Below, one piece after another: positions 1-64,000 of a DNA stretch of 64,000 nt. Under the pieces are notes generated by a model. That model did no database searches. It worked only from the letters and a program-made list of their open reading frames with translations, and had not been told where the DNA came from. The stretch is taken from positions 1-64,000 of the forward strand of contig NZ_BGOW01000005.1 of assembly GCF_003851125.1 (NCBI RefSeq), read 5' to 3'. The DNA is from Sulfuriferula multivorans (GTDB taxonomy: Bacteria; Pseudomonadota; Gammaproteobacteria; Burkholderiales; Sulfuriferulaceae). Positions within the stretch are counted from its first letter, which is position 1. Each line of letters begins with the position of its first letter. Position numbers and translations under genes: made by a program.

Positions 1-98
1 CGGGCTGTACTACTTTGCGTTTGGTCATGGTTTTCCTTTGGAGGTGGCAGTCTCCTGCCTAATGACCGTTTACACAAAATTATTTACACCCTCAATTC
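1..98 (-). mobile_element. Terminal end of an insertion sequence (IS256-like), with transposase start
   Basis: Read on the minus strand, a terminal sequence beginning GAGGGTGTAAATAATTTTG near position 93 is followed by a small hairpin and a ribosome binding site (AAAGGA). An ATG at 28-26 then opens the frame MTKRKVVQP, which runs off the window. A terminal repeat followed within about 65 nt by a basic transposase-like N-terminus is the layout of IS256/mutator-type elements. The family assignment is from memory of such ends, not from a search. The element interrupts the kinase reading frame at about 92-94, so this is one boundary of an inserted element whose body lies outside the window. Confidence 0.5.
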
Positions 99-646
99 CA
101 ACAGTCAAATCGGCTCCTACCAAGAACCCCCTCCAAGTCATCAGCGACCCATTCCATGGCGATGTAGTGCTCGTCGGTGTCCTGGTCGAATCCCGAATCG
201 AATATCTGGACTATATTTGGATGTTGGAGGTCGGAAAGCGCTTGTGTCTCTCGTCGAAATGATTCTTCGACAACTGGGTCAGTACCGCCTATCGGACGGA
301 AAACCTTGAGCGCAACATGCTGTTCTTCCTGGGTATCAAACGCCCGATAAACTGAAGCGATGCCTCCTGAACGCGGCTCCCCGCTAATTAAATAGCGACC
401 ATCAGCCAACAGTCTCTTATTGGTTTCTTTCTTATTCTTTATCCCGCTCAACGTCAGCGTTTCTTTTTGGGCGCTCAATCTTAATTCTCCTTGTCCAATT
501 CGATTTCTGTTGAACTGAAATCTCAGATATCTATTTACATCAATCCAAGTTTCCAGAGGTAAGCCCATCCCACGTCCAACACCAACCACCGGGTGCGGTA
601 GAGGCGTTCCAAGCCGCCGGTACTGGCCAGAGGGTTCGGAATTCAC
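92..646 (-). pseudogene. Serine/threonine protein kinase, N-lobe only, cut by an insertion sequence
   Basis: The 184-residue frame carries the N-lobe of a Hanks-type kinase: a degenerate glycine-rich loop (EPRSGGIASVYRAFD), the ATP-binding lysine (VALKVF), a helix-C glutamate (ESFRRETQALSDL followed by HPNIV) and the hinge (YIAMEWV). The catalytic HRD loop and DFG motif are absent, because the frame meets a stop exactly where the terminal sequence of an insertion element begins. The first 80 residues are not kinase-like and the true start may be an internal Met near residue 27. It follows the coiled-coil ATPase gene by 18 nt in the same direction and was probably the last gene of the defence operon. 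PglW of phage-growth-limitation/BREX type 2 systems is a precedent for a kinase in such loci. As seen it should be non-functional. Confidence 0.75.
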
Positions 647-664
647 TGAAGGCGTGTTCGTCGT

Positions 665-2641
665 TCATTCAAAAAGCTGCGGCAGCAAGCGTCGTTTGAA
701 GAGCAAATGCTCTTCTGCGCCTGGAAGTAACTCCAAAACAACGTACCGTGTTGTCTGAAGTGCTGCAGGTGGAGCGGAGGTTGTCGTCACGATGTATTGA
801 AACGGGACAGCCCCATCAGCAAACATCAACTCGGCTGCCTCTGCCGCAGTCAATAAGAATTCGCGATACAAGCGCTCGCTCATATCGGCCTCACGGGGGC
901 AATCGTGCACGGCAAACCCGGGATGATGGCTTTCTAGGGCGATCGCCGCGTCAAGCAGGCATGTCATGTCGCCAAGAAGCACTTCGAGAACCTGATAGGC
1001 TTCCCCGCCCACCGAAATCTCGAACGGATGGTCGTCGGATTCAGGAACGAATCTGCCATAGCCTTCCTCGCCGAGCAGCCTTGCGGCAATTGACCGGGTC
1101 AGCACTTTGAGGGCCTCTGCCCGTACAGAGTGCACTTGGTTTTGCTTGACCAAGGCAGTTTTCTTGGCGTTTAGCTCCTGAGTAAGCTTCTGTTGCTGGC
1201 TTCGTGCAAGCTCCAGTTCTCGGGAATCTTTCCCTCCGGCGCGAGCAGCGATACGCGGTTGCAAATCACCCCAAACCGATTTGAGGTAATCGCGCTGCGC
1301 CTCACTCGTGCCTATACGAACTTGGAGCCGCCGAATCTCTGCCTGCTTTGCGTTGACAAGAGAGACTTGGTGACGCAGCTCAGCGGTTGCTGCTTGTTCT
1401 GTCACCGTTGCCGCTTGCACTGCTGCCCTGAGCTTGGGTTTGTTGGCCTCGGCTTCACGCTGGCTGAGACGCCACGGCAAGCTAGGCGTGCTCCGGCGAC
1501 TGAGAATGTAGTCACATTTTGAAAAATCAACATCGCCATGGCGACAATGTCCTGCAAGATTTTCTAGCTGCTGTAACTCGGTCGTCAGGCGAATGTAATC
1601 CGCTTCGTTGGCGTCCAGCAAAGATTGAGCAATCTCCCGTTCCTTTTCACGAATCGCCGCCTCACGGCGGAGCGCTTCAAGCTCGACCAGCAACGGTGCC
1701 AAGTTCTCCTCTGCTGCTTCAGTTTCGCGTTCCAACGTGGTTTCGGCTCTCACGGCTTCAGCCAGTGCATCCGCCACCATCGACTGCAATGACGGCCCCA
1801 AAATCGTCTCTAAAACGGGCAAGTCGTCATCTGCCTTGAACTGCGCTCTAAGCTTTCGCTCTAAATGAGCCAGCTCAAAAATTGACTCGCGTTCCAATGC
1901 CTCTAATTCTTGCTCAAGGTTAATCAAGTCAGATTGTGCATGCTCCACCTCTCGCATAAGTCGGTCGGTATCGGCATCCAGCAAGCCCAACACAGTGTGG
2001 ACAAAAAGGGGAGGATCTTGCCTGGGCCGGCGAAACCCCAATCCGTCGCCATCGCGCCAATGGAAAAAACCATCGAAACGCGTCTTCTGGTCGCGAATAC
2101 ACCAGGCCAGCAGGTGACGCCATTCCAGAGTCTGGCTGCTGCCAGGTAGCGACGTAGCCGGCAGCTTGGCGATGAATGCCTCATGTAGTGCAGCCGAAAA
2201 TGCCGAGAAATCGCCATCCAACCCACCGGCGAGCAAGGATTCGAGCTCTTCTCCCTTACCCGCGCTAGAGTGACTATGCGTACCGTATGGACGGTAAACG
2301 AGCCACGTCGTCCCATCCACATGAACCTTGGCGGCTACGCCGCCCTTCGGAAAACCAGCCAGAGCCTTCTCGCGCAGCGACGATATCGACGGTGCCTCAT
2401 CGCCCAGGCAGTAACGAAGCAGCAGGCACAAGGATGTCTTGCCGACACCGTGCCCGGCGCTTGCCAAGCCCGAGGCCGCTTCGGATTCAGGTTCTCTCGC
2501 CCAAACAATATTCAGGCCCGGATGCAAATCAATGGTCCGAACGACAGCAAGAGGTTCCTTGGATTCAAGCAGCCATAGCCGCTCGATCCAGAGGCGCGGA
2601 AAGGATCGAGGCGTTGAATCAGCTTGTAACCAAGTTGCCAT
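665..2641 (-). CDS. SMC/RecN-like coiled-coil ATPase of the defence island
   Basis: 658 residues. A Walker A motif (GHGVGKTS, residues 63-70) follows an ABC/SMC-style opening (DLHPGLNIVWA). Long coiled-coil stretches rich in Glu, Ala and Leu occupy roughly residues 220-340 and 400-510. A C-terminal segment (GFAVHDCPREADMSERLYREF) sits where the Walker B/D-loop of DUF2326-like ATPases would be, with HDCP in place of a canonical DEP. The size and the head/coil/head plan match DUF2326 and the ABC-three-component ATPases found in defence islands. It lies 9 nt downstream of the methyltransferase gene and is followed 18 nt later by the interrupted kinase. The role is inferred from context: DNA sensing or bridging powered by ATP. 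The exact family is unconfirmed. Confidence 0.7.
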   Translation of the reverse strand: MATWLQADSTPRSFPRLWIERLWLLESKEPLAVVRTIDLHPGLNIVWAREPESEAASGLASAGHGVGKTSLCLLLRYCLGDEAPSISSLREKALAGFPKGGVAAKVHVDGTTWLVYRPYGTHSHSSAGKGEELESLLAGGLDGDFSAFSAALHEAFIAKLPATSLPGSSQTLEWRHLLAWCIRDQKTRFDGFFHWRDGDGLGFRRPRQDPPLFVHTVLGLLDADTDRLMREVEHAQSDLINLEQELEALERESIFELAHLERKLRAQFKADDDLPVLETILGPSLQSMVADALAEAVRAETTLERETEAAEENLAPLLVELEALRREAAIREKEREIAQSLLDANEADYIRLTTELQQLENLAGHCRHGDVDFSKCDYILSRRSTPSLPWRLSQREAEANKPKLRAAVQAATVTEQAATAELRHQVSLVNAKQAEIRRLQVRIGTSEAQRDYLKSVWGDLQPRIAARAGGKDSRELELARSQQQKLTQELNAKKTALVKQNQVHSVRAEALKVLTRSIAARLLGEEGYGRFVPESDDHPFEISVGGEAYQVLEVLLGDMTCLLDAAIALESHHPGFAVHDCPREADMSERLYREFLLTAAEAAELMFADGAVPFQYIVTTTSAPPAALQTTRYVVLELLPGAEEHLLFKRRLLPQLFE

Positions 2642-2650
2642 CGTGTCCTC

Positions 2651-5600
2651 TCAACCTACACCGCTGTCGCGTTCGCCCTGCTCGTTGCTTGACATGTCAG
2701 CGCTTTGAGCACGCCGCCGCTGCGCATCGAGTGCCAAGATCAAATCGGCCAATTCCGTTTGTACGGGACTCATTCGTACATCCGCCGGGATTGGATTGAC
2801 CCCCGGCCTGAACAGGGTTGTTTCACCTTTACGCTCTCGACGGACCGAACCACTCGCCTCCAGGCGCTCAACAAACTGTGGAATCAACGCCAGCGCCTCG
2901 GGCGAGGTCAGTGCAGTCATGCTCCCTACCAGTGACTGAAGCCGCTCGGCTTGTTTCGATTCAAGCAACAGTTCCGGGTAGCCGGTTCGCGTTGCGGAAG
3001 CAACCATCTCCTGCAACTCGGCAACGGAAATGCCCACCCCACACTGAGCGACCAGCGCAGCAACCAGCCCCGCCAGTTCGGCCTCGCTTTCGTTCCGGAT
3101 GACCGCAAGTTCAGAGTAAACAACCAAAACCCCATGATCCGGCAACACTGTGGGAACGAGCTCTCCCGACTCCAGCCTATCCCACGCCTCCAGCACCAGC
3201 CGCCGGGTGCGGTATTCGCCGAACTCACGCATCTCGCTGTTCTTGAGCACGCGGAAGGTTTCGCTGGGGTAGTCCTCGCCCATGACGTCAGCGGGGTCAA
3301 GGATGTAGCGGAGTTCGTCGCGGGTGATGCTGTAGAGGCGGGCGTACCAAGCGTCGAGTTCGGCGCGGATCTGGGCACGGCGCTCCGGGTTCCAGGCGAA
3401 GGGGGTAACCCGCTGGTCAGCCGGACGGGGGTCGTAGGCGGCGAGGTCGTCGGCCCAAGGCTTGAGATTGTGGGCGGTGTAGGTGAGTTCCAGCACGCGC
3501 GGGACGATGTAGGCGAGGTCGGCTTCGGTATAGCGGTCAGGGGGGAACACCGGGAACTGCTTAACTATGAAGAAGTTTAAGTTCGTTCCACCAATTTTCT
3601 GCCGTGCCACGAAGTCAAGAACCAAGGTTCCTAGGTTACCAATCAAAGCAGCCCAAGACCTTGCATTCCGTGTAGAAATCAATATTGGAAGGCTATTGCC
3701 AGCCGCAATGCGTGGCACTGCCGTAGCGATAAATGAACGCTCATTTGTCGCATTCGTAATGCCTCGAAAGCCCATCAACCAGCGGCGGCTACGGGCATCC
3801 ATCCAAGTGTCGAGCAAGACCAGCAGCGCCGCCGGTTCGGCGATGGCTTGGGCCAGGGTCGCAAGTTCCGCGTCGTTCAGCCCTACCTCGTCGTCCTGCA
3901 AGGCCCATTTACCGAACTCGATCAGGGCCTTTTTGCCGCTGATGTCAGCCGCCTTGAGCGCTTGCGCTAACGCCGGGAACCGCTGTACCAAACCCGCTTC
4001 GGCAATCTTTAGGCCTTGCAGGCGCTGGCGGCTGGACCAGTCGTCACCCTCTTCCGGCGCTCCGGCGGCGCGGCGAAACAGTTCGCCCGCCACCCAGGCG
4101 GCGATAGCGAACTGGAGTTTCTGCTCGTCCTCGGCTTGGTCGCTCGGACTGGCAATGTGCATGCCCAGCCAGGCGTTGGCCACCCGCGCCGGCACCCGGG
4201 CGATCCGGGCCAGCACCTCGCGCTCGTCTACCCAGTAGCGCGGGCGCACCACAAAGTCGGGTTCTGCCTTCTGGGCATCGGTGCAGTCTTCAGTGTCCAG
4301 ACCATCCGGCCTGGCAGGCGCGGCCACATAGGTGGCCCAGCGGTGGTCGAATTGGTGGATCATCTTGGCTTCGTATAGTGGCAAGCGCGGCGCTTCGCCG
4401 GGAGCGGCGGGCTCATCGCGGAACAGGCCGCTATCGTTGGACATGTCGAGCATCCGCATGAAACGGATGCCCCACGGATTCTTATCCGTTTCACCCTCCT
4501 CGATCAGTACCGGCGCTGCGCGGTAGAGCTTCTTGGTCAGCTCGGCGTCGCGCTGGCTGCGGAACACCGGGCAGGTGCGGGTGTTGGGGTTGATAAGGCG
4601 GAATTCGTCGGGGGTGAGGGTGAAGCGACGATGCTGGTCCCCGAGGTGCTCAACAGAAAGAGCGTAGTGAACCAGTTGCGCGGCTTCCGCCTTTGGCCCA
4701 AGTGTCACCAGCGCAAACGGCGTGTCTGGATGCACCGCAGGAAAGATTCGCTTGGCGTTATCGAAACCAAAGAAAGATGCAAGTCTGCCCGTTTGGGATA
4801 TGGCCTGAAAGAAATGCTTGGTTGAATCGTCAGTACCGAGGCCGGATTGCACAATAAAACCGGTACGTCCAGTGGGCGCTACAAGCTGGAAAAAACTCTC
4901 GGCAAACAAGGCATAGGTATTGACGTCGCCCACGCCGGTTAACGGGTAGCGGCCGCTATCATGGGCGTAGAGGCTGGCGGCCTCCGCACCACGTCGGGCG
5001 CTGATGAATTCCTCGTGCAACCGCATCTCGGCCCGATTGGGCGGGCTCAATCCTTCGGCAGCTTCCACGTCCGGGAACAGGGTGTGCAGCAGGAGGCCTT
5101 GTTGCAGCCATTCGATGCGCTGGCCGCGTTCGGCTTTGTTTTTGGCCATGGCCACTAAAGGGCTGCGGGCGGCAAAGAATTCTTCTTCCTGCAACTTGAT
5201 TCGCTCCCAAGGTGGATTGCCCAGCATGACCGAGAAGCCACCCCGAGCCCGCACTTGGGGAAAGGCCAGCCACCAGTGGAACACGCCGTGCGCGCGGCAG
5301 AGTTCCTGGGCCGCGTTGTCCACCTCGGGCTTGCTCTGCCCACCGTTGATGATGCCCCACAGATAGCCGGACAGGGGGATGTGCGGCGCGTCCTGGGGTA
5401 GTTTGGGGGCGAGAAAAGCAGCGACATAGGTGTCCGCCAGGTGTGCCAGGATGCTGTGCCGCGCCTGGTCGGCTGCCTGTGCCCAAGCGGCGCGTTTGGC
5501 CTCGATGCCGGCAAGGCTGTCGTCGGCCAGATGTTCGACTGCATCAGCTTGGGTGGCCAGATCGGTCTTGGTAAACAGGTCGCCGGCGGTGATAGCCTGC

Positions 5601-7612
5601 CAGCTTTTGAGATCGGCCTTGTTCTGTTTTTTCAGTGCACTGGCGGTAGCTTTATCGTCGCCAGAGAGTGCAGCGTAGGCTTCATCAGGAATACCGTTTT
5701 CCAGCACCTTGGGATCGAGCACGCCGAGTAGCGCGTCGCCGACTTGCAGGTGGTGGTCGAGGAAGCTGAGCGGCATGTCAGGCGTATAGGCCTCCAGCCA
5801 CAACGCAGTCTTGGCCAGGGCAATGGCCATGGGGTTCTTGTCGACGCCAAAGATGCAATGGCTGACCACATCACGCAGGGCGTGACGGTAGTCGGCCTGA
5901 CTAGGCGCGCCACTGGGGGCGCGGAGCTTGGCGACTTCGTCCGCCAAGCGACGGGCGGCGGCGAGCAGAAAATGGCCAGATCCGCAGGCAGGGTCGCAGA
6001 TGGTGATGTCGAGTAGGGCTTCCACTGGGCGTTGCGGATTCGCCCGCAGGGTGCCGGCAATGACCGGCTCCAGCGCGGACTGGATAAGTTCCTGCACTAG
6101 AGGGTCGGGGGTGTAGTAGCTGCCGGTGAGCTTGCGGGTGTTACCGCGGGTGGAAGCGGTGGTGTCATCGTCGCCCACAAACGCCAGCCGAGCGGCATGC
6201 GCCTGAGTGAGGTTTTGCAGATCGGGCACCAATTCCAGGAGACTTTCGTAGACGCTGCCGAGTTCTTCCGGGCCCATGTCGCGGTAATTGACGCGGGTGA
6301 GGCCAGTGGGCTCGCGGAAGTAGCCGAGCTGGAAGATGGCAGCAAGCAGCCAGCGATTTTCGATCTGGGCAGCGCCGAGGTGGGCGCACTGGTCGGCATC
6401 GAACAGCCCGCCCAGCGCAGGCAATGCCAGTGCCGGTTCCCCCCGCCCAAGGGCATCGAAGGTGATGGACAGGGCCTGCCAGAGATCGCTGTGGGTGTCG
6501 AAGCCGCTGCGGCGAGCAGCGCGCTCGCGCAGCCAGGTGAGCGAATAGCCGGCGAGATAGCGCTGCTGGACGTCCTTGGGGCTGTTGGGAGTAAAGATGA
6601 GCGGCAGGCCGGTGGCGCCTTCGGTGCGGTCTTCCACGGTGGCTAGGAAAATAAGGCGATAGACCAAGCGCAGCAGTTCTTCGAAGAAGGCCTGTTTGGA
6701 CAAGCCGTTTTCCTGTTGCAGTGCTTGGCGCAGGGCGTTGTTGTCGCGGTGGCTGAGGAAGCCGGTGCCGAGCGCCCTTAGCGCCTCGGCGACGCCGTCG
6801 CGCAGACGATCTCGGGCACGCACGCCGGCTTCCTGACCGGCATTGCGCCAGCGTTCCCATGCGCAGTCGGCGGGGTCGAAAGGCGCCCCAGCTCCGCTCC
6901 CGCCCTGCGCAGAAGAAGCACCCGCAAAACGGCTGGCATGCGCCAGCAGCCAGAACGCAACGAAGTCGGCGTACAGCTCTTCGGTGAAGATGGCCTCGAG
7001 GTCGATTTCCACATAGACCGGGCGGGTGAGGCTGGGGTTGTCACGCAGGATGCGGAGGCGCAGACCATTGCTAACCACGGCCCAAAGCGCGTCATCCGAG
7101 GCGTTGAGGGCTTCCTGCGCCAGCATGAAGGGGGAACGGCGACGGACCTTGCCGGTTTCCGGGTTCGTCTCGCCAAAACGATCATCCGGCACATCCAGCC
7201 CCTGGTTGTGGGCAGCCAAGATGAGGGGCACGCGCCCGCCACCGGAGAGATGGTCGATGTTGTAAGTGTGGCCCGAGGCATGGATGCGCGCGCTCTCCTC
7301 CAGATCAGTAAATCCCAGGACGCTGCGAAGCAACGGCAGCAGGAATTCGCGCAGGGTGAGGTTGTGGGCATTAATGTCGGTGCGCTGACGCTGCGTCTGA
7401 AAGTCAGTCCAAAGGTTCTGGGCGATCTTCCAGTAGCGAGCAACCTCGTCACGCAGTTTGAGGCCACGGGGAATGCTGTAATGATTTTCGGTCTGCTCGG
7501 TTTTGTCGGGAGTTTGCAGGCTGGTGAGGCGCGCAAGTTCGTCGGCGGGGATCAGGCCGCCTTCTATACGGATGGCCTGATAGCCAAGCTGGGTGGTGGA
7601 GCGACGCGCCAT
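2651..7612 (-). CDS. Large Eco57I/PglX-like adenine-specific DNA methyltransferase of a DISARM-like locus
   Basis: 1653 residues. N6-adenine methyltransferase motif I (DPACGSGHFL, about 540-549) and motif IV NPPW (799-802) are intact. A specificity and C-terminal region of about 800 residues follows. The N-terminal 230 residues contain WAVVSNGLRLRIL and VYVEIDLEAIF, which resemble the N-terminal module of type IIG/IIL enzymes. I see no certain PD-ExK nuclease residues, so nuclease activity is not claimed. The length is above that of most type IIG enzymes and in the range of PglX/DrmMI-type enzymes. It sits 3 nt downstream of the SNF2 helicase gene and 9 nt upstream of the ATPase gene. It probably marks host DNA so that the system spares self. 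Alternative: a type IIG restriction-modification enzyme recruited to the locus. Confidence 0.85.
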   Translation of the reverse strand: MARRSTTQLGYQAIRIEGGLIPADELARLTSLQTPDKTEQTENHYSIPRGLKLRDEVARYWKIAQNLWTDFQTQRQRTDINAHNLTLREFLLPLLRSVLGFTDLEESARIHASGHTYNIDHLSGGGRVPLILAAHNQGLDVPDDRFGETNPETGKVRRRSPFMLAQEALNASDDALWAVVSNGLRLRILRDNPSLTRPVYVEIDLEAIFTEELYADFVAFWLLAHASRFAGASSAQGGSGAGAPFDPADCAWERWRNAGQEAGVRARDRLRDGVAEALRALGTGFLSHRDNNALRQALQQENGLSKQAFFEELLRLVYRLIFLATVEDRTEGATGLPLIFTPNSPKDVQQRYLAGYSLTWLRERAARRSGFDTHSDLWQALSITFDALGRGEPALALPALGGLFDADQCAHLGAAQIENRWLLAAIFQLGYFREPTGLTRVNYRDMGPEELGSVYESLLELVPDLQNLTQAHAARLAFVGDDDTTASTRGNTRKLTGSYYTPDPLVQELIQSALEPVIAGTLRANPQRPVEALLDITICDPACGSGHFLLAAARRLADEVAKLRAPSGAPSQADYRHALRDVVSHCIFGVDKNPMAIALAKTALWLEAYTPDMPLSFLDHHLQVGDALLGVLDPKVLENGIPDEAYAALSGDDKATASALKKQNKADLKSWQAITAGDLFTKTDLATQADAVEHLADDSLAGIEAKRAAWAQAADQARHSILAHLADTYVAAFLAPKLPQDAPHIPLSGYLWGIINGGQSKPEVDNAAQELCRAHGVFHWWLAFPQVRARGGFSVMLGNPPWERIKLQEEEFFAARSPLVAMAKNKAERGQRIEWLQQGLLLHTLFPDVEAAEGLSPPNRAEMRLHEEFISARRGAEAASLYAHDSGRYPLTGVGDVNTYALFAESFFQLVAPTGRTGFIVQSGLGTDDSTKHFFQAISQTGRLASFFGFDNAKRIFPAVHPDTPFALVTLGPKAEAAQLVHYALSVEHLGDQHRRFTLTPDEFRLINPNTRTCPVFRSQRDAELTKKLYRAAPVLIEEGETDKNPWGIRFMRMLDMSNDSGLFRDEPAAPGEAPRLPLYEAKMIHQFDHRWATYVAAPARPDGLDTEDCTDAQKAEPDFVVRPRYWVDEREVLARIARVPARVANAWLGMHIASPSDQAEDEQKLQFAIAAWVAGELFRRAAGAPEEGDDWSSRQRLQGLKIAEAGLVQRFPALAQALKAADISGKKALIEFGKWALQDDEVGLNDAELATLAQAIAEPAALLVLLDTWMDARSRRWLMGFRGITNATNERSFIATAVPRIAAGNSLPILISTRNARSWAALIGNLGTLVLDFVARQKIGGTNLNFFIVKQFPVFPPDRYTEADLAYIVPRVLELTYTAHNLKPWADDLAAYDPRPADQRVTPFAWNPERRAQIRAELDAWYARLYSITRDELRYILDPADVMGEDYPSETFRVLKNSEMREFGEYRTRRLVLEAWDRLESGELVPTVLPDHGVLVVYSELAVIRNESEAELAGLVAALVAQCGVGISVAELQEMVASATRTGYPELLLESKQAERLQSLVGSMTALTSPEALALIPQFVERLEASGSVRRERKGETTLFRPGVNPIPADVRMSPVQTELADLILALDAQRRRAQSADMSSNEQGERDSGVG

Positions 7613-7615
7613 GGC

Positions 7616-10453
7616 TTATGCCCCCGCCTCGGCCGGGACCAGCACATAGACGCCCATGATGTCGACAGGCAGGCTGGCTGTGACTTGATAGGAGCCTTTG
7701 GCTTCTGCGGCATCACGCACCCGGCGGTGGTCTTGGAGCAAAGTCTGGGCGCGTTCATGGGCAAGGTTTTCCAGCTGGCCCTGCCAATCTGGGATGGCCT
7801 GCAAGGCTTGCTTGATGTGTAAGTCGCGCACCGGCGGTGGCATGTTGCGCACCGCTTCGGCGCCAAGTAAAGCTTGGGTTTGTTCGGGCGTGAGCACTTC
7901 GGGCGAGGCAGATCCAGAAACGGCGATGGCGATGGTTTCCTCGCACAACATCAGGCGAGTGCCGGCTTCGCGGATGACACTGAGCTGATGGCGCAGGCGC
8001 AGCAGCAGTACGGTGGTCTTGAGGCTGACGTTGCCAACAAACGCGGCGCCGGCGCGAGCGACGGCATCCGCATCGCTGGTCTCAGCGGCGGACTCCAGCG
8101 CCCGCTCAAGCAGCGTGTCGGCCAGCGCCACAACCAGCGGGTGGGTGCGCTGAATGAAGTGCGCACCCTGTGCGGCGGGCTGGTGGAAGTCGATGCGCAG
8201 CGTGCCGGTGAGACCGTCGGCGGCAAGACGTTCGCGCACCGTGGCAGGCAGGTGGTCGAGGTAGAGCTTGTGGTGCTGCTTGTAGGGCTCAAGCGCGGCC
8301 CCCAGCTTGGCGACGGCGCGGCTGACGAAGCGTTCGACGTCGTCCTCGCCCCCGAGTACGGCGGCGGACTTACGCCATTCGGGCAGCACGTCCTCCGGCT
8401 TCAGACGGCGCTGGGAAAAGATGGAGCGGTTTTTGGCGGCCTTTTCGCGGACGCTCTGCCAGGCGGTTTCGATTTCCTCGGCAGGCTCACCAAAATCAAA
8501 CATCGCCTGAGCCTTGTTGCCGATGGCATTGTGCTTGCGCATCAGCACCGCATTGAGCAGCGCCTGTGTGAGCTTGCCCTCGTTGTCGGGCATGGGCACC
8601 AGCACGCCCAGTTCTTTGCGGATGCTCTCGGCCTTGCGCAGGATGACTTGCAACACGGCGCCATCGACCGGGTTGTCTTCGCCGTAGAGAATGGTGCTGC
8701 GCACCTCGGGCTCTTTCTGGCCAAAACGATCGACTCGGCCTTCCCGTTGCTCGTGACGGGTAGGGTTCCACGACAGGTCATAGTGGACGACGGCGGAGAA
8801 GAGATGCTGCAGGTTGATGCCCTCGGACAGGCAGTCGGTGGCCACCAGGATGCGCTTCTCGGTATCACTCATTTCTTCAATCGCCGCCTCACGCTCACCT
8901 GAGGTTAGTTCGCCGGTGACGGCCTTGATGGTGACGTCTCTGAACTTGCCGCGAAGGAACTCGGCCAGGTAATGCGCGGTGGCAATGTAGCGACAGAACA
9001 CCACGGGCTTGAAACCCTCTTTGATCAGGGCGACCAGGTGATCCTGCAGTTTGGTGAGTTTAGGATCATTGGCGGCGCCAGCCAGGCTCTCGGCGGCGAC
9101 AATGAGCTCCCGCAAGCGAGCGCTGTCTTCCGTCTGAGCGGCAGGTTCGATGTCGTCGGTAGATAGCGCGTCGTCGAGGCCGTCGAGCACGCGGTCACCG
9201 GCCTGGGCTTCGATGTCATCGAGTGTGAGTTCGTCACCCCCCGCCTCTTCCGAAGCGCCTTCGAGACGGGTGCGCAGTGCATTGACCGCTGCCGCCGGAG
9301 AAGAGGAAATACAGCGCAGCAAGGCCAGGGCTGCCCACCAGTTCATGCGCTGTTCTCGCTGACCCCGGCCTTCGGCCCGTTCAACCAGTTCGCGGGCATA
9401 GTCCAGCACATCGTTGAACAGCTGCCCCCAGGCGCCGGTCAGGCGATAGGTCAACTCGGCGGTCTTGCGGTCGGGGAACATCGAGGTGTCCTGCCACTCG
9501 GCGATATCCGGGCGACGGCGCTGGACGAAGTGGCGCGAAAGATCGTCGCGCAAGTCCATGCGCGCGCCGGGCGGCAGATCCTTCAGCGCGGTGAATTCGG
9601 GGCGCAACAGGCCAAGCAGGTTGAAGAAGGCATCTTCGTCTCCACTGTGCGGAGTGGCCGTGAGCAGCACCATATGCCGGTTGGCGTCTTCTGCCAACCC
9701 CTTGAGCAGCTGGTAGCGCTGTTGGCGGCTCTGACCGCCTTGGGTGCAGGTGTGCGCCTCGTCAACGATGACGAATTCGGGGCAGAAGCGCTGGAAGGCT
9801 TCGCGGCGACGCTCGGACTTGATGTAGTCAAGGCTGACCACGGTGAAGGGATTGGCGTCAAACACCGATGTGCCGGGCGGCAGATCGCGTTCGAGCCGGG
9901 CCGCCGAGGATGTGCGCACGATCACCGACTGGATATGAAAGCGCTCGGCCAGTTCGCGCTGCCACTGCTCGCACAGGTGAGGCGGACAGAGCACGGTGAG
10001 GCGCTGAATTTCGCCTCGGTCGAGCAGTTCGCGGGCTATCAAGGCGCCTTCGATGGTCTTGCCGATACCGACGTCGTCGGCGATCAGAAGGCGCACCGTG
10101 CCCAACTTCATCGCCATCAGCAATGGTACGAGCTGGTAGGCGCGTGGCTCGACGGCGATGTTTCCAAAACTGCGGAAGGGTCCGGCGCCATTGCGCAGCT
10201 TGAGCTGCAGGGCGTCCATCAGCAACTGGCTGGCGGCATGGTTGCGTGCCTGCTCGACCAGGGGCAACGGGAAGGTGGCCGGCTGAACCGGTTGGCGCTC
10301 CAGCGGCAGGAAGATAATGGATTCATCCTTCTCGCCACCGCCCAGAGGGCGCAGACGCAGGGTCTCGGCGGAGGATTCCGGCAAGACAATCCATTCTCGT
10401 CCGCGAGCCGAAACAAGACTACCGGGATAAAACTCGGGGGTGGGTGCGTTCAT
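7616..10453 (-). CDS. SNF2-family DEAD/DEAH helicase (DrmD/HepA-like)
   Basis: 945 residues with the full set of SF2/SNF2 motifs: motif I DDVGIGKTIEGAL (GKT at 131-133), motif II DEAH (231-234), motif III LTATPH, motif V ATDCLSEGINLQ and motif VI HEQREGRVDRFGQ. The architecture and length match the SNF2 translocases of class 1 DISARM (DrmD) and the RapA/HepA group. It begins 3 nt after the stop of the 1772-aa helicase gene and ends 3 nt before the methyltransferase gene, so the three are almost certainly co-transcribed. The expected role is ATP-driven translocation on or remodelling of double-stranded DNA. It could also be read as a generic HepA-like helicase, but the tight operon favours a defence role. 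Confidence 0.88.
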   Translation of the reverse strand: MNAPTPEFYPGSLVSARGREWIVLPESSAETLRLRPLGGGEKDESIIFLPLERQPVQPATFPLPLVEQARNHAASQLLMDALQLKLRNGAGPFRSFGNIAVEPRAYQLVPLLMAMKLGTVRLLIADDVGIGKTIEGALIARELLDRGEIQRLTVLCPPHLCEQWQRELAERFHIQSVIVRTSSAARLERDLPPGTSVFDANPFTVVSLDYIKSERRREAFQRFCPEFVIVDEAHTCTQGGQSRQQRYQLLKGLAEDANRHMVLLTATPHSGDEDAFFNLLGLLRPEFTALKDLPPGARMDLRDDLSRHFVQRRRPDIAEWQDTSMFPDRKTAELTYRLTGAWGQLFNDVLDYARELVERAEGRGQREQRMNWWAALALLRCISSSPAAAVNALRTRLEGASEEAGGDELTLDDIEAQAGDRVLDGLDDALSTDDIEPAAQTEDSARLRELIVAAESLAGAANDPKLTKLQDHLVALIKEGFKPVVFCRYIATAHYLAEFLRGKFRDVTIKAVTGELTSGEREAAIEEMSDTEKRILVATDCLSEGINLQHLFSAVVHYDLSWNPTRHEQREGRVDRFGQKEPEVRSTILYGEDNPVDGAVLQVILRKAESIRKELGVLVPMPDNEGKLTQALLNAVLMRKHNAIGNKAQAMFDFGEPAEEIETAWQSVREKAAKNRSIFSQRRLKPEDVLPEWRKSAAVLGGEDDVERFVSRAVAKLGAALEPYKQHHKLYLDHLPATVRERLAADGLTGTLRIDFHQPAAQGAHFIQRTHPLVVALADTLLERALESAAETSDADAVARAGAAFVGNVSLKTTVLLLRLRHQLSVIREAGTRLMLCEETIAIAVSGSASPEVLTPEQTQALLGAEAVRNMPPPVRDLHIKQALQAIPDWQGQLENLAHERAQTLLQDHRRVRDAAEAKGSYQVTASLPVDIMGVYVLVPAEAGA

Positions 10454-10456
10454 GTT

Positions 10457-13400
10457 TTATGCCGTGATGCCAGCGCCGAACAGGTCGGCGTAGGTAGAGA
10501 AAATTTCTGGCCAGGTACCCGTGTCTTTGGGGAACCGAACAATAAGGTAGCCCTGCTCTTCCAGGCGACGATTGATTGCGGCGTCCTTGGCCCGCTGGGA
10601 TTCGCTTTCGTGGTGCGGGCCGTCGATAAAGATTGCGAGTTGGTAGTCGTCGTAGAAGAAGTCGGCGCAAGTTTCGGCTTTAGTGATGGTGTGCTGGCCG
10701 CGATCCGGCTTGCGATGGCCATGTGCTTCCACATAAGCCAACCAGGCTTGTTCCAGAGTGCTGCCGGAGACGCGTGCCAGCTCGGAGCTGTGCTGGTCAG
10801 GTGCACGCCCCTGGGTGCCCTGCCTGGTCTGGGCAGCGGTGAGCCGACAGAGCATGTCGAGCACCAAGCCATCGGCCTCCTTGTCCTTGCGGTCAATAAG
10901 CGGGTGGTCGGGCTGGTTGTAGTAGGAAAGCAGGCACTTGTAGCAACCGGCCTCGCAGAGGGGCTGACCGTTGACATCGGCCTCTTCGATCAAACCCACC
11001 TTGGTCCAGGGCTGGCCTGCTGGTGGTGGCTGAAAGTGCATGATTTCCAGTGCTTCTGCCGCAACCGCCGTCAGGGCTTGGGGTTCGCTGGCGAGGCGGG
11101 TGAGCACGCCCGCGCCACCTTCAGCCGCTTCGTAGAACAGGATGGACTGGCGTGCATCACGGGTGGGCAGTGGCTCGGCCATGAGCTCGCTTTCTTCGAG
11201 CTGATAGACCGATTCGATGCCGCGCTTGAGTGCGTATTGCAGGGTGGTCAGGGACGTTGCCGAAAGCTGGCCGAACTTGCTGTGAGGGCGAACGATGAGG
11301 ATGTTGCGACGGTCTTCCACGTAGGGGACGATGCGCTGGGGCGGGGTTCTGTCCGGCGGGGCATTTTCATCTCCCTCTCCTTCGCTTTCATCGACCCCGC
11401 CAACCCAGTGGCCGGTGACCGGATTGATCATGAATCCCAGCACCGACTTTTCCTTGCGACGGCGCCAGCCGAAGTTCATGCGCCACACGGTAGCAGCGGA
11501 GCCATACTGGAGTTCCAGCAGAGGGCCGGCGGCATCCGCGACCACGCAGGTGACCATCTGCGGTTTGCCGTCGACTTCGGCGAATTGCAGCGTGGTCTGC
11601 ATCTCGTAGCCCTGGCGGACGCGCTCTTCCTCGTTGGCGGTAATACGCTCCGCCCGTTTGGTGGAGACGTTCTCGATGCGATAGAGATTCTTCACCTCCT
11701 CGGCGTTGGCCAGGGAAGCACCGCAGGATACGCAGCAGTCGGCGTCACGCTGCGAGCGGAAATGGCCGTAACCACAGGCCGGACAAAGGCGCGCGACTTC
11801 GGTGGATAGCTTGGCACCCTCGGCGACCTGATCCTGGCTGGTGATGGCGAGCAGAGCCTTGATGACGCGGTATTGGCTACCCTCGTGATAGATGAGGCTG
11901 TAGGGGCCAAACTCGCTTAGCGCCAGGAAACGTGGGCGGGAAAGGAATCTTTCGCGCCCGATGTTGCCCCGGCGCGCCGGGATGTACGCCATCAAGGGCA
12001 AGCGGGGAAAGTTGTAACCCGGCAGGAAACCTTGGCTAGCCAGGTAGCGGTAAGTGTAGAAGTCGCTGTTGAACGCGCTGTCGCCTGCTAACAGCAGGTC
12101 GCGCTGTTTGCGCGCCTCATTATGGCGTTGCTGTGCTTCGCGCCGCTCGCGCTCGCTGGCAGCCGGGTTGTTCTCGATCTTGAAATTGAGCTCGATCTGG
12201 CGGGCGGTGGCTCGGTAGAGGTCTCGCCAGCGTTTGAGGGAATCATCCAGTTCCTTATAGGCGCGCTGGAATACCGTCTCCGACCATGTCTCGGTGAACC
12301 AGGGTGCACGCTCGGGCGTGAGTTCATCCTTCAGCATGGCCAGAACGGCGAGGCCACGCTTGTGAGCGCGCTTCTTGGCATCAGGCTTGTCGAGATCGGT
12401 CAACAGCTCTTCCAGAATCGGAAGGGCATCGGGCTGATTCATGTCGAGCAGGTCACGGATGCTGTTACCCAGCCGTTTGCTGGTTTCCGCCAACCAGATG
12501 GCGTGCATGTGGCTTTGCACCAGTTCGCGGTTGGCCAAGTCGAGCGTGGGTGCCTTGACCTGTCCGTGCACCATCTTCACCGGGTCGCGGAAGTAATACT
12601 GATCGTGCGGACTCTGGTTGGCACAGTAGGTGATGACCAGCGCAGGTTGGCCCGCACGACCAGCCCGGCCGCTGCGCTGGGCATAGTTGGCGGGCGTGGG
12701 TGGCACGTTGCGCATATACACGGTGTTAAGCGAGGCGATATCCACACCCAGTTCCATGGTCGGCGAACAGAACAGAACCGGCAGCCACTCCAGTTCGCTG
12801 CCATGCTTCTCACGCCATTCCTTGCGATCCTTCTCGGTGAAACGGAAACGCGCCTCACGCTCCATGCGGTCGTCCTGCTCGACCTGGGCGGTGTGCTCCC
12901 GCGCCTCGAATTCGAAAAGTTGGTGGACGGGGTTGGAAAGCAAGCCTGCAATATTCCGGTAAAGGCCGCGAAAGAAGGTGTTGTCATTGGATTGTTTGGG
13001 GCTGGCGCCCTCCCCCTCGATCCACAGAAGCGCGGAGCCATTCAGCTGCCACCCCATCAGACCGGCATCGGTGTCTTCCTTGCGCACCAGGCCATAGCTT
13101 TCTGCCGCCTTGAGCAGAGCCCCGATAACTTGAGGGTAGGAAGCGTCATTGATCTGGCGGGCGTAGGGATTACCCCCGCCCCAGGTGCTGGCTTTTTTCA
13201 GTTCGCGCCCTAGACGGGAGCGGCTGGAACCAATGACTAAGTATTCCTCGATTTTGTTCTTGCGTCCGCGAGGCCCGCCGTCTTCACGCGGGCGGCTGGT
13301 AACAAACCACTTGGCAGGAACGGGGCGCTCGTCTTCTGTGAAACCCCAAGGCTCACGCAGATTGGCGTAGCTCTGGGTGCGAAGCTGGTCTAGCTCGGCT

Positions 13401-15775
13401 CGGTCAAGGTAGCGGGTGGCAATACACAATCCTTGGCGCATGGTTTCGAACAAAGCGCGCAGGACCTTGGCGCGTTCGGCTGGCTTGGCAGCTTGCAATA
13501 CAGCGGGAGACTCGGCCCACTCCGCTTCATCGGCGGCAAGGTCGTCGATGTCCTGATAGACAATGCGCACCAAGCCAAGCTGTTCCAGGTTGGGGTTGTT
13601 GAAACGCCAGCCACGCCGCAGGTCAAAAAAGCTGCGGTAGCCGAGGATGGCGCGCATGGCGTCCTGTACCTGGCGGCGGTTGTTGCCCTTGACCTCGGGC
13701 TGTTGCATGTATTCACCCCGTACAACTGGGTCGTCCCGAAGGAAGCCAAGCGCCTCGAATACCGCATTGGCCACCTCTTTTTCAGTAAGGGGATGGGCGC
13801 TGTTCTGTATGGCGGACAACAACGCTGCGCGCATCAACAGCACTTGCACAAAATCGTTGAAGTGTCCGGCTTGAAGGGCTGCGTCTTGACGGTTATCGGA
13901 GAAGCCCAGGACCTTTTTGGCATCAGCGCTGAGCTGTTGATCCTGTTCGTAGAGATAACGCAGCGATGACAGCGTGAGCATGGTCGTTGCAGAACTACGA
14001 CCCTCACCTGATAGTGACGTCAGACGCAATGAATCCTTGCCAGAGGTGGTATGGATAGCGCCGCAATTGAGACAGAAACGGAAGCCACCGGGGATGAACC
14101 AGGCATTTAGCCCGCCTTGGGTGGTTGTCACGCCGTCGGGGCGCACCCTGGCTGGCTGGGGAACAAATTTCCTGTAGGCGGATTTGATGCGCCACTCACC
14201 GTCGGCACGCTCTTCAATCCAGTTTTCCGGAAGACGCTCTACGGCTTCGTCCCACACGTTCCCGGCATCGGGCATGAGAAAACCAAATTTGACGCCCTCA
14301 TCATCGTGCTGGCGTTCGCCGATATCCCTGCGCTCGAAGGCACTGCCTCCTACTCCATCGGTATCCCATACGGGAACGTATTCCTGCCCGCAGTCACGGC
14401 AGAAATGGACGTTGTAAAGGAGACGGCTCCGGTCACCGGCGACAAACTGCTGCCCATCCAGCGTGATGTGGCGTTTACCCGGTTCTTCGAGGGTGGCGTA
14501 GACCTTGCCGCCCCCCGAAATGAACTGGTGCAACTTGAACGCAAAGAGGGAATTACCAGAGGCATTCTTGACGTTGTATGCACGCAGCAGAAACTGTTGC
14601 AGGAAGGTATTGCACGTTTCCTCGTCCAGACCTGATGCTTCGGCCAACTGCTTTGCAGCCTGTTTCAGCGTCTTGGGCTTGGCCCGGCGGGGTTTGCCAC
14701 TTTCGTAATCCAGTCCAAGCGTCATTTCCACCCATACCGATACGGGGTGCTTGGCCATCTCCTCGTGAGTCTGGCTCTGAGGTACACCTGCCTGTATCGC
14801 TCCCGCCAATCTGGGGGCCACCGTCAACGCGGTTTCATCTTCGGGTGTGGTACGGCGCAGGGTCTCGGTAATGATGTTTCGGTCGGGAATCGGTACCCCG
14901 AATAAGCGGGTGGCTACGCGCGCAACAGCGGCATTGCGCTCCATTTCCGTACCGTCGGTAGCCATGGTGGCAGACGTACCGATACATATCAGCCTGTCAG
15001 TCAGAGCCTCACGCACACGGCGTACCAGCAAGGCAACATCGGCTCCCTGCCGACCCCGGTAGGTATGGAGTTCGTCGAGTACCAAGAAGCGCAGTCCCTT
15101 GGCATTGCGCATAACGGTCTTGTCGATGTCGTTCTGCCGCGTCATCAGCAGTTCTAGCATCATGAAGTTGGTCAGCAGAATGTCCGGCGGGTTGGCGGCC
15201 ATGGCCTGGCGCTCTTCGTCGCTTTCCTGGCCGGTGTAGCGGCCAAAGGTCACCAAGCGTGAGGTGGTGTCACTGCCCAGAAATTTCTTGAGTTCTTCCA
15301 ACTGGCTGTTGGCCAGAGCGTTCATCGGGTAGACAACAATGGCACGCGTGCGTGGCGTGGGGTCCGTTTCCTTGACCTTGAGGCAGGCGTCAACGATGGG
15401 AATGAAATAGGCCAATGATTTGCCGGAACCCGTCCCGGTGGTTAGGACGTAACTTTCGCCCGCAGCGGCCAGACTGATGGCCTCTTCCTGATGCCTGAAA
15501 AGCTTGAGGGGGGAGCCCTGCGAAGCAGCGGTCTTCCCGGACCGAAAAATCTCCGCACATTTAGGATGAATATTTCCTGCTTGAACAAGCTCCTCTACTG
15601 AATGACCTGCCTTGAAGTTTGGATTGACCTGAATCAGTGGCGCTGGCCAGTAGCGCTCGGAATTATATGTTTCGTCGATAAAATTGGAGATGTCGGACGC
15701 CAGAATGCGAGTAAAGCTACGCGTAAAGTCGGAATAATCACTGACAAGCTTTTCCCTGAACTCAAAGACATCCAT
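10457..15775 (-). CDS. Giant DEAD/H helicase with DUF1998-like zinc region and C-terminal endonuclease-like domain (DrmA-DrmB or DruE-like)
   Basis: 1772 residues. RecA-like domain 1 has Walker A TTGTGSGKS (112-120), motif Ia (VVYPMNALANSQ) and the DELH box (234-237). RecA-like domain 2 has motif VI QRSGRAGRAGQP and is separated from the first by an unusually long insert. Near the C-terminus are a four-cysteine cluster (CPACGYG and CCVSCGAS) and the DUF1998/MZB zinc signature CEAGCYKCLLSYY (from about 1607). The last 100 residues contain YQLAIFIDGPHH and EQGYLIVRFPKD, which resemble the core strands of Vsr/DUF559-type endonucleases. In class 1 DISARM the helicase (DrmA) and DUF1998 protein (DrmB) are separate. 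A single chain of this size is also seen in Druantia DruE. It is the first gene of the operon. The helicase call is firm; the system name is an inference. Confidence 0.88.
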   Translation of the reverse strand: MDVFEFREKLVSDYSDFTRSFTRILASDISNFIDETYNSERYWPAPLIQVNPNFKAGHSVEELVQAGNIHPKCAEIFRSGKTAASQGSPLKLFRHQEEAISLAAAGESYVLTTGTGSGKSLAYFIPIVDACLKVKETDPTPRTRAIVVYPMNALANSQLEELKKFLGSDTTSRLVTFGRYTGQESDEERQAMAANPPDILLTNFMMLELLMTRQNDIDKTVMRNAKGLRFLVLDELHTYRGRQGADVALLVRRVREALTDRLICIGTSATMATDGTEMERNAAVARVATRLFGVPIPDRNIITETLRRTTPEDETALTVAPRLAGAIQAGVPQSQTHEEMAKHPVSVWVEMTLGLDYESGKPRRAKPKTLKQAAKQLAEASGLDEETCNTFLQQFLLRAYNVKNASGNSLFAFKLHQFISGGGKVYATLEEPGKRHITLDGQQFVAGDRSRLLYNVHFCRDCGQEYVPVWDTDGVGGSAFERRDIGERQHDDEGVKFGFLMPDAGNVWDEAVERLPENWIEERADGEWRIKSAYRKFVPQPARVRPDGVTTTQGGLNAWFIPGGFRFCLNCGAIHTTSGKDSLRLTSLSGEGRSSATTMLTLSSLRYLYEQDQQLSADAKKVLGFSDNRQDAALQAGHFNDFVQVLLMRAALLSAIQNSAHPLTEKEVANAVFEALGFLRDDPVVRGEYMQQPEVKGNNRRQVQDAMRAILGYRSFFDLRRGWRFNNPNLEQLGLVRIVYQDIDDLAADEAEWAESPAVLQAAKPAERAKVLRALFETMRQGLCIATRYLDRAELDQLRTQSYANLREPWGFTEDERPVPAKWFVTSRPREDGGPRGRKNKIEEYLVIGSSRSRLGRELKKASTWGGGNPYARQINDASYPQVIGALLKAAESYGLVRKEDTDAGLMGWQLNGSALLWIEGEGASPKQSNDNTFFRGLYRNIAGLLSNPVHQLFEFEAREHTAQVEQDDRMEREARFRFTEKDRKEWREKHGSELEWLPVLFCSPTMELGVDIASLNTVYMRNVPPTPANYAQRSGRAGRAGQPALVITYCANQSPHDQYYFRDPVKMVHGQVKAPTLDLANRELVQSHMHAIWLAETSKRLGNSIRDLLDMNQPDALPILEELLTDLDKPDAKKRAHKRGLAVLAMLKDELTPERAPWFTETWSETVFQRAYKELDDSLKRWRDLYRATARQIELNFKIENNPAASERERREAQQRHNEARKQRDLLLAGDSAFNSDFYTYRYLASQGFLPGYNFPRLPLMAYIPARRGNIGRERFLSRPRFLALSEFGPYSLIYHEGSQYRVIKALLAITSQDQVAEGAKLSTEVARLCPACGYGHFRSQRDADCCVSCGASLANAEEVKNLYRIENVSTKRAERITANEEERVRQGYEMQTTLQFAEVDGKPQMVTCVVADAAGPLLELQYGSAATVWRMNFGWRRRKEKSVLGFMINPVTGHWVGGVDESEGEGDENAPPDRTPPQRIVPYVEDRRNILIVRPHSKFGQLSATSLTTLQYALKRGIESVYQLEESELMAEPLPTRDARQSILFYEAAEGGAGVLTRLASEPQALTAVAAEALEIMHFQPPPAGQPWTKVGLIEEADVNGQPLCEAGCYKCLLSYYNQPDHPLIDRKDKEADGLVLDMLCRLTAAQTRQGTQGRAPDQHSSELARVSGSTLEQAWLAYVEAHGHRKPDRGQHTITKAETCADFFYDDYQLAIFIDGPHHESESQRAKDAAINRRLEEQGYLIVRFPKDTGTWPEIFSTYADLFGAGITA

Positions 15776-16444
15776 TAACTCGCTCTAATCCTTGACTAAA
15801 TGAGAATTTTTGCTACGGCAAGCGCAGTTAACAAGAACAGTCAACCCGCGCTCCCTTGCTTTGTTATTGCACCAACGAGGTTCTCTTATTTTTGTATTCA
15901 AAATTCGGGAGAGGCTACATTTCAATCTCAGAATTTTGTCCACCCACGGTTTACAGCAGGCAACGCGCGATTCAGAAAAGCATGATCCATGCCGCCAAGT
16001 ATGTGCGTTGTATGCTCGGCAAGCAAACTACTCAAGCAACTGCTTGTTTTCTGATTCGAGCCATCTGTTTTCAGCTTCCAACCTTAAAATCCGATCCAGT
16101 GCGATCTGCAATTGCGGCGACTCGACCCTACGAATATCCCCACTGTTCTCGGACAAATATTTATTTGATGTCGAAAGCATCGCGTATGCGTTGGTGCTTA
16201 TGTAGCACCTGCCGTGTATAACGGTTGAACATTCGCAATTCTATAGCATCAATCGATAGTTTGGCTTTCCAGACTACACACCAATTTGCAGCTATGACTC
16301 ACTTGGGGATGAGCTGTTACAGCGATTGACGCAGGAATGCGAAGAAGCAAACGTTAAGCTCACTGCGACTCATCGTCAGGTAGCTCAAGCGGAGAACGAA
16401 CTAGAACGCATTAGGATCGCACGAGTGGCACGACGCATTCTCGT
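15776..16444. other. Gene-poor stretch between the defence operon and the integrase
   Basis: About 670 nt, visibly more A+T-rich than the defence genes. It should contain the promoter of the defence operon, since the helicase gene is read leftwards from 15775, but no clear -35/-10 pair stands out. Short protein-like frames are present: a 50-codon minus-strand frame (16028-16180), an overlapping minus-strand frame ending at 16161, and a plus-strand frame running from about 16263 into the integrase gene. They look like remains of decayed genes. No tRNA or att repeat could be identified by eye. Confidence 0.5.
16028..16180 (-). CDS. Candidate 50-aa coiled-coil small protein or gene remnant
   Basis: The minus-strand frame runs from ATG at 16180 to TAG at 16028 and encodes 50 residues, starting MLSTSNKYLS. 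Its C-terminal half (ALDRILRLEAENRWLESENK) has hydrophobic residues at heptad spacing, as in a leucine-zipper-like coiled coil. No good ribosome binding site precedes the ATG. Another short frame on the same strand, with segments such as RMFNRYTRQVLHKHQRIRD, overlaps its start by about 20 nt in a different phase. The pair may therefore be a frameshifted remnant of one gene. Nothing more can be said about function. Confidence 0.3.
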   Translation of the reverse strand: MLSTSNKYLSENSGDIRRVESPQLQIALDRILRLEAENRWLESENKQLLE

Positions 16445-18151
16445 TCAGGTGATTGGTCGGGAGCCATACGGCGCTGGCCGGGGTATAGCAAGGTCGAGTT
16501 TAATATTTTTCATCTGGTCGAGCTTGACCTCCAGCGAGTGGCCTTTCCCATAGCTGTCTCCGACGGTTTGCTTGGCATGACCAGTAAGTGCCTGGTGAAT
16601 TTCACGGGGAATAAGCGCATCCCTGCACATATCCTTAAAGTTGTGACGAAATGAATGGAACACCACATTACTCGGCATACCGAGTTTTTTATGGATGAAG
16701 CGGTTGAACCATTTCCCCTGGGTCTCGCTCGGATTGGCGGTATCGGATTCTGTGCGCAGGAACGGCCACAGACTCTCGTGGCCCGAGTTGCGGATAGCAT
16801 CAACGTAGTCGAGAAAACCGAGTTCAATGAGTTTGGGGTGGATCGGAACCTCGCGGACACTGGACTGGTTCTTTCCGTGCCTGATGAACAAATGGGGGAC
16901 CGGTTCGCGGAGTATATCGGAGACCGACAGGCTTCCGACCTCGTCGATCCGGGCACCGGAATACAGGGACAGGAGCGGCATCCACACGCGGGCATAATAG
17001 CCACCACCCCCACCGGCCTTGGTGACGGTGAAGAGCCCCTCGCCCTTGGAAAAAATTCGTGTGAGCTGTTCCAAGGTGAATGGTTCGCGCTCGTCGGGAT
17101 TTTCGATACCTTCCTTCGTGGCAAAGCGGCTGTAGTCGAAGCCGGCAAAGGGGTTCTGCTCCAGAAGTTCATCCTTGACCGCCACGGAAAACAAGGCACC
17201 GACGAGGGTGCCTTTCTTTTCCAGGGTCTTGGCGCCGTTGCCACGTGTCTCCCTCTCGTTGCGTAGCCATTCGGTGACTTGGGCACGAGTCAGCGTCGCG
17301 GGGCTGGCCTTGGGAAGGAAGGTGGCGAGGGCATTGATGTAGGTTTCGACTTCCTGGGTAGTTCTAGCGGGCCGAATACGATCCTTGCGCCAATGATCCA
17401 AAAGTTGCTGCCAAGCCAGACCATTGTCTGGTGCGACGGGCGCGGGTTCCCATACGGCGCGTAAAGGTGGATCGTCGAGCTTGGGCGGATTCACTAAGCG
17501 TCCGGCCTGGCGCTGCTCGAGAATGTCGTAGCCTTGTTGAATGGCCGGGAGGATGTCGAGTACGAGTTTGCGTTCGGCTTCAACAGAAACTGCGAGTTGA
17601 TAACCGCGTCCAACAAGGAGGTTGTGGACGGCTGGAATGAACGCGTCGGGTTGGCCTCGGGCGAGAGCCTTCGCGATCATACCTTTGACTTGTGTGATGT
17701 TCTGTGCGAGTTCGTCGTAGTCGTCGTCATCGAGTCCTTCACGACGCCAGACAAGATCAGCTTCGAGACCGGCAAGCCACAGGCTGCGCAAGCCACCGGC
17801 AAGCTCCGGCGTGACTTCGGTGATGGCCTTGAGGCGTCTATCTGCCGGCGTCTTGAAGTAGGAGTTCAGCGCATCTTGGTTTTGGTGCTGTTGGGCGGAT
17901 TTCTCATGCAGTTCGCTGAACTGGCGATCAACCTGGACAGAAAGGAGACGGGCTTGGCTCACCGCTTCACGGTAGTCCTTTCCGAGGGATTTCTTGATTT
18001 CGCGTTTGCCGACGGCCGCGCGCAATGCTTCTGGCACGGTGATGCGGAAAAGGAACCCGTGAGGGGTCTTGTAGCAATTGCGTGGAAGTGCAGGCATCGG
18101 GGTCTCCTCGACCCGCCCGCTCCGGCTCTTTGTACTAGCTTTTTGTACCAT
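16445..18151 (-). CDS. Tyrosine recombinase/integrase with DUF6538-like N-terminus
   Basis: 568 residues from the ATG at 18151, which has an AGAGG ribosome binding site; the frame stays open to an ATG at 18184. The N-terminus (MPALPRNCYKTPHGFLFRI) resembles the DUF6538 arm-binding region of phage-type integrases. A core-binding SAM-like region lies mid-protein. The catalytic domain has the first arginine (SLYSGARIDEVG), the HxxR box (FHSFRHNF; H499, R502), the second histidine (LTGHAK; H525) and the nucleophilic tyrosine (GDSYGKG; Y534). All catalytic residues are present, so it should be active. It is divergent from a second, unrelated integrase at 18362, and its 3' end faces the defence operon. 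It probably catalysed integration of the island or of an adjacent element. Confidence 0.9.
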   Translation of the reverse strand: MVQKASTKSRSGRVEETPMPALPRNCYKTPHGFLFRITVPEALRAAVGKREIKKSLGKDYREAVSQARLLSVQVDRQFSELHEKSAQQHQNQDALNSYFKTPADRRLKAITEVTPELAGGLRSLWLAGLEADLVWRREGLDDDDYDELAQNITQVKGMIAKALARGQPDAFIPAVHNLLVGRGYQLAVSVEAERKLVLDILPAIQQGYDILEQRQAGRLVNPPKLDDPPLRAVWEPAPVAPDNGLAWQQLLDHWRKDRIRPARTTQEVETYINALATFLPKASPATLTRAQVTEWLRNERETRGNGAKTLEKKGTLVGALFSVAVKDELLEQNPFAGFDYSRFATKEGIENPDEREPFTLEQLTRIFSKGEGLFTVTKAGGGGGYYARVWMPLLSLYSGARIDEVGSLSVSDILREPVPHLFIRHGKNQSSVREVPIHPKLIELGFLDYVDAIRNSGHESLWPFLRTESDTANPSETQGKWFNRFIHKKLGMPSNVVFHSFRHNFKDMCRDALIPREIHQALTGHAKQTVGDSYGKGHSLEVKLDQMKNIKLDLAIPRPAPYGSRPIT

Positions 18152-18361
18152 TTTGGCCTCTGAACGCCTTGATGACATTAGCATTCAGCATGTTAGCACA
18201 AGATGGCGGAGAGGGCGTCTGACTAAGCCAGCTACACCCATATCCACACAAGTACACAAACGTTTGATTAATATTAATTAAAAATCCACCGAGGTACAGC
18301 ATCGTCCATTTACTTTCAGCCCAATCCAAGTTACCGTTGTGGGTAGAAAAGGGGGTAAAGA

Positions 18362-19600
18362 ATGGGACGATCTATTCACCGGCTCAGCGCGCTAGCTGTC
18401 AAACACACTTCAGTGCCAGGCTATTATCCAGATGGCGCGGGACTGTATCTTCAAGTATCCCAGAGTGGCACGAAATCCTGGATTTTTCGCTATACACGTG
18501 AAAAACGTACTCGAGAAATGGGTTTGGGCCCCTTGCACACCATCTCCCTATCTGAGGGTCGATTAAAGGCGACGGAGCAACGCAAGCTACTACTAGACGG
18601 CATAGACCCAATCGAAGCACGCTCTGCCGCAAAGGTGCAGGCCAAGTTGGCTGCTGCCAAAACCATGAGTTTCGATAATTGCGCCAAAGTCTATATTGAT
18701 GCACATCGGGCTAGTTGGCGAAACGCCAAGCATACTGCTCAGTGGGAAAGCACCCTCAGGTCTTATGCTACACCCATCTTCGGCGACATTCCTGTTCAGA
18801 ATATCGACACTACATTGGTTATGAAGGCAGTCGAACCAATTTGGGTCGAAAAGCCAGAAACGGCTAGTCGGGTCCGAGGCAGGATTGAATCAATCCTGAA
18901 TTGGGCGACAGTACGCGGCTTTCGCACAGGAGATAATCCGGCCCGCTGGCGTGGGCATCTCGATCATCTGCTGCCCAACCATACGAAGATACGCAAAGTC
19001 GAGCACCACCCCGCTCTACCCTATACTGGTGTCGCCGACTTCATGACAGAGCTTGTCAACCAAGAAGGTATTGCTGCCAGGGCGCTTGAATTCCTTATAT
19101 TGACTGCCGCACGCACCGGTGAAGCCATCGGAGCAACCTGGTCTGAATTCGATTTAACCAATAAAACCTGGACAATTGGCGCTGAGCGAATGAAAGCCTA
19201 TAAGGAACACCGGATACCGCTGTCACCAAGAGCATTACAAATTATTGAGGGAATGCAGACAATCTCAACTGGAGGCGAATATGTTTTCCCTGGTCGACAA
19301 GAATGCAAGCCACTTTCCAATATGGCGATGTTGGCGTTGCTCAAGCGCATGGGGCGAATCAAACTGACCACTCATGGCTTTCGTTCCACATTCCGAGACT
19401 GGACGGCAGAATGTACCAATTACCCTCGTGAGGTTGCGGAAATGGCGCTGGCTCATAGTGTTGGAGATAAAGTTGAGGCTGCCTATAGGCGCGGAGACTT
19501 GTTTGAAAAACGGTGCCATCTAATGGCTGACTGGGCGCAGTACTGCTCATCAGCAGGAGAATCCACCGTAAAGATCGTCTATATCACAAACAACACCTAG
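18362..19600 (+). CDS. P4-type tyrosine recombinase/integrase (DUF4102 N-terminus)
   Basis: 412 residues, ATG at 18362 with an AAGGGGG ribosome binding site 6 nt upstream. The N-terminus (PDGAGLYLQVSQSGTKSWIF) is the DUF4102 arm-type DNA-binding domain typical of P4-like integrases. Catalytic residues are complete: TAARTGEA arginine, HGFRSTFRDW (H338, R341), LAHSVGD (H365) and VEAAYRRGDLF (Y375). It starts an AT-richer block of plus-strand genes leading to the mobilisation genes, so it is the likely integrase of the mobilisable segment. P4-type integrases usually target tRNA 3' ends, but no tRNA is visible next to it. Confidence 0.92.
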   Translation: MGRSIHRLSALAVKHTSVPGYYPDGAGLYLQVSQSGTKSWIFRYTREKRTREMGLGPLHTISLSEGRLKATEQRKLLLDGIDPIEARSAAKVQAKLAAAKTMSFDNCAKVYIDAHRASWRNAKHTAQWESTLRSYATPIFGDIPVQNIDTTLVMKAVEPIWVEKPETASRVRGRIESILNWATVRGFRTGDNPARWRGHLDHLLPNHTKIRKVEHHPALPYTGVADFMTELVNQEGIAARALEFLILTAARTGEAIGATWSEFDLTNKTWTIGAERMKAYKEHRIPLSPRALQIIEGMQTISTGGEYVFPGRQECKPLSNMAMLALLKRMGRIKLTTHGFRSTFRDWTAECTNYPREVAEMALAHSVGDKVEAAYRRGDLFEKRCHLMADWAQYCSSAGESTVKIVYITNNT

Positions 19601-19624
19601 CCCCAGACGAACAAAAAAATACCA

Positions 19625-20455
19625 ATGAAGAAACCATCTAGATCACTTTTTACCCTTTCAGAAGTTGCTGACCACTGGAGCCGACTGACGGGAGAAACCT
19701 TTACTGTTAACGATTTGATTGATTATGCCGCGCATACCAAAGCTTTGGACGTAATAACTGCGAATGCCGCTAATGCCCAGAAAATCTGCATCAGATCTTT
19801 AAACCTATGCTTTTACGTGCACCAACATAAACTAGACGCGGCTACTGCCAAGATTTTGCATGCTGACGAATATAGTGGTGTTTTATATGCGCCACCGGCT
19901 TGGGTACAGGAAATTTGCCAACACGGGTCAGTTAGGGTCGGACGAAGCATGGAAAATGCCTCTGAACGAATGATTTGTTTCGCATCTGATATCAAACTCA
20001 CCAGACAAGATCTGCGAGTTTCAAGCGAAGAGGTAGAACGTTTCCAGCAGCTATTTATGGGTGAATCGACTGATGCCGAAAAAATTTCCGCATTGGAGAA
20101 ATCTCTCGAGACAAAATGCTTCGAAATAGACAATCTGATGGTGCAAATTAAGGAATTGCGTGCACAAATCGAAACACTGAAAAGTGAGCAGCTTCCCATT
20201 TACATGCAACCTAATAATCCTTTTTACGCTCCAGAGCTTGATGCAGCGATACGTGCCCACGCCATAGCGGTCGAAGAAGCCAGGATGCTGGATAAGTCAA
20301 CCAAGTATGGAGCAAAAAAATATCCTGATTGCGTAAGAAAAATTCTGCCAGATGCTATTGACGCAACAATTTTAAGGATTTCGGCCTTGATTAGCTGGGC
20401 GGATACAGTGGACAAGAAAAAAATTGCTCTGACCTTGAAAACCCAGTCTAAATAA
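19625..20455 (+). CDS. Hypothetical protein of the mobile element
   Basis: 276 residues; the gene begins 24 nt after the P4-type integrase gene. The N-terminus (LFTLSEVADHWSRLTGETFT followed by VNDLIDYAAH) looks like a MerR/excisionase-type helix-turn-helix or a KAP-like N-terminal module. A central coiled coil (about residues 150-185, rich in Glu and Leu) is followed by a C-terminal helical domain (YGAKKYPDCVRKILPDAIDA). The composition is AT-rich like its neighbour and unlike the EPS genes. I do not recognise the family. The position between integrase and AlpA-like regulator suggests a role in element maintenance or regulation, but that is inference only. Confidence 0.75.
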   Translation: MKKPSRSLFTLSEVADHWSRLTGETFTVNDLIDYAAHTKALDVITANAANAQKICIRSLNLCFYVHQHKLDAATAKILHADEYSGVLYAPPAWVQEICQHGSVRVGRSMENASERMICFASDIKLTRQDLRVSSEEVERFQQLFMGESTDAEKISALEKSLETKCFEIDNLMVQIKELRAQIETLKSEQLPIYMQPNNPFYAPELDAAIRAHAIAVEEARMLDKSTKYGAKKYPDCVRKILPDAIDATILRISALISWADTVDKKKIALTLKTQSK

Positions 20456-20539
20456 GCATTTAAAAGCTGGTCTGACCTAAATTCGGCTATCAACTCAGAG
20501 CATAATTTTCTGTAAAAATCATTCCAGTTCGTTAAATAT

Positions 20540-20568
20540 CTCTCCTGAACCAACAACGAACAGGAGAG
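20540..20568 (+). promoter_or_regulatory. Hairpin sequestering the ribosome binding site of the AlpA-like gene
   Basis: CTCTCCTG (20540-20547) and CAGGAGAG (20561-20568) form a perfect 8-bp stem with a 13-nt loop. The 3' arm contains the ribosome binding site AGGAGAG, whose last base is 7 nt before the ATG at 20576. If it folds in the mRNA, the hairpin would block ribosome access until opened. This is direct sequence evidence for potential translational control; the controlling signal is unknown. Confidence 0.6.
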
Positions 20569-20575
20569 TATTTGC

Positions 20576-20788
20576 ATGAGTACCATCATTCAATCTGCGT
20601 ACAGTATTAAGCAGTTCTGCGAAGCACATGATTTATCCCGTTCTGGGTTTTATAACTTGCTCAAAGCAGGGCTTGCACCCACGATCATGAAGGTCGGTCG
20701 CCGCACGCTAATTTCAGCTGAGTCAGCTAATATTTGGCGCAAAGCGATGGAAACCAACCCTCAGAACTCGCGGCGTGAAAAGCAATGA
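20576..20788 (+). CDS. AlpA/excisionase-like helix-turn-helix regulator
   Basis: 70 residues. The segment YSIKQFCEAHDLSRSGFYNL followed by LKAGLAPTIMKVGRRTLIS is the winged helix-turn-helix pattern of AlpA/MerR-type excisionases (helix-turn-helix, then a wing with a GRR turn). Such proteins act as recombination directionality factors or transcriptional regulators of P4-type integrases, which fits the integrase upstream. Its ribosome binding site lies in a hairpin. Its stop codon overlaps the start of a 50-aa frame by 4 nt (ATGA). Confidence 0.85.
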   Translation: MSTIIQSAYSIKQFCEAHDLSRSGFYNLLKAGLAPTIMKVGRRTLISAESANIWRKAMETNPQNSRREKQ

Positions 20789-20937
20789 TCAGCGCGCGTA
20801 ATAATTTCCTGAATTACTCTCTCCCATTCACCCCCTTATGGGCGATTCCTCTCATCTCCACGAACACATCCGCCCATCTGGATACCCTGCGGAAAATCAT
20901 CTCCAGCCCAGAACTGGCCAAAAGCAATGATTGTTGA
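20785..20937 (+). CDS. Candidate 50-aa protein translationally coupled to the AlpA-like gene
   Basis: ATG at 20785 overlaps the TGA of the upstream regulator (ATGA), a typical coupling arrangement. The frame runs 50 codons to TGA at 20937. The product (starting MISARNNFLNYSLPF) has a short hydrophobic stretch with prolines and a helical C-terminal end (HLDTLRKIISSPELAKS). I do not recognise it. Coupling and position favour a real gene, but its length makes chance possible. Confidence 0.4.
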   Translation: MISARNNFLNYSLPFTPLWAIPLISTNTSAHLDTLRKIISSPELAKSNDC

Positions 20938-21070
20938 GAAGAGGCACGACGGCCATGTTTACGAAACCCTACGGGTTGCGCAACACGGCGTGTGCCAAAG
21001 GGTGCCCACCCTTTGCAACCGGGACGCTATGGCGCCGAGAATCCTACCCAGCTACGCAGGAGTTTGATTC
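20938..21070 (+). other. Candidate origin of transfer upstream of mobC
   Basis: This gene-free stretch directly precedes the mobC-relaxase pair, where oriT usually lies. It holds several inverted repeats: AACCC/GGGTT around 20965-20977, ACAC/GTGT around 20983-20993, and a 9-bp perfect stem CAAAGGGTG-CC-CACCCTTTG at 20996-21015. An AATCCTAC sequence near 21040 weakly recalls the nic core of IncP-like systems. No experimental or alignment support is available. Confidence 0.35.
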
Positions 21071-21433
21071 ATGGCAAGACCGCTGAAATCCGATCAGGTC
21101 CTCACCAAGGTACGTGGCTTCCGGCTCACCGAGGAAGTCAGCAATGCCCTCGATGAAAAGTGCCGTAGCGCCGGCCTGACCCCGTCCGAATTTATCCGCG
21201 ACTGTGTGCTCACCAACCGCACCCAGGTGGTTGCCCGCGCCAAAGCCAGCAAAGATAAACAGCGCTTATTGTTCCTGTTCAACAAGGCCTCGAACAACAT
21301 TAATCAGATTGCCCACCGGGCGAATGAAGCCCACGCCATGAAGAAAGTAGACGCGCTGCTTTACCGCACAATCCTGGGAAGCCTGGCTGTGCTCTCGCAG
21401 ATTCTGAAATCGGAGATCGACAATGTTGATTAG
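21071..21433 (+). CDS. mobC: MobC-like relaxosome accessory protein
   Basis: 120 residues, with an AGGAG ribosome binding site 9 nt before the ATG. It opens with a ribbon-helix-helix-type region (KVRGFRLTEEVSNALDEKCR then AGLTPSEFIRDCVL). The C-terminal helical part (LLFLFNKASNNINQIAHRAN) matches the NxNQIA-type signature of MobC proteins. MobC binds oriT and helps the relaxase reach its nick site. The gene overlaps the relaxase gene by 11 nt, so the two are translationally coupled. Confidence 0.88.
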   Translation: MARPLKSDQVLTKVRGFRLTEEVSNALDEKCRSAGLTPSEFIRDCVLTNRTQVVARAKASKDKQRLLFLFNKASNNINQIAHRANEAHAMKKVDALLYRTILGSLAVLSQILKSEIDNVD

Positions 21434-24179
21434 GATTCGAGGCGGCAACGATGGCGTCAAGGCCTACCTGGAGAACGGCCAGAAGAATGGGCGCCAATTT
21501 AATCGCGATGAACTGGATGAGCGGGTGGTGTTGGCCGGCGACCTGGAGATATGCGATGCGGTCATCCAGAGCATTACCAGTAAGGCCAATCGCTACGACC
21601 ACATCACGCTCGCCTTCAAAGAAGATTTTATTGAAACGTCCGCCCTGAGACTGATCACCGAGGAATTCAGGCAATTTGCCTTTGCAGCACATGGTGACGA
21701 CGAATATTCTTTTTACGCCGAAGCGCACAACCCGAAAATCAAATCCTACGCGGATTTGGCAACCGGCAAACGGGTCGAGCGCAAACCGCATATTCACATA
21801 GTGATCCCCAGTCGCAATCTGCTGACCGGTCAAAGCCTGCGATACTTCGGCCAGGACAAAACAATCGAAGCATTCATTGATGCACTTCAAGAGCACATCA
21901 ACAGGAAATACGGGTTGGCTAGCCCGAAAGATCACCGTCGCCTGAAAATTACCGACGCATCCGAGATGATCAGTCGATACAAGGGCGATGAATTCAAGGG
22001 GGCGAATCGTCAGCTGAAAGAGCAGTTACTGAACGCGATGGTGGATCACGACATCGTCACCTTTGCAGGTTTCCATGAATTGCTGAACCAGCATGGCGCG
22101 GTGGTGGTGCGCAAGGGGCGCGACGGTGACTATCTGAACGTCACGCTACCGGATGCCAATAAAGGGATAAATCTGAAAGAATCCGTGTTCAGCCGCGAAT
22201 TCATTGAGCTTCCGACGTCGGAAAAGCTCCAGCGCTTGAACCAAACAACCCCGCTTCGCTACGAATCGGGCCCGGCGGGACGCCGCAGCGACGACGCTAT
22301 CCAAGCAAAGCTCGCCGTCTGGCACGATACCAAGGCCCGCCAGATCAAGTATCTGCACAGCGCCGGCAAAATCTACAAACAGGAATACCAACCCGCTGAT
22401 TGGGCGACCTGTCGCGCAATTCTCAGCCGCGAAGAAGCGGCATTTAATCACAAACATCGACAGGAAAATCATGAGCGACCCGACGCTGGAGCACTTATTG
22501 CCCGTATTGGAAAGAATCTCGACGCAGCAGAACGCCATATCGGGGCAGCTCGCGCAAGCCTTGGCACTCTTGGAAGCATTGAACACGCCCGAGGATTCCT
22601 CGCTGCTCGAACAGCTCTCCGTGCTGTTGCAGCCGGCGAGCCAGGATATGACCGGGATCAAGTAGCAGGCCAACAACGCGTCCGCTTCCAGGTCATCCGA
22701 CGTCGCGCCGACAATATGATCGGCCAGCTATGCACAGAACCTCTGGCGCGCCAGCAGATCAGCAAAGCGGCCGAACTGGCGGAATTCAAGAAAATTCGCA
22801 CCCATCTTGAAGCACATCGCCTGCTGGATTACCTCTCGAAAACCCATGGCCTGATGCCGGAGAAATATGACATTACCCAAGGGCCGGACGGCAGTCCACG
22901 TATCCGGTGCGGGCACCGCCATCTGAACGTCAGCGACTTTCTGACCCGGGAAATGAATCTGCCCTGGCATGAGGCCGCACCAATCCTGCGCGAATGCTAT
23001 GCAGCGCAGCGCGCAAAGATGCGCAACGAGCCGGCACGGCCAGCTGACAATAGCAGCAAACACTTGTGGCAAGCCTTTCAGGAGTGGAAGCGCGAGGTGC
23101 ATGCTCCGCAGGCAAAAAATGCCTGGCAGCGCCAGCAGCAAAGCGAACGCGAGCGCCGTGCCGTCATCAAGGCCGACTGGCAGCGCGACAGTAGCGGCAT
23201 CCATGCTGACCACACTTTGTTCACCGCCCAGCGTCGCGCAGCGTTGTCGGTTGCCCGTATGGCGCGCGCCGTTGCCGAGCAAAAGCTGCGCGGGCAGATT
23301 GCCATCGAACGTGCCGATCATCGGCAGAAATACCCGAAACGCCATTACGACCTGTACCCACAGTTTCTCGTCACCTGCGCCGAGCAGGGAGACGAACAGG
23401 CATTGGCCGAGTTGCGCCGGAAGTATGTGGAGGCGCTACCGGAAGGCGACTACATTCAGCCGGCAGCAACGCATGAAGCGACTCGACACACGGTGTTGCA
23501 GAGCCTGAGCTACCGCATCCATCGCAATGGAGATGTGACTTATACCCTGAAAGGTCAAGCAGCGCTGACCGACACCGGCCAGGTGGTCAAGGTATTGCAG
23601 TCGACCGACCGGGATGTGATCGAAACCGCACTGCGCCTGGCACAGGCCAAATTCGGCGAGAAGCTGAGTATCCACGGCAGTGCAGAATTCAAGCTGCGCG
23701 TCGTCGAAATTGCCGTGCAGAAAAATATGCGCGTTGTATTTGTTGATCCAGTGCTGGAAGCCCATCGACTGCGCCTGGTGAGTGAACGCATGGCTGTCTG
23801 GGCTACGATGAAGCATAGGCCACAGCATCAACCCACGACACAGCACCCCAAGCCCCCTGCCCCGCGCGTGCAATCTACCCAAGAAGCACCTGTCGCCTTG
23901 GCCGTCGAGCAATTCCACACCACCGCGCTGATAGCAACGTTTGCAAACAAGCCAGCCCGGGCAAACGGGCGATATCTGGGCCCTATCAAACGCGAGGACG
24001 CCTACTACCTATATCAGGATGTGGGCATGGGCGAGCTGGTGCGGCATGCCAAAGCCGATTTGGCGAAAAACAATCGGGGATTGCCAAAAAACGGTACTGA
24101 CGTTGATATCCGTTACGATGCCAGCCGCCACGTGCAACAGGTGCGAGAACTCCAGCGCAGCCGTGGTATCCGGCGCTAG
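21423..24179 (+). CDS. Mobilisation relaxase with LPD7-like and KfrB-like C-terminal domains
   Basis: 918 residues. The N-terminal domain carries a candidate catalytic tyrosine (Y15) and a metal-binding histidine set (H102, and H123/H125 in KPHIHIVIPS), as expected of an HUH relaxase that nicks oriT and attaches to the 5' end. A middle linker hosts a nested gene in another frame. Residues about 695-790 (YTLKGQAALTDTGQ, then IHGSAEFKLRVVEIA) resemble the LPD7 domain common in large relaxases. The last 85 residues (NGRYLGPIKREDAYYLYQDV then ELVRHAKADL) resemble the KfrB domain of plasmids. It overlaps mobC by 11 nt. No coupling protein or type IV secretion genes are nearby, so transfer would need a helper. 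The MOB class is not certain. Confidence 0.88.
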   Translation: MLIRIRGGNDGVKAYLENGQKNGRQFNRDELDERVVLAGDLEICDAVIQSITSKANRYDHITLAFKEDFIETSALRLITEEFRQFAFAAHGDDEYSFYAEAHNPKIKSYADLATGKRVERKPHIHIVIPSRNLLTGQSLRYFGQDKTIEAFIDALQEHINRKYGLASPKDHRRLKITDASEMISRYKGDEFKGANRQLKEQLLNAMVDHDIVTFAGFHELLNQHGAVVVRKGRDGDYLNVTLPDANKGINLKESVFSREFIELPTSEKLQRLNQTTPLRYESGPAGRRSDDAIQAKLAVWHDTKARQIKYLHSAGKIYKQEYQPADWATCRAILSREEAAFNHKHRQENHERPDAGALIARIGKNLDAAERHIGAARASLGTLGSIEHARGFLAARTALRAVAAGEPGYDRDQVAGQQRVRFQVIRRRADNMIGQLCTEPLARQQISKAAELAEFKKIRTHLEAHRLLDYLSKTHGLMPEKYDITQGPDGSPRIRCGHRHLNVSDFLTREMNLPWHEAAPILRECYAAQRAKMRNEPARPADNSSKHLWQAFQEWKREVHAPQAKNAWQRQQQSERERRAVIKADWQRDSSGIHADHTLFTAQRRAALSVARMARAVAEQKLRGQIAIERADHRQKYPKRHYDLYPQFLVTCAEQGDEQALAELRRKYVEALPEGDYIQPAATHEATRHTVLQSLSYRIHRNGDVTYTLKGQAALTDTGQVVKVLQSTDRDVIETALRLAQAKFGEKLSIHGSAEFKLRVVEIAVQKNMRVVFVDPVLEAHRLRLVSERMAVWATMKHRPQHQPTTQHPKPPAPRVQSTQEAPVALAVEQFHTTALIATFANKPARANGRYLGPIKREDAYYLYQDVGMGELVRHAKADLAKNNRGLPKNGTDVDIRYDASRHVQQVRELQRSRGIRR
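22471..22665 (+). CDS. Small protein gene nested out of frame inside the relaxase gene (MobB-like arrangement)
   Basis: 64 codons in a different frame from the relaxase, ATG at 22471 with an AGGA ribosome binding site 5 nt upstream. The product (MSDPTLEHLLPVLERISTQQ, then NAISGQLAQALALLEALN) is acidic, Leu-rich and strongly helical with heptad-like spacing, which is not what random antisense or off-frame reading usually gives. Nested mob genes are known from ColE1-type and RSF1010 mobilisation regions (mobB within mobA). By analogy it could modulate or anchor the relaxosome. It has no recognised family. Confidence 0.6.
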   Translation: MSDPTLEHLLPVLERISTQQNAISGQLAQALALLEALNTPEDSSLLEQLSVLLQPASQDMTGIK

Positions 24180-24241
24180 TTGATCATCCACCCCAGAGCA
24201 CACTACGGAAACCCAAAAAAAACTTCAAGGAAATTTGAATC

Positions 24242-24511
24242 ATGGCTAAGACATATCCGTTTATCCCTTTCCTCTGGATCGACTTTCCCTACTGTGTCCA
24301 GGATCACCACCTCATCGATTGGCCGGCATCGGAAACCACACCGAAGCACATCGCTGATCTCATTGAGCACAATTCTGGTCGCAAGATCGAGCGCAACGCG
24401 GATGGCAGCGCTCAAACCGAAGTGATTGACGCCCTACTCCATGAGATGCGGGAAGTTGCGCTAGAAGAGTTTAATGCCATGAGCGACCTGGTTTATCCAT
24501 TCCCGGATTAA
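24242..24511 (+). CDS. Small hypothetical protein downstream of the relaxase
   Basis: 89 residues with an AAGGA ribosome binding site. The product is acidic, with an aromatic, proline-containing N-terminus (AKTYPFIPFLWIDFPY) and a helical C-terminal half (EVIDALLHEMREVALEEFNA). There is no signal peptide or membrane segment. It is probably a soluble element-encoded protein of unknown role. The independent ribosome binding site and protein-like composition support a real gene. Confidence 0.65.
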   Translation: MAKTYPFIPFLWIDFPYCVQDHHLIDWPASETTPKHIADLIEHNSGRKIERNADGSAQTEVIDALLHEMREVALEEFNAMSDLVYPFPD

Positions 24512-24794
24512 TGTAAAACCCTCACTTTGCCCGGTGATCGGGCACCCCACCCGCCAGCAAAAGCACGCGGGCATGCGGGTTGCCGATCCAATCGCCGGGC
24601 CTTTCACACCTCACCTTTTACCCTGCCGTTTCAACAACGGACTCACAGCAGCACTGTTGCTTTGCTCTCTTGTTATCAATCCGACCGGCACCGCTATCGG
24701 ACTTCGACCCCGCCAGCGCCAGTGAGCGGGGAATCGAATCCGCTAGCCAACCCAACGCCGGTCAAGCCGGCTTGATTAAAAGAGAGGAAAAACC
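24512..24794 (+). other. Hairpin-rich non-coding leader before a small membrane protein gene
   Basis: No convincing gene is visible here. Three inverted repeats occur: TGCCCG/CGGGCA at 24528-24544, CCCCGC/GCGGGG at 24708-24731 (12-nt loop), and GCCGG/CCGGC at 24757-24771, close to the ribosome binding site of the next gene. None is followed by a T-run, so they are not classical terminators. They could be a structured leader, a protein-binding site or part of a replication or transfer region. Confidence 0.4.
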
Positions 24795-24971
24795 ATGAAT
24801 CTATTCATTGCCCTGATCAAATTGCCGTTTGCGATGCTCCAGCTGGTCTGGTCGTTGCTGTTGCTGACACTGGAGCTGGCGCGTATCAGTTACCACCTTG
24901 GGCGATTACTTGTTATTCTGTTGATGACCTGCGGGCGTTGGTTGCACAGGGTGTACTCGCGTTGGTTTTAA
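24795..24971 (+). CDS. Small (58-aa) membrane protein
   Basis: ATG at 24795 has an AGAGAGGAA ribosome binding site and TAA ends at 24971. The 58 residues form one or two hydrophobic helices (NLFIALIKLPFAMLQLVWSL and LGRLLVILLMTCG) with basic residues at the C-terminus (RWLHRVYSRWF), the pattern of a small inner-membrane protein or a type I toxin-like peptide. The family is not recognised. It sits between mobilisation genes and the truncated exonuclease at the element edge. Confidence 0.6.
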   Translation: MNLFIALIKLPFAMLQLVWSLLLLTLELARISYHLGRLLVILLMTCGRWLHRVYSRWF

Positions 24972-24988
24972 CCGGCAGGCAAAGACAA

Positions 24989-25048
24989 ATGCTCATTTTC
25001 CTGGACACCGAATTTACCGATTTTATCGACTTTGAACTCATCAGTTGA
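24989..25048 (+). pseudogene. Truncated DnaQ/exonuclease gene start at the mobile-element border
   Basis: Nineteen codons (MLIFLDTEFTDFIDFELIS) are followed by a stop. FLDTEFTDF is the Exo I motif (DxE) that opens DEDD-type 3'-5' exonucleases, and the following residues match how such proteins continue. The rest of the gene is missing and the next sequence is the end of a PEP-CTERM gene on the other strand. The break therefore marks a deletion or recombination junction at about 25045. Confidence 0.6.
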
Positions 25049-25064
25049 TCGAGACGCGCGTGAA

Positions 25065-25571
25065 TTAAATGATTTTTCGGCTGGCGCGTGCGACCAAGAT
25101 TACCAAACCCAGACCAGCCAGCATCAAGGCATAGGTTTCGGGTTCAGGCACAGCAGCGATGGCGAACGTGTAGATGCCTCCAGAACTGCCAATAGCGTTA
25201 CCCGCGATATTCACATGGTAGTTACCGGAACCAAGCATTGCGCTAAAGGAGACGGGATCATAACTACCGACAGCTTGCGTAGCGCCAGTCATAAAATTAT
25301 TGCCGGAATCAAACAGACTGGCGCTAAGACCTTGAATGTTATATACGCTCAGGCTACCAAAATTCAGTACTAGTTGAACGGCCGCCGCCGCTACGGAAGG
25401 ATTGCTGCCTACAGTCATATTGTAGGTGTCCTGAAAGCTGCCAGGAGCCACGATGGACGTATTGTTATATGGCACCGTAGTCAAAGTGCCCGCATTATAG
25501 ATTGCTGCCTGGGCAACTGTAGTACCCAGGCTCAAGGCCGCTACTACAGCCAGTTTAAGCATAGTACGCAT
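25065..25571 (-). CDS. PEP-CTERM sorting domain protein
   Basis: 168 residues from the ATG at 25571, which has AGGAG 8 nt upstream; an upstream in-frame start at 25592 lacks one. An N-terminal signal peptide ends around TVAQAA. The C-terminus is a textbook PEP-CTERM tail: AVPEPETYALMLAGLGLVIL followed by the basic end ARASRKII. The middle resembles FxDxA-type PEP-CTERM exported proteins (SFQDTYNM, SGNYHVNIAG). The protein should be exported by Sec and processed by the exosortase B encoded at 56-57 kb. The gene is next to the mobile-element junction, so its terminator region may have been altered by the insertion. Confidence 0.92.
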   Translation of the reverse strand: MRTMLKLAVVAALSLGTTVAQAAIYNAGTLTTVPYNNTSIVAPGSFQDTYNMTVGSNPSVAAAAVQLVLNFGSLSVYNIQGLSASLFDSGNNFMTGATQAVGSYDPVSFSAMLGSGNYHVNIAGNAIGSSGGIYTFAIAAVPEPETYALMLAGLGLVILVARASRKII

Positions 25572-25768
25572 CACGAAAGCTCCTATTCTCAAGGTGGGTT
25601 GAACTGGAGTTTCAGTATACGAAGGCTCTATGGTAGAAATATTTCTTATATAGGCCCAAGTTATGAGTTATTCGGACTACGATAACGGCAGTACCAAACC
25701 GGGACTCGATAGATAAACCGCACCCTTTTTCCAGCGCTCCTGCAGAAAATGTCCGTCAACCAAGAAAC

Positions 25769-26725
25769 TCAGTCCGCGCGACGCGCTACCGCAAAAGCTA
25801 TAACACTCAGGCCGGAAAGCCAGAGGAATCCGGTCTGAGGCTCAGGTACGGGTGACACAATCGATTCTACCCAAGGAGAATAAGCCGACAACAGCATGCC
25901 GCCGCCGGTAGACCCAAAAACCGGCTTGCCACCTCCTACCGTACGAATAAAAGTATTGATGCCAACCAATGTCCACTTACCCTGGCTGTCCTGAACAAAG
26001 CTGGGACTTCCGGAATCGCCGCCCGCCAGTGTGCCTTCTATCGTGTTGCCCAAAGTGTAATTGCGCGGAATATTCGGACCAAAAACATTGCTTGATACAT
26101 GGGTACCGTCGAAATCGAATTCATAGGCTTCCTGCATGGTTCCGCCATTGGCATCACCATACAGCATATCCACCCGGTTTTCAGCCACACGCTTGACTGC
26201 TGGATTGGCACCAACAGTGACGCCCACGTCGCCTGAGCCGCCGCCACCATAGCCTACGAAAGTAATCGCATCTCCGCGCGCAAGCGGAGCCCAAGAAATC
26301 GGATACACCGGCACATCACCCGGCACATGACCATTCAGCTTGATAATGGCCAAATCGTCATGAGCAATCCCACCGGGGGACGCGAGCGATCCCGAATAGC
26401 TGGGATTAACATGCACCTCAGCAGTGCCAAATGTCTCTGTCAAGGCACCGCCATAGTTCAAATTAAACCGGATTTTCGTGGGATCAACACCATTGACTAC
26501 ATGTGCGGCAGTCAGCACGTATTGGTCACCAATCAACACTCCAGAATAGGTACTGCCGTTGATTGAAATTGAACCTACACCCGCAAAGGGTGAGTTTTTA
26601 CTGTTCACATCCACTCGGGCAGCAGGAGAATCGGGGGCTATACCACCGATAATTGCGTGTGCCTGGTCTGTCAGCGCCAATACCAAAAAAATCAATCCCA
26701 ATAGTTGCAGTGTTTTCTTGTTCAT
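25769..26725 (-). CDS. Trypsin-like serine protease with PEP-CTERM tail
   Basis: 318 residues. A signal peptide ends around DQAHA and the mature start is IIGG-like. The catalytic triad of chymotrypsin-fold proteases is present: His in YVLTAAHVVNG, Asp in HDDLAIIKLNG and Ser in GGDSGSPSF. The C-terminus (SPVPEPQTGFLWLSGLSVIA followed by ARRAD) is a PEP-CTERM sorting signal. It is therefore a secreted protease held or processed at the envelope by an exosortase. It could act on other matrix proteins; its substrate is unknown. Confidence 0.92.
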   Translation of the reverse strand: MNKKTLQLLGLIFLVLALTDQAHAIIGGIAPDSPAARVDVNSKNSPFAGVGSISINGSTYSGVLIGDQYVLTAAHVVNGVDPTKIRFNLNYGGALTETFGTAEVHVNPSYSGSLASPGGIAHDDLAIIKLNGHVPGDVPVYPISWAPLARGDAITFVGYGGGGSGDVGVTVGANPAVKRVAENRVDMLYGDANGGTMQEAYEFDFDGTHVSSNVFGPNIPRNYTLGNTIEGTLAGGDSGSPSFVQDSQGKWTLVGINTFIRTVGGGKPVFGSTGGGMLLSAYSPWVESIVSPVPEPQTGFLWLSGLSVIAFAVARRAD

Positions 26726-26815
26726 TATTTTACTGATCTCGATTCAGATGGCACCACTGCCTGTAAAAAAAAACTCCATTCAAATCTTATTCAAATCCTG
26801 CTCGGAAAAGCCCTC

Positions 26816-26855
26816 TTGAAAACAAAGAGCACGGTCGGTCAACCCATGCTCTTTG
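26816..26855 (-). terminator. Rho-independent terminator of the 26.9-27.6 kb PEP-CTERM gene
   Basis: CAAAGAGCA (26823-26831) and TGCTCTTTG (26847-26855) form a perfect 9-bp stem with a 15-nt loop. On the minus strand it is followed by TTTTC. It lies 21 nt downstream of the stop codon of the gene read leftwards to 26877. Confidence 0.65.
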
Positions 26856-26876
26856 ATCTTGCTATGGCCGCGTTGA

Positions 26877-27578
26877 TTATTGCTGATTACGACGACGCAA
26901 ACTGAGGTATCCAAGCAAACCCACCCCCAGCACCATCATGCTCCAGGTAGAGGCCTCTGGAACTGGACTCACATTAAATGTAATTCCAGAATATTTCTTT
27001 TCTGCGAAAGCCATTTGTGGGCCAGTATCGGCCTGGGTGTAAGCTAGCAGAATATTCTCCAGCGTGACGCGGGCACTTCCGACGTTATTCCAGGCAGCGC
27101 TATTCAGATCGGCATTCGCGCCAGCAGCCCAGTTGTGGTTAATACCATCCTTGATGGCCAGCGGAGCGGCCGGCGCGATTGAACCAACAATTTCCATCGA
27201 CGGATTTGCATTGTTGCGCACGCGCATTTGACCCAGCGCATTCACGAAGCTGTTTTGCCCCATCATCAAATAATCACCGCCCTCGTTCAAATCAATCGAA
27301 GTTAAACGCAAATTCGCGGACGGCTTGAGCAAAATATCAAAGTTGCTGGTCTGGCTGGCAAGGCTGACGCCAGCACCATTGGTGGAAATAGCCTTGAAGC
27401 TGGTTGGAGTGAAAAATAACGTATTGCCGGACAGGGTCGGCGTGCCAAACAACCCAACCAGCGCATCGTCATAAGTAACGGAAAATGCCGCTCCATCGAG
27501 CGTTACCGGGGCTGCCTGGACGTATCCCGCCGCACTCGTCAAAGCAAGAGCAAGCAAAAGTTTTTTAGCTGCGAACAT
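26877..27578 (-). CDS. PEP-CTERM sorting domain protein
   Basis: 233 residues from the ATG at 27578, which has AGGAG 8 nt upstream. The signal peptide is MFAAKKLLLALALTSAAGYV cleaved near VQA. The C-terminus is SPVPEASTWSMMVLGVGLLG followed by the basic tail RRRNQQ, a PEP-CTERM signal with the usual transmembrane segment. The mature part is a beta-rich exported domain with no recognised catalytic motif. Secretion and exosortase processing are expected. It has its own terminator downstream and a 24-bp perfect palindrome 36 nt before its start codon, which suggests specific regulation. Confidence 0.9.
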   Translation of the reverse strand: MFAAKKLLLALALTSAAGYVQAAPVTLDGAAFSVTYDDALVGLFGTPTLSGNTLFFTPTSFKAISTNGAGVSLASQTSNFDILLKPSANLRLTSIDLNEGGDYLMMGQNSFVNALGQMRVRNNANPSMEIVGSIAPAAPLAIKDGINHNWAAGANADLNSAAWNNVGSARVTLENILLAYTQADTGPQMAFAEKKYSGITFNVSPVPEASTWSMMVLGVGLLGYLSLRRRNQQ

Positions 27579-27613
27579 GATCAATACTCCTAAAAATTCA
27601 TCATCAAAGTTTT

Positions 27614-27637
27614 GATTGGCTTGAATTCAAGCCAATC
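27614..27637. promoter_or_regulatory. 24-bp perfect palindrome upstream of a PEP-CTERM gene
   Basis: GATTGGCTTGAA is followed immediately by its exact reverse complement, TTCAAGCCAATC, with no spacer and no mismatch. It lies 36 nt upstream of the ATG at 27578. The position suits an operator for a dimeric regulator. It has no adjacent T-run of the type expected for a terminator. Confidence 0.6.
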
Positions 27638-28290
27638 CCTAAACAACGGCCAGACTGGAATACCGAATTTTTCAAACATGCCAATTGAAATTTCTCGGAT
27701 AACCCAGGATAAAGCGGGTGTATCTGTGCGCGCGGAAAACAATTACCCCATTTTAGCGTGCAGTACTGTGCGCTGTTCTGATTATACCGAGCCAATATTT
27801 CACTCAGCTTACCCGCTCAGTACCCTTACATAGGTCACTCGGTCTATGAATCCTTATCCGAAGCAATTGTATTTCCACGGTGCTTGGATAACGGCCAAGT
27901 TGATGGTGGTCGTGCGTTAGGTGTCCAGTCACCTATGAAGCAATACCTAGGCCAGATCTGGCTTTATGCGTACAGACCCAGAGGTTTACTCGGCAATGAG
28001 ACGAGATTATTGGAATGACGGTTCGCCTTACACACGCGGAATAAGTGCAGAGAGGATGGTAGCCGGAACCCGGGCCGATCAGCAGTGTCTTGCCGTTTCG
28101 GCAATATTGATGAATTTGCTACGTAGGGAATTGTGCAGGATGCTCCGGAATACCCGGAGCTGTTGACTCACAACATTCGATTTCGGGAGCGCATCACGCC
28201 GTTTCTTCACTGGATCGTTTGAAGCCATCAATGCCATTAAGCGCGCAGATGCAGGCCAAGGATGGTTTCGCTATTGCAACCGTATGCCGT
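27638..28290. other. Long intergenic stretch without a supported gene
   Basis: About 650 nt between the subtilase stop codon and the palindrome. A 66-codon plus-strand frame at 27966-28166 lacks a clear ribosome binding site and family features. A weak dyad, CATAG/CTATG, occurs near 27828-27847. The stretch probably holds the promoter of the leftward PEP-CTERM gene. Nothing else could be supported. Confidence 0.4.
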
Positions 28291-30483
28291 TTACAATAGC
28301 TGTCGCCGCGGCCAGAGAATGTGACTCAACAATAATATCGCCATGAGCCCAATACCCCACTGCGGCAAGGTCGGGATATCTGCGCTGTCGGCAGCAATGT
28401 TAATTACCACAGTGGCGCTGTTATTGGCAGTGGCTGAATCGGGCAGATCCGAAGTCACGCTCACAGACAAGTTTGCGGTCCCTGAGGCACCCCACATTAC
28501 GGTGATATTGAGTACTACAGTTGCGGTAGCTTGCAAGGTACCAACCGGGCAGGTGACCACAGTTCCGCTTACCGCACATCCTGCCGTCCCTTCCACAAAA
28601 CTTGCGTCCGCTGGCAAAGTGGCGGAGACGCTGACATTCGTCGCCGCCTGGGGCCCCGAATTGGATACACTGATTGAGTAAGCGGCCGTGGAATACGCCA
28701 CGCCGTTGGCAGGCCCCGCGACACTGACTGACAAATTCGCCTGTGCTGCGGTATTGAGCGCCCAATTCAACGCTATATTTCCACTTGCCCCATTGGCCCC
28801 ATCCACCGTGATTTCGTATTCCACCCCGGACTGCGCCTCGAACAACAGGCTGCTCACACCATTCGCGGTGCCATCGTTGTCATTGGCTGCGATGGGAGTC
28901 AGCGCATTGATGGCGGTTCCGCCATACACGGCAAGCATGGTATCAAAACTGCTGCCATGGGTGTCCAGGCTGACCTGGCCCGCCGCCGGCGCAGTCCACT
29001 TCCACCAGACCGAGCTGCCGCCGGCGTTACCCGCATGACTGGGCTCGCCGGGCTCCTGGGTGGCGAGCCGATTTTGCCCGGTTGTATTACCCGCACTGCC
29101 GCTCAGCGTGAAACGAGCAACGAAATCATCATTGGCCGGGCGAGTGGCGGCGAGCAGATTCAGGCGTGGCTTGACGATGCCGTTGCGAGGGTCGGTCAAC
29201 GCAACACCGTTACTGGTCAGGCGAGTTGCCGTTTGGTCGAGCGTCTCCGTCGCAAACGCAGAGCGCAGAACCGCGACCGCCCCTGCTACATGAGGCGATG
29301 CCTGCGATGTACCGCCCTCGGTGTACCCACCAGCCGTTACCAATGCACCAGGTGCCAGCAGCGTCAGAAAATTCGCGCTATTGGAAAAGCATGTAATCTG
29401 ATCCGCTTGGGTTGTCGTATCGCTGCACAGGCCTGCCCCCCAATTAATTCCACCATAGTTGGCGTCGTAGACCGCACCTACCGAAATCACACCCGGCGTG
29501 CACGCCGGGTTTGCTATAGCATCAGAATAGGCGTCGTTACCGGCAGCCGCTACCACGCTGATGCCGGCGGATCGGGCATTGCCCACCGGGGTGAGGAAAG
29601 GATTGCCGCTGCTACAGGGCGCGGTGTTTCTGCTGCCGTCGCCCAGACTCATATTGATCGCCGCAATGTGGTAGGTGGACTGATTGGCAATCGCCCAGTT
29701 CATCGCCGAGATAACGTCCGAGGTGTAGGCCGACGTGCCGGAGAACGCGTTGAGCATGGCAATACGGCTATCTGGCGCCACGCCAAGAGCTATCGCGGAG
29801 ACATTGGTGCCATGGCTGGTATCGGTGGTTCCAGTGCCAAAATTGACCGAGGCCACCACATGGCAACTGGCGGGCGTGCCCGGTGCCGTACACGAGCCGA
29901 AGGCGGAACGCGTGTAGTCGATGCCATTGTCGATCACCGCGACGGTCGTGCCATTGCCTTTGTCTGCGGCGCTGGCTACTGCAGGTTGGCCGATAAACGG
30001 CAGGCTCACCGTCAGTACCGGATGGAATTCCCGGTTCGGGTAGACTGCTTTGACTGCCGGACTGGCCAGCAAGGCCTGGAGTGCTGCCATCGAGTGGAAA
30101 CGCTTGTACGCCATGGGCAAATGACTATAGTCACGCAGCGTTTCTATGTCAGGACGCGCTATCGCACGATCAACCCCGAGCTTGATGGCCTGATACCGCT
30201 GGGCCTTCAGCGCGAGAATCCCGGCGTCATCGTGCATCAGTCCGGCACGCTGACGCATGGTCGCAGCCGCTTGTTCAACCGCCTGGGATTGGTATTCGAC
30301 GATCAGATCAACCGCCTGTCCGGCCAGCAGCCGGCTTTCGATCGATGCCGGTAACGCAATAGGCTGGGCAAAGCAGACGCTTGCCCAGAGCAGCGGCAAC
30401 GCGGCAATAAAGGCAAAAAATCGGTTGGCAGGCAAAATGATCGCTCTGAAGTAATGGTGGCTGGATTTACGCAGGGTAGCCAC
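28291..30483 (-). CDS. Subtilisin-family (S8) serine protease with IPTL-CTERM sorting tail
   Basis: 730 residues from a GTG start. A signal peptide ends near VCFAQP and a propeptide follows. The S8 catalytic triad is Asp in VAVIDNGIDYTRS, His in TSHGTNVSAIALG and Ser in GTSQASPHVAGA. After the protease come a beta-sandwich region (about 450-570) and a DUF11-like repeat (ANLSVSVAGPANGVAYS). The C-terminus is IPTLPQWG plus a hydrophobic helix and a basic tail (PRRQLL), the IPTL-CTERM signal recognised by exosortase H. The gene for XrtH lies divergently 165 nt away, so the two are probably enzyme and substrate. It is likely anchored or secreted at the cell surface. Confidence 0.93.
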   Translation of the reverse strand: MATLRKSSHHYFRAIILPANRFFAFIAALPLLWASVCFAQPIALPASIESRLLAGQAVDLIVEYQSQAVEQAAATMRQRAGLMHDDAGILALKAQRYQAIKLGVDRAIARPDIETLRDYSHLPMAYKRFHSMAALQALLASPAVKAVYPNREFHPVLTVSLPFIGQPAVASAADKGNGTTVAVIDNGIDYTRSAFGSCTAPGTPASCHVVASVNFGTGTTDTSHGTNVSAIALGVAPDSRIAMLNAFSGTSAYTSDVISAMNWAIANQSTYHIAAINMSLGDGSRNTAPCSSGNPFLTPVGNARSAGISVVAAAGNDAYSDAIANPACTPGVISVGAVYDANYGGINWGAGLCSDTTTQADQITCFSNSANFLTLLAPGALVTAGGYTEGGTSQASPHVAGAVAVLRSAFATETLDQTATRLTSNGVALTDPRNGIVKPRLNLLAATRPANDDFVARFTLSGSAGNTTGQNRLATQEPGEPSHAGNAGGSSVWWKWTAPAAGQVSLDTHGSSFDTMLAVYGGTAINALTPIAANDNDGTANGVSSLLFEAQSGVEYEITVDGANGASGNIALNWALNTAAQANLSVSVAGPANGVAYSTAAYSISVSNSGPQAATNVSVSATLPADASFVEGTAGCAVSGTVVTCPVGTLQATATVVLNITVMWGASGTANLSVSVTSDLPDSATANNSATVVINIAADSADIPTLPQWGIGLMAILLLSHILWPRRQLL

Positions 30484-30586
30484 TGTGCATGACAGTTATG
30501 CGATGACAGCCAACTGCTCGGCTGCCCGAACCTGTCATCTCCGCGTCATGTTGCACGTTTACCCTTGACTCTGTTTCCTCCACTTT

Positions 30587-30614
30587 GGGCGCCTCCTGCT
30601 GCGCCCCTTTTTTT
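30587..30614 (+). terminator. Terminator-like hairpin in the leader of xrtH
   Basis: GGGCGC (30587-30592) and GCGCCC (30601-30606) pair around an 8-nt loop and are followed by a run of seven T on the plus strand. The structure lies 33 nt upstream of the xrtH start codon and downstream of the divergent subtilase start, so it is inside the xrtH leader. It could attenuate xrtH transcription. Confidence 0.5.
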
Positions 30615-30647
30615 GGGCTTGCCGGGGGAGCCCCACAGCGAGCCTTC

Positions 30648-31199
30648 ATGCCCGACACCCACTACGCCGCCCTGCTGCACGCCGACGCCCAGGCCCACGC
30701 CCGGCGGCGCCAGCCGCTGCGCCTGATCCTGATCTTCCTCGCGGTGTTCTTTGCCCTGCAGTACGCCTGGGAGATGAGCCGCGACACCTGGCTGGAACGC
30801 ACCGTCATCGACCACGCCACCGTCATGCCCGCAGCCTGGCTGATCAATGCGCTGGGTAGCGCAGCGCCGGTACACGCCGATGCCTACCGCATCGTCTCGC
30901 CACTGGCGCGGCTCAACATCCGCAATGGCTGCGAAGGGCTGGAGACCCTGTTTTTGCTGGTGGCGGCATTTTTCAGCCAGCCTTTCCCATGGAAAGTGCG
31001 ATTGTGTGGAATCGGCCTGGGCACCTTGCTGGTGTATGGCCTGAATCAAGCCCGCATCGTGATCCTGTGGCACGCCTGGCTGGATCAGCGCAACCTGTTC
31101 GGGGTGCTGCACGGTAGCGTGCTGCCGCTGGCCATGATCGCTGTCTGCCTGGCCTACTTCCTGGTGTTCCTGACGCGCCATGAATCTCACCCGGCGTGA
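30648..31199 (+). CDS. xrtH: Exosortase H (IPTL-CTERM-specific)
   Basis: 183 residues from the ATG at 30648; an in-frame start at 30585 would add 21 residues that overlap the leader hairpin. The exosortase catalytic residues are present in order: Cys95 (RNGCEGLE), Arg136 (LNQARIV) and His155 (VLHGSVLP), between several transmembrane helices. The short length and the RNGCEGLE motif fit the XrtH/archaeosortase-like branch rather than EpsH-type enzymes. An IPTL-CTERM subtilase is encoded divergently upstream and the XrtH-associated membrane protein overlaps downstream by 20 nt. It is an inner-membrane cysteine transpeptidase-like enzyme that should cleave IPTL-CTERM tails. Confidence 0.92.
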   Translation: MPDTHYAALLHADAQAHARRRQPLRLILIFLAVFFALQYAWEMSRDTWLERTVIDHATVMPAAWLINALGSAAPVHADAYRIVSPLARLNIRNGCEGLETLFLLVAAFFSQPFPWKVRLCGIGLGTLLVYGLNQARIVILWHAWLDQRNLFGVLHGSVLPLAMIAVCLAYFLVFLTRHESHPA

Positions 31200-31845
31200 A
31201 GCGCTGGGCATGTTGTTGCGCCTGGCGCTGGGCTTGCCGGTGCTGCTCGGGCTGGCTTGGCTCGGCGGCAGGGATTACGCCACCTTCTTTGTGCCGTTAT
31301 ACAAGTGGGTGCTCGGCCTTGCGCTGCCCGACTTCAGGGTGCTCAGCCTGGACATCCGCTTCGGCCACGAATACGTGTTTGCCACCGAGGTGATCGCCGA
31401 ACACGTGCAAGTGCTGTACGGCCAGCTGCTGCCTGCCGGCTTCACCATCCAGGCGTCCACCCCGATGACCATCGCGCTGATTCATCCCATTGTGCTGGCG
31501 CTGGCGGCGCTGGTGTGGCCGCGGTTGAGCTGGCGTGGACGGCTGCTGCGCGTGCTGGCGAGCCTGCCGCTGCTGGTGCTGCTGGAAATGCTGGATGTGC
31601 CGCTGGTGCTGGCCAGTTCGATTCATGGCCTGCTCAGCTTCAACCTGGCTCCGAACGGTATCAGTGCACCCTGGCTGGTCGAATGGGTGCATGTGATGGA
31701 TGGGGGTGGACGCTTTGCCTTGAGCATTGCCGCAGCGGTGGGGGCGGCGGGACTGCAGCGGGTGGTGACAGCTGGTCGGGTGGGGGGCGGCTGCGGGCTA
31801 AGGTTGATAGCGCTGCTGGCTAGTCCGATCTACTCATTAAAATGA
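31180..31845 (+). CDS. Exosortase H-associated membrane protein
   Basis: 221 residues. It starts inside the end of xrtH (20-nt overlap), so the two are coupled. The N-terminus is a membrane helix (LLRLALGLPVLLGLAWLGG). A periplasmic segment (RVLSLDIRFGHEYVFATEVI) and two or three further helices follow. The small membrane proteins found next to XrtH have this size and topology. The exact role is unknown; assisting the exosortase or its substrate is a fair inference. Confidence 0.8.
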   Translation: MNLTRREALGMLLRLALGLPVLLGLAWLGGRDYATFFVPLYKWVLGLALPDFRVLSLDIRFGHEYVFATEVIAEHVQVLYGQLLPAGFTIQASTPMTIALIHPIVLALAALVWPRLSWRGRLLRVLASLPLLVLLEMLDVPLVLASSIHGLLSFNLAPNGISAPWLVEWVHVMDGGGRFALSIAAAVGAAGLQRVVTAGRVGGGCGLRLIALLASPIYSLK

Positions 31846-32074
31846 GATGCCCGAGAAACAAGATGGTCATGTTGATGCGCCAAGCTGTCCCATCAAATCA
31901 TATTGATGGCGCTGCTTGGTATCTGCTGTCAATCATGGAGTCCAGCAGCGAGCAGAGTGTTCTTAAGGAGTGCTGGCGCCAGCGCTGCAGGGCCATACGC
32001 ATGAATACCGATTTCCAAACATAAAATTGTAAAGTCAAATGACATACTATTTGAAAAAACCAAAAGAGAAAAAC

Positions 32075-32731
32075 ATGCTGTGGCGTTTCGTCGCTTCAGT
32101 CGTTTTGACAATATCCCTTAGTGGTTTGTCCAGCGCCTCATATGCAAACTTCATTGAGCGTGAATGGCAAGGAACGGGTCAAAAAGACCTTATCTATGAC
32201 ACTACCTCAGGGCTGGAATGGTTGAAACTAACCGTGACGCAAGGCAGTTTCTCTTATAACACGATGCAGACCCAGCTCCTTCCAGGTGGGGAGTTTTACG
32301 GTTTCAGATACGCAAATGCGGGTGAAGTTAACAGTTTGTTTCATTCGTTTGGCTTGGCAATGCACGGTCTGGACAACACGGTCGCCGACCATGCTCGGAT
32401 CGAAAATTACCAAGCACTCTTCGGAATCACGGAGCAAAACATATTTTGGGGAAATTTTATTCAGAATAACTACACATTTGGACTATTCGAGCAAGTTGAT
32501 CCTGATAACTTTTACGGGCTAGGAAATGCGCATTTCTATTCGTTCGTATCGGAGAACTTTGCATTTGGCTATACAGAAGTCACTACTTACCCTTGGCTAG
32601 ACTACCGAACAGATCACAGTCTTGGACACTATTTGGTTCGTAGAGGTAGCATCCCTGAGCCGGGCAGCCTCAGCCTCGTACTGGTAGGCTTAAGCGTTAT
32701 AGGCTTCATGGCTCGCCGCCGAACCACTTGA
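32075..32731 (+). CDS. PEP-CTERM sorting domain protein
   Basis: 218 residues from the ATG at 32075; an upstream in-frame ATG at 32039 would add 12 charged residues ahead of the signal peptide. The signal peptide is MLWRFVASVVLTISLSGLSS with cleavage near SYA. The mature domain contains DTTSGLEWLKLTVTQGSFSY, a pattern common in PEP-CTERM proteins with DxxTGLxWLD segments. The C-terminus IPEPGSLSLVLVGLSVIGFM plus ARRRTT is the sorting signal. It should be exported and processed by exosortase B. Confidence 0.9.
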   Translation: MLWRFVASVVLTISLSGLSSASYANFIEREWQGTGQKDLIYDTTSGLEWLKLTVTQGSFSYNTMQTQLLPGGEFYGFRYANAGEVNSLFHSFGLAMHGLDNTVADHARIENYQALFGITEQNIFWGNFIQNNYTFGLFEQVDPDNFYGLGNAHFYSFVSENFAFGYTEVTTYPWLDYRTDHSLGHYLVRRGSIPEPGSLSLVLVGLSVIGFMARRRTT

Positions 32732-32980
32732 ATATCACGCGTTTCGTTGCCTGGGGCACCTATCTAACGGAGAACGAAATCATTGGGTTGTACTCGATTG
32801 ATACCCGCCGACGGCACCCATGTGAATCACGCCATGCGCCAATACACCCTGCCGCGCGGCAACGGCATGACGAATGGCTCATGCTCCTGGCTGACAGATG
32901 CCTGTCACATAGTGGTCATAGGTACTCTTTACAATTAGCAGCGGTATTGGTCTGCATTATGTACATCGAGGAGCGCTTCT

Positions 32981-33976
32981 ATGACCATAGAACATATTGT
33001 GATCATCGTCAAAGAGAATCATACCTTCGATAATTATTTCGGGACCTTCCCAGGCACCGATGGCGTTATGCTGGACATGGCTGAAAACCCGCCACCGAGT
33101 GATCCGGATCATAAGCACGAAACATGGATGAATCGGGCTAACGAAGCTCGCTATCGCGTGCAGTATGGCCGCAATGACATTCCGGCTTATTTCAAACTGG
33201 CCGAGCAGTTCACGTTGTGCGACAACTATTACTCCGAAGTCGCCGGCCCCTCTACGCCCAATCATCTAATGTTGATCTGCGCGGATGCGCCGATCATCAA
33301 CAATCCTCGCAATCATTATCATCCCCATGCGGGAGAGGCCTACAATTTGAAGTCCTTGCCCAGGCAGCTTGAGGATGCGGGATTAAGGTGGGGCAATTAT
33401 GGCGGCTATGCCTTCCATTACATCAATGAACTCGCGCAACATCATGCGAACCACACCCGCGATCTGTTTGTGCAGCATGCCAGCGCGGGCCAATTGCCGT
33501 CGGTATCCTGGGTTTATGGCGATGGACGACCTGACCTGTCGGAGCATCCCAAGCAAAATGTCACGGACGGCTCGCAATGGACGGTCGAGCAGATCAACGC
33601 AATTATCGCCGGTGGTCTATGGGAGCGTACCGCCATATTCATCACTTGGGACGATTGGGGCGGCTGGTACGACCACGCCGAACCGCCGACCGTCGAAACT
33701 TGGGACAGTCGGCGGGCGCAGCGCGCTGTTGATGCCAATGCACAGTTTGACGGTGAGCCCTTTCGTTACGGCTCACGCGTTCCCTGTTTGGTGGTTAGCC
33801 CCTATGCCAAGGCGGGGCATGTGTCCAAGCAATTGAATTCGCATGTCTGTCTGGTGCGTTTCTGCCAAAAGATATTTGGCCTGCCGCCATTAAATGACAG
33901 GGATGGGAATTCGAACGCGATGGATGATTGTTTCGATTTTAATCAACGACCTCTAAGTCCACCTGGCAGGATGTAG
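32981..33976 (+). CDS. Phospholipase C/acid phosphatase family phosphoesterase (AcpA-like)
   Basis: 331 residues with an AGGAG ribosome binding site 8 nt upstream. The N-terminus IEHIVIIVKENHTFDNYFGT is the signature opening of the phosphoesterase family that includes phospholipase C and AcpA. Further metal-site motifs are TPNHLM, VSWVYGDGRP and ITWDDWGGWYDH. There is no signal peptide, unlike most secreted members, so it is either cytosolic or the start is misjudged. It hydrolyses phosphate mono- or diesters; the substrate is unknown. Its neighbours are unrelated. Confidence 0.88.
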   Translation: MTIEHIVIIVKENHTFDNYFGTFPGTDGVMLDMAENPPPSDPDHKHETWMNRANEARYRVQYGRNDIPAYFKLAEQFTLCDNYYSEVAGPSTPNHLMLICADAPIINNPRNHYHPHAGEAYNLKSLPRQLEDAGLRWGNYGGYAFHYINELAQHHANHTRDLFVQHASAGQLPSVSWVYGDGRPDLSEHPKQNVTDGSQWTVEQINAIIAGGLWERTAIFITWDDWGGWYDHAEPPTVETWDSRRAQRAVDANAQFDGEPFRYGSRVPCLVVSPYAKAGHVSKQLNSHVCLVRFCQKIFGLPPLNDRDGNSNAMDDCFDFNQRPLSPPGRM

Positions 33977-34004
33977 TGGCCGGGTAGAATGATGTGAGAG
34001 AAAT

Positions 34005-34409
34005 ATGAGTGCATGGAATACCGGGACATTTGACAATGACGACGCGGCGGACTGGCTGGCTGAGTTGCAGGCAACAGATGACGATGCAGTCTTGCAAGCC
34101 GCGCTTGAGGCAGCAGATGCCGGAGAGGACTATCTCGAAGCGCCCGAAGGCGCTCGCATCCTTTGCGCGTGCGAACTCGTGGCGGCTTTAACCGGACAAG
34201 CGGCTTCCGACCTACCCGAGATGGCGCGCGAGTGGGTGGAGCACCACTCCGCGCTTGATGTTTCCACGCTGCTTCCCATAGCCAGAAATGGCATTGACCG
34301 CGTGCTTGCGGTGGATAGCGAACTCGAAGAACTGTGGCGGGAAAACGCAGATGAGTACTCCGCATGGCGGCAAAGGGTATTGACCCTCAAGGACAGACTG
34401 GACACCTGA
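34005..34409 (+). CDS. DUF4259 domain protein
   Basis: 134 residues. The opening MSAWNTGTFDNDDAADWLAE is the characteristic start of the DUF4259 family of small acidic cytosolic proteins of unknown function. It is rich in Asp, Glu and Ala and has no membrane segment. It lies 28 nt downstream of the phosphoesterase and may be co-transcribed with it. No function can be assigned. Confidence 0.85.
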   Translation: MSAWNTGTFDNDDAADWLAELQATDDDAVLQAALEAADAGEDYLEAPEGARILCACELVAALTGQAASDLPEMAREWVEHHSALDVSTLLPIARNGIDRVLAVDSELEELWRENADEYSAWRQRVLTLKDRLDT

Positions 34410-34442
34410 CCCACCCCTATTCCTCAACTCAGGGACTTCATC

Positions 34443-34832
34443 TTGGGTGACACCTCCGACCATACCCTCCTGACTGAACAGGAGGCTGCCGCCTTGCTCC
34501 AACCCTACGTGCACAATAAGTCCGCTCTAGATTGGCTCACAATTGACCGTCTGCACGGCCCTGCCATCCCATTCATATTGTTACAGGGGGATCCCTATTA
34601 CCGAGAGAGTGACTTGATCTTCATTATTACCCGCATGCTGGATTCGAAAGCGCGTTTTGTCCGCGTTAATCATCGGCTCTACGCCGACCATCGCAATTTG
34701 TCCGAACGACGCAGGAATGGTGAACGCAGGAAGTGTGAAGTGATTTATTTGCGGCAAGGAATTGAACGTCGCCGATGGAGTGATCCGGATCGCCGCCTGA
34801 GCGGTAGTAATCGGCGCGCTCACCCACAATGA
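34443..34832 (+). CDS. Hypothetical protein with arginine-rich C-terminal repeats
   Basis: 129 residues from a TTG at 34443, which is a weak start. The first 80 residues are a compact mixed region (EAAALLQPYVHNKSALDWLT). The last 45 contain repeated double arginines at regular spacing: ERRRNGERRKC, ERRRWSDPDRR and GSNRRAHPQ. Such RR-x4-RR tails occur in small bacterial proteins of unknown function and may bind nucleic acid or polyanions. It follows the DUF4259 gene by 33 nt. Confidence 0.6.
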   Translation: MGDTSDHTLLTEQEAAALLQPYVHNKSALDWLTIDRLHGPAIPFILLQGDPYYRESDLIFIITRMLDSKARFVRVNHRLYADHRNLSERRRNGERRKCEVIYLRQGIERRRWSDPDRRLSGSNRRAHPQ

Positions 34833-34949
34833 CCCAGGAAAAGTGATCGATCCAATTCAGCAAAGCCAGAATTTTCCAGCACAAGAGATACTCATCATTC
34901 TTGGTTAAATTTGAATTTGCATTAAATGACACTGGGTTTGGCGCCTGTT

Positions 34950-35522
34950 CTATCTGCGTTTCCGTCCGAGCAGCACCAGCATGGGCAATAGCAGTGTCAT
35001 CAACCACAGTGTACCGGGCTCGGGAACAGAAAGAGAAATGCTGCCTGCTCCAGGTTGCAGGAAAACCGGATTGGCAGAAAGAATAGGCTCAGATGGCAGG
35101 ATTAGTGGCCCACAATCATAGGGCAGAGTACTGAGACACACGTTCCCGCTCGTTGCTGCATTGCTAAGCCCCCTACCCCCTATCAGGTCAATGCCGCCGT
35201 CACTGATACCTCCGGTGAAGATAAGCTGTCCGGACGTTTCGAGTATGAGGAGGTTAATTCCCGTAACGTCGATAACTCCGGCAATCAAGATGTCTCCCAG
35301 CGACAGCAGTGTTACATTCGGCATCCCCGCATTAAAGCGCAAGGTGGTGTTAGCACCGATGTTGATCGAACTGAAATCAAAAATTCCGTCGGCACGGAAC
35401 GGCAAAGTGTAGTCAGTGGTGGGCGCGAGTGATCCGTCGGCTCCGCTAATGACCGTGGCGTCCGAAGGGAAGGCTGCGGTCAATGTGAACACAACCATCA
35501 ACGCTTGAATCCATTTGTGCAT
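34950..35522 (-). CDS. PEP-CTERM sorting domain protein
   Basis: 190 residues from the ATG at 35522, which has a GGAGG ribosome binding site; the frame stays open upstream without another good start. The signal peptide MHKWIQALMVVFTLTAAFPS ends near DA. The C-terminus SVPEPGTLWLMTLLLPMLVL plus GRKRR is a PEP-CTERM tail. The mature part is hydrophobic, Gly- and Ile-rich and beta-helix-like (LSLGDILIAGVIDVTGINLL), typical of exported surface proteins. It sits directly downstream of the EPS locus in the same orientation, which links EPS and PEP-CTERM export. Confidence 0.9.
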   Translation of the reverse strand: MHKWIQALMVVFTLTAAFPSDATVISGADGSLAPTTDYTLPFRADGIFDFSSINIGANTTLRFNAGMPNVTLLSLGDILIAGVIDVTGINLLILETSGQLIFTGGISDGGIDLIGGRGLSNAATSGNVCLSTLPYDCGPLILPSEPILSANPVFLQPGAGSISLSVPEPGTLWLMTLLLPMLVLLGRKRR

Positions 35523-35656
35523 CACAAGCTCCTCCGCTAATTGGTGGTAATGAAACTTACTGTCCAGCCACGACCGTTTGATTTCAGTGTGTGTAATTCG
35601 GGTAGCCCATTTTAAGCGGCTCAACACTCAAACTACAGATACCCCGACTTCCGGAT

Positions 35657-37060
35657 TCAATAGGCGTTACGGTTTCTAAGCACGACAAGGAAAGTCTTGA
35701 GGATGATCACCAGGTCGAATAACAACGTCCATTGGCGCAGATAATCCAGATCGTATTGAATACGTGCACGCATTTTTTCCACGGTTTCGGTTTCGCCACG
35801 CAAGCCGTTGACCTGAGCCCAGCCGGTAATGCCGGGCTTAACTTTGTGGCGCAGCATGTAGCCATTGATGAGCTTGCGATACAGCTCGTTATGCGCCACC
35901 GCATGGGGGCGCGGACCCACCACGCTCATCTGGCCCTGGAGCACATTGATGAATTGAGGCAGTTCATCCAGCGACGATTTGCGCAAAAAAGCCCCGAATC
36001 GCGTCACGCGCATGTCCCCTTTCGTTGCCTGCTTAATCTCCTCATGGCTATCCTCGCAGACCGACATGCTGCGGAATTTGTACACCATGATTTCCTCTCC
36101 ATCTTGTCCGTAACGGCGCTGTTTGAAGAGTATAGGACCAGGTGACGAGAGTTTTACACCCAATGCAATCGCTGCCATTAAAGGCGCCAGCAATACCAGC
36201 ATCAGACTTGAAAAAACAAGATCAAAAAAACGTTTCCCAACCCTGTTGATGCCATAGAGCGGGGTTTCACATATCGCCAGCACCGGTATGCCGCGAATAT
36301 GATCTATACGCGCCTGGATCAAATCAGACACGAAAAAATCGGGCACGAAATAAATCGATGCGGTGGTATCGCGCAATTCGTTCAGCATCTTGACAATACG
36401 AGGTTGCGAACTGACAGGGAGCGCAATGTAAACCAGGTCGACGTTGTTGTTTTTTACATACTCAGGGATGGTTTCCAATGTACCCAGCACGCTGTCTTTA
36501 CTGACTACCAGTCTGTCTGATTGAATACGGTCATCAAAATAGCCGACAAATTTGATTCCGGAATATCGATCCGAATCGAACGCCTCGGCTAGCTGCCTGC
36601 CGAGCTTTCCCGCACCGACGACCACGGCGGTACGCTCCCCGCCTTCCAGCACAATCAGCCGGGGCAGCAGACGCGAAGCAAATCTATGCGCGATAAACAA
36701 CATGACCGGAACAGCCAATACCCACTGCACAACAACTTCCACGGGAAAGGTATCTTCATAACCTCCGACATAGCCAAACAACAGCAGTATTCCCGCCACG
36801 CTGAACCATGGCAGACTGATGTCACTGAAAAACGCGCGAAAAGTCGGCTCAGGCCAGGTGCCGGGGAATGTCAGAGAGAATACAATCAGGGACAGTAACT
36901 GATATTCTCTGCCAAAATTTTCCCCATTGAGCAAGACAACACCAACCAGCGCAGCAATGCTGACTACCGGATCGAGCAGCAGCTTTGTTAGCGAGGCGAG
37001 CGAGAGTTGGCGGCGAAATAGCCACTGCTGATGATTTTGACGAAGGCCGAGTTCTTTCAT
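35657..37060 (-). CDS. Undecaprenyl-phosphate glucose phosphotransferase (polyprenyl glycosyl-1-phosphate transferase)
   Basis: 467 residues with the WcaJ-type layout: N-terminal transmembrane helices, a CoA_binding_3 Rossmann region (TAVVVGAGKLGRQLAEAFDS) and a C-terminal bacterial sugar transferase domain. That domain has GKRFFDLVFS, SPGPILFKQRRYGQDG and the catalytic segment SSLDELPQFINVLQGQMSVV followed by GPRP. It transfers glucose-1-phosphate from UDP-glucose to undecaprenyl phosphate at the inner membrane and so primes repeat-unit synthesis. It is the last EPS gene of the minus-strand locus, 189 nt after UDP-glucose dehydrogenase. The sugar is inferred from family resemblance. Confidence 0.93.
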   Translation of the reverse strand: MKELGLRQNHQQWLFRRQLSLASLTKLLLDPVVSIAALVGVVLLNGENFGREYQLLSLIVFSLTFPGTWPEPTFRAFFSDISLPWFSVAGILLLFGYVGGYEDTFPVEVVVQWVLAVPVMLFIAHRFASRLLPRLIVLEGGERTAVVVGAGKLGRQLAEAFDSDRYSGIKFVGYFDDRIQSDRLVVSKDSVLGTLETIPEYVKNNNVDLVYIALPVSSQPRIVKMLNELRDTTASIYFVPDFFVSDLIQARIDHIRGIPVLAICETPLYGINRVGKRFFDLVFSSLMLVLLAPLMAAIALGVKLSSPGPILFKQRRYGQDGEEIMVYKFRSMSVCEDSHEEIKQATKGDMRVTRFGAFLRKSSLDELPQFINVLQGQMSVVGPRPHAVAHNELYRKLINGYMLRHKVKPGITGWAQVNGLRGETETVEKMRARIQYDLDYLRQWTLLFDLVIILKTFLVVLRNRNAY

Positions 37061-37249
37061 GTGGGGCAGTCTATCTTGTGTTCGTGACAGCCTTGCAACA
37101 CCGGGGTTACATCTCGCCCCTATGTTTCCGGGTCAGCATTGATCATTCTTGGGATTTCAGCTTTTTTCCAGGTGTCAGACAATGTCTTCGTCAAGCCTTC
37201 TACCTGAATACTTTCCGTATGAAACCTGGCAATCTCTTATTGAACAGGC

Positions 37250-38572
37250 TTAGCGACGGCCTATTGCATAGTATTCAATACCCTGCTCGCGAACCTGCGA
37301 GGGAACATATAAATTACGCCCATCAAAAATGGCAGGAGTCTTCAATGCAGCCTTGATTGCAGCAAAATCCTGCACGCGAAATTCTTTCCATTCAGTCACA
37401 ATCGCCAGCGCATCGGCCGCTTTCAACGCACTCATCGGTGAATCTGCATAAGTGAGTCGCGCATCAGCTCCATAGATACGCCTTGATTCCTGCATCGCCA
37501 CCGGGTCGTAAGCAGTCGCGGTCGCACCCAATGCCCACAAACCTTCGATCAAAACACGGCTGGAAGCAGCACGCATGTCATCCGTATCAGGCTTGAACGC
37601 CAGCCCCCATATCGCAAAATGCATGCCTTGCAAATCAGAACCGAAGCGTGCCGTAATCTTGTCCAGCAGCACCCGCTTCTGCGCCTCATTGGCAGCTTCC
37701 ACTGCTTGCAAAACCTTGAGAGTCACATCGTTTTCGAGTCCAGTCCGGATTAGTGCCTGTACATCCTTGGGGAAACAGGAACCTCCATAACCACAACCCG
37801 GATAAAGAAAATGAAAACCGATACGCGGGTCTGCGCCGATACCCAGACGCACCTGTTCGATATCGGCACCCAATTTATCCGCCAGAATCGCGAGCTCGTT
37901 CATGAAAGAGATACGCGTCGCCAGCATTGAGTTTGCAGCATATTTGGTCAGTTCGGCAGAGCGCACATCCATGACCACGATACGGTCATGGTTGCGGTTG
38001 AACTGTGAATAGATGTCACGCATCAAAGCAATCGCACGCACATCCTCAGCACCAATCACAATCCTGTCGGGGCGCATGAAATCCTCTACTGCCGCCCCCT
38101 CCTTCAGAAATTCAGGATTTGAAACAACCGCAAAAGGAATGTCAGTACCACGTTTGGCCAATTCGGCCGCGACTACGGCACGCACCTTATCTGCCGTACC
38201 GACTGGTACCGTCGATTTGTCCACAATGACCTTGTACTCAGTCATGTGACAGCCAATGTTGCGGGCGGCGGCAGTCACATACTGCAAGTCAGCCGAGCCA
38301 TCCTCATCGGGCGGCGTACCTACGGCGATAAATTGCACGTTACCAAAGGCCGCGCTTTCCTCTATGCTGGTGGTAAAGTGCAGGCGCCCGGCAGCAACAT
38401 TGCGCTGCACCATTTCCAGCAGCCCCGGCTCATGAATGGGCATGCCACCCGATTTCAGCGTATCGATCTTGCTTTGATCGAGATCCAGGCAAAGCACGTC
38501 GTTGCCGACTTCTGCAAGACAGGTACCAGTGACGAGACCGACATAGCCAGTGCCAATGACAGTGATTTTCAT
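37250..38572 (-). CDS. ugd: UDP-glucose 6-dehydrogenase
   Basis: 440 residues. The N-terminal NAD-binding site is [20 protein letters not shown]. The catalytic cysteine lies in [14 protein letters not shown], and the C-terminal UDP-binding region includes [16 protein letters not shown]. The enzyme oxidises UDP-glucose to UDP-glucuronate, so glucuronic acid, or a sugar derived from it, is a likely component of the polymer. It lies in the EPS locus between the WecG-Nudix fusion and the priming transferase. Length and motifs are canonical. Confidence 0.96.
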
Positions 38573-38789
38573 TGTTATTTCCCGGTTAAATTACCTTCTG
38601 CAAAGCCAGGGCTTACCTCAGCGTTGTTTCTTGGAGTTGGCTGGTAAGCTGCTGCCTGGCAGGTGTTTACCAACCCCCTTCCATATTGGGAAGCCAGCGG
38701 ATTGAGCTTGTGCCCAAGATCATGGGCTGTAGATTGAGTTTTAGACCTGCGTCCAAAGCCCAACTTACAACTGCGTAGCCTTACGCTGA

Positions 38790-40097
38790 TCAAATTGCCT
38801 GCGCTACTTGCCCATCCAAAACGCCACCGTAGGTGAATGCCCCACCTGCCGGAGCTTCTGGAGAAATCGGATCGTGACGAGGCACCTTTTGTTGAAAGTA
38901 GTCCTTGCTGAAGCAATGCACATCTGGCGAAGCCAGTGCTTCCGTAATGGGCCACCAACGCAGTTCCACATGCGGTCTCTCGGGACTGGGCAAAGGGAAA
39001 TCTTCCGCCACATTCAATTCGTGGCCGAGCACCACATAATGCGATGGAACGCCCGCTTCTTCGGCAAAGCAATCCGCGTGAAAATGCTCGAATGCCCCAA
39101 GCCATTTAGGCACAATCTTTCCCCCTGCGAGCGCGACGCCCAAACCGAGCTCGGTTTCGGCAATACGTGCAAGCGCGGACTGGATAGGTTCATTCTTGAA
39201 AATACGGCCGCCCGGTACAAACCAGGATGGCTGCGCCGATTGGTTGTTCCGCATACTGAGCAATACCTCCTGGCCACGCATCACGACCAGACCAACGGAA
39301 ACCAGCGGCGCCACGACTATGGCGTTTTCTATCGCACGAGTCCGGGCATTGCCGAAAACCAGTTGTCTGGTTGCGCCAATCACGAACAGGGTGTTGGTGA
39401 CCAAATAGCGTTTCCATAAACGGCGCGGCTCGGAAACGAGGCGATGCAGCCATTCCAGCCCCGCGTTTTGCATCCATACTGGCGCCCGGCTGATCGTACC
39501 AGCGTGATAATCAAATGCTGCACCCACACCAATCATGACCGCATTCACTCTGCCACGATGAGCCGCCATCCACTGTTCCTGCTTGGGGCAACCGAGGCTT
39601 ACCCATACCGTACCTGCCCCAGAGGCATTAATGCGTGCCACATCCGCTTCGTCTTCAGCGGCTGTGGCCGGCCGAAACGGTGGAGAGTGCGCACCTGCAA
39701 TCCTCAAGCCAGGAAACGCTTCTACTAAACGACGCTGTAAAATTTCCAGCGTTTCCGGTCTGCTGCCGTAGAGATAAATGGACTCACCCTTTTTTGCAGC
39801 CTGTTCGCAGTACTTCCACATCAAGTCAGGGCCGTTGATACGTTGCTGATCCACGTAACCAAGCTTGCGCAGCACCCAGGCAACCGGCGCCCCGTCCGGA
39901 GTTGCCATATCAGCCTCTTTCACCACACGACCAAAAGCTGCATCTTGTCCGGCAGTCACAACCGCATGTGCGTTGCAGATACACACGTAACGGCTGTCGC
40001 GCCGAGCAGCCCAGCGCGAAATACGCGCAAGCGCATGCTCCCAGGTCAATACGTCTATGGGTGCCGATAGCACGGCGGCTGTTTTTTTCTCATACAT
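38790..40097 (-). CDS. WecG/TagA-type glycosyltransferase fused to a GDP-mannose hydrolase-like Nudix domain
   Basis: 435 residues from the ATG at 40097; the frame stays open to an ATG at 40142. Residues about 1-235 are a GT26 (WecG/TagA/CpsF) transferase: CNAHAVVTAGQD, ATPDGAPVAWVLRKLGY, RINGPDLM and VSLGCPKQEQWM. A C-terminal Nudix domain follows, containing PSWFVPGGRIFKNEPIQSAL and RIAETELGLG. This matches the degenerate Nudix box of GDP-mannose mannosyl hydrolases, which have a shortened box. The first half should add a ManNAc-like sugar to the lipid-linked intermediate; the second may hydrolyse GDP-mannose or GDP-fucose and so tune the Gmd/Fcl pool. I do not know this fusion from other EPS loci. 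Confidence 0.88.
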   Translation of the reverse strand: MYEKKTAAVLSAPIDVLTWEHALARISRWAARRDSRYVCICNAHAVVTAGQDAAFGRVVKEADMATPDGAPVAWVLRKLGYVDQQRINGPDLMWKYCEQAAKKGESIYLYGSRPETLEILQRRLVEAFPGLRIAGAHSPPFRPATAAEDEADVARINASGAGTVWVSLGCPKQEQWMAAHRGRVNAVMIGVGAAFDYHAGTISRAPVWMQNAGLEWLHRLVSEPRRLWKRYLVTNTLFVIGATRQLVFGNARTRAIENAIVVAPLVSVGLVVMRGQEVLLSMRNNQSAQPSWFVPGGRIFKNEPIQSALARIAETELGLGVALAGGKIVPKWLGAFEHFHADCFAEEAGVPSHYVVLGHELNVAEDFPLPSPERPHVELRWWPITEALASPDVHCFSKDYFQQKVPRHDPISPEAPAGGAFTYGGVLDGQVAQAI

Positions 40098-40635
40098 GGT
40101 TGTTATTCTTTTTGTCGAATGCGGTATTTCCGCCAGCGGCACCGATCACATACTTGATCGGTGTGGTTGTCGCTGACTCTACGGCCAGCTCGTAGCGTTT
40201 CATGGTCGGTTCTCCCTTATGGTTGAATCTGTGTCGAACAGTATCCGGATGGATAGGGAAAATCGCCGCAAAAAAACTTCACTCTCCCCGCCCATTCCCC
40301 GCGGAAGCTGCGAGTTGAGACTGTGGGAGATAGTAGGTTTTTGTGATGACTCCGGCGTGACGAAACAATGAGCCGTTCGGACTATGAAACCGCTAAACCG
40401 GGGCTTAACCTGGAAGAAGCAATTGAAGCCACAGAGAACACAGAGGCCACGGAGTGGACGCGAGTTTTGAGGAAGATTGTTTTTCTGCTGATGTGTGAGT
40501 CTGGAAAAGCCGCCAATATTCTGGAGCACAAAAAAAAGCGAGTGGCGCTTTATACATCACTCGGCAAACATGATCAAAATCTCATGTGGGTCTGGCTTTA
40601 TGCCGACCTACGATCGTGCGGCAATATGCTGCAGA
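40098..40635. other. Gap in the EPS locus containing a low-complexity CAGAG-type repeat
   Basis: No supported gene. Frames on both strands lack ribosome binding sites and family features. At 40428-40460 there is an imperfect array of CACAGAG/CCACGGAG units (ACAGAGAACACAGAGGCCAC), a kind of short dispersed repeat seen in many bacterial intergenic regions. A promoter for the leftward WecG-Nudix, ugd and priming-transferase genes may lie here. Confidence 0.4.
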
Positions 40636-41817
40636 TTATGTGCCGGTTGCGGAATCTTTGCCCTTCACTTCCCGGATCGCGTCTTGGTAGATCGCGATCA
40701 ACTGCTGATAATTGCGTTCCGCCGTAAACTCGGCCTCGTAAAGGGCGCGGGCATTACGCCCCATCTGCGCCATCTGTTGCGGATGCTGCTGCGCCCACCG
40801 CATCTTTGCGGCGAGATCTTGTGCATTACCCGGCTCAAACAACAGCCCTGTCACGCCATCTTCAACCAGATCAGCCAATGCGCCAATACGGCTGGCAATT
40901 ACCGGCAAGCCACAGCCGAATGCCTCAACCAGCGTGCGCGGAAAGTTTTCATACCAGATGCTTGGCAATACCAGCGCCATAGCTCGGTTCATTTCACCAC
41001 ACACAGCTTCGCCAGACACCGCCCCGAGCGCGTGAATACCGGCAACACCCTCCAGCAAACCAGCCTCGGGTCCGCTGCCTGCCATCCGTACAGAGGTATT
41101 AATGAGTTGCCCGGCGGCAGCCACGAGTACATCGACCCCCTTTTCAGCCGACAGGCGCCCAACAAATAAAAATCCGTCACGAGGACCCTCGACGGGCGCA
41201 GCAAAGTCAACGAAATTAGGCTTGATCACAAAGCGTTCGGCAGGCAACCCCCCTTCAATAAATTTGCGCCGGCAAAAATCGTTCAGTGCGATATAGCGCG
41301 TGACCTTGTTACGCCAGGTTCCCATGGCTCGATGCACCGTTATCATGCTAGTCAATACTGCGCTCTGCACCTTAGATCCGCGATAACAGCCGCGCACCAC
41401 GCCGCGCCAGGGTACGCTGCCCAAACAATCCTCACAAACACGCCCTTCGCGCAAAAACATCGCTTGCGGGCACAACAGCCGAAAGTTGTGCAAGGTCTGC
41501 ACCACCGGCACAGCCAGGCGATCGGCAACCCAGTAAATGGCAGGCGAAATCAAAGGAAAAGTGTTATGGACATGGATCAAGTCGGGCTTGAAGTCCAGGA
41601 TGCGCGCTGTTACATCATCACGCGTCTTGAATGACCAGGCGGTCTGAACGGCGGTTTTAATGCGCGACGCCTGCTTGATCTCATCGTTATGGCGAAAATA
41701 CGTTTCCACCACATGCCCCCTGGATCGCAACAACGCCAGCTCATCCTCTACCACGGCATCCTCACCGCCGCGTTGCTGGTATGCGTTGTGTGCCAGCAAG
41801 ATACGTAAAGTACTCAC
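40636..41817 (-). CDS. Glycosyltransferase family 4
   Basis: 393 residues from a GTG that overlaps the upstream stop by 4 nt (GTGA). The GT-B fold N-terminal domain starts ILLAHNAYQQRGGEDAVVED. The C-terminal domain has KPNFVDF, LFVGRLSAEKGVDVLV and the donor-site E-x7-E (YENFPRTLVEAFGCGLPV). It is a cytoplasmic, membrane-associated retaining transferase that adds one sugar of the EPS repeat unit. The sugar cannot be told from the sequence. Confidence 0.93.
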   Translation of the reverse strand: MSTLRILLAHNAYQQRGGEDAVVEDELALLRSRGHVVETYFRHNDEIKQASRIKTAVQTAWSFKTRDDVTARILDFKPDLIHVHNTFPLISPAIYWVADRLAVPVVQTLHNFRLLCPQAMFLREGRVCEDCLGSVPWRGVVRGCYRGSKVQSAVLTSMITVHRAMGTWRNKVTRYIALNDFCRRKFIEGGLPAERFVIKPNFVDFAAPVEGPRDGFLFVGRLSAEKGVDVLVAAAGQLINTSVRMAGSGPEAGLLEGVAGIHALGAVSGEAVCGEMNRAMALVLPSIWYENFPRTLVEAFGCGLPVIASRIGALADLVEDGVTGLLFEPGNAQDLAAKMRWAQQHPQQMAQMGRNARALYEAEFTAERNYQQLIAIYQDAIREVKGKDSATGT

Positions 41818-42254
41818 TTCGCCCCGCTTCCAGCATGAAGCTGGCGTGCCGGATTACCTACTACAGTCACGCCAGGCGGCACGTCATCCACAACCACTGA
41901 ACCGGGCCCGATAGTGGCACCAGCTCCAATTGTTATCTGGCCGATCACCACCGCATTCGGAAAAATACAGACATCATCCCCAATAACCGGCGATCCTGCC
42001 TTTCGCCCATTGCGCTTACTGCCGATTGTCACGCCTTGGAACACAGTGACGTTTTTACCCAATTGCACGTTTGAATTAATAATGATCCCGTATGGATGAT
42101 TCATGCGCAGAGGGTGCTTAAGAACGGGCAATTCCACATGGAACACAATAGACACCAGTTTTCTCAAAATTTTCGGCTTCCAACCCCCCCCGCTGAAAAT
42201 CCAATTGATAAACCTGTTGACCGGACCAATCGGGTCGCATCGAACATCCGTCAT
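41814..42254 (-). CDS. Serine acetyltransferase-like hexapeptide acyltransferase (EPS modification)
   Basis: 146 residues from the ATG at 42254, which has a GGAGGGG ribosome binding site. The C-terminal half is a left-handed beta-helix of hexapeptide repeats (IIINSNVQLGKNVTVFQGVT, then PVIGDDVCIFPNAVVIG and ITIGAGATIGPGSVVV) ending in PPGVTVVGNPAR, as in CysE-like enzymes. A catalytic-histidine-containing segment (LKHPLRMNHPYG) precedes it. In EPS loci such short enzymes O- or N-acetylate a sugar of the repeat unit with acetyl-CoA. It overlaps the next glycosyltransferase gene by 4 nt. True serine biosynthesis is unlikely given its short N-terminus and setting. Confidence 0.85.
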   Translation of the reverse strand: MTDVRCDPIGPVNRFINWIFSGGGWKPKILRKLVSIVFHVELPVLKHPLRMNHPYGIIINSNVQLGKNVTVFQGVTIGSKRNGRKAGSPVIGDDVCIFPNAVVIGQITIGAGATIGPGSVVVDDVPPGVTVVGNPARQLHAGSGAK

Positions 42255-42275
42255 AAACATCCCCTCCACACACCC

Positions 42276-43427
42276 TTACGCGCTGGCAAAATTAACTTCA
42301 AGAAACTGTGTAAGCCGCTTTGCCGCGACGCCACTGGCATATTCCTCAAGGAAACGCTCGCGCACAACGAGGCTGGCTGCGGCCATCCAGCCCGGATTAC
42401 TCATGGCATCGGCCACGATGCAGGCTGCCGCTTTGGCATCGTGCAACGGCAGCGCCGAACCCCCTGCGCCGTCACCTAGCACTTCTGGAATGCCGCCAAC
42501 CGGTGCGGCAAACACTGGCCGCCCACGCGCCATCGCTTCAATCAGCGTGATCCCGAAACTCTCCAGCGTGGCCACATGAATGTAGGCACGGTGCCGTCCA
42601 ATTTGCTCGGCAGCATTGCTGGCGAATCCGGCAAAACGCACCAGCTCGCCGATTTTCAAGGCCCGCGCCTTGTCTTCCAGTGCCCTGCGATCCGGCCCGT
42701 CACCCACCAGGGTCAGCGACAATGGCTGTCCCATATCGCGCAGCGCTGCGACAATCTCCAGCAGGTATTGCTGATTCTTACGCGCTTCAAGCGTGCCGAT
42801 AGTAATCAGGTCGGCCACAGCCGTTTGCTTTTCCGGCAAGCCTGGGTCGGGCAAAAAATTCGGCACCACGGCGGCGGCGACTTTCGTTATGGCCGGGATG
42901 CGCCCAACCAGCTCGCGCCGCATAAAGTCGGATACGAATACCAGTCCGTCCAGCCGCGGCAACACCTCGGCTTCGAAAGCCTGGATCGCGCAATAAAATC
43001 GCCCACCGTTCGGTATCAAGCCCTTGCCGGCCCACTCGTCGGCTTGCGAGATATTGAAGTGCGTCACCATCACTACCCGCTGGTTTTTCGACACCCGCGC
43101 ACTGAGCGCTGCTTGCGCAGAAAGAGGGCATTGCGCATACACCACGCATGCGGCGCCTGTTTGCAGGCGGCGCTTCAATGCCTGTCGCAAAAAATAGGCG
43201 TGCCAGTGGCGATACCACCACACACCCAGCTCTCGATTAAACAGATCGACCAGTTTGCGCAAACCGAATACTGGATATACCTGCCAAAGGGGCGCACTGT
43301 AAGGAGTGATCAGATCACATCGCTGACCTATCTCGCCCAGGTATGCCATGTATGCACGAAAGTGAGTCTGAACGCCCGTCTCGCCCTTGGGCCGCATTAT
43401 GGTCGCGATCAGGATTTGTTGAGACAT
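42276..43427 (-). CDS. Glycosyltransferase family 4
   Basis: 383 residues. The N-terminal acceptor domain begins ILIATIMRPKGETGVQTHFR. The C-terminal donor domain has ITIGTLEARKNQQYLLEIVA, LVGDGPDRRALEDKA and the E-x7-E motif in ATLESFGITLIEAMARGRPV. The gene overlaps the upstream transferase by 19 nt, so the two are coupled. Its role is sugar addition to the undecaprenyl-linked repeat unit; donor and linkage are unknown. Confidence 0.93.
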   Translation of the reverse strand: MSQQILIATIMRPKGETGVQTHFRAYMAYLGEIGQRCDLITPYSAPLWQVYPVFGLRKLVDLFNRELGVWWYRHWHAYFLRQALKRRLQTGAACVVYAQCPLSAQAALSARVSKNQRVVMVTHFNISQADEWAGKGLIPNGGRFYCAIQAFEAEVLPRLDGLVFVSDFMRRELVGRIPAITKVAAAVVPNFLPDPGLPEKQTAVADLITIGTLEARKNQQYLLEIVAALRDMGQPLSLTLVGDGPDRRALEDKARALKIGELVRFAGFASNAAEQIGRHRAYIHVATLESFGITLIEAMARGRPVFAAPVGGIPEVLGDGAGGSALPLHDAKAAACIVADAMSNPGWMAAASLVVRERFLEEYASGVAAKRLTQFLEVNFASA

Positions 43428-44545
43428 GCGAGCACCCCCTGTACGTAGTTATCCACCATGCATTCCAATCCAAAAGCCTCGGATGCTTCGCGAGCCGACT
43501 CACGCATGCGCCGGAGTGAGACAGGGTCATGGAAACAAGCGGATACAACCTCGGCATAGCTTCGGGGATCAAAGTCGGTCATGGCGCCATTGACCGAATC
43601 GGTTAAGTAGTCTATTTCCGGGGAATGCAAAGGAATATTGGTGGTGAACAGCGGCAGGCCGGCTGAGAAAGCCTCAAGTACAGCAAGCCCAACCAAGCCT
43701 GGGCACAAAAAGATGTCAGCAATGGCGAAATAAGCGGCCTTATCAGCCCCGAATCGTGGGCCGACGTAATGAATCCACTCGTGGGTAGCTGCAGCCTCGC
43801 GAGCCACCGACTCTTCCGGTCCAGCCCCAACCAGAACGAGGTGAAAGCCCGGCACCCGCGCATGAATGTCGAGTGCCGCCTGGACCAGAAAATCCAGTTT
43901 TTTCGAGACATGCATGCTGCCACAAAACAGACCAACAGACGCTTCAGCAGATATGCCAAGACTACCCCTAAGCGCCAATTTCCGCCGGTCATCGAAAGCC
44001 CCAAGCTCTTTTTTGAAAGACTCCAGGTCGACGCTGTTCTGTACAACGGTAACGCGATCCGATGCAAAGCCATTGTCCACCACGTACTGTGCAACTCTTG
44101 CCGTGTACGCAAACCACCAATCAGCCCTGCGCAACAAAATACGCTTAACCAGCTCCATCCATTGCGATCCATCTTGCTGCCAGTTGCGGCCATGACCCCA
44201 ATAGGCCATCCGCACCAGCCCAAAAACACGCAGGACAACAAACATATAATTGAGCAGGTGCTTGGATGCCTGCTCGACAATAACGAGATCGGCTGCAATG
44301 GCCTGGCCGAGACAAGGCTGATACAGCAGCCGGTAGCCGGCAAACCAGTATGCTCGCACCTTGTGGCCGTATGTGATCGGCAAATCAAGCGCGTCTTTGC
44401 GCAATGCCTCCTTGTCATTAGGCTTGCTATACACAACCTTTAACACTATCCCCTCTGACTGCAATCGCTCATACAGCAAATCGAAGAAAGGGCGTCGGTA
44501 TTGCTTGGCAACCGCCTGGATGATGCAAACTGTACGCACGCTCAA
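43409..44545 (-). CDS. Glycosyltransferase family 4-like
   Basis: 378 residues if it starts at the TTG at 44545, which has AGGGAGA 8 nt upstream; an in-frame ATG at 44608 adds 21 hydrophilic residues. The N-terminus is RTVCIIQAVAKQYRRPFFDL. The C-terminal domain has VGLFCGSMHVSKKLDFLVQA, LVLVGAGPEE and a donor-site region LVGLAVLEAFSAGLPL in which the first Glu of E-x7-E is replaced (PGLVGLAVLE). It may therefore be a diverged GT4. It is probably a repeat-unit glycosyltransferase. Confidence 0.88.
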   Translation of the reverse strand: MSVRTVCIIQAVAKQYRRPFFDLLYERLQSEGIVLKVVYSKPNDKEALRKDALDLPITYGHKVRAYWFAGYRLLYQPCLGQAIAADLVIVEQASKHLLNYMFVVLRVFGLVRMAYWGHGRNWQQDGSQWMELVKRILLRRADWWFAYTARVAQYVVDNGFASDRVTVVQNSVDLESFKKELGAFDDRRKLALRGSLGISAEASVGLFCGSMHVSKKLDFLVQAALDIHARVPGFHLVLVGAGPEESVAREAAATHEWIHYVGPRFGADKAAYFAIADIFLCPGLVGLAVLEAFSAGLPLFTTNIPLHSPEIDYLTDSVNGAMTDFDPRSYAEVVSACFHDPVSLRRMRESAREASEAFGLECMVDNYVQGVLACLNKS

Positions 44546-44629
44546 AGTACCAGTCTCCCTGTCCCGCTTTTCATAATTCCTCGTTTGTACATCATTACAA
44601 CACTCCAAAAATGAACGAGCTCGGAGTGT

Positions 44630-45874
44630 TCATCGCGAATTTTCATCATTAATGATCACTGGCCGACCATCCAGCGCAATTTCGTGTCCTGCCGGCAGGA
44701 TCTCGGGTACGCGACCCCAGCGTGTTGCGTTGTGGTCGAACACGATGAGGAGTGGCTTAACATTTTTTCCTGCCAACCAGACCACCTTGAATCGGCGCCC
44801 AGCGGTACGCACACGACATTGCCACAAGCTCCCTGTAGGCTGGCAACTCGCTGCTTCAAACTGGTCGAACAGGTGAACGGCTGCCGAAGCAGCTGCGCTG
44901 CCAAAATCAAAGTGAGTGCCCGGCTCAAAGAAACCGAGGTTTTTGTTATCCCACGCGTACCAGTAAACCCGCGACACCCCCTCGGACGCATTAAGCAGGT
45001 AGGTGCGCAACGTCAGGGCATACACCAGATCTTCCACCGACATCCCGGGCCACTGCTTCGCCTTCGCTGCAAATGCCACACCGACCTCGGTGTTCCAGAT
45101 CGGCACATGACTGAGCCCATGCTTCGCCAGCACCTGCCGCATTGCACGGATGGTTGGCACTGTTTGCTCAGGTTCTTCAGAAAAATAAAAATGCTGGCTG
45201 ACGACATCGAAATACTGCCCGCCTCCAGCCGCAAGATAACGATCGAACTTCTCTGCCCAATGACCGGAAGAATGGAACGACGGTGAGAGTACGCACGCCT
45301 GAGGATCGGCACGCTTGATCTCCTCGTAGGCCACCCGCGCGAGGCTCACCATGGCATCGACAGAACCGGTAAAGAACTGCGCGGGAGCCCCACCTGCCCC
45401 AGGCTGCTTGAAAGCCGGGTCGCTCGGGAAGCTCGCCTCGTTCCAGGGTTCGTAGCACTCGATACGGCCGCGAAACGTGGTCGCAATAGTGCGGACATAG
45501 CGCCGCCAGTTCTCAATGTTCGCCGGCTCGGCGGCACATCCAAACCCGTAAGCACATTTTTCATCAGGCCGCGCAGACGCCCAACGCGGTGTGTTGCCGA
45601 TGGTCCAGAGAATTTTAAGATGGGCTTTTTCGCTGGCGGCAACATACTCGTCGATGCGGTCAAACTTCCACAGATGCGGTTGCGGCTCCAGGCTTGACCA
45701 GCCGGTACCCGTATCCCAGAGGCGAATAGCGCTGTACCCCTTGCTGGCGGCTGCCTCAATGTGCGCCGGGTCGTGCACATGAATTCCTAGCGTCATGATA
45801 CCGCCCGCGGCAGCGGCTACGTTCCAAACAGCCAGCGCCAACAAAGCACATGTCAAGGTTAATTGTTTTTTCAT
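44630..45874 (-). CDS. Secreted glycoside hydrolase (clan GH-A, GH39-like)
   Basis: 414 residues from the ATG at 45874, which overlaps the stop of the polymerase gene by 4 nt (ATGA). The signal peptide MKKQLTLTCALLALAVWNVA ends in AAA. The (beta/alpha)8 barrel shows the acid/base glutamate after Asn (CYEPWNEASF) and the nucleophile in HVPIWNTEVGVAF, the spacing of clan GH-A retaining enzymes. An EPS-locus hydrolase of this type usually trims or releases the polymer in the periplasm. Translational coupling to the Wzy-like polymerase suggests control of chain length or clearance of mis-localised polymer. The substrate is unknown. Confidence 0.88.
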   Translation of the reverse strand: MKKQLTLTCALLALAVWNVAAAAGGIMTLGIHVHDPAHIEAAASKGYSAIRLWDTGTGWSSLEPQPHLWKFDRIDEYVAASEKAHLKILWTIGNTPRWASARPDEKCAYGFGCAAEPANIENWRRYVRTIATTFRGRIECYEPWNEASFPSDPAFKQPGAGGAPAQFFTGSVDAMVSLARVAYEEIKRADPQACVLSPSFHSSGHWAEKFDRYLAAGGGQYFDVVSQHFYFSEEPEQTVPTIRAMRQVLAKHGLSHVPIWNTEVGVAFAAKAKQWPGMSVEDLVYALTLRTYLLNASEGVSRVYWYAWDNKNLGFFEPGTHFDFGSAAASAAVHLFDQFEAASCQPTGSLWQCRVRTAGRRFKVVWLAGKNVKPLLIVFDHNATRWGRVPEILPAGHEIALDGRPVIINDENSR

Positions 45875-47151
45875 GATGGCGAACCCAGTTGCTTGTGCTG
45901 ATCCGTGGCGCTCGACAATCCGCGCAAAGCCAGGAGCACCATGACCAGGGGCCAGGTTTTGGTGGCAAACAACGACACAACGGTCGTCAAACCTTGAAGA
46001 ATAAAGAGCAATAACGCCACCGTCCCCGTGCCGCGCGCCCATTTCGGCATATCCGGGCTATGCGACATGCGGAACATCTTGATCCAGAGTACCATGTAGA
46101 ATATCAAGCCGAAGATGCCTTGCGTGGTCAGAAGATGAAGCATCTCGTTATGCGCATTATGAATATCTTCACCGGGCAAGCTATTTTCAGCAGCAAGCAC
46201 AATATCGCCGGACAAGCCTCGTCCAAACAACCACTCAAGCGGCGAGAAGTTTGTTATACCGATTATCAGATTCGTCCAGATATCACTGCGCCCCTGGGTG
46301 AATGCGCGCTCGTTGCTGGTATCGAAGCCAAGCAGCTTGGTAGGGTCGTATACCAGCATGACAATCAAGGCCAGCCCCCCGAACAACAGACCAAAGCGGA
46401 TAATCATACGAATGCTGATGCCACCTTTAAAGGCTATAAAAATCAGTGCAATCAGAAAAGTAAAATAATTGAGCCGCGAATTGGAAAGAATGATTTGCAC
46501 AGCTGCCATCGCCATCAATAGGGCCAGAACAGCAGTGATCGTGTTGCGCGAATACAGTGCATAAATCACCGTGGCAAAACATAATGCATAAGCCAGATCG
46601 GTCTTGAAGAAATAATACCCTTTGAATGTATGAACCGATCCCCATTGAATCCAGCCAAAATCGAATGGCAATAACGCTGCATTGACGCAAATGGTCAACA
46701 CTGCCCCGGCTGCCAAAGCATAAATCATCCAGCGATCCGCCGCATAGGCCACCAGTACGAAAAACACGAACGGGCTGATGATCTTGAATATTTCCGACGG
46801 GGGGCCCCCATAGGTAACAGCCAGTCCGAACAGGAAAAAGAAGTACAGGGCGATCAACCCGATATAGGCGAGCAATGATTTATTGCGGGGGTCCGTCGCA
46901 ACCCCCTGAAATGCCATGCCGTATCTTGCGAATAGCGAAGCTAATCCAAGTAATAAAATATAGCCATATTTCACCGCCCCCACTTCGTAGAAAGCATCGG
47001 TGAGAGGCTTGGCCAACACCAGGAAAAGCAGCGGCACTGAGGAAAACAGCGGCAGGTCCAACTTCCGGCGCGCGGCCGGAGGGGGCAGCAGCGAAATGGG
47101 CCGCCCGACCTGAATTGAGCTGGCGCTATTTGAAACAGGAGGGTTGTTCAA
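45871..47151 (-). CDS. O-antigen ligase/Wzy-like polysaccharide polymerase
   Basis: 426 residues from a TTG at 47151, which has AAAGGGG 6 nt upstream and overlaps the previous stop (TTGA); the frame remains open upstream. There are about ten to twelve transmembrane helices. A periplasmic loop with RSDIWTNLIIGITNFSPLEW and LPGEDIHNAHNEMLHLLTTQ is the Wzy_C/O-antigen ligase signature (His in HNAHNEML). It polymerises undecaprenyl-linked repeat units on the periplasmic face. It is coupled upstream to a 69-aa membrane protein and downstream to a secreted glycosidase. Confidence 0.9.
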   Translation of the reverse strand: MNNPPVSNSASSIQVGRPISLLPPPAARRKLDLPLFSSVPLLFLVLAKPLTDAFYEVGAVKYGYILLLGLASLFARYGMAFQGVATDPRNKSLLAYIGLIALYFFFLFGLAVTYGGPPSEIFKIISPFVFFVLVAYAADRWMIYALAAGAVLTICVNAALLPFDFGWIQWGSVHTFKGYYFFKTDLAYALCFATVIYALYSRNTITAVLALLMAMAAVQIILSNSRLNYFTFLIALIFIAFKGGISIRMIIRFGLLFGGLALIVMLVYDPTKLLGFDTSNERAFTQGRSDIWTNLIIGITNFSPLEWLFGRGLSGDIVLAAENSLPGEDIHNAHNEMLHLLTTQGIFGLIFYMVLWIKMFRMSHSPDMPKWARGTGTVALLLFILQGLTTVVSLFATKTWPLVMVLLALRGLSSATDQHKQLGSPS

Positions 47152-47357
47152 TTTTTTCCCCTTTCTAACCAGATAATGACGGGGCCAAAACGGCCTGCCG
47201 AAAGCTTTGTATAAACCATCGCTGCCAGCGGTAAGCCCAGAAACCAAGTGACTCTGAAAGCAAACAACAACACGATGGCACAGCAACCAGCCAAAAGTGG
47301 CGGTACACCGAAGCCTATTGCATTTACTTGTGGCAAGCCATGCAGCACGGCCGCCAC
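47148..47357 (-). CDS. Small (69-aa) membrane protein coupled to the polymerase gene
   Basis: The GTG at 47357 opens a 69-codon frame whose TGA overlaps the TTG start of the polymerase by 4 nt. The product has two hydrophobic helices (FGVPPLLAGCCAIVLLFAFR and TWFLGLPLAAMVYTK) and a basic end (LERGKN). The same frame upstream of the GTG is also hydrophobic (ALAGAGVCVAAVLHG), so the true start could be earlier. No family was recognised. The overlap and the membrane-protein composition support a real gene, perhaps a polymerase partner. Confidence 0.55.
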   Translation of the reverse strand: MAAVLHGLPQVNAIGFGVPPLLAGCCAIVLLFAFRVTWFLGLPLAAMVYTKLSAGRFGPVIIWLERGKN

Positions 47358-47665
47358 GCAGACACCCGCCCCCGCCAGGGCGGCATATGGCGACCATTAC
47401 TCGTCACCAGTCTGTCCACAGTTAAGAGAGCAGTAAGCCTATAAATACCCGGTTTGAACTCCACCAGTATGTCGTCCACAAAATCTCCGGCTCCATCATG
47501 CAAGAATGGGCTATGGAGCCACTCATCAAGAGATGCGAAGCGGATACATGTTCCAGAGACCGGGCTCTGATCGTCGGGCACGACCACTGCTCGTTCAATA
47601 CCTGGCAAGCTCACTCCTGAAGAGCGCGCGTTCGCGGCGTATGCTGTTTTGATCTGCTCTATCAT
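47324..47665 (-). CDS. Hypothetical protein (113 aa) coupled to the family 2 glycosyltransferase gene
   Basis: ATG at 47665 overlaps the stop of the upstream glycosyltransferase by 4 nt. The first 85 residues look like a soluble globular domain (MIEQIKTAYAANARSSGVSL, RFASLDEWLHSPFLHDGAGD). The last 25 are Arg-, Trp- and Cys-rich and overlap the next gene by 34 nt, so a frameshift near 47400 cannot be excluded. No family was recognised. Confidence 0.55.
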   Translation of the reverse strand: MIEQIKTAYAANARSSGVSLPGIERAVVVPDDQSPVSGTCIRFASLDEWLHSPFLHDGAGDFVDDILVEFKPGIYRLTALLTVDRLVTSNGRHMPPWRGRVSAWRPCCMACHK

Positions 47666-48558
47666 TTCTGCCGTGACATACCCAGCTTAATGCGATTAAC
47701 CTCGCCAACGATCAGCTTGAAATAGGGCCAGATGAAATAGATCGGCCAAGCCAGGCCACCATGCCTGCGGGTGAAATGGCTCCAGGAGCGTGGGGGCAAC
47801 CCCTTACGGGACATTATTTTTTTCCAGCGGGTGGACAACGGCAGATTGCTATCCCGGTAGGTGCCTGATGCTGAGTTGTTCGAGCAGTGGCCTACAAAGC
47901 CCGGGGCCACGAACACGCGGAACCCCTTGGCACGAGCACGCAGAGCGTAATCAATGTCGCCCATGGCATGTTCAAAAACCGGATCCAGATTGCCGACCGC
48001 GTGGGCAATCTGCATGGGGATCAACACCACATTACCGTTCATCGCATGGCATTCGACCGGCTCCGTTGCATGCCATGTCCGCTGATAGGAAAAAGGCCGC
48101 CAGCGCTGCGGCGCAATATGGCCGCCATAGGTCAACCGCCCGGTTTCGCGATCAGCAGTCGAGCCAACAATCATCACTGGTTTGCCATGTTTGTGCCTGA
48201 GTGTGCGTTCGATATTCAACAGTATGACAATGGCATCGGGCAGCAGATCGGTGTCGTCGTTGAGCCAGAGCAGGTAGTCGGCACCGCGCTCCATGGCACG
48301 TGCCTGTGCCTGGTGCATGCCACGATTCCAGAACAAGGTACCATCGCCCGCCATCATCTCCACCCACGGATGCTGCTTACGCACCGCTACCGCCGTGCCG
48401 TCGGTGCTGCCGTCATCTACCAGTATGGCATTCGGCTCAATACCTGCCTGCCTGGCGGCCGCCCCAAAACGTGCCAGGCAGGCCAACGTTGCCGCCCGGC
48501 GATTGAACGAAGTCATTACGGCGATCAGGCGATCAGGCATGGTCGATTCGTTGTTCAC
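47662..48558 (-). CDS. Glycosyltransferase family 2
   Basis: 298 residues from the GTG at 48558, which has GGGGGG 4 nt upstream; ATG at 48540 is an alternative. The GT-A fold is shown by DRLIAVMTSFNRRAATLACL, AILVDDGSTDGTA, the DxD-like metal site LLWLNDDTDLL and FEHAMGDIDYALRARAKGFR. It is an inverting transferase that adds one sugar to the lipid-linked repeat unit. The stop overlaps the next small gene. The 150 nt upstream, before the flippase gene's end, hold no gene I can support. Confidence 0.92.
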   Translation of the reverse strand: MNNESTMPDRLIAVMTSFNRRAATLACLARFGAAARQAGIEPNAILVDDGSTDGTAVAVRKQHPWVEMMAGDGTLFWNRGMHQAQARAMERGADYLLWLNDDTDLLPDAIVILLNIERTLRHKHGKPVMIVGSTADRETGRLTYGGHIAPQRWRPFSYQRTWHATEPVECHAMNGNVVLIPMQIAHAVGNLDPVFEHAMGDIDYALRARAKGFRVFVAPGFVGHCSNNSASGTYRDSNLPLSTRWKKIMSRKGLPPRSWSHFTRRHGGLAWPIYFIWPYFKLIVGEVNRIKLGMSRQK

Positions 48559-48721
48559 ATTACCCCCCAATTAACACACCCGTGCCAATTGCCGACAAGG
48601 TCTTTGCCAACAGGGCTGTGTGTCGCTGCCAAGCCGCCATAGCCGGAGTAAACCTTCTTGAAATCCACTTGCAGATGGGCAACATTTTCCGTTGCGATGG
48701 GTGCGGCGATTCTGGTATGCA

Positions 48722-50263
48722 TCAAGGACACTTCCGTATTGCGATGCGCGCAATGCGCGTCATTCCGGGAAATCGTGCAAGGGCGGGTGTTGTGTCCAGT
48801 ATTCGGCCAAGCAGCCAAGCCAAGTGTGAATCCAGAAAAGCCGCGGGAAACAGTAGCAGGAAAATAGCGACAGCCCCGAATCCGACGGTCGCTTGTACAA
48901 GAAGGTGGGGGATGGCGGCGAGAATCGGCATGGCGATCTGCACGACAGTCTCGGTAGCCATGATTGATACTGCAAGGACGGTGGCAAGGAGGACAGAGCC
49001 GCGCAAAGCCAGATAAAGATCTTTCGCGGTCACATGAAATCGCTTGCAAACCTCGGCCGTCATCCAGACACAGCGTAGGGTGTAAATGGCGGTCAGCACC
49101 CAGGCGATATCGACGAGAGGCCGCGCCGACACAGCTATCAGCGAGGCCACAAATATAAGTGCCGTAACAATTTGCACGCGCAGTTCCACGCCTGGTTCAC
49201 CTTTGCCGTTTAGCATGGGTCCGGCGATGGCCATTGCGCTGTGAGGAATCATGGCTAACGCCAGTGGAGGGAGAAGCTGGGATGCACCAACCCATTTTGC
49301 GCCGAGGAGTGCATCGACTATGGCCGAGGCTGAAACTGCAGCGAAAGTGAAAACAGGGAATGCCACTAGCGCGACCCCCGACAGAGCGGTGAGATAAGCA
49401 CGACGTAATGAAGCCGGATTGTCCTGGACCCTGGCACTCGTTGGAAAAAGAACGGTTTGAAGGTTTACAACGAGATGATTGGCGGGGGTTCGGACCAGGT
49501 TGTTGGTCACATTGTAAAGACCGAGTGAGCTTGGTCCGAAAACTCTGCCGACAAGCACCTGGGTTCCATATTCGATAACCCAGTTTACCAAATTGGTGAA
49601 AAGGATGATGGTGCCGAACCCTTCTAACCCATTGGTGAAAAACGGATTCTCCAGAGCAAAACTGCCGCGGGCAACGAGGTTCAGGGCGACACAGGCCGAG
49701 ATGCTTTGCGCAAACCATGCGGCGACGAGGCTCCACACACCGCCGCCCGCGAGCGCAACCCCCACGCCGACAATGACGTATCCAAAAAGATAAGAGCCGA
49801 GGCCTATCAGGGTCAGCGCGCGGAACTGGAGTTCGCGCCGCAGGAGAGCAGCCGGCGAAATGCTGAGCGCGCTAACGATAAACGTGGGGGCCACTGCACG
49901 CAAAACGGGAACCGCCTCGGGGGCATGGAACAGCGCTGTGGCAATCCACTCCGCCAGGAAAAACATGGCGCAACTCGCAACGACGGCAACCAACAGCAGG
50001 CGAGAAACAACGGCACCGAGCTGCTCCTTGCTCAGGGTAGAAGTTTGCACCAGCGCAGAACTAAGCCCCATTTCTGTGACTAGGGCGCTTAAAGAAACCA
50101 CAAGCAGCGCATAACCGAACAGGCCGGTTGGCTCCGGGCCGAGCAGGCGTGCCAGGATAATCTGGCTGACGAGTTGCGCCAGGATGCGCCCGACCGTACC
50201 CAAGTAGTTCCATTTGATGGCGCGAAGGCTGCGTCCGGTAAGACTATTAGGATTCGAACTCAT
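48722..50263 (-). CDS. Oligosaccharide flippase (Wzx/MATE-like)
   Basis: 513 residues with 12-14 transmembrane helices. The N-terminal SLRAIKWNYLGTVGRILAQL and LVSQIILARLLGPEPTGLFG are typical of Wzx/PST family flippases, and LGLYNVTNNLVRTPANHLVV is the second conserved repeat. It moves the undecaprenyl-linked repeat unit across the inner membrane to the Wzy-like polymerase encoded downstream. It follows a 95-aa gene by 12 nt. Confidence 0.92.
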   Translation of the reverse strand: MSSNPNSLTGRSLRAIKWNYLGTVGRILAQLVSQIILARLLGPEPTGLFGYALLVVSLSALVTEMGLSSALVQTSTLSKEQLGAVVSRLLLVAVVASCAMFFLAEWIATALFHAPEAVPVLRAVAPTFIVSALSISPAALLRRELQFRALTLIGLGSYLFGYVIVGVGVALAGGGVWSLVAAWFAQSISACVALNLVARGSFALENPFFTNGLEGFGTIILFTNLVNWVIEYGTQVLVGRVFGPSSLGLYNVTNNLVRTPANHLVVNLQTVLFPTSARVQDNPASLRRAYLTALSGVALVAFPVFTFAAVSASAIVDALLGAKWVGASQLLPPLALAMIPHSAMAIAGPMLNGKGEPGVELRVQIVTALIFVASLIAVSARPLVDIAWVLTAIYTLRCVWMTAEVCKRFHVTAKDLYLALRGSVLLATVLAVSIMATETVVQIAMPILAAIPHLLVQATVGFGAVAIFLLLFPAAFLDSHLAWLLGRILDTTPALARFPGMTRIARIAIRKCP

Positions 50264-50275
50264 GGTTTGGCCCAG

Positions 50276-50563
50276 CTATGGGTGTTCAGGCCGCATTATT
50301 TCGGAAATCCCGGTAAGCTGACGCCAACCGTAACGCGAAAAAAAGAACTGCCATCTCCTCCAGAACCTCTGGATACGGGTGCGTTCCTGCCATGGCAGCA
50401 AATGGTCGATGAGATCATGATTACTGGCCTGGAGCATAGCCAGGCGCGGCAAGAATGCCGGCACGGAAATGATGACAAGTCCGACTATTCGCAGGCGTAT
50501 TTCCTGGGTATGCGGATTGGCTCGCATTGCTGGATCGCCGACGACGTTAATGTATTTCGTCAC
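50276..50563 (-). CDS. Hypothetical 95-aa protein in the EPS operon
   Basis: The GTG at 50563 has an AGGAG ribosome binding site 6 nt upstream and overlaps the end of the glycosyltransferase gene by 17 nt. The product (MTKYINVVGDPAMRANPHTQ at the start) has one short hydrophobic stretch (LRIVGLVIISVPAFLPRLAM) and a basic, aromatic C-terminus (RFWRRWQFFFSRYGWRQL). It ends 12 nt before the flippase gene. No family was recognised. The ribosome binding site and tight packing favour a real, possibly membrane-associated protein. Confidence 0.55.
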   Translation of the reverse strand: MTKYINVVGDPAMRANPHTQEIRLRIVGLVIISVPAFLPRLAMLQASNHDLIDHLLPWQERTRIQRFWRRWQFFFSRYGWRQLTGISEIMRPEHP

Positions 50564-51734
50564 GCTTTGCTCCTGACTGCTTGTTGACTTGACGCCCATT
50601 CACGAAAGTCTCGTCAAGCGCCTGAACCGTACCTGCAGTTTCGGTTATCACCCTTGAATAGAGGGCGCTGTAGGCGAGTACCCCCCTTCTTGCACCGAAA
50701 GCTTGATGTATGGCAGCACTGCGAGCAGCACCCCGACCGTCCAGGCCCGCCCCCTTTTGCAACAGGTGCCGTAACACTGCGGCGATGCCGCCCGCGCTGG
50801 GTTCGCAGTAGCTGACATCTTCAAGGTACTGGCGAAAGTCGACCAGGCCGGGCACTTCAGTCAGCAGCGCAGGCAAACCCACCGCAAAGGCTTCCAGCGT
50901 CGCAATCCCCAACCCTTCAAATTGAGACGGCATCACATACAGTTCTGCGGCGTGCAGGACAGGACGCACGTCATCAACCGCACCGATAAACCGGATACGG
51001 TCAGCAATGCCCAGTCTTTCTGCCAATACGCGCTCGGGCGCCCCTGGCTCTTCCAGCCCGATATGCAGATAACGCCAGGGAAATTCCGTACAGCGCGCCA
51101 AGGCTTCGATAAGCGCGGTGTGGTTCTTGACCACCGAGCAATTGCCCACGCTCACCAGCGCGTATTCGTCAGGCCGAACACCAAATGCGGCGCGCGCCGC
51201 CGCGCGCTCTTCTGGCGTGACCGGATGAAAATGCGCGCTGTCGAACCAGTTCGGAATAAGCAACGGTGATGTGCCGTACAACCTGCGCTCGGTCTGCTCC
51301 ACACCCGGAGCGATGGCGATGAAACGTACCCCCAGCCGTTCCGCCAGACGCCGCTCGAACCCACGGCGCATACGTAGCCATCCGCCAAAATTAAAATTGT
51401 TGTGCACCGTGCGGACCAGCCTTCTGAGTCCCGCCATGCGCGCAGCCAGCACGTAACCGATGAATCCGCGTTCGGAATGCATGTGTACCAGGTCGAAACC
51501 AGAACGCTTGGCAAAACGCGCCACCGCCATAAAAAATGCAGGTGAACGGGCAAATGGAATATGGTGAATACGGTAGCCCGCCGCTTCCAGTACAGGAGCA
51601 TACGGTCCGACGGTTTCGCCGGTTGCAAGCAGCTCGCATTCAACACCGTTTTCACGAAATAGCGGCGCAGCGATACGCAACATGATCTCGGCGCCGGAAG
51701 GGCGTAGCTCGTTGAGAACATGCAGCACTTTCAC
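50547..51734 (-). CDS. Glycosyltransferase family 4
   Basis: 395 residues from a GTG overlapping the upstream stop (GTGA). The N-terminus is KVLHVLNELRPSGAEIMLRI. The donor domain has YALVSVGNCSVVKNHTALIE and E-x7-E in PSQFEGLGIATLEAFAVGLP. It is a retaining EPS glycosyltransferase acting on the cytoplasmic side. It is coupled to another GT4 gene upstream, so the two probably act on successive steps. Sugar specificity is unknown; with gmd and fcl close by, fucose is one candidate donor. Confidence 0.93.
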   Translation of the reverse strand: MKVLHVLNELRPSGAEIMLRIAAPLFRENGVECELLATGETVGPYAPVLEAAGYRIHHIPFARSPAFFMAVARFAKRSGFDLVHMHSERGFIGYVLAARMAGLRRLVRTVHNNFNFGGWLRMRRGFERRLAERLGVRFIAIAPGVEQTERRLYGTSPLLIPNWFDSAHFHPVTPEERAAARAAFGVRPDEYALVSVGNCSVVKNHTALIEALARCTEFPWRYLHIGLEEPGAPERVLAERLGIADRIRFIGAVDDVRPVLHAAELYVMPSQFEGLGIATLEAFAVGLPALLTEVPGLVDFRQYLEDVSYCEPSAGGIAAVLRHLLQKGAGLDGRGAARSAAIHQAFGARRGVLAYSALYSRVITETAGTVQALDETFVNGRQVNKQSGAKRDEIH

Positions 51735-52987
51735 GCGGCCACCTCATTGGGTAATTCCGCTGGCATGACGCCCGCATCCGCCAGCACACGGCGATAGTGT
51801 TCAAGATAGACTTGTGTGACTGCAGATGAAGAGAAATGCATACTGGCCCTGACACGCCCTTGAGTGGAATAGCGCGCATACAGTGCGGGATCGGCCAGGA
51901 TTGTGAGGAGCGCTGCGGCTATTTTTTCCGGCGACCGGACGTCTACCAGAGCCCCCCCTCCATCGTCAGTACCCAGTACCCAGGCCACTGCGCCGCTATC
52001 CTGCCCAGCCACGACGGGCAAACCTAGCGCCATCGCTTCGGCAATGGTCATGCCGAAGGATTCTTCCAGAGCTGGGTGCAGCAGGATGTCCATCTCAGCC
52101 AGCTCATGCATCGTCTGGGCGTGAGGGACCCAACCATGAAAGATGAACGCCTCTTCCATGTGATGCTCAACAGCCCATGACCAGGCACGTTCACCCGGCC
52201 CGTAACCCGGACCGTAAAGGTGCATTCTGGCGCCTGGATAAATGGCGCGAATGCGCTTCATTGCGAGCATGCCGGGTTCTGGATTTTTTATTGATGTCCA
52301 GCCGTTCAGCAACATGGCGATCCGGGGCTGGCTGGCCTGAAAATCTGGCGCAGAACGTGGACGACCTGCCTCAAATACCTTATCCGGAAGCGGGTTCGGC
52401 ACGACACTGAGGGGCGCACGCGTCATGCCGCGCAGCGCCTCGACCAGGTAAGGCGAGACCACCGTAGCGTGTCGGGCCCGGCGGAGCACAGACTTTGCCA
52501 TTAAAAGCCTGCCCACCCGATAGAGGTCGCGCTGCATGTTCAGAATGGCCCAGGGCGAATCGTGGCAAGTCAGTAAACACGGCAAACCAGTGTCCAGCGC
52601 AGCAGCAGCAAACTCATATGTCCAATGCGCATGGACGATATCCGGGCTTTCTTGGAGAATCGCATCTGTCAGCGCATGGCGCTCAAGCGCGAAGAAATCC
52701 AGCATCCGTCCCCTTGCACCCCGATCCGGGCGCAAGCTGTGCCGCCGCCGTGGCACATAGTGCACTGTGAAGCGATGTCCCCGCGCAATCACCCGGTTCT
52801 GTCGCCGGGGTACCAACGCTGGGTCAGTCGTAAACGCTGAGACCTCATGCCCGTTCCCGATCAGCGCTTCGATTAGCGTGACCAGCAGTGATGCACCTTT
52901 CATCTCACGCGGAAGATGGCTCGTATCACCATCAAGCAGATGTTCGATATCGGGTGTACTGAGCGGCCCTGCAATCCCTATGCGCAT
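51731..52987 (-). CDS. Glycosyltransferase family 4
   Basis: 418 residues, ATG at 52987. The N-terminal domain has GASLLVTLIEALIGNGHEVS. The C-terminal domain has AMLLNGWTSIKNPEPGMLAM, MHLYGPGYGPGE and E-x7-E in ALEESFGMTIAEAMALGLPV. It overlaps a small upstream gene by 10 nt and the next transferase gene by 4 nt. It is an EPS repeat-unit glycosyltransferase of unknown specificity. Confidence 0.93.
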   Translation of the reverse strand: MRIGIAGPLSTPDIEHLLDGDTSHLPREMKGASLLVTLIEALIGNGHEVSAFTTDPALVPRRQNRVIARGHRFTVHYVPRRRHSLRPDRGARGRMLDFFALERHALTDAILQESPDIVHAHWTYEFAAAALDTGLPCLLTCHDSPWAILNMQRDLYRVGRLLMAKSVLRRARHATVVSPYLVEALRGMTRAPLSVVPNPLPDKVFEAGRPRSAPDFQASQPRIAMLLNGWTSIKNPEPGMLAMKRIRAIYPGARMHLYGPGYGPGERAWSWAVEHHMEEAFIFHGWVPHAQTMHELAEMDILLHPALEESFGMTIAEAMALGLPVVAGQDSGAVAWVLGTDDGGGALVDVRSPEKIAAALLTILADPALYARYSTQGRVRASMHFSSSAVTQVYLEHYRRVLADAGVMPAELPNEVAA

Positions 52988-53238
52988 GAGTTTTTACCTG
53001 CCAGCCATACCTTGCAGCATACCCAACCGCTTTCAGGACAATGCCTTTGGTGGCGGGCATCGAACCCGGCAAGCTGCATATGAAGTTGCGTTGCTTGACG
53101 GCGCATCATGCGCTGCGGTCGCGACAAACCCTCCGATTCGATGGCAAAGCCACGCATACCCTCACCCTGCAAGGCATAAATAACCCGCTTGACGATGCGG
53201 GTGGCTTTGATCTGACAGAAGATGAGTCTCATGGTCAC
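52978..53238 (-). CDS. Candidate 86-aa protein between fcl and a glycosyltransferase
   Basis: The GTG at 53238 overlaps the fcl stop by 4 nt (GTGA), with an ATG two codons later. The frame ends 10 nt inside the next glycosyltransferase gene. The product is basic, with several Cys and His toward the end ([20 protein letters not shown]), and has no membrane segment. No family was recognised. The coupling at both ends is the main support; the composition is less convincing. Confidence 0.4.
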
Positions 53239-54221
53239 GCGTTTGCGACGATGAAATCCTGATATGCAACAACCAAGCCACTTTGCATGGTGGTGGTGGC
53301 CTTCCAGCCCATGGCGTTCAGGCGCCCGACGTCCATCAGCTTGCGCGGGGTGCCATCGGGCTTGGTGCTGTCGAAGACGATCTCGCCCGCGAATCCCACT
53401 ACGTTTTTGACCGTTTCCGCCAGTTCGCGAATGGTAAGGTCGTGGCCGACGCCGATGTTCATCAGCGGTGGCAAGCCGTCGTTGCGGTCCTGCCCCAGCA
53501 ACGGGACGAACTGCGCATCCGGCAGGTTCATCAGATAGACGCAGGCATCGGCCATGTCTTCGCTATAGAGAAACTCGCGGCGCGGAGTACCGGTGCCCCA
53601 CACGGTGACGGTGGAGGCGTTGTTGACCTTGGCTTCGTGAAACTTGCGGATCAAGGCGGGAATGACGTGGGAATTTTCCGGGTGGTAGTTGTCGCCGGGA
53701 CCATACAGGTTGGTGGGCATGACGGCCAGATACTGCGTGCCGTACTGGCGGTTGTAGCTCCAGCACATCTCGATGCCGGCGATCTTGGCCAGGGCATAGG
53801 GGCGGTTGGTGGGCTCCAGCTCGCTGGTGAGCAGGTGTTCTTCCCTCATCGGCTGTGGCGCCAGCTTGGGGTAGATGCAGCTCGACCCCAGGAACAGCAG
53901 GCGCTTGACGTTATTTTTATAGGCGGCGTGGATGATGTTGGTCTGGATGGCGAGGTTGTCGCGGAGGAATTCAGCGGGATAAGTGTTGTTGGCGTGGATG
54001 CCGCCGACTTTGGCCGCAGCCAGAAACACATAATCCGGTTTTTCGGCAGCGAAAAAAGCTTCGACTGCGGCCTGGCTGGTGAGATCCAGCTCGGCGTGGG
54101 TACGAGCGAGGCAATGCTCAAAGCCCTTGGCATGCAGGTTGCGGGTGATGGCAGAGCCGACGAGACCACGGTGACCGGCGATGTAGATTTTCGCGGCCTT
54201 GTCCATTGCGGCATTACTCAT
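53235..54221 (-). CDS. fcl: GDP-L-fucose synthase
   Basis: 328 residues from the ATG at 54221, 8 nt inside the end of gmd; the frame is open far upstream but that part is off-frame gmd sequence. The NAD(P) site is [15 protein letters not shown] and the catalytic YxxxK is [42 protein letters not shown] and VNVGTG-like segments match the family. It converts GDP-4-keto-6-deoxymannose to GDP-L-fucose. Coupled to gmd, it completes a two-step fucose donor pathway. Confidence 0.96.
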
Positions 54222-55299
54222 GGTAGTCGTAGGCGGCGAAGCCATGTTTTTTAACCAGCTCGTCGCGCTCGGCACTCTTGAGATCTTCACGCACCATTTC
54301 AGCCACCAGGTCTTCAAAACTGGTTTTCGGTGTCCAGCCGAGCTTTTCCTTGGCCTTGGTGGGGTCGCCAAGGAGCGTTTCCACCTCAGTCGGGCGGAAG
54401 TAACGCGGATCCACCTTGACGATGATTCTGCCGCTGCGGTCGGTGCCTGTTTCATCAATGCCCTTGCCTTGCCAGGTGATCTGCATGCCCAGCTCCTTGG
54501 CGGCAGCGTTGACGAAATCACGCACGCTGTACTGCACGCCAGTGGCGATAACGAAGTCTTCCGGCTGCTCCTGCTGCAACATTAGCCACTGCATTTCAAT
54601 ATAGTCCGCTGCATGCCCCCAGTCACGCAAGGAGTCCATGTTGCCAAGGTAGAGACAGTCTTGCAGGCCGAGCTTGATACGGGAAAGCGCCCGAGTGATC
54701 TTGCGGGTGACGAAGGTCTCGCCACGGACAGGGGACTCGTGGTTGAACAGGATGCCGTTACAGGCGTAAAGACCATAGGCTTCGCGATAGTTGACCGTTA
54801 TCCAGTAGGCATAGAGCTTGGCGACGGCGTAGGGGCTGCGCGGGTAAAACGGGGTGGTTTCCTTCTGCGGAGTTTCTTGCACCAGCCCAAAGAGTTCGGA
54901 GGTAGAGGCCTGATAAAACCGGGTTTTCTTTTCCAACCCGAGGATGCGGATGGCTTCAAGAATCCGTAGCGTCCCAATACCATCCGCATTGGCGGTGTAT
55001 TCGGGCGTATCGAAACTGACTGCAACGTGACTCATGGCGGCGAGATTATAGACCTCGTCGGGCTGGACTTTCTGGATAATACGAATGAGGTTGGTGGAGT
55101 CTGTCAGGTCGCCATAATGCAAAACAAAATTACGGTTGGAGACATGAGGATCCTGATACAGGTTGTCAATACGATCGGTATTGAACAGGGAGGCACGGCG
55201 CTTGATGCCATGGACGACGTAACCTTTTTTGAGCAGGAAATCCGCCAGATAGGCGCCATCCTGCCCTGTGATGCCGGTGATAAGAGCAATTTTATTCAT
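54214..55299 (-). CDS. gmd: GDP-mannose 4,6-dehydratase
   Basis: 361 residues. The N-terminal NADP-binding motif is [20 protein letters not shown], with the family-specific [16 protein letters not shown]. The catalytic Tyr/Lys are in [16 protein letters not shown]. Full length and motifs are canonical. It makes GDP-4-keto-6-deoxy-D-mannose for Fcl, the gene that overlaps it downstream. A 143-nt gap separates it from epsI, so it may start a sub-operon. Confidence 0.97.
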
Positions 55300-55442
55300 T
55301 AGTTATAAGTCCAATAAGTTTACATGATAAATTTGGTCATCTTCGTCGGCTCTGACGCTTGCTGAGCTTGGCGGATAGCAACGAAAATCGGTGATGCAAA
55401 CGTGTGATTTTTCTGTTCCTGCGTATGGCTTATACAAAAATT

Positions 55443-56156
55443 TCAAGGCACGCTGAGGTTACCTGGCTTGCCTAACTTTCCGATTAAACGAGCCTGGCCA
55501 GCACTATTGAGCGCATCCATCAAATCATTCACAAAGCGATCCTGCAAAGCAAAGGCACGCGTATCATCCGGGTCAATGGAAGAAATCCTAAACAGCAAAC
55601 CGTCCGGAATATTGCCAGTCAACCCATACTTCAATTGCGCCAGCCTCCATTGCAATCCATCTAGCGCCACCTGGTCACCTACAGTCGTCCAGTAGGTAAT
55701 GGGCTCATGTCGTGCACCTTGCGTTGCAACCAGCCGTTTTACAGGGATTGCCTCATTAATTTTGTCGAGAGGCAAAGCCCCTTTGGCCGTATTGAATATT
55801 TGAAAGCCTTGTGCCGGATAGCAGACCTCAGGCTTATGCACTTGCAACCCATCACTCTGGTTACCTCCATATGCAATGGAAAGCATGATTCGCTCACCCT
55901 TGCCATTGACATAGGTGCGCGCCAGCGTTTGGCTATAAATTTTGTCTATCACTGCCTGCAACTCTGGATTGGTCACTACCGGCATAGCCTTTTCATCCAG
56001 ACGCCAATCACCGAATTGCTTGGGGACCAGCGTTTCCAGGTTGATTTTCGAATTGTCGTCGGCAATTTTGTGGGTCGGTTTCATCGCCCAGGCCAAGCCC
56101 GCGCCCAGCAAAAGTACCAGACTGATAATCAGGGATTTAATGGAAATGGATTTCAT
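55443..56156 (-). CDS. epsI: Exosortase-associated protein EpsI
   Basis: 237 residues. An N-terminal signal anchor (SLIISLVLLLGAGLAWA) is followed by the EpsI domain: VPKQFGDWRLDE, MLSIAYGGNQSDGLQVHKPE and VCYPAQGFQI. The HKPEVCYPAQGF segment is the family hallmark. EpsI proteins always accompany EpsH/XrtB-type exosortases, sometimes fused to them. Here the start overlaps the xrtB stop by 4 nt. It is periplasmic or membrane-anchored; the exact activity is unknown. Confidence 0.95.
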   Translation of the reverse strand: MKSISIKSLIISLVLLLGAGLAWAMKPTHKIADDNSKINLETLVPKQFGDWRLDEKAMPVVTNPELQAVIDKIYSQTLARTYVNGKGERIMLSIAYGGNQSDGLQVHKPEVCYPAQGFQIFNTAKGALPLDKINEAIPVKRLVATQGARHEPITYWTTVGDQVALDGLQWRLAQLKYGLTGNIPDGLLFRISSIDPDDTRAFALQDRFVNDLMDALNSAGQARLIGKLGKPGNLSVP

Positions 56157-57046
56157 GCCCGCACATTTCTTGGGCGATCCGGGAGGAAATAACCCAGCAA
56201 ACCGTCCAGCCCAATCAGAAACAATAAACCGGCTATAAACAGCATGATGCCGGCAAAACCATGGAGAAAGCCCTGACCGGCTTCGTCACCGAGGTAGTAA
56301 GTGATCAGGCTCAATATCAGCACCCTCAGCATATTGGCGAGAAAGGCAACAGGCCAGATGGATAGCAGTAGTAGAGCGATGCGCAGCTTGCTGGTGTGTT
56401 GCATGATGTAGAGGTAAAGAATCCCCATCGCAGACAGTGAGAACATGGAATTCAGCCCGGAGCAGGCGTCCGCGACCAGCAACTGATAGGTACCGATGGT
56501 AAGCACAACGCCGTTACGTGCGACCGGGTAACCTGCTACATAAAGCAGTTGTTCCACCAGCACAGAAATGTAATATTTAAGCGGCCCGGTGGCCGCATCC
56601 ACAATAGAGCTGGGAAGTGGGATCATGAAAACCATGAACAACAGCGGAAACCAGAGTTTTACAACCGCCTGACCGCCTCGCATTAGCTGCAACACGCCAA
56701 TCAGAATGATGATTTCCGAGCCAATTTCAAATAACAGAATATTTTGGGAACGCCCCACCGCATAAACCAGTACACCCAGAAACAGGATGCCTGCACCGAG
56801 CACGGGCTGAGTGACGATCGCCTCTGTTAGCAGCACTTCCCTTTTTTTCCAGAAAAACCACAGCGCGACTAACAATACGATCGGGCCGTGGGCACCCTCT
56901 TCGCTCTTCCACAGCGTGCGATCGAGATCGTAGTAAGTGGGTAAAAACAAGACCAGAATACCGGTCAGGATAGGCAGCCACTCAAACAGCCGAGCCTGCC
57001 AGTCCAGATTACGCCGATGCGGCGCTGTCGATGAAGGTGCGTGCAT
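56153..57046 (-). CDS. xrtB: Exosortase B (EpsH-like)
   Basis: 297 residues with about eight transmembrane helices. The catalytic residues are Cys195 (VADACSGLNSM), Arg241 (ANMLRVLIL) and His262 (LHGFAGIML). The ACSGLNSMFSLSAMG stretch is the exosortase signature. It recognises and cleaves PEP-CTERM tails at the inner membrane; five PEP-CTERM genes lie at 25-35 kb of this window. It is flanked by epsG (2 nt away) and epsI (overlap), the usual exosortase B layout. Confidence 0.96.
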   Translation of the reverse strand: MHAPSSTAPHRRNLDWQARLFEWLPILTGILVLFLPTYYDLDRTLWKSEEGAHGPIVLLVALWFFWKKREVLLTEAIVTQPVLGAGILFLGVLVYAVGRSQNILLFEIGSEIIILIGVLQLMRGGQAVVKLWFPLLFMVFMIPLPSSIVDAATGPLKYYISVLVEQLLYVAGYPVARNGVVLTIGTYQLLVADACSGLNSMFSLSAMGILYLYIMQHTSKLRIALLLLSIWPVAFLANMLRVLILSLITYYLGDEAGQGFLHGFAGIMLFIAGLLFLIGLDGLLGYFLPDRPRNVRA

Positions 57047-57048
57047 GG

Positions 57049-57954
57049 TTAGCGCTCGTTAAGAAGCGTACCGACGATTTGCGCGCCGCTGCCAAATAAT
57101 GCATCACGGATTCGTTCGATTTCATGGTAACGCGTTTGATGGGGTTGGGCGACGACCAGCACGCCACCCGCCAGTACTGACAAGGTCGCCGCATCGGTAT
57201 GGGTATCAAACGGTGGGGTGTCGATCAGCACCACGTCATAGTCCTGACCAATGCTGTCCAGCAATACGCGCGTGCTGCCACGGCCTATGAGTTCCGCCGG
57301 GTTGGGTGGAATGGTGCCGGCCGGCAAAATGGACAAGCTGACAAAATCATCCATACGCACAATCGTTGATTGGCCGCCTCTGCCCGCCAGAATATCAGCA
57401 AGACCTGTACGCTGCTGTTCCAAACCGAATATGTTGTGCTGGCGCGGATCGTGCAGGTTGGCATCGATCAGCAGGGTGCGCTGGCCAAGCTGCGAGAATA
57501 CAATGGCCAGATTGGCGGAGACGTAGCTGGCGCCCATACCCTTGAGCGGTGCAATGATTGCCAGCCGCCGCCCTCCCAAACCAAACCAGCGCTGCATTAA
57601 TTGATTGCGCAGTGCGCGAAACTGCTCCGCCATCGGGCTTAAAGGCCGATATGCAGCAACCAGCTCATCACTGTAGCCGCCTTCACCCGGCAGTAGATGG
57701 TCGCAGTCGAACTGGCTGGCGACTGCGTGCCGTATATCAACTTCGGTGACCAGACCCAGCTTGATGGCGGCCTCACCAAAACGAAGCTTTTCCCGAACCT
57801 GAAGTTCCAGTATCTGGTCGATATCGGCCAGTTTGAGTTTGCCTGCCTGAAACAGCAACCTGCCGATTGAGCCATTGAGGTCATCATTGTTTGCAAGCAC
57901 GCTGGCGGGATTGGTTTGAGCCATATCCACCATATTTCCATGCAGGATATTCAT
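57049..57954 (-). CDS. epsG: EpsG-type chain-length determinant ATPase (BY-kinase homologue with degenerate P-loop)
   Basis: 301 residues from the ATG at 57954, which has AAGGA 6 nt upstream. Residues 29-80 form a GspE-N/MshEN-like module (IGRLLFQAGKLKLADIDQIL). The ATPase domain retains Walker A' (TLLIDANLHDPRQHNIFGL) and Walker B (YDVVLIDTPPFDTH). Its P-loop reads PLKGMGASYVSANLA (136-150), without the lysine and serine/threonine of GK[ST]. No C-terminal tyrosine cluster is present. EpsG proteins pair with EpsF to control chain length, and this branch often has altered P-loops. Kinase activity is doubtful. Confidence 0.92.
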   Translation of the reverse strand: MNILHGNMVDMAQTNPASVLANNDDLNGSIGRLLFQAGKLKLADIDQILELQVREKLRFGEAAIKLGLVTEVDIRHAVASQFDCDHLLPGEGGYSDELVAAYRPLSPMAEQFRALRNQLMQRWFGLGGRRLAIIAPLKGMGASYVSANLAIVFSQLGQRTLLIDANLHDPRQHNIFGLEQQRTGLADILAGRGGQSTIVRMDDFVSLSILPAGTIPPNPAELIGRGSTRVLLDSIGQDYDVVLIDTPPFDTHTDAATLSVLAGGVLVVAQPHQTRYHEIERIRDALFGSGAQIVGTLLNER

Positions 57955-57963
57955 CGCCATTCC

Positions 57964-59367
57964 TTAAGTCTGTCCGGGTAACAAAGCACGGAGATGGCCC
58001 ATGCGAGACAGCCGGCTACGCCGCTGACTATCTGATGCTGGCTTGAGGGCCGCCAACACCGGGGCACCCAATATATCGACAAAATCTTCCTCGGATCGAA
58101 GACGCCGATCCAGCAATTCAATCAGCAAGGCAAACGCCATTGCCAACAGCAACCCAAGTGCAGCAGCCAAAACAATGTTCAGCAACAATTTTGGGCTGGA
58201 TGCCTTGAGAGGGGGAGTGGCCGGATTTAACACAGCAACATCAGTCTGGTCTGATTTGCTTTCCATGCGCGTCTGGGTCGCACGCTGCAAAGCCATATCG
58301 TAGGCACGCTGGACACTTTCCACATCGCGCGCCAGCACCGAGCCTTCATCGCGCTGCTGCTTGAGTGCCAGCACCTTGGCTTTTTGTGCGGCCAGTGAAG
58401 CACGCAAATCACCCTCGCGTTGCTGCGAGACTCGCATGGTGGTATTGACGCCGGTTTGTGCATTATGCATTTCATGCTCAAGTTTGTTGCGCAATACATC
58501 CAGGTCAGCCTGGGCACGCAGGTACTCGGGATGGTTTTTACCCAGTTTTTCGGAAAGCTGTGCCAGCCTGCTTTCTCCTTGCGCAATATTCCCCTTAAGC
58601 CCCTGAATCAGTGGGTTGTTCACCACATCGGATAATTGATCCCCGGAGCGGCGATTACGAGATTGGCTATCATAGGTTTGTGCTTGTGCTACCACCAGCT
58701 GACTGGAGAGTTCAGCCAAACGCGCATTTTCCACATCCAGGCGTTCATCCACGGCGACGATGCCTTTTTTACGCTGATAGTCCGAAAGCCGTGTCTGTGC
58801 ACTCTCCAACTTGTCGCGCAGTACCTTGATCTGCTCTTCGTACCACAAGTTAGTCTGAAGTGCCGGCTCCGTCCGCAAATCCAAGCTGGTCTTGATGTAT
58901 GCCTGCACAAACGCGTTGGCAATCACGGCTGCGAATTCCGGATTGTTGGCGGTATAAGATACGCCAATCAGGTTGCTCTCACGCGAGGGCGTGATTTTCA
59001 GCTTGGCGATTAAAATACCCGCCAGCCATTCGCGAATATCGCCCTGCCCTTGCGCCGCTTCATTGAACTGCTGCTGCACCACCGGACTCTGGGCGAGTTT
59101 AAGGTTATCCACCACCTTCAGCCCTACATTCTGGCTGGACATAATACCTACCTGCGTAGCCATGTAACCTGGCACTAATTGGGCTGGCAACATGGTGCCG
59201 GTCAATGGATCGGCTCCTTTGGAATTCACCACCAAGGTACTGGTGGCGGTGTATTGCTTGGGTAGCATTACGCTGATGATGAGCGCCGCAGTCACCGTCA
59301 CACCGAAGGTTGCCAGCATGAGCCACTTGCGCGCCCACAGTACCCGTAAAAATTGCATCATCGTCAT
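57964..59367 (-). CDS. epsF: Chain-length determinant protein EpsF (Wzz family)
   Basis: 467 residues. An N-terminal cytoplasmic start and transmembrane helix (WLMLATFGVTVTAALIISVM) are followed by a Wzz domain, then a long periplasmic coiled coil (about residues 170-350). A second membrane helix (LLLNIVLAAALGLLLAMAFA) precedes the cytoplasmic tail ELLDRRLRSEEDFVDILGAP. This is the polysaccharide co-polymerase that sets polymer length together with EpsG. It lies between epsE and epsG with short spacers. Confidence 0.95.
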   Translation of the reverse strand: MTMMQFLRVLWARKWLMLATFGVTVTAALIISVMLPKQYTATSTLVVNSKGADPLTGTMLPAQLVPGYMATQVGIMSSQNVGLKVVDNLKLAQSPVVQQQFNEAAQGQGDIREWLAGILIAKLKITPSRESNLIGVSYTANNPEFAAVIANAFVQAYIKTSLDLRTEPALQTNLWYEEQIKVLRDKLESAQTRLSDYQRKKGIVAVDERLDVENARLAELSSQLVVAQAQTYDSQSRNRRSGDQLSDVVNNPLIQGLKGNIAQGESRLAQLSEKLGKNHPEYLRAQADLDVLRNKLEHEMHNAQTGVNTTMRVSQQREGDLRASLAAQKAKVLALKQQRDEGSVLARDVESVQRAYDMALQRATQTRMESKSDQTDVAVLNPATPPLKASSPKLLLNIVLAAALGLLLAMAFALLIELLDRRLRSEEDFVDILGAPVLAALKPASDSQRRSRLSRMGHLRALLPGQT

Positions 59368-59388
59368 TTTATTTATCGTCCGGCTAGT

Positions 59389-60183
59389 TTAAAGCAGGCT
59401 TTCTTGCACATAAATAACATCGTCAGGATGCACGCTATCCGATAGAGATGGTTTAATGATGATCTCCTTCCCATCCGCATCGCGCCTGCGTATTTCTATG
59501 CCGCGCTGGGTACCTCGTAGCGTCACGCCACCTCCGACGGACAATGCCTGCATCACACTCATTCCCCGCTCCAGCCGGAACGACCCCGGACGCTGGACCT
59601 CGCCGTAGATATAGAACAAGGGCGCACGAGGAACATAAATAATGTCTTCGTCGGCTACCGGCATATCCAGATTCGCCTTGCCGTCCAGGTAGAGGGCAAG
59701 CGTATCGATATTCATGTACTCGGCTTTACCTGTTTGTTTGTGGATCAAAACCAGAGTATCGGCGCCAGCCGGATTGATTCCACCCGCCTGTGCCAGAATA
59801 TCCGTCAGAGTACTGGTATTTTCCAGCGGATATTTGCCGGGGCGATTGACCTGACCCAGTACGGATACCTGTTTGCTGCGGTATTGCGTGACGATCAAAT
59901 TGACCTGCGGATTCTTGACGAATCCGCCTTTGAGCAGCTTCTCCGCGATGCGATTCTGCGCAGTAGTGGCCGTCTCGCCCGCAACATGCACGTCGCCGAT
60001 CAGCGGAAAACTGATAGCACCGCTTTCATTGACCCGCGTGTCAAGAGTCAGGTCAGGCTGGTCATACACGGTGATACGCAAGATGTCCCCACTGCCCAGA
60101 AGATATTCCTTGGCCGAAGCTGGCATTGCGAAACCGACGACAAACAGAAGAATAAAAACCAGAAGTGCGCGCATAAGGCTCAT
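59389..60183 (-). CDS. epsE: Polysaccharide export protein EpsE (Wza/OMA family)
   Basis: 264 residues. The signal peptide is MSLMRALLVFILLFVVGFAM with cleavage near ASA. There is no lipobox cysteine, unlike Wza. The poly-export domain (EYLLGSGDILRITVYDQPDL) is followed by two SLBB-type regions (VLGQVNRPGKYPLENTSTLT and IYGEVQRPGSFRLERGMSVM). It forms or contacts the outer-membrane polysaccharide channel. It is followed by epsF 21 nt later, and epsL lies 77 nt upstream. Confidence 0.95.
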   Translation of the reverse strand: MSLMRALLVFILLFVVGFAMPASAKEYLLGSGDILRITVYDQPDLTLDTRVNESGAISFPLIGDVHVAGETATTAQNRIAEKLLKGGFVKNPQVNLIVTQYRSKQVSVLGQVNRPGKYPLENTSTLTDILAQAGGINPAGADTLVLIHKQTGKAEYMNIDTLALYLDGKANLDMPVADEDIIYVPRAPLFYIYGEVQRPGSFRLERGMSVMQALSVGGGVTLRGTQRGIEIRRRDADGKEIIIKPSLSDSVHPDDVIYVQESLL

Positions 60184-60260
60184 ACCAATTACTTCAAGAA
60201 GAAAGCGACTGTATCCAAAGTTTGTGACGTGCTGATTGCTTGCTCATGACAATTATTTTT

Positions 60261-61454
60261 TTAGAATTCACCGCGCACACTAATCTGAGCGCTGTTATAA
60301 CGATATCCCAGCGAAGCTCCCCGGTTGGATGTTCGCTCGCCGGTCTGGAGAGTGGTGCTTACTATCACATTGCGCGTCGCCAAATATTTGATGCTTGCCT
60401 GCAGATTGGTCACGCTGTCTTGCCGAACCGGAGTTGTGCTGGGCACAAAACCTGGGTCGCCATCGAATTCAAGTTTATCCAGGCTGGCGCGCAGACTCAG
60501 TGTAGTTTTGGCTGATCCAAACCAGGTAGCGCCAATCGCCATGCCGTTGTTCAAGGTGTAGCTGGTGTTACTGTCGTCATAGGCGCCGATGTCACGGTAT
60601 ATCGCCAAGTTAAGCGCGGTCTTGCCGGTAGGAAACCAATCGGTGGACAGGCGTCCGGTAAAGCCGGAAAAATTGCGTCGCGGCACGTCGCTGTATGTGC
60701 GCTGGGTGTAGCCCAGTTTTGCCTGAAGCCGGGTTTTGCCAGTGGGCTGCAAGGTGACGCCGAGGCTTGGCGCCATCTGTTCATAGCTATTGTCTACCGG
60801 GGTCGTGCCAACGATCTGGCGATTCGGGTAATCCCCCTTACTGACATTGTTGCTCATCTCGAACAGAGTACCCATGCGGGTCTGGTATTGCAGCCCCAGC
60901 CCAAGGCTATCTTCGGTGAAATCGAGGACATTCTGGGTAGGTGTGGTATTAAACGTATGAGCAGCCACAGCATTGACCTGCCAGTGGCTGTCGAGCTTGA
61001 CCGTACCGTTGAAAAACCGGCGGCGCTGGGTGCGGACGTTATTCACCTGCTGATTCAGGCCGTACAATGATCCCTGCGAGCGTACCTCGCTGACGCCGAC
61101 GTCGCCATGCGCATTGTTCCCCACCAGCCAGCTCCACTGAAGGAGCAGATCACGACCGTCGTAGTTCAATTGTTTATAGGTATCGAAACGCGTCTGGCTG
61201 AGCTCGGCGCGCGCGCGGATTACCTGGCGGCTGAGCGGCAAATCGACGTTCATGCCCGCAGTGAGCGTGTGATATTGCTCGACCGTGCTGCCGTTGCCAG
61301 GGATAATAACGTCGTTTGCTACGCGAAACAGATTGCTGTCATGAACATAGTTGACGCTCGCATAGGGCTTGAATGTGTCGCCATCATCGGCATGCGCCGT
61401 CAATGACAGCATGCACAGGCCCAGTGCCGGATAGTAGCCGCGAGTATGTTTCAC
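60261..61454 (-). CDS. epsL: EpsL, beta-barrel-like outer-membrane protein of the EPS operon
   Basis: 397 residues from the GTG at 61454, which overlaps the upstream stop (GTGA); the frame stays open upstream within the CPBP protease gene, but that part is not protein-like. The signal peptide is KHTRGYYPALGLCMLSLTAH ending at ADA-like residues. After it come alternating aromatic and polar beta-strands (YASVNYVHDSNLFRVAND, LSLRASLDKLEFDGDPG) and a C-terminal strand ending in ISVRGEF, whose terminal Phe is typical of outer-membrane barrels. EpsL proteins occur with exosortase B loci; a role in export or anchoring at the outer membrane is inferred. Confidence 0.92.
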   Translation of the reverse strand: MKHTRGYYPALGLCMLSLTAHADDGDTFKPYASVNYVHDSNLFRVANDVIIPGNGSTVEQYHTLTAGMNVDLPLSRQVIRARAELSQTRFDTYKQLNYDGRDLLLQWSWLVGNNAHGDVGVSEVRSQGSLYGLNQQVNNVRTQRRRFFNGTVKLDSHWQVNAVAAHTFNTTPTQNVLDFTEDSLGLGLQYQTRMGTLFEMSNNVSKGDYPNRQIVGTTPVDNSYEQMAPSLGVTLQPTGKTRLQAKLGYTQRTYSDVPRRNFSGFTGRLSTDWFPTGKTALNLAIYRDIGAYDDSNTSYTLNNGMAIGATWFGSAKTTLSLRASLDKLEFDGDPGFVPSTTPVRQDSVTNLQASIKYLATRNVIVSTTLQTGERTSNRGASLGYRYNSAQISVRGEF

Positions 61455-62137
61455 CAGAATTCCCAATGCCCGGTGTTCACAACCCAGAAACCCAACACGC
61501 CATTGGTCACGGCATGGGCGATGATGGGCACCCATAGCCGGGCGGTGTATATGTACAGCGCACCGTAAACCAGACCCGCGATCAGGCCGGCAAGCAACAG
61601 CGTGTGTTCCGAGGCAAACAATGCAGCGCTGAGTACCAATGCGCCGATCCCTGCGGCACCCGGCTGCACGGCAAGGAAATTCTTGTCCTTGATCCAGCGC
61701 ATGATGAATGAACGCCAAAACAGCTCTTCGATGACAGGCACGATCAGGGCTGCTCCGGCGATACGCATGATGACTAGCGGCATATCCAACCGCCCCGACG
61801 CATCGATCGGTTTGAATCCGCTGGACGCCCCCAAACTCGCCCACGGCTGATCCAGGTTAATCCACAGCCAGAACACAATCACGCCGCAGCCCAAGGCCAA
61901 TGCCCAGTCGCGCAAGCTCAACCTGCCAATGCCATCCAGTTCACGGTAATGACGCCAGCAATAGGCCAGACCTGCCCCCGCCGCCAGGATACGTAACGGG
62001 TATAGCCAGCGCGTATCAAATGCGGCAATCCAGCCGTGGTCGGTGAGGAAGGCGACCCCGCTCTCCCCTGCCAGTACCAGCATGTACAGGGCGAACGGAA
62101 GAATGCGGCAGTATGCTGGCGAGTGGATAAAACGCAT
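61451..62137 (-). CDS. CPBP/CAAX-type intramembrane protease, exosortase-associated
   Basis: 228 residues with about seven transmembrane helices. The catalytic motifs of CPBP glutamic proteases are present: EELFWRSF (EExxxR), FASEHTLLLAGLIAGLVYG (His after a helix) and IIAHAVTNG (HxxxN). This matches the CAAX-protease-related family regularly found inside exosortase/EPS loci. It may process lipidated or PEP-CTERM proteins at the inner membrane. It overlaps epsL by 4 nt. Confidence 0.92.
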   Translation of the reverse strand: MRFIHSPAYCRILPFALYMLVLAGESGVAFLTDHGWIAAFDTRWLYPLRILAAGAGLAYCWRHYRELDGIGRLSLRDWALALGCGVIVFWLWINLDQPWASLGASSGFKPIDASGRLDMPLVIMRIAGAALIVPVIEELFWRSFIMRWIKDKNFLAVQPGAAGIGALVLSAALFASEHTLLLAGLIAGLVYGALYIYTARLWVPIIAHAVTNGVLGFWVVNTGHWEFW

Positions 62138-62164
62138 GTCGAGTTTGAAGCGCCTATGCCTGAC

Positions 62165-63145
62165 TTACTTCAGCCCGGACAATCCCTTTTCCATGGCATC
62201 CGAAGCAGCTGTGGCTGGTTTCGCAGGCGTATTTTTCACCGCTCCAGCAGCCGAAGCAGGCACGGCCGCGGGAGCAGCTACCGGTTTGGCTACAGGTGTT
62301 TTGGCGGCATAGACAAAGGCGCCGACATACTCGATTTTGGCTTTGTCATGCAGCCTCTTGAGCAGTGCTGTTGTCGCTTCGCGTCGTTTGCTGTTGGTCA
62401 GGTAAGCGGCAATGACCGGTTTGGCGGTCTCCATCGTCATGGGCTGCTGCTGGGATGCGACCAGTTGCACCACCAACACATTAGAGCCGTTCACTGTCAC
62501 CATTGCCTGGCCATCCTGCATCTTGCTCAGACGCGGCAACAGATTAAGCGGCACCTCCTCCGCTTTTTTAACTCCGTTATTGACTCTGAACGGAATTTTC
62601 TCTGCCTTGAGCCATTCCACAAACGCATCGATTTGTTTGGTCGACCCGATTTTTTGACGAATCTCGGCAACGCGTCCGCCGCTTCCATCTATCAGCAACT
62701 CCTGGAAGCGATACAGGCGGCGATTGGCAAACAGTTCCGGGTGCTGGGTATAGTAATCCTTGATTTCCTGATCCGTTGGTTTAGGTAATTTGGAAAGCTC
62801 CTGATCCAGGTAGGCTTGAGTCAAAATCTGGGCGTGGGCACTTTCGTATGCAGCCACGACTTGGGGATTACGATCCAGTTTATCTTTCTTGGCTTGCTCG
62901 ATCAGTAGCTGCTGATCCACCAGCCCGTGCAGCACCTCGGCAGCGGCTTGCTTGGCTTGCTCGGGTTTGAGACTCGGTGCGTGCGACAAAACCTGGTTGA
63001 TCTGATGCACGGTAATTTCATCGCCATTTACTTTTGCGGCCACCTGGGTATCTTTTTCCTTGTTACCAGACTGATTGCCGCAACCAGCCAATATTACGGG
63101 CACAAGGGACACAACAAGCAAACTGGAAAATTTAACGTAGGGCAT
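62165..63145 (-). CDS. epsD: EpsD-family peptidyl-prolyl cis-trans isomerase lipoprotein
   Basis: 326 residues from the ATG at 63145; the frame stays open to 63241, but only this start gives a proper lipoprotein signal (LLVVSLVPVILAGC, lipobox LAGC). A SurA-like N-terminal region (VNGDEITVHQINQVLSHAPS) and a parvulin-like middle domain with FRVNNGVKKAEEVPLNLLPR follow. The C-terminal tail is Ala- and Pro-rich. EpsD accompanies exosortase B EPS loci and probably folds outer-envelope proteins such as EpsL or EpsE. It is 27 nt upstream of the CPBP protease gene. Confidence 0.93.
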   Translation of the reverse strand: MPYVKFSSLLVVSLVPVILAGCGNQSGNKEKDTQVAAKVNGDEITVHQINQVLSHAPSLKPEQAKQAAAEVLHGLVDQQLLIEQAKKDKLDRNPQVVAAYESAHAQILTQAYLDQELSKLPKPTDQEIKDYYTQHPELFANRRLYRFQELLIDGSGGRVAEIRQKIGSTKQIDAFVEWLKAEKIPFRVNNGVKKAEEVPLNLLPRLSKMQDGQAMVTVNGSNVLVVQLVASQQQPMTMETAKPVIAAYLTNSKRREATTALLKRLHDKAKIEYVGAFVYAAKTPVAKPVAAPAAVPASAAGAVKNTPAKPATAASDAMEKGLSGLK

Positions 63146-63250
63146 GGTAAGTATGGATATTGCCAAGTGATCGGTAAGGGGTTTGATACTATCGTTGATG
63201 CGTGTATTTTTAATGACGTGACAATGACGCGCGCGCGACAATCCTGGAAA

Positions 63251-63916
63251 TTATTTTCGATTTTCTGCGGAAATCAATTTCTGTGCATCCAGCTTGTCGC
63301 GGTACTCCTCCAGCATGTTTTCGATCTCTACCCGCTTGATCCCCGTCACAGGTTCAAGACGCAGAATCACATCCGTCGCGCTGTGATCGCGGCACTGCCT
63401 GATCAAATCGCGGCCATACTGGTACAACTTAAGATTTTTGTCCTCGCAACCCGCCACCTGTTTTTCGCGCATGCCCAGGTTTGCTTCGGTCTGTTTCTTC
63501 TCGTCTTGCAAAACTGCCAATTGCCTCGCGCTGTCAGTCTGCCTAGTTGTCATCTCCAACAGGCGTTTCTCGGTTTCTGCCTTCTGCTCCTGCAACGCCT
63601 GATTTTCTTTATGCGCCGCTTTCAGTTCCTGCTCCATGCTGCGGCGTTTTCTGCCCTCGGCGGCGACGCGTGATTCGGCGCTTTGGACTTTCTTCGCCAA
63701 TGCATCTTTCTCGCTGGAGAGGGTGGATTTTTCCTGTTCGAAACCGGACACCTGCTGCTGCAACGCGGCTTTCTCCTGCTCGAGTTGCTGCATTTGTTGC
63801 TGAACACGCCGTAGCGCCGTGCGCTCTGAATTGCGTTTATCACCGGCCCAGGCGCTGTTGCCCAACAAGACTATCCCCACCAGCATCAAGGTCAGCAGGC
63901 TGAATGATCGCACCAT
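63251..63916 (-). CDS. Periplasmic coiled-coil protein of the EPS locus
   Basis: 221 residues from the ATG at 63916, which overlaps the preceding stop (TGATG). The signal peptide VRSFSLLTLMLVGIVLLGNS ends at AWA. The central 110 residues are an uninterrupted coiled coil of Gln, Glu, Lys and Ala (QQQMQQLEQEKAALQQQVSG and similar). The C-terminal 50 residues carry two cysteines (CEDKN, RQCRDH) that may form a disulphide. Position ahead of epsD suggests a periplasmic scaffold for the export complex. No named family was recognised with certainty. Confidence 0.8.
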   Translation of the reverse strand: MVRSFSLLTLMLVGIVLLGNSAWAGDKRNSERTALRRVQQQMQQLEQEKAALQQQVSGFEQEKSTLSSEKDALAKKVQSAESRVAAEGRKRRSMEQELKAAHKENQALQEQKAETEKRLLEMTTRQTDSARQLAVLQDEKKQTEANLGMREKQVAGCEDKNLKLYQYGRDLIRQCRDHSATDVILRLEPVTGIKRVEIENMLEEYRDKLDAQKLISAENRK

Positions 63917-64000
63917 CAAAATTCTCCGTTATCGTAAGCCCGGCTTTCCAGGATTTTCACGTGCGCGCGCGCCGGATCCGCACCGGCCGCCAGCAGGCGC
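63916..64000 (-). CDS. C-terminal end of an upstream gene (partial)
   Basis: The minus-strand frame enters at the window edge and ends in TGA at 63916, one base overlapping the next start codon. The visible residues are RLLAAGADPARAHVKILESR plus AYDNGEF. This is too little to identify. The overlap shows that it belongs to the same operon as the coiled-coil protein and epsD. Confidence 0.6.
   Translation of the reverse strand, partial: RLLAAGADPARAHVKILESRAYDNGEF

Follow-up and report, generated by a model that had tools for sequence, protein, structure and literature searches.

A probable ARMADA Type I operon with a Rad50/LmuB-like ATPase and embedded defence genes in Sulfuriferula multivorans

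Introduction

In Bell et al. 2025 (PMC12458937), ARMADA Type I systems are described as encoding, in this order, a YprA helicase with a fused DUF1998 domain and a C-terminal Vsr nuclease, a BrxHII-like helicase, and a PglX-like methyltransferase. The Type I helicase has a BrxA-like insert and a zinc-binding beta-barrel, and the anti-phage tests reported there concern ARMADA Type II, not Type I (same source).

Several other systems share components with the locus described here. ARMADA Type II, for which we compared the system of E. coli ATCC 8739, has a different gene order: BrxHII, PglX, YprA, and then a RelE-GajB-like helicase. DISARM class 1 has DrmD and DrmMI, and needs separate DrmA and DrmB proteins plus DrmC, a PLD protein. 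Pgl/BREX type 2 consists of the kinase PglW, PglZ, and PglX. Mokosh type I consists of MkoA (kinase and helicase) followed by MkoB (PLD-like), and the Septu layout is an ATPase with an HNH protein.

We analysed the first 64,000 nucleotides of a contig of Sulfuriferula multivorans (NZ_BGOW01000005.1), hereafter the window. An initial annotation, made from the sequence, had proposed a defence operon mixing DISARM-, Druantia-, and Pgl/BREX-like parts.

Results and discussion

The locus consists of five minus-strand open reading frames separated by gaps of 3, 3, 9, and 18 nt, all present where they had been annotated. The operon is cut at base 1 of the window because the contig starts there. The first gene (10457..15775) encodes a YprA-family, ArmC-like helicase of 1772 aa with DEAD (8.5e-27), Helicase_C (3.2e-9), and MZB/DUF1998 (MZB, 4e-9) domains in Pfam; as initially proposed, this one protein contains both the DrmA- and the DrmB-type parts. 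Its C-terminus (10460..10678) is a Vsr/DUF559-type PD-(D/E)xK nuclease domain with a DUF559 score barely above the Pfam cut-off (20.8 versus 20.6 bits). The conserved motif is present and aligns across relatives, and the nuclease is predicted to be active. The second gene (7616..10453, 945 aa) encodes an ArmA-like SNF2/RapA helicase matching the profiles of DpdE (2.6e-209), DrmD (7.3e-87), and BrxHII (4.8e-67). The third (2651..7612, 1653 aa) encodes an ArmB-like adenine DNA methyltransferase matching DrmMI (9.5e-58) and PglX (2.5e-12). It is followed by the genes of a Rad50/LmuB-like coiled-coil ATPase (665..2641, 658 aa) and of a protein-kinase fragment (92..646, 184 aa). Pfam also supports the initial domain calls for the SNF2, Eco57I/N6-methyltransferase, and kinase proteins, and a scan of six proteins against NCBIfam gave no match above the curated cut-offs.

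The first three genes have the content and the order of ARMADA Type I (fused YprA helicase-nuclease, BrxHII-like helicase, PglX-like methyltransferase), which makes ARMADA the DISARM-related array of recent literature to which the locus had been suspected to belong. The relatives of the YprA protein are 33-53% identical across most of their length, and its best local matches to ArmC of the E. coli ARMADA II and to DruE span 216 and 234 columns, respectively (one segment shown per pair). In the YprA tree, 27 Type I-like rows lie on one side of a branch with a support of only 46, opposite one ArmC of Type II, one DruE, and two DrmA. To this shared core the locus adds the ATPase, a tail domain on the methyltransferase, embedded cargo, and an HNH gene at the end, none of which is named for Type I in the part of the main text of Bell et al. 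2025 (PMC12458937) available to us. DISARM class 1 has the DrmD- and DrmMI-like genes in common with the operon but differs by its separate DrmA and DrmB. None of the five genes is a DrmC-type PLD, as first noted; the families listed for these proteins do not include DrmC, and a weak match to it (4e-4) falls on MkoB. The fused helicase has piecemeal matches to DruE of Druantia (best 4.2e-91); further Dru families are missing from the matches listed for the eight window proteins scanned (lists of at most 25). We consider it probable that the locus belongs to an ATPase-bearing sub-lineage of ARMADA Type I and that cargo genes have extended the operon; this is our best explanation of the whole, including the mechanism proposed below.

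The kinase gene is the 5' fragment of mkoA, truncated by an insertion sequence. Positions 5-111 of the MkoA profile match on the contig of the window (C5; N-terminal part, 5.1e-18) and positions 123-1109 on a second contig (C64), which matches the PADLOC models of MkoA (5e-204) and MkoB (3.6e-56). The left end of the insertion sequence occupies 1..93 (minus strand), where the contig breaks inside it, next to an 8-bp target duplication (94..101) with a copy at the other flank on C64. From these ends and the duplication we take it to be of IS256 type. A second insertion sequence splits mkoB; the family names, presumably IS256 and IS5, come from the end sequences and duplications. The GmrSD and HNH genes are on a third contig (C18). 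Insertion-sequence ends, target duplications, and gene continuity indicate that C5, C64, and C18 are adjacent. Over the three contigs the order is YprA helicase-nuclease, SNF2 helicase, tailed methyltransferase, ATPase, MkoA, MkoB, GmrSD, and HNH, and the five window genes are the front part of this longer, predicted anti-phage operon of the ARMADA kind. The Mokosh genes have the type I composition, as in the PADLOC names, but here they are cargo inside an ARMADA operon and both are split. This layer is broken in the source strain; the ARMADA genes, the ATPase, GmrSD, and HNH keep open frames. A similar arrangement occurs in Rhodoferax (L037), where the ATPase is followed by S39, MkoA, MkoB, GmrSD, and HNH.

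The initial annotation had instead seen a distinct composite system, in which the ATPase is paired with a Pgl/BREX-type kinase. The kinase domain does follow the ATPase on the same strand after 18 nt, but it carries on as MkoA on C64, then MkoB, and neither PglZ nor PglW is among the families listed for the eight window proteins scanned (lists of at most 25). Moreover, when loci were collected via the ATPase, a MkoA match followed it in 2 of 77 (L037 and L069; some loci end soon after the ATPase). The ATPase is indeed an extra and recurring gene, the pairing does not hold, and we regard such a composite system as highly improbable. This case shows that reading a single contig can misassign a part.

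The ATPase of the ARMADA operon has no Pfam match at E 0.001. It has a Walker A motif (GHGVGKT), two invariant mid-coil cysteines (Cys 366 and Cys 376), and Cys or Ser, not Glu, after the Walker B Asp. It matches the LmuB profile (1.6e-12), and its predicted model shows long helices. The top structural match is 9a6c_A (YydD-YydB model; Z 31.8, rmsd 24.0, 493 aligned), and LmuB (9uxh_F; Z 26.5, rmsd 17.6, 458 aligned) and Rad50 (3av0_B; Z 21.8, rmsd 7.4, 342 aligned) also match, with Z scores that are less telling because the rmsd values are large, the coiled coils being flexible. The family has in common with Lamassu/ABC-3C (LmuB, LmuC, LmuA) a coiled-coil ATPase of about 650 aa, the mid-coil cysteine pair, a residue other than Glu next to the Walker B Asp, and a nearby nuclease gene. 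It differs in the substituting residue, which is described as Gln in LmuB (PMC10586767). Also unlike Lamassu, most of its loci lack a separate gene for LmuC and have a winged-helix part fused to the protein encoded upstream, and the ATPase sits within restriction-modification (R-M)-like systems.

We surveyed the best 80 of 257 relatives of the ATPase, dropping before the counts three loci without an intact ATPase frame (L055, L067, L100). With the tail removed from the query, the gene immediately preceding that of the ATPase encodes a methyltransferase or HsdS core in 65 of 72 loci, and the gap between the two is 2-17 nt in 56 of 71. This replaces a looser count, a methyltransferase or HsdS within 1.5 kb upstream in 68/72 loci, because the tail shared between proteins can itself give matches. 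The upstream gene of L072 had in this way been taken for HsdS; the match disappeared with the tail removed, and PADLOC assigns the gene to a Type IIG-like fragment. The remaining loci outside the 65 are L098, with a Type III restriction enzyme, L097 and L101, with a methyltransferase one gene further upstream, and L083, L104, and L106, where no methyltransferase or HsdS was found upstream of the ATPase. The same ATPase follows DrmMI in three DISARM loci (L099, L080, L076), and its Type I, Type III, and Type IIG contexts number one to two loci each. Fourteen rows of ARMADA I in the SNF2 tree were scored as ATPase-less; with many such systems, the ATPase is not essential to the family.

The tail of the methyltransferase (residues 1486-1653; 2654..3157, minus strand) is a C-terminal winged-helix domain that co-occurs with the ATPase gene. 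A tail-only profile built from 41 training rows matched 27 of 31 untrained genes upstream of the ATPase, 25 of the matches ending at most 40 aa from the C-terminus, and none of 12 methyltransferases of ATPase-less ARMADA. Structure searches with the tail returned generic winged-helix matches only (best Z 7.9), with weak matches to LmuC chains (Foldseek E 0.22 and 0.29). The tail had a single, chance-level match in PADLOC (E 0.059) and none among PDB sequences.

Could the ATPase and the HNH protein form a separate Lamassu- or Septu-like system that happens to lie behind ARMADA in a defence island, with no functional tie to the methyltransferase? The resemblance to LmuB, the Septu-like pairing with an HNH gene, and the loci with methyltransferase and HNH genes but no ATPase (L128, L133, L149), which show that the parts come apart, would all agree with this. 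Against it stand the position of the ATPase gene, which in most loci comes immediately behind one for a methyltransferase or HsdS core, and the short gap between them. The tail also tracks the ATPase outside ARMADA: it is found on the protein preceding the ATPase in DISARM (DrmMI; L099 2.4e-8, L076 5.7e-14, L080 2.5e-4), Type I (HsdS; L088 1.1e-8), Type IIG-like (L072 1.7e-17, L089 1.6e-22), and Type III (restriction protein; L098 3.6e-12) contexts. Finally, the SNF2 tree has seven changes in ATPase presence, and the tail goes with the ATPase in six of six independent pairs when scored by length (p 0.031) and in five to six of six by aligned residues (p 0.03-0.06). We thus find a separate system unlikely.

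The ATPase and the tail appear instead to form a portable module, of which we found no earlier description in the parts of the literature available to us. Tentatively, and with somewhat more doubt than confidence, we propose that this is a two-part licensing module. It would consist of the ATPase gene and a C-terminal adaptor on the preceding modification, specificity, or restriction subunit, and would have been grafted onto ARMADA I, DISARM class 1, and Type I, Type IIG-like, and Type III R-M systems. Through it, the recognition of unmodified DNA by these systems would become a signal to a swappable set of downstream effectors, which in ARMADA occupy a slot before the terminal HNH gene. If the reading of the ATPase and tail is true, it links methylation-based discrimination (R-M, DISARM, ARMADA) to the SMC-like structure sensing of Lamassu, two subjects usually treated apart.

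The junction between the ATPase and the HNH gene is rich in inserts: other genes lie there in 15 of 24 ARMADA loci, versus 6 of 135 at the other junctions (1/44, 3/44, and 2/47). They belong mostly to known defence families (Drt1, GmrSD, HEPN-RES, Mokosh), and matches to the HEC-03B, HEC-05, HEC-06, and PDC-S39 models recur in ATPase-bearing loci. DrmA, at first counted as cargo in L080 and L099, was rejected as such; DrmA-DrmB-DrmC is the host system there, and the ATPase follows DrmMI. The parts of the literature available to us gave no earlier description of an embedded-defence slot between ATPase and HNH. Defence genes inserted within a defence operon have been described in Hma systems and in R-M operons with embedded DarTG2 or PrrC (PMC12255303, PMC12988326, PMC12629846), where the host operon differs. 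The slot before the HNH gene is a concrete place to look for new defence genes.

Since defence genes cluster generally, these inserts could reflect the ordinary build-up of a defence island at the 3' end of an operon, the HNH genes being independent arrivals; several ATPase loci (L030, L032, L036, L038, L040) indeed have no HNH gene within the available stretch. Yet the HNH genes are one family (profile from 12 sequences), and in 31 of 74 loci a member of it is the last gene of the same-strand run that begins behind the ATPase, co-direction being built into the definition of a run. Between the two there are no genes in 15 of these loci and one to four in 16; the other 43 have no HNH gene within the uninterrupted run, some because the sequence stretch is short. 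Inserts are also rare at the three upstream junctions, and the HNH gene closes ATPase-less ARMADA I operons as well, such as that of Croceicoccus (L145), with a UvrD-type gene before it. Island build-up seems to us unlikely.

We infer the following mechanism for the ATPase-bearing ARMADA I operon. The methyltransferase would mark host DNA, and the SNF2 and YprA motors would act on unmarked invading DNA, which the Vsr domain would cut. The tail would serve as a docking site for the SMC-like ATPase, perhaps in the way that LmuC serves LmuB in Lamassu. When ends or intermediates of foreign DNA are detected, this may license a nuclease, for which the HNH protein, as the putative effector, is the most likely candidate. 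Other defence genes between the ATPase and the HNH gene would ride on the same transcript and provide a second layer.

Across nine pairs, the presence of the HNH gene showed no consistent association with that of the ATPase. Replacement of the YprA Vsr domain by the HNH protein is suggestive only, because the tree gives three changes and two independent pairs. Among loci with a judgeable downstream region, the HNH gene is present in 21 of 24 where the Vsr motif is lost, versus 16 of 42 where it is kept.

An ARMADA Type I core followed by an ATPase

The core of the operon belongs to a published class, ARMADA, a group of DISARM-related anti-phage systems. An ORF check recovered the five ORFs at 92-15775 on the minus strand, with gaps of 3, 3, 9 and 18 nt, as the initial annotation had given them. 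The 1,772-aa protein has DEAD, Helicase_C and MZB (DUF1998) domains and a DUF559-type C-terminal end barely above the Pfam cut-off. The 945-aa protein is of the SNF2 type (top PADLOC matches DpdE, DrmD and BrxHII), and the 1,653-aa protein is an Eco57I/N6 methyltransferase (PADLOC matches DrmMI and PglX). According to the available text of the preprint of Bell et al. 2025 (PMC12458937), ARMADA Type I has a YprA helicase that carries a Vsr nuclease at its C-terminus, and behind it, in general, come a BrxHII-like helicase and a PglX-like methyltransferase; the first three genes agree with this in content and order. The relation to DISARM proposed earlier holds. The gene order of ARMADA II in Escherichia coli ATCC 8739 is different. 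A branch with a support of only 46 separates the 27 Type I-like members from the others in a tree of 32 YprA-type proteins, and the protein of the window likely belongs to this Type I clade.

The 658-aa ATPase matches LmuB in PADLOC (1.6e-12) and no Pfam profile at 0.001. We scanned species genomes for its relatives without any condition on context and analysed the best 80 of 257, which represent 77 loci: 74 have an intact ATPase ORF, and 72 of these have at least 1 kb upstream. We compared the nearest upstream gene on the same strand, with its C-terminal tail (see below) taken out of the query, with methyltransferase and HsdS cores. In 65 of the 72 loci from these best 80 relatives the gene directly upstream has such a core. 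The initial annotation was right to set the ATPase apart as an added component. Other restriction-modification genes take this place in two of the remaining seven: L098 has a Type III restriction enzyme and L072 a Type IIG-like fragment. In 56 of 71 loci of the same set, 2-17 nt separate the upstream gene from the ATPase; there are 11 overlaps, perhaps partly due to start-codon choice. By their neighbours, the 74 loci (best 80 of 257 relatives) comprise 47 ARMADA, 3 DISARM, 16 with a methyltransferase and the rest cut or unclear, and single cases of other kinds. The order is DrmD, x, DrmMI, ATPase, DrmA, DrmB, DrmC in one DISARM locus (L099), and HsdR, HsdM, HsdS, ATPase in another locus (L088). 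The ATPase is uncommon, and not a general part of ARMADA I, since it was found in 1 of 61 genomes in the sample of relatives (its own genome) and in 2 of 369 in the class sample, where the YprA protein was matched at 1e-30 in 12 of 369.

The predicted model of the ATPase (mean pLDDT 86.7) aligns with the YydD-YydB model 9a6c_A (Z 31.8, rmsd 24.0, 493 aligned), LmuB 9uxh_F (Z 26.5, rmsd 17.6, 458 aligned) and Rad50 3av0_B (Z 21.8, rmsd 7.4, 342 aligned). Two mid-coil Cys are invariant in all 74 aligned ATPases, and in all of them Cys or Ser, never Glu, follows the Walker B Asp. The accessible part of a review (PMC10586767) describes zinc hooks in Lamassu LmuB and a change of this Glu to Gln, whereas Cys or Ser takes its place here.

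A methyltransferase tail accompanies the ATPase

ARMADA methyltransferases encoded with the ATPase extend about 60-230 residues past residue 1486 of the window protein, against 0-34 in 15 without it, of which three (L129, L139, L147) are cut or broken and were kept out of the pair test. ATPase presence changes 7 times in the SNF2 tree (71 rows). Judged by length, the tail changes with it in all six independent pairs (p 0.031); judged by aligned residues at a threshold of 90, it does so in 5-6 of 6 (p 0.03-0.06). These tests address association and not frequency, because most ATPase-bearing rows were found via the ATPase.

Applied to 31 more genes that lie immediately before the ATPase, a tail-only profile built from 41 training sequences (match at E < 1e-3) recognised 27, and 25 of these matches end at most 40 aa from the C-terminus. 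They include DrmMI (L099, L076, L080), HsdS (L088), Type IIG-like proteins (L089, L072) and the Type III restriction enzyme of L098. None of 12 ARMADA methyltransferases lacking the ATPase was matched. Among 630 other ORFs, the only matches were methyltransferases of three ATPase-bearing loci (L055, L067, L097), the next best having E 0.028. In L101 the tail match falls on an ORF of its own, 123 aa long, that lies between the methyltransferase and the ATPase. The gene of L098, with its C-terminal tail directly before the ATPase, brings the kinds of host system for the module to five.

The tail is predicted to form a winged helix (mean pLDDT 86.6). Its best structural match is 2esh (Z 7.9, rmsd 2.6, 83 aligned); the match to ScpB 6juv_A (Z 6.8, rmsd 3.7, 91 aligned) is within the range of unrelated folds, and the weak Foldseek matches include LmuC chains (E 0.22, 0.29).

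The operon continues on two other contigs

The window covers the initial 64 kb of C5, an 88.8-kb contig in a 3.6-Mb draft genome of 87 contigs, so that the operon is truncated at window base 1. Positions 1-93 are the end of an insertion sequence. A 21-base piece of this end was located at 11 genomic sites, none further than about 91 bases from the end of a contig, which indicates that the draft assembly breaks at copies of the element. Contig C64 starts with the opposite end of such an element, with an 8-bp target duplication identical to that of C5, and with a kinase C-lobe. Its kinase-helicase matches MkoA (E 5e-204, profile 123-1109), complementing profile positions 5-111 on C5, and is followed by a match to MkoB (3.6e-56). 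The 184-aa ORF had thus been misread as a Pgl/BREX-type kinase paired with the ATPase: it is the N-terminal, protein-kinase part of MkoA. The mkoB gene enters a second, different element, and a C-terminal MkoB remnant leaves the matching end on contig C18, with a 4-bp duplication common to both flanks. There follow a GmrSD gene (Pfam GmrSD_N 2.1e-30; PADLOC HEC-05 2.9e-36) and, 8 nt further, an HNH gene, beyond which the next long ORF is on the opposite strand and points towards it. Insertion-sequence ends, duplications and gene continuity thus join the three contigs into an eight-gene operon in which both Mokosh genes are broken. In this strain the two insertions have disrupted the Mokosh layer, and they may also reduce the expression of GmrSD and HNH.

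A variable slot before the HNH gene

We defined runs as same-strand genes after the ATPase, disregarding ORFs <110 aa. An HNH gene of one family is found in the run in 31 of the 74 loci (best 80 of 257 relatives), directly after the ATPase in 15 and after 1-4 other genes in 16. Across ARMADA loci where a given junction is measurable, inserts (ORFs of at least 110 aa) occur in 1/44 YprA-SNF2, 3/44 SNF2-methyltransferase, 2/47 methyltransferase-ATPase and 15/24 ATPase-HNH junctions. We typed representatives of the insert genes directly and the remaining members by similarity to them. The 16 inserts include Drt1a-like, GmrSD, HEPN-RES, HEC-03B, PDC-S39, Mokosh, Lit-like, RNA ligase, Schlafen/AlbA-like and UvrD-type genes; a few had no family match (e.g., 377 aa in L051, 314 aa in L062). 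A Rhodoferax locus (L037) carries S39, MkoA, MkoB, GmrSD and HNH after the ATPase, the gene order of this genome with S39 added in front. Five ARMADA I operons lacking the ATPase close in the same HNH family (L128, L133, L145, L147, L149), in L145 preceded by a UvrD-type gene, and two others have McrBC instead of HNH (L131, L132).

Defence systems embedded in others are described, in the text available, for Hma (with HEC families) and restriction-modification operons (PMC12255303, PMC12988326, PMC12629846). For ARMADA, we found no account of the ATPase, tail or slot in the accessible parts of the literature searched, including these three, PMC12458937, PMC8565338, PMC11090510 and PMC10586767; such neighbours may appear in the supplements of Bell et al.

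The Vsr motif at the YprA C-terminus is degenerate in 25 of 73 loci (e.g., L024-L026, L056, L060-L070, L128, L133, L145), mostly loci with the HNH gene. This co-occurrence, seen in two independent pairs only on the tree, hints at a handover of the nuclease in trans.

Proposed mechanism

ARMADA II protects without host shutdown and requires all four genes, according to the available text of PMC12458937. By analogy, the methyltransferase would mark host DNA, and the two motors and Vsr nuclease would attack unmarked DNA. The tail and ATPase are best read as a putative Lamassu-like sensor-adaptor, which would couple what the upstream protein recognises to a nuclease; the simplest candidate is the HNH protein. 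The cargo genes have the same orientation and may be co-expressed. With its ATPase-tail module and its slot, this operon is a variant worth following within ARMADA.

Mobile elements around ARMADA operons

Divergent tyrosine recombinase genes lie directly upstream of the operon (16445-18184, minus strand; 18362-19600, plus strand), one with DUF6538 and one with phage-integrase domains; the operon may thus sit at the edge of an integrated element. The G+C content at 2001-12000 is 0.59-0.64 in five 2-kb steps, against 0.49-0.62 elsewhere in the window, which fits a foreign origin of the ARMADA genes. Two ATPase-bearing ARMADA I operons are on Paraburkholderia and Caballeronia plasmids (L027, L028); neither has an HNH gene annotated, and the ATPase of L027 is soon followed by genes named TniB and TniQ. 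IS21 or IS630 elements interrupt or flank ARMADA I operons on plasmids of Acidithiobacillus caldus, Deinococcus radiodurans MP1 and Kozakia (L128, L132, L146).
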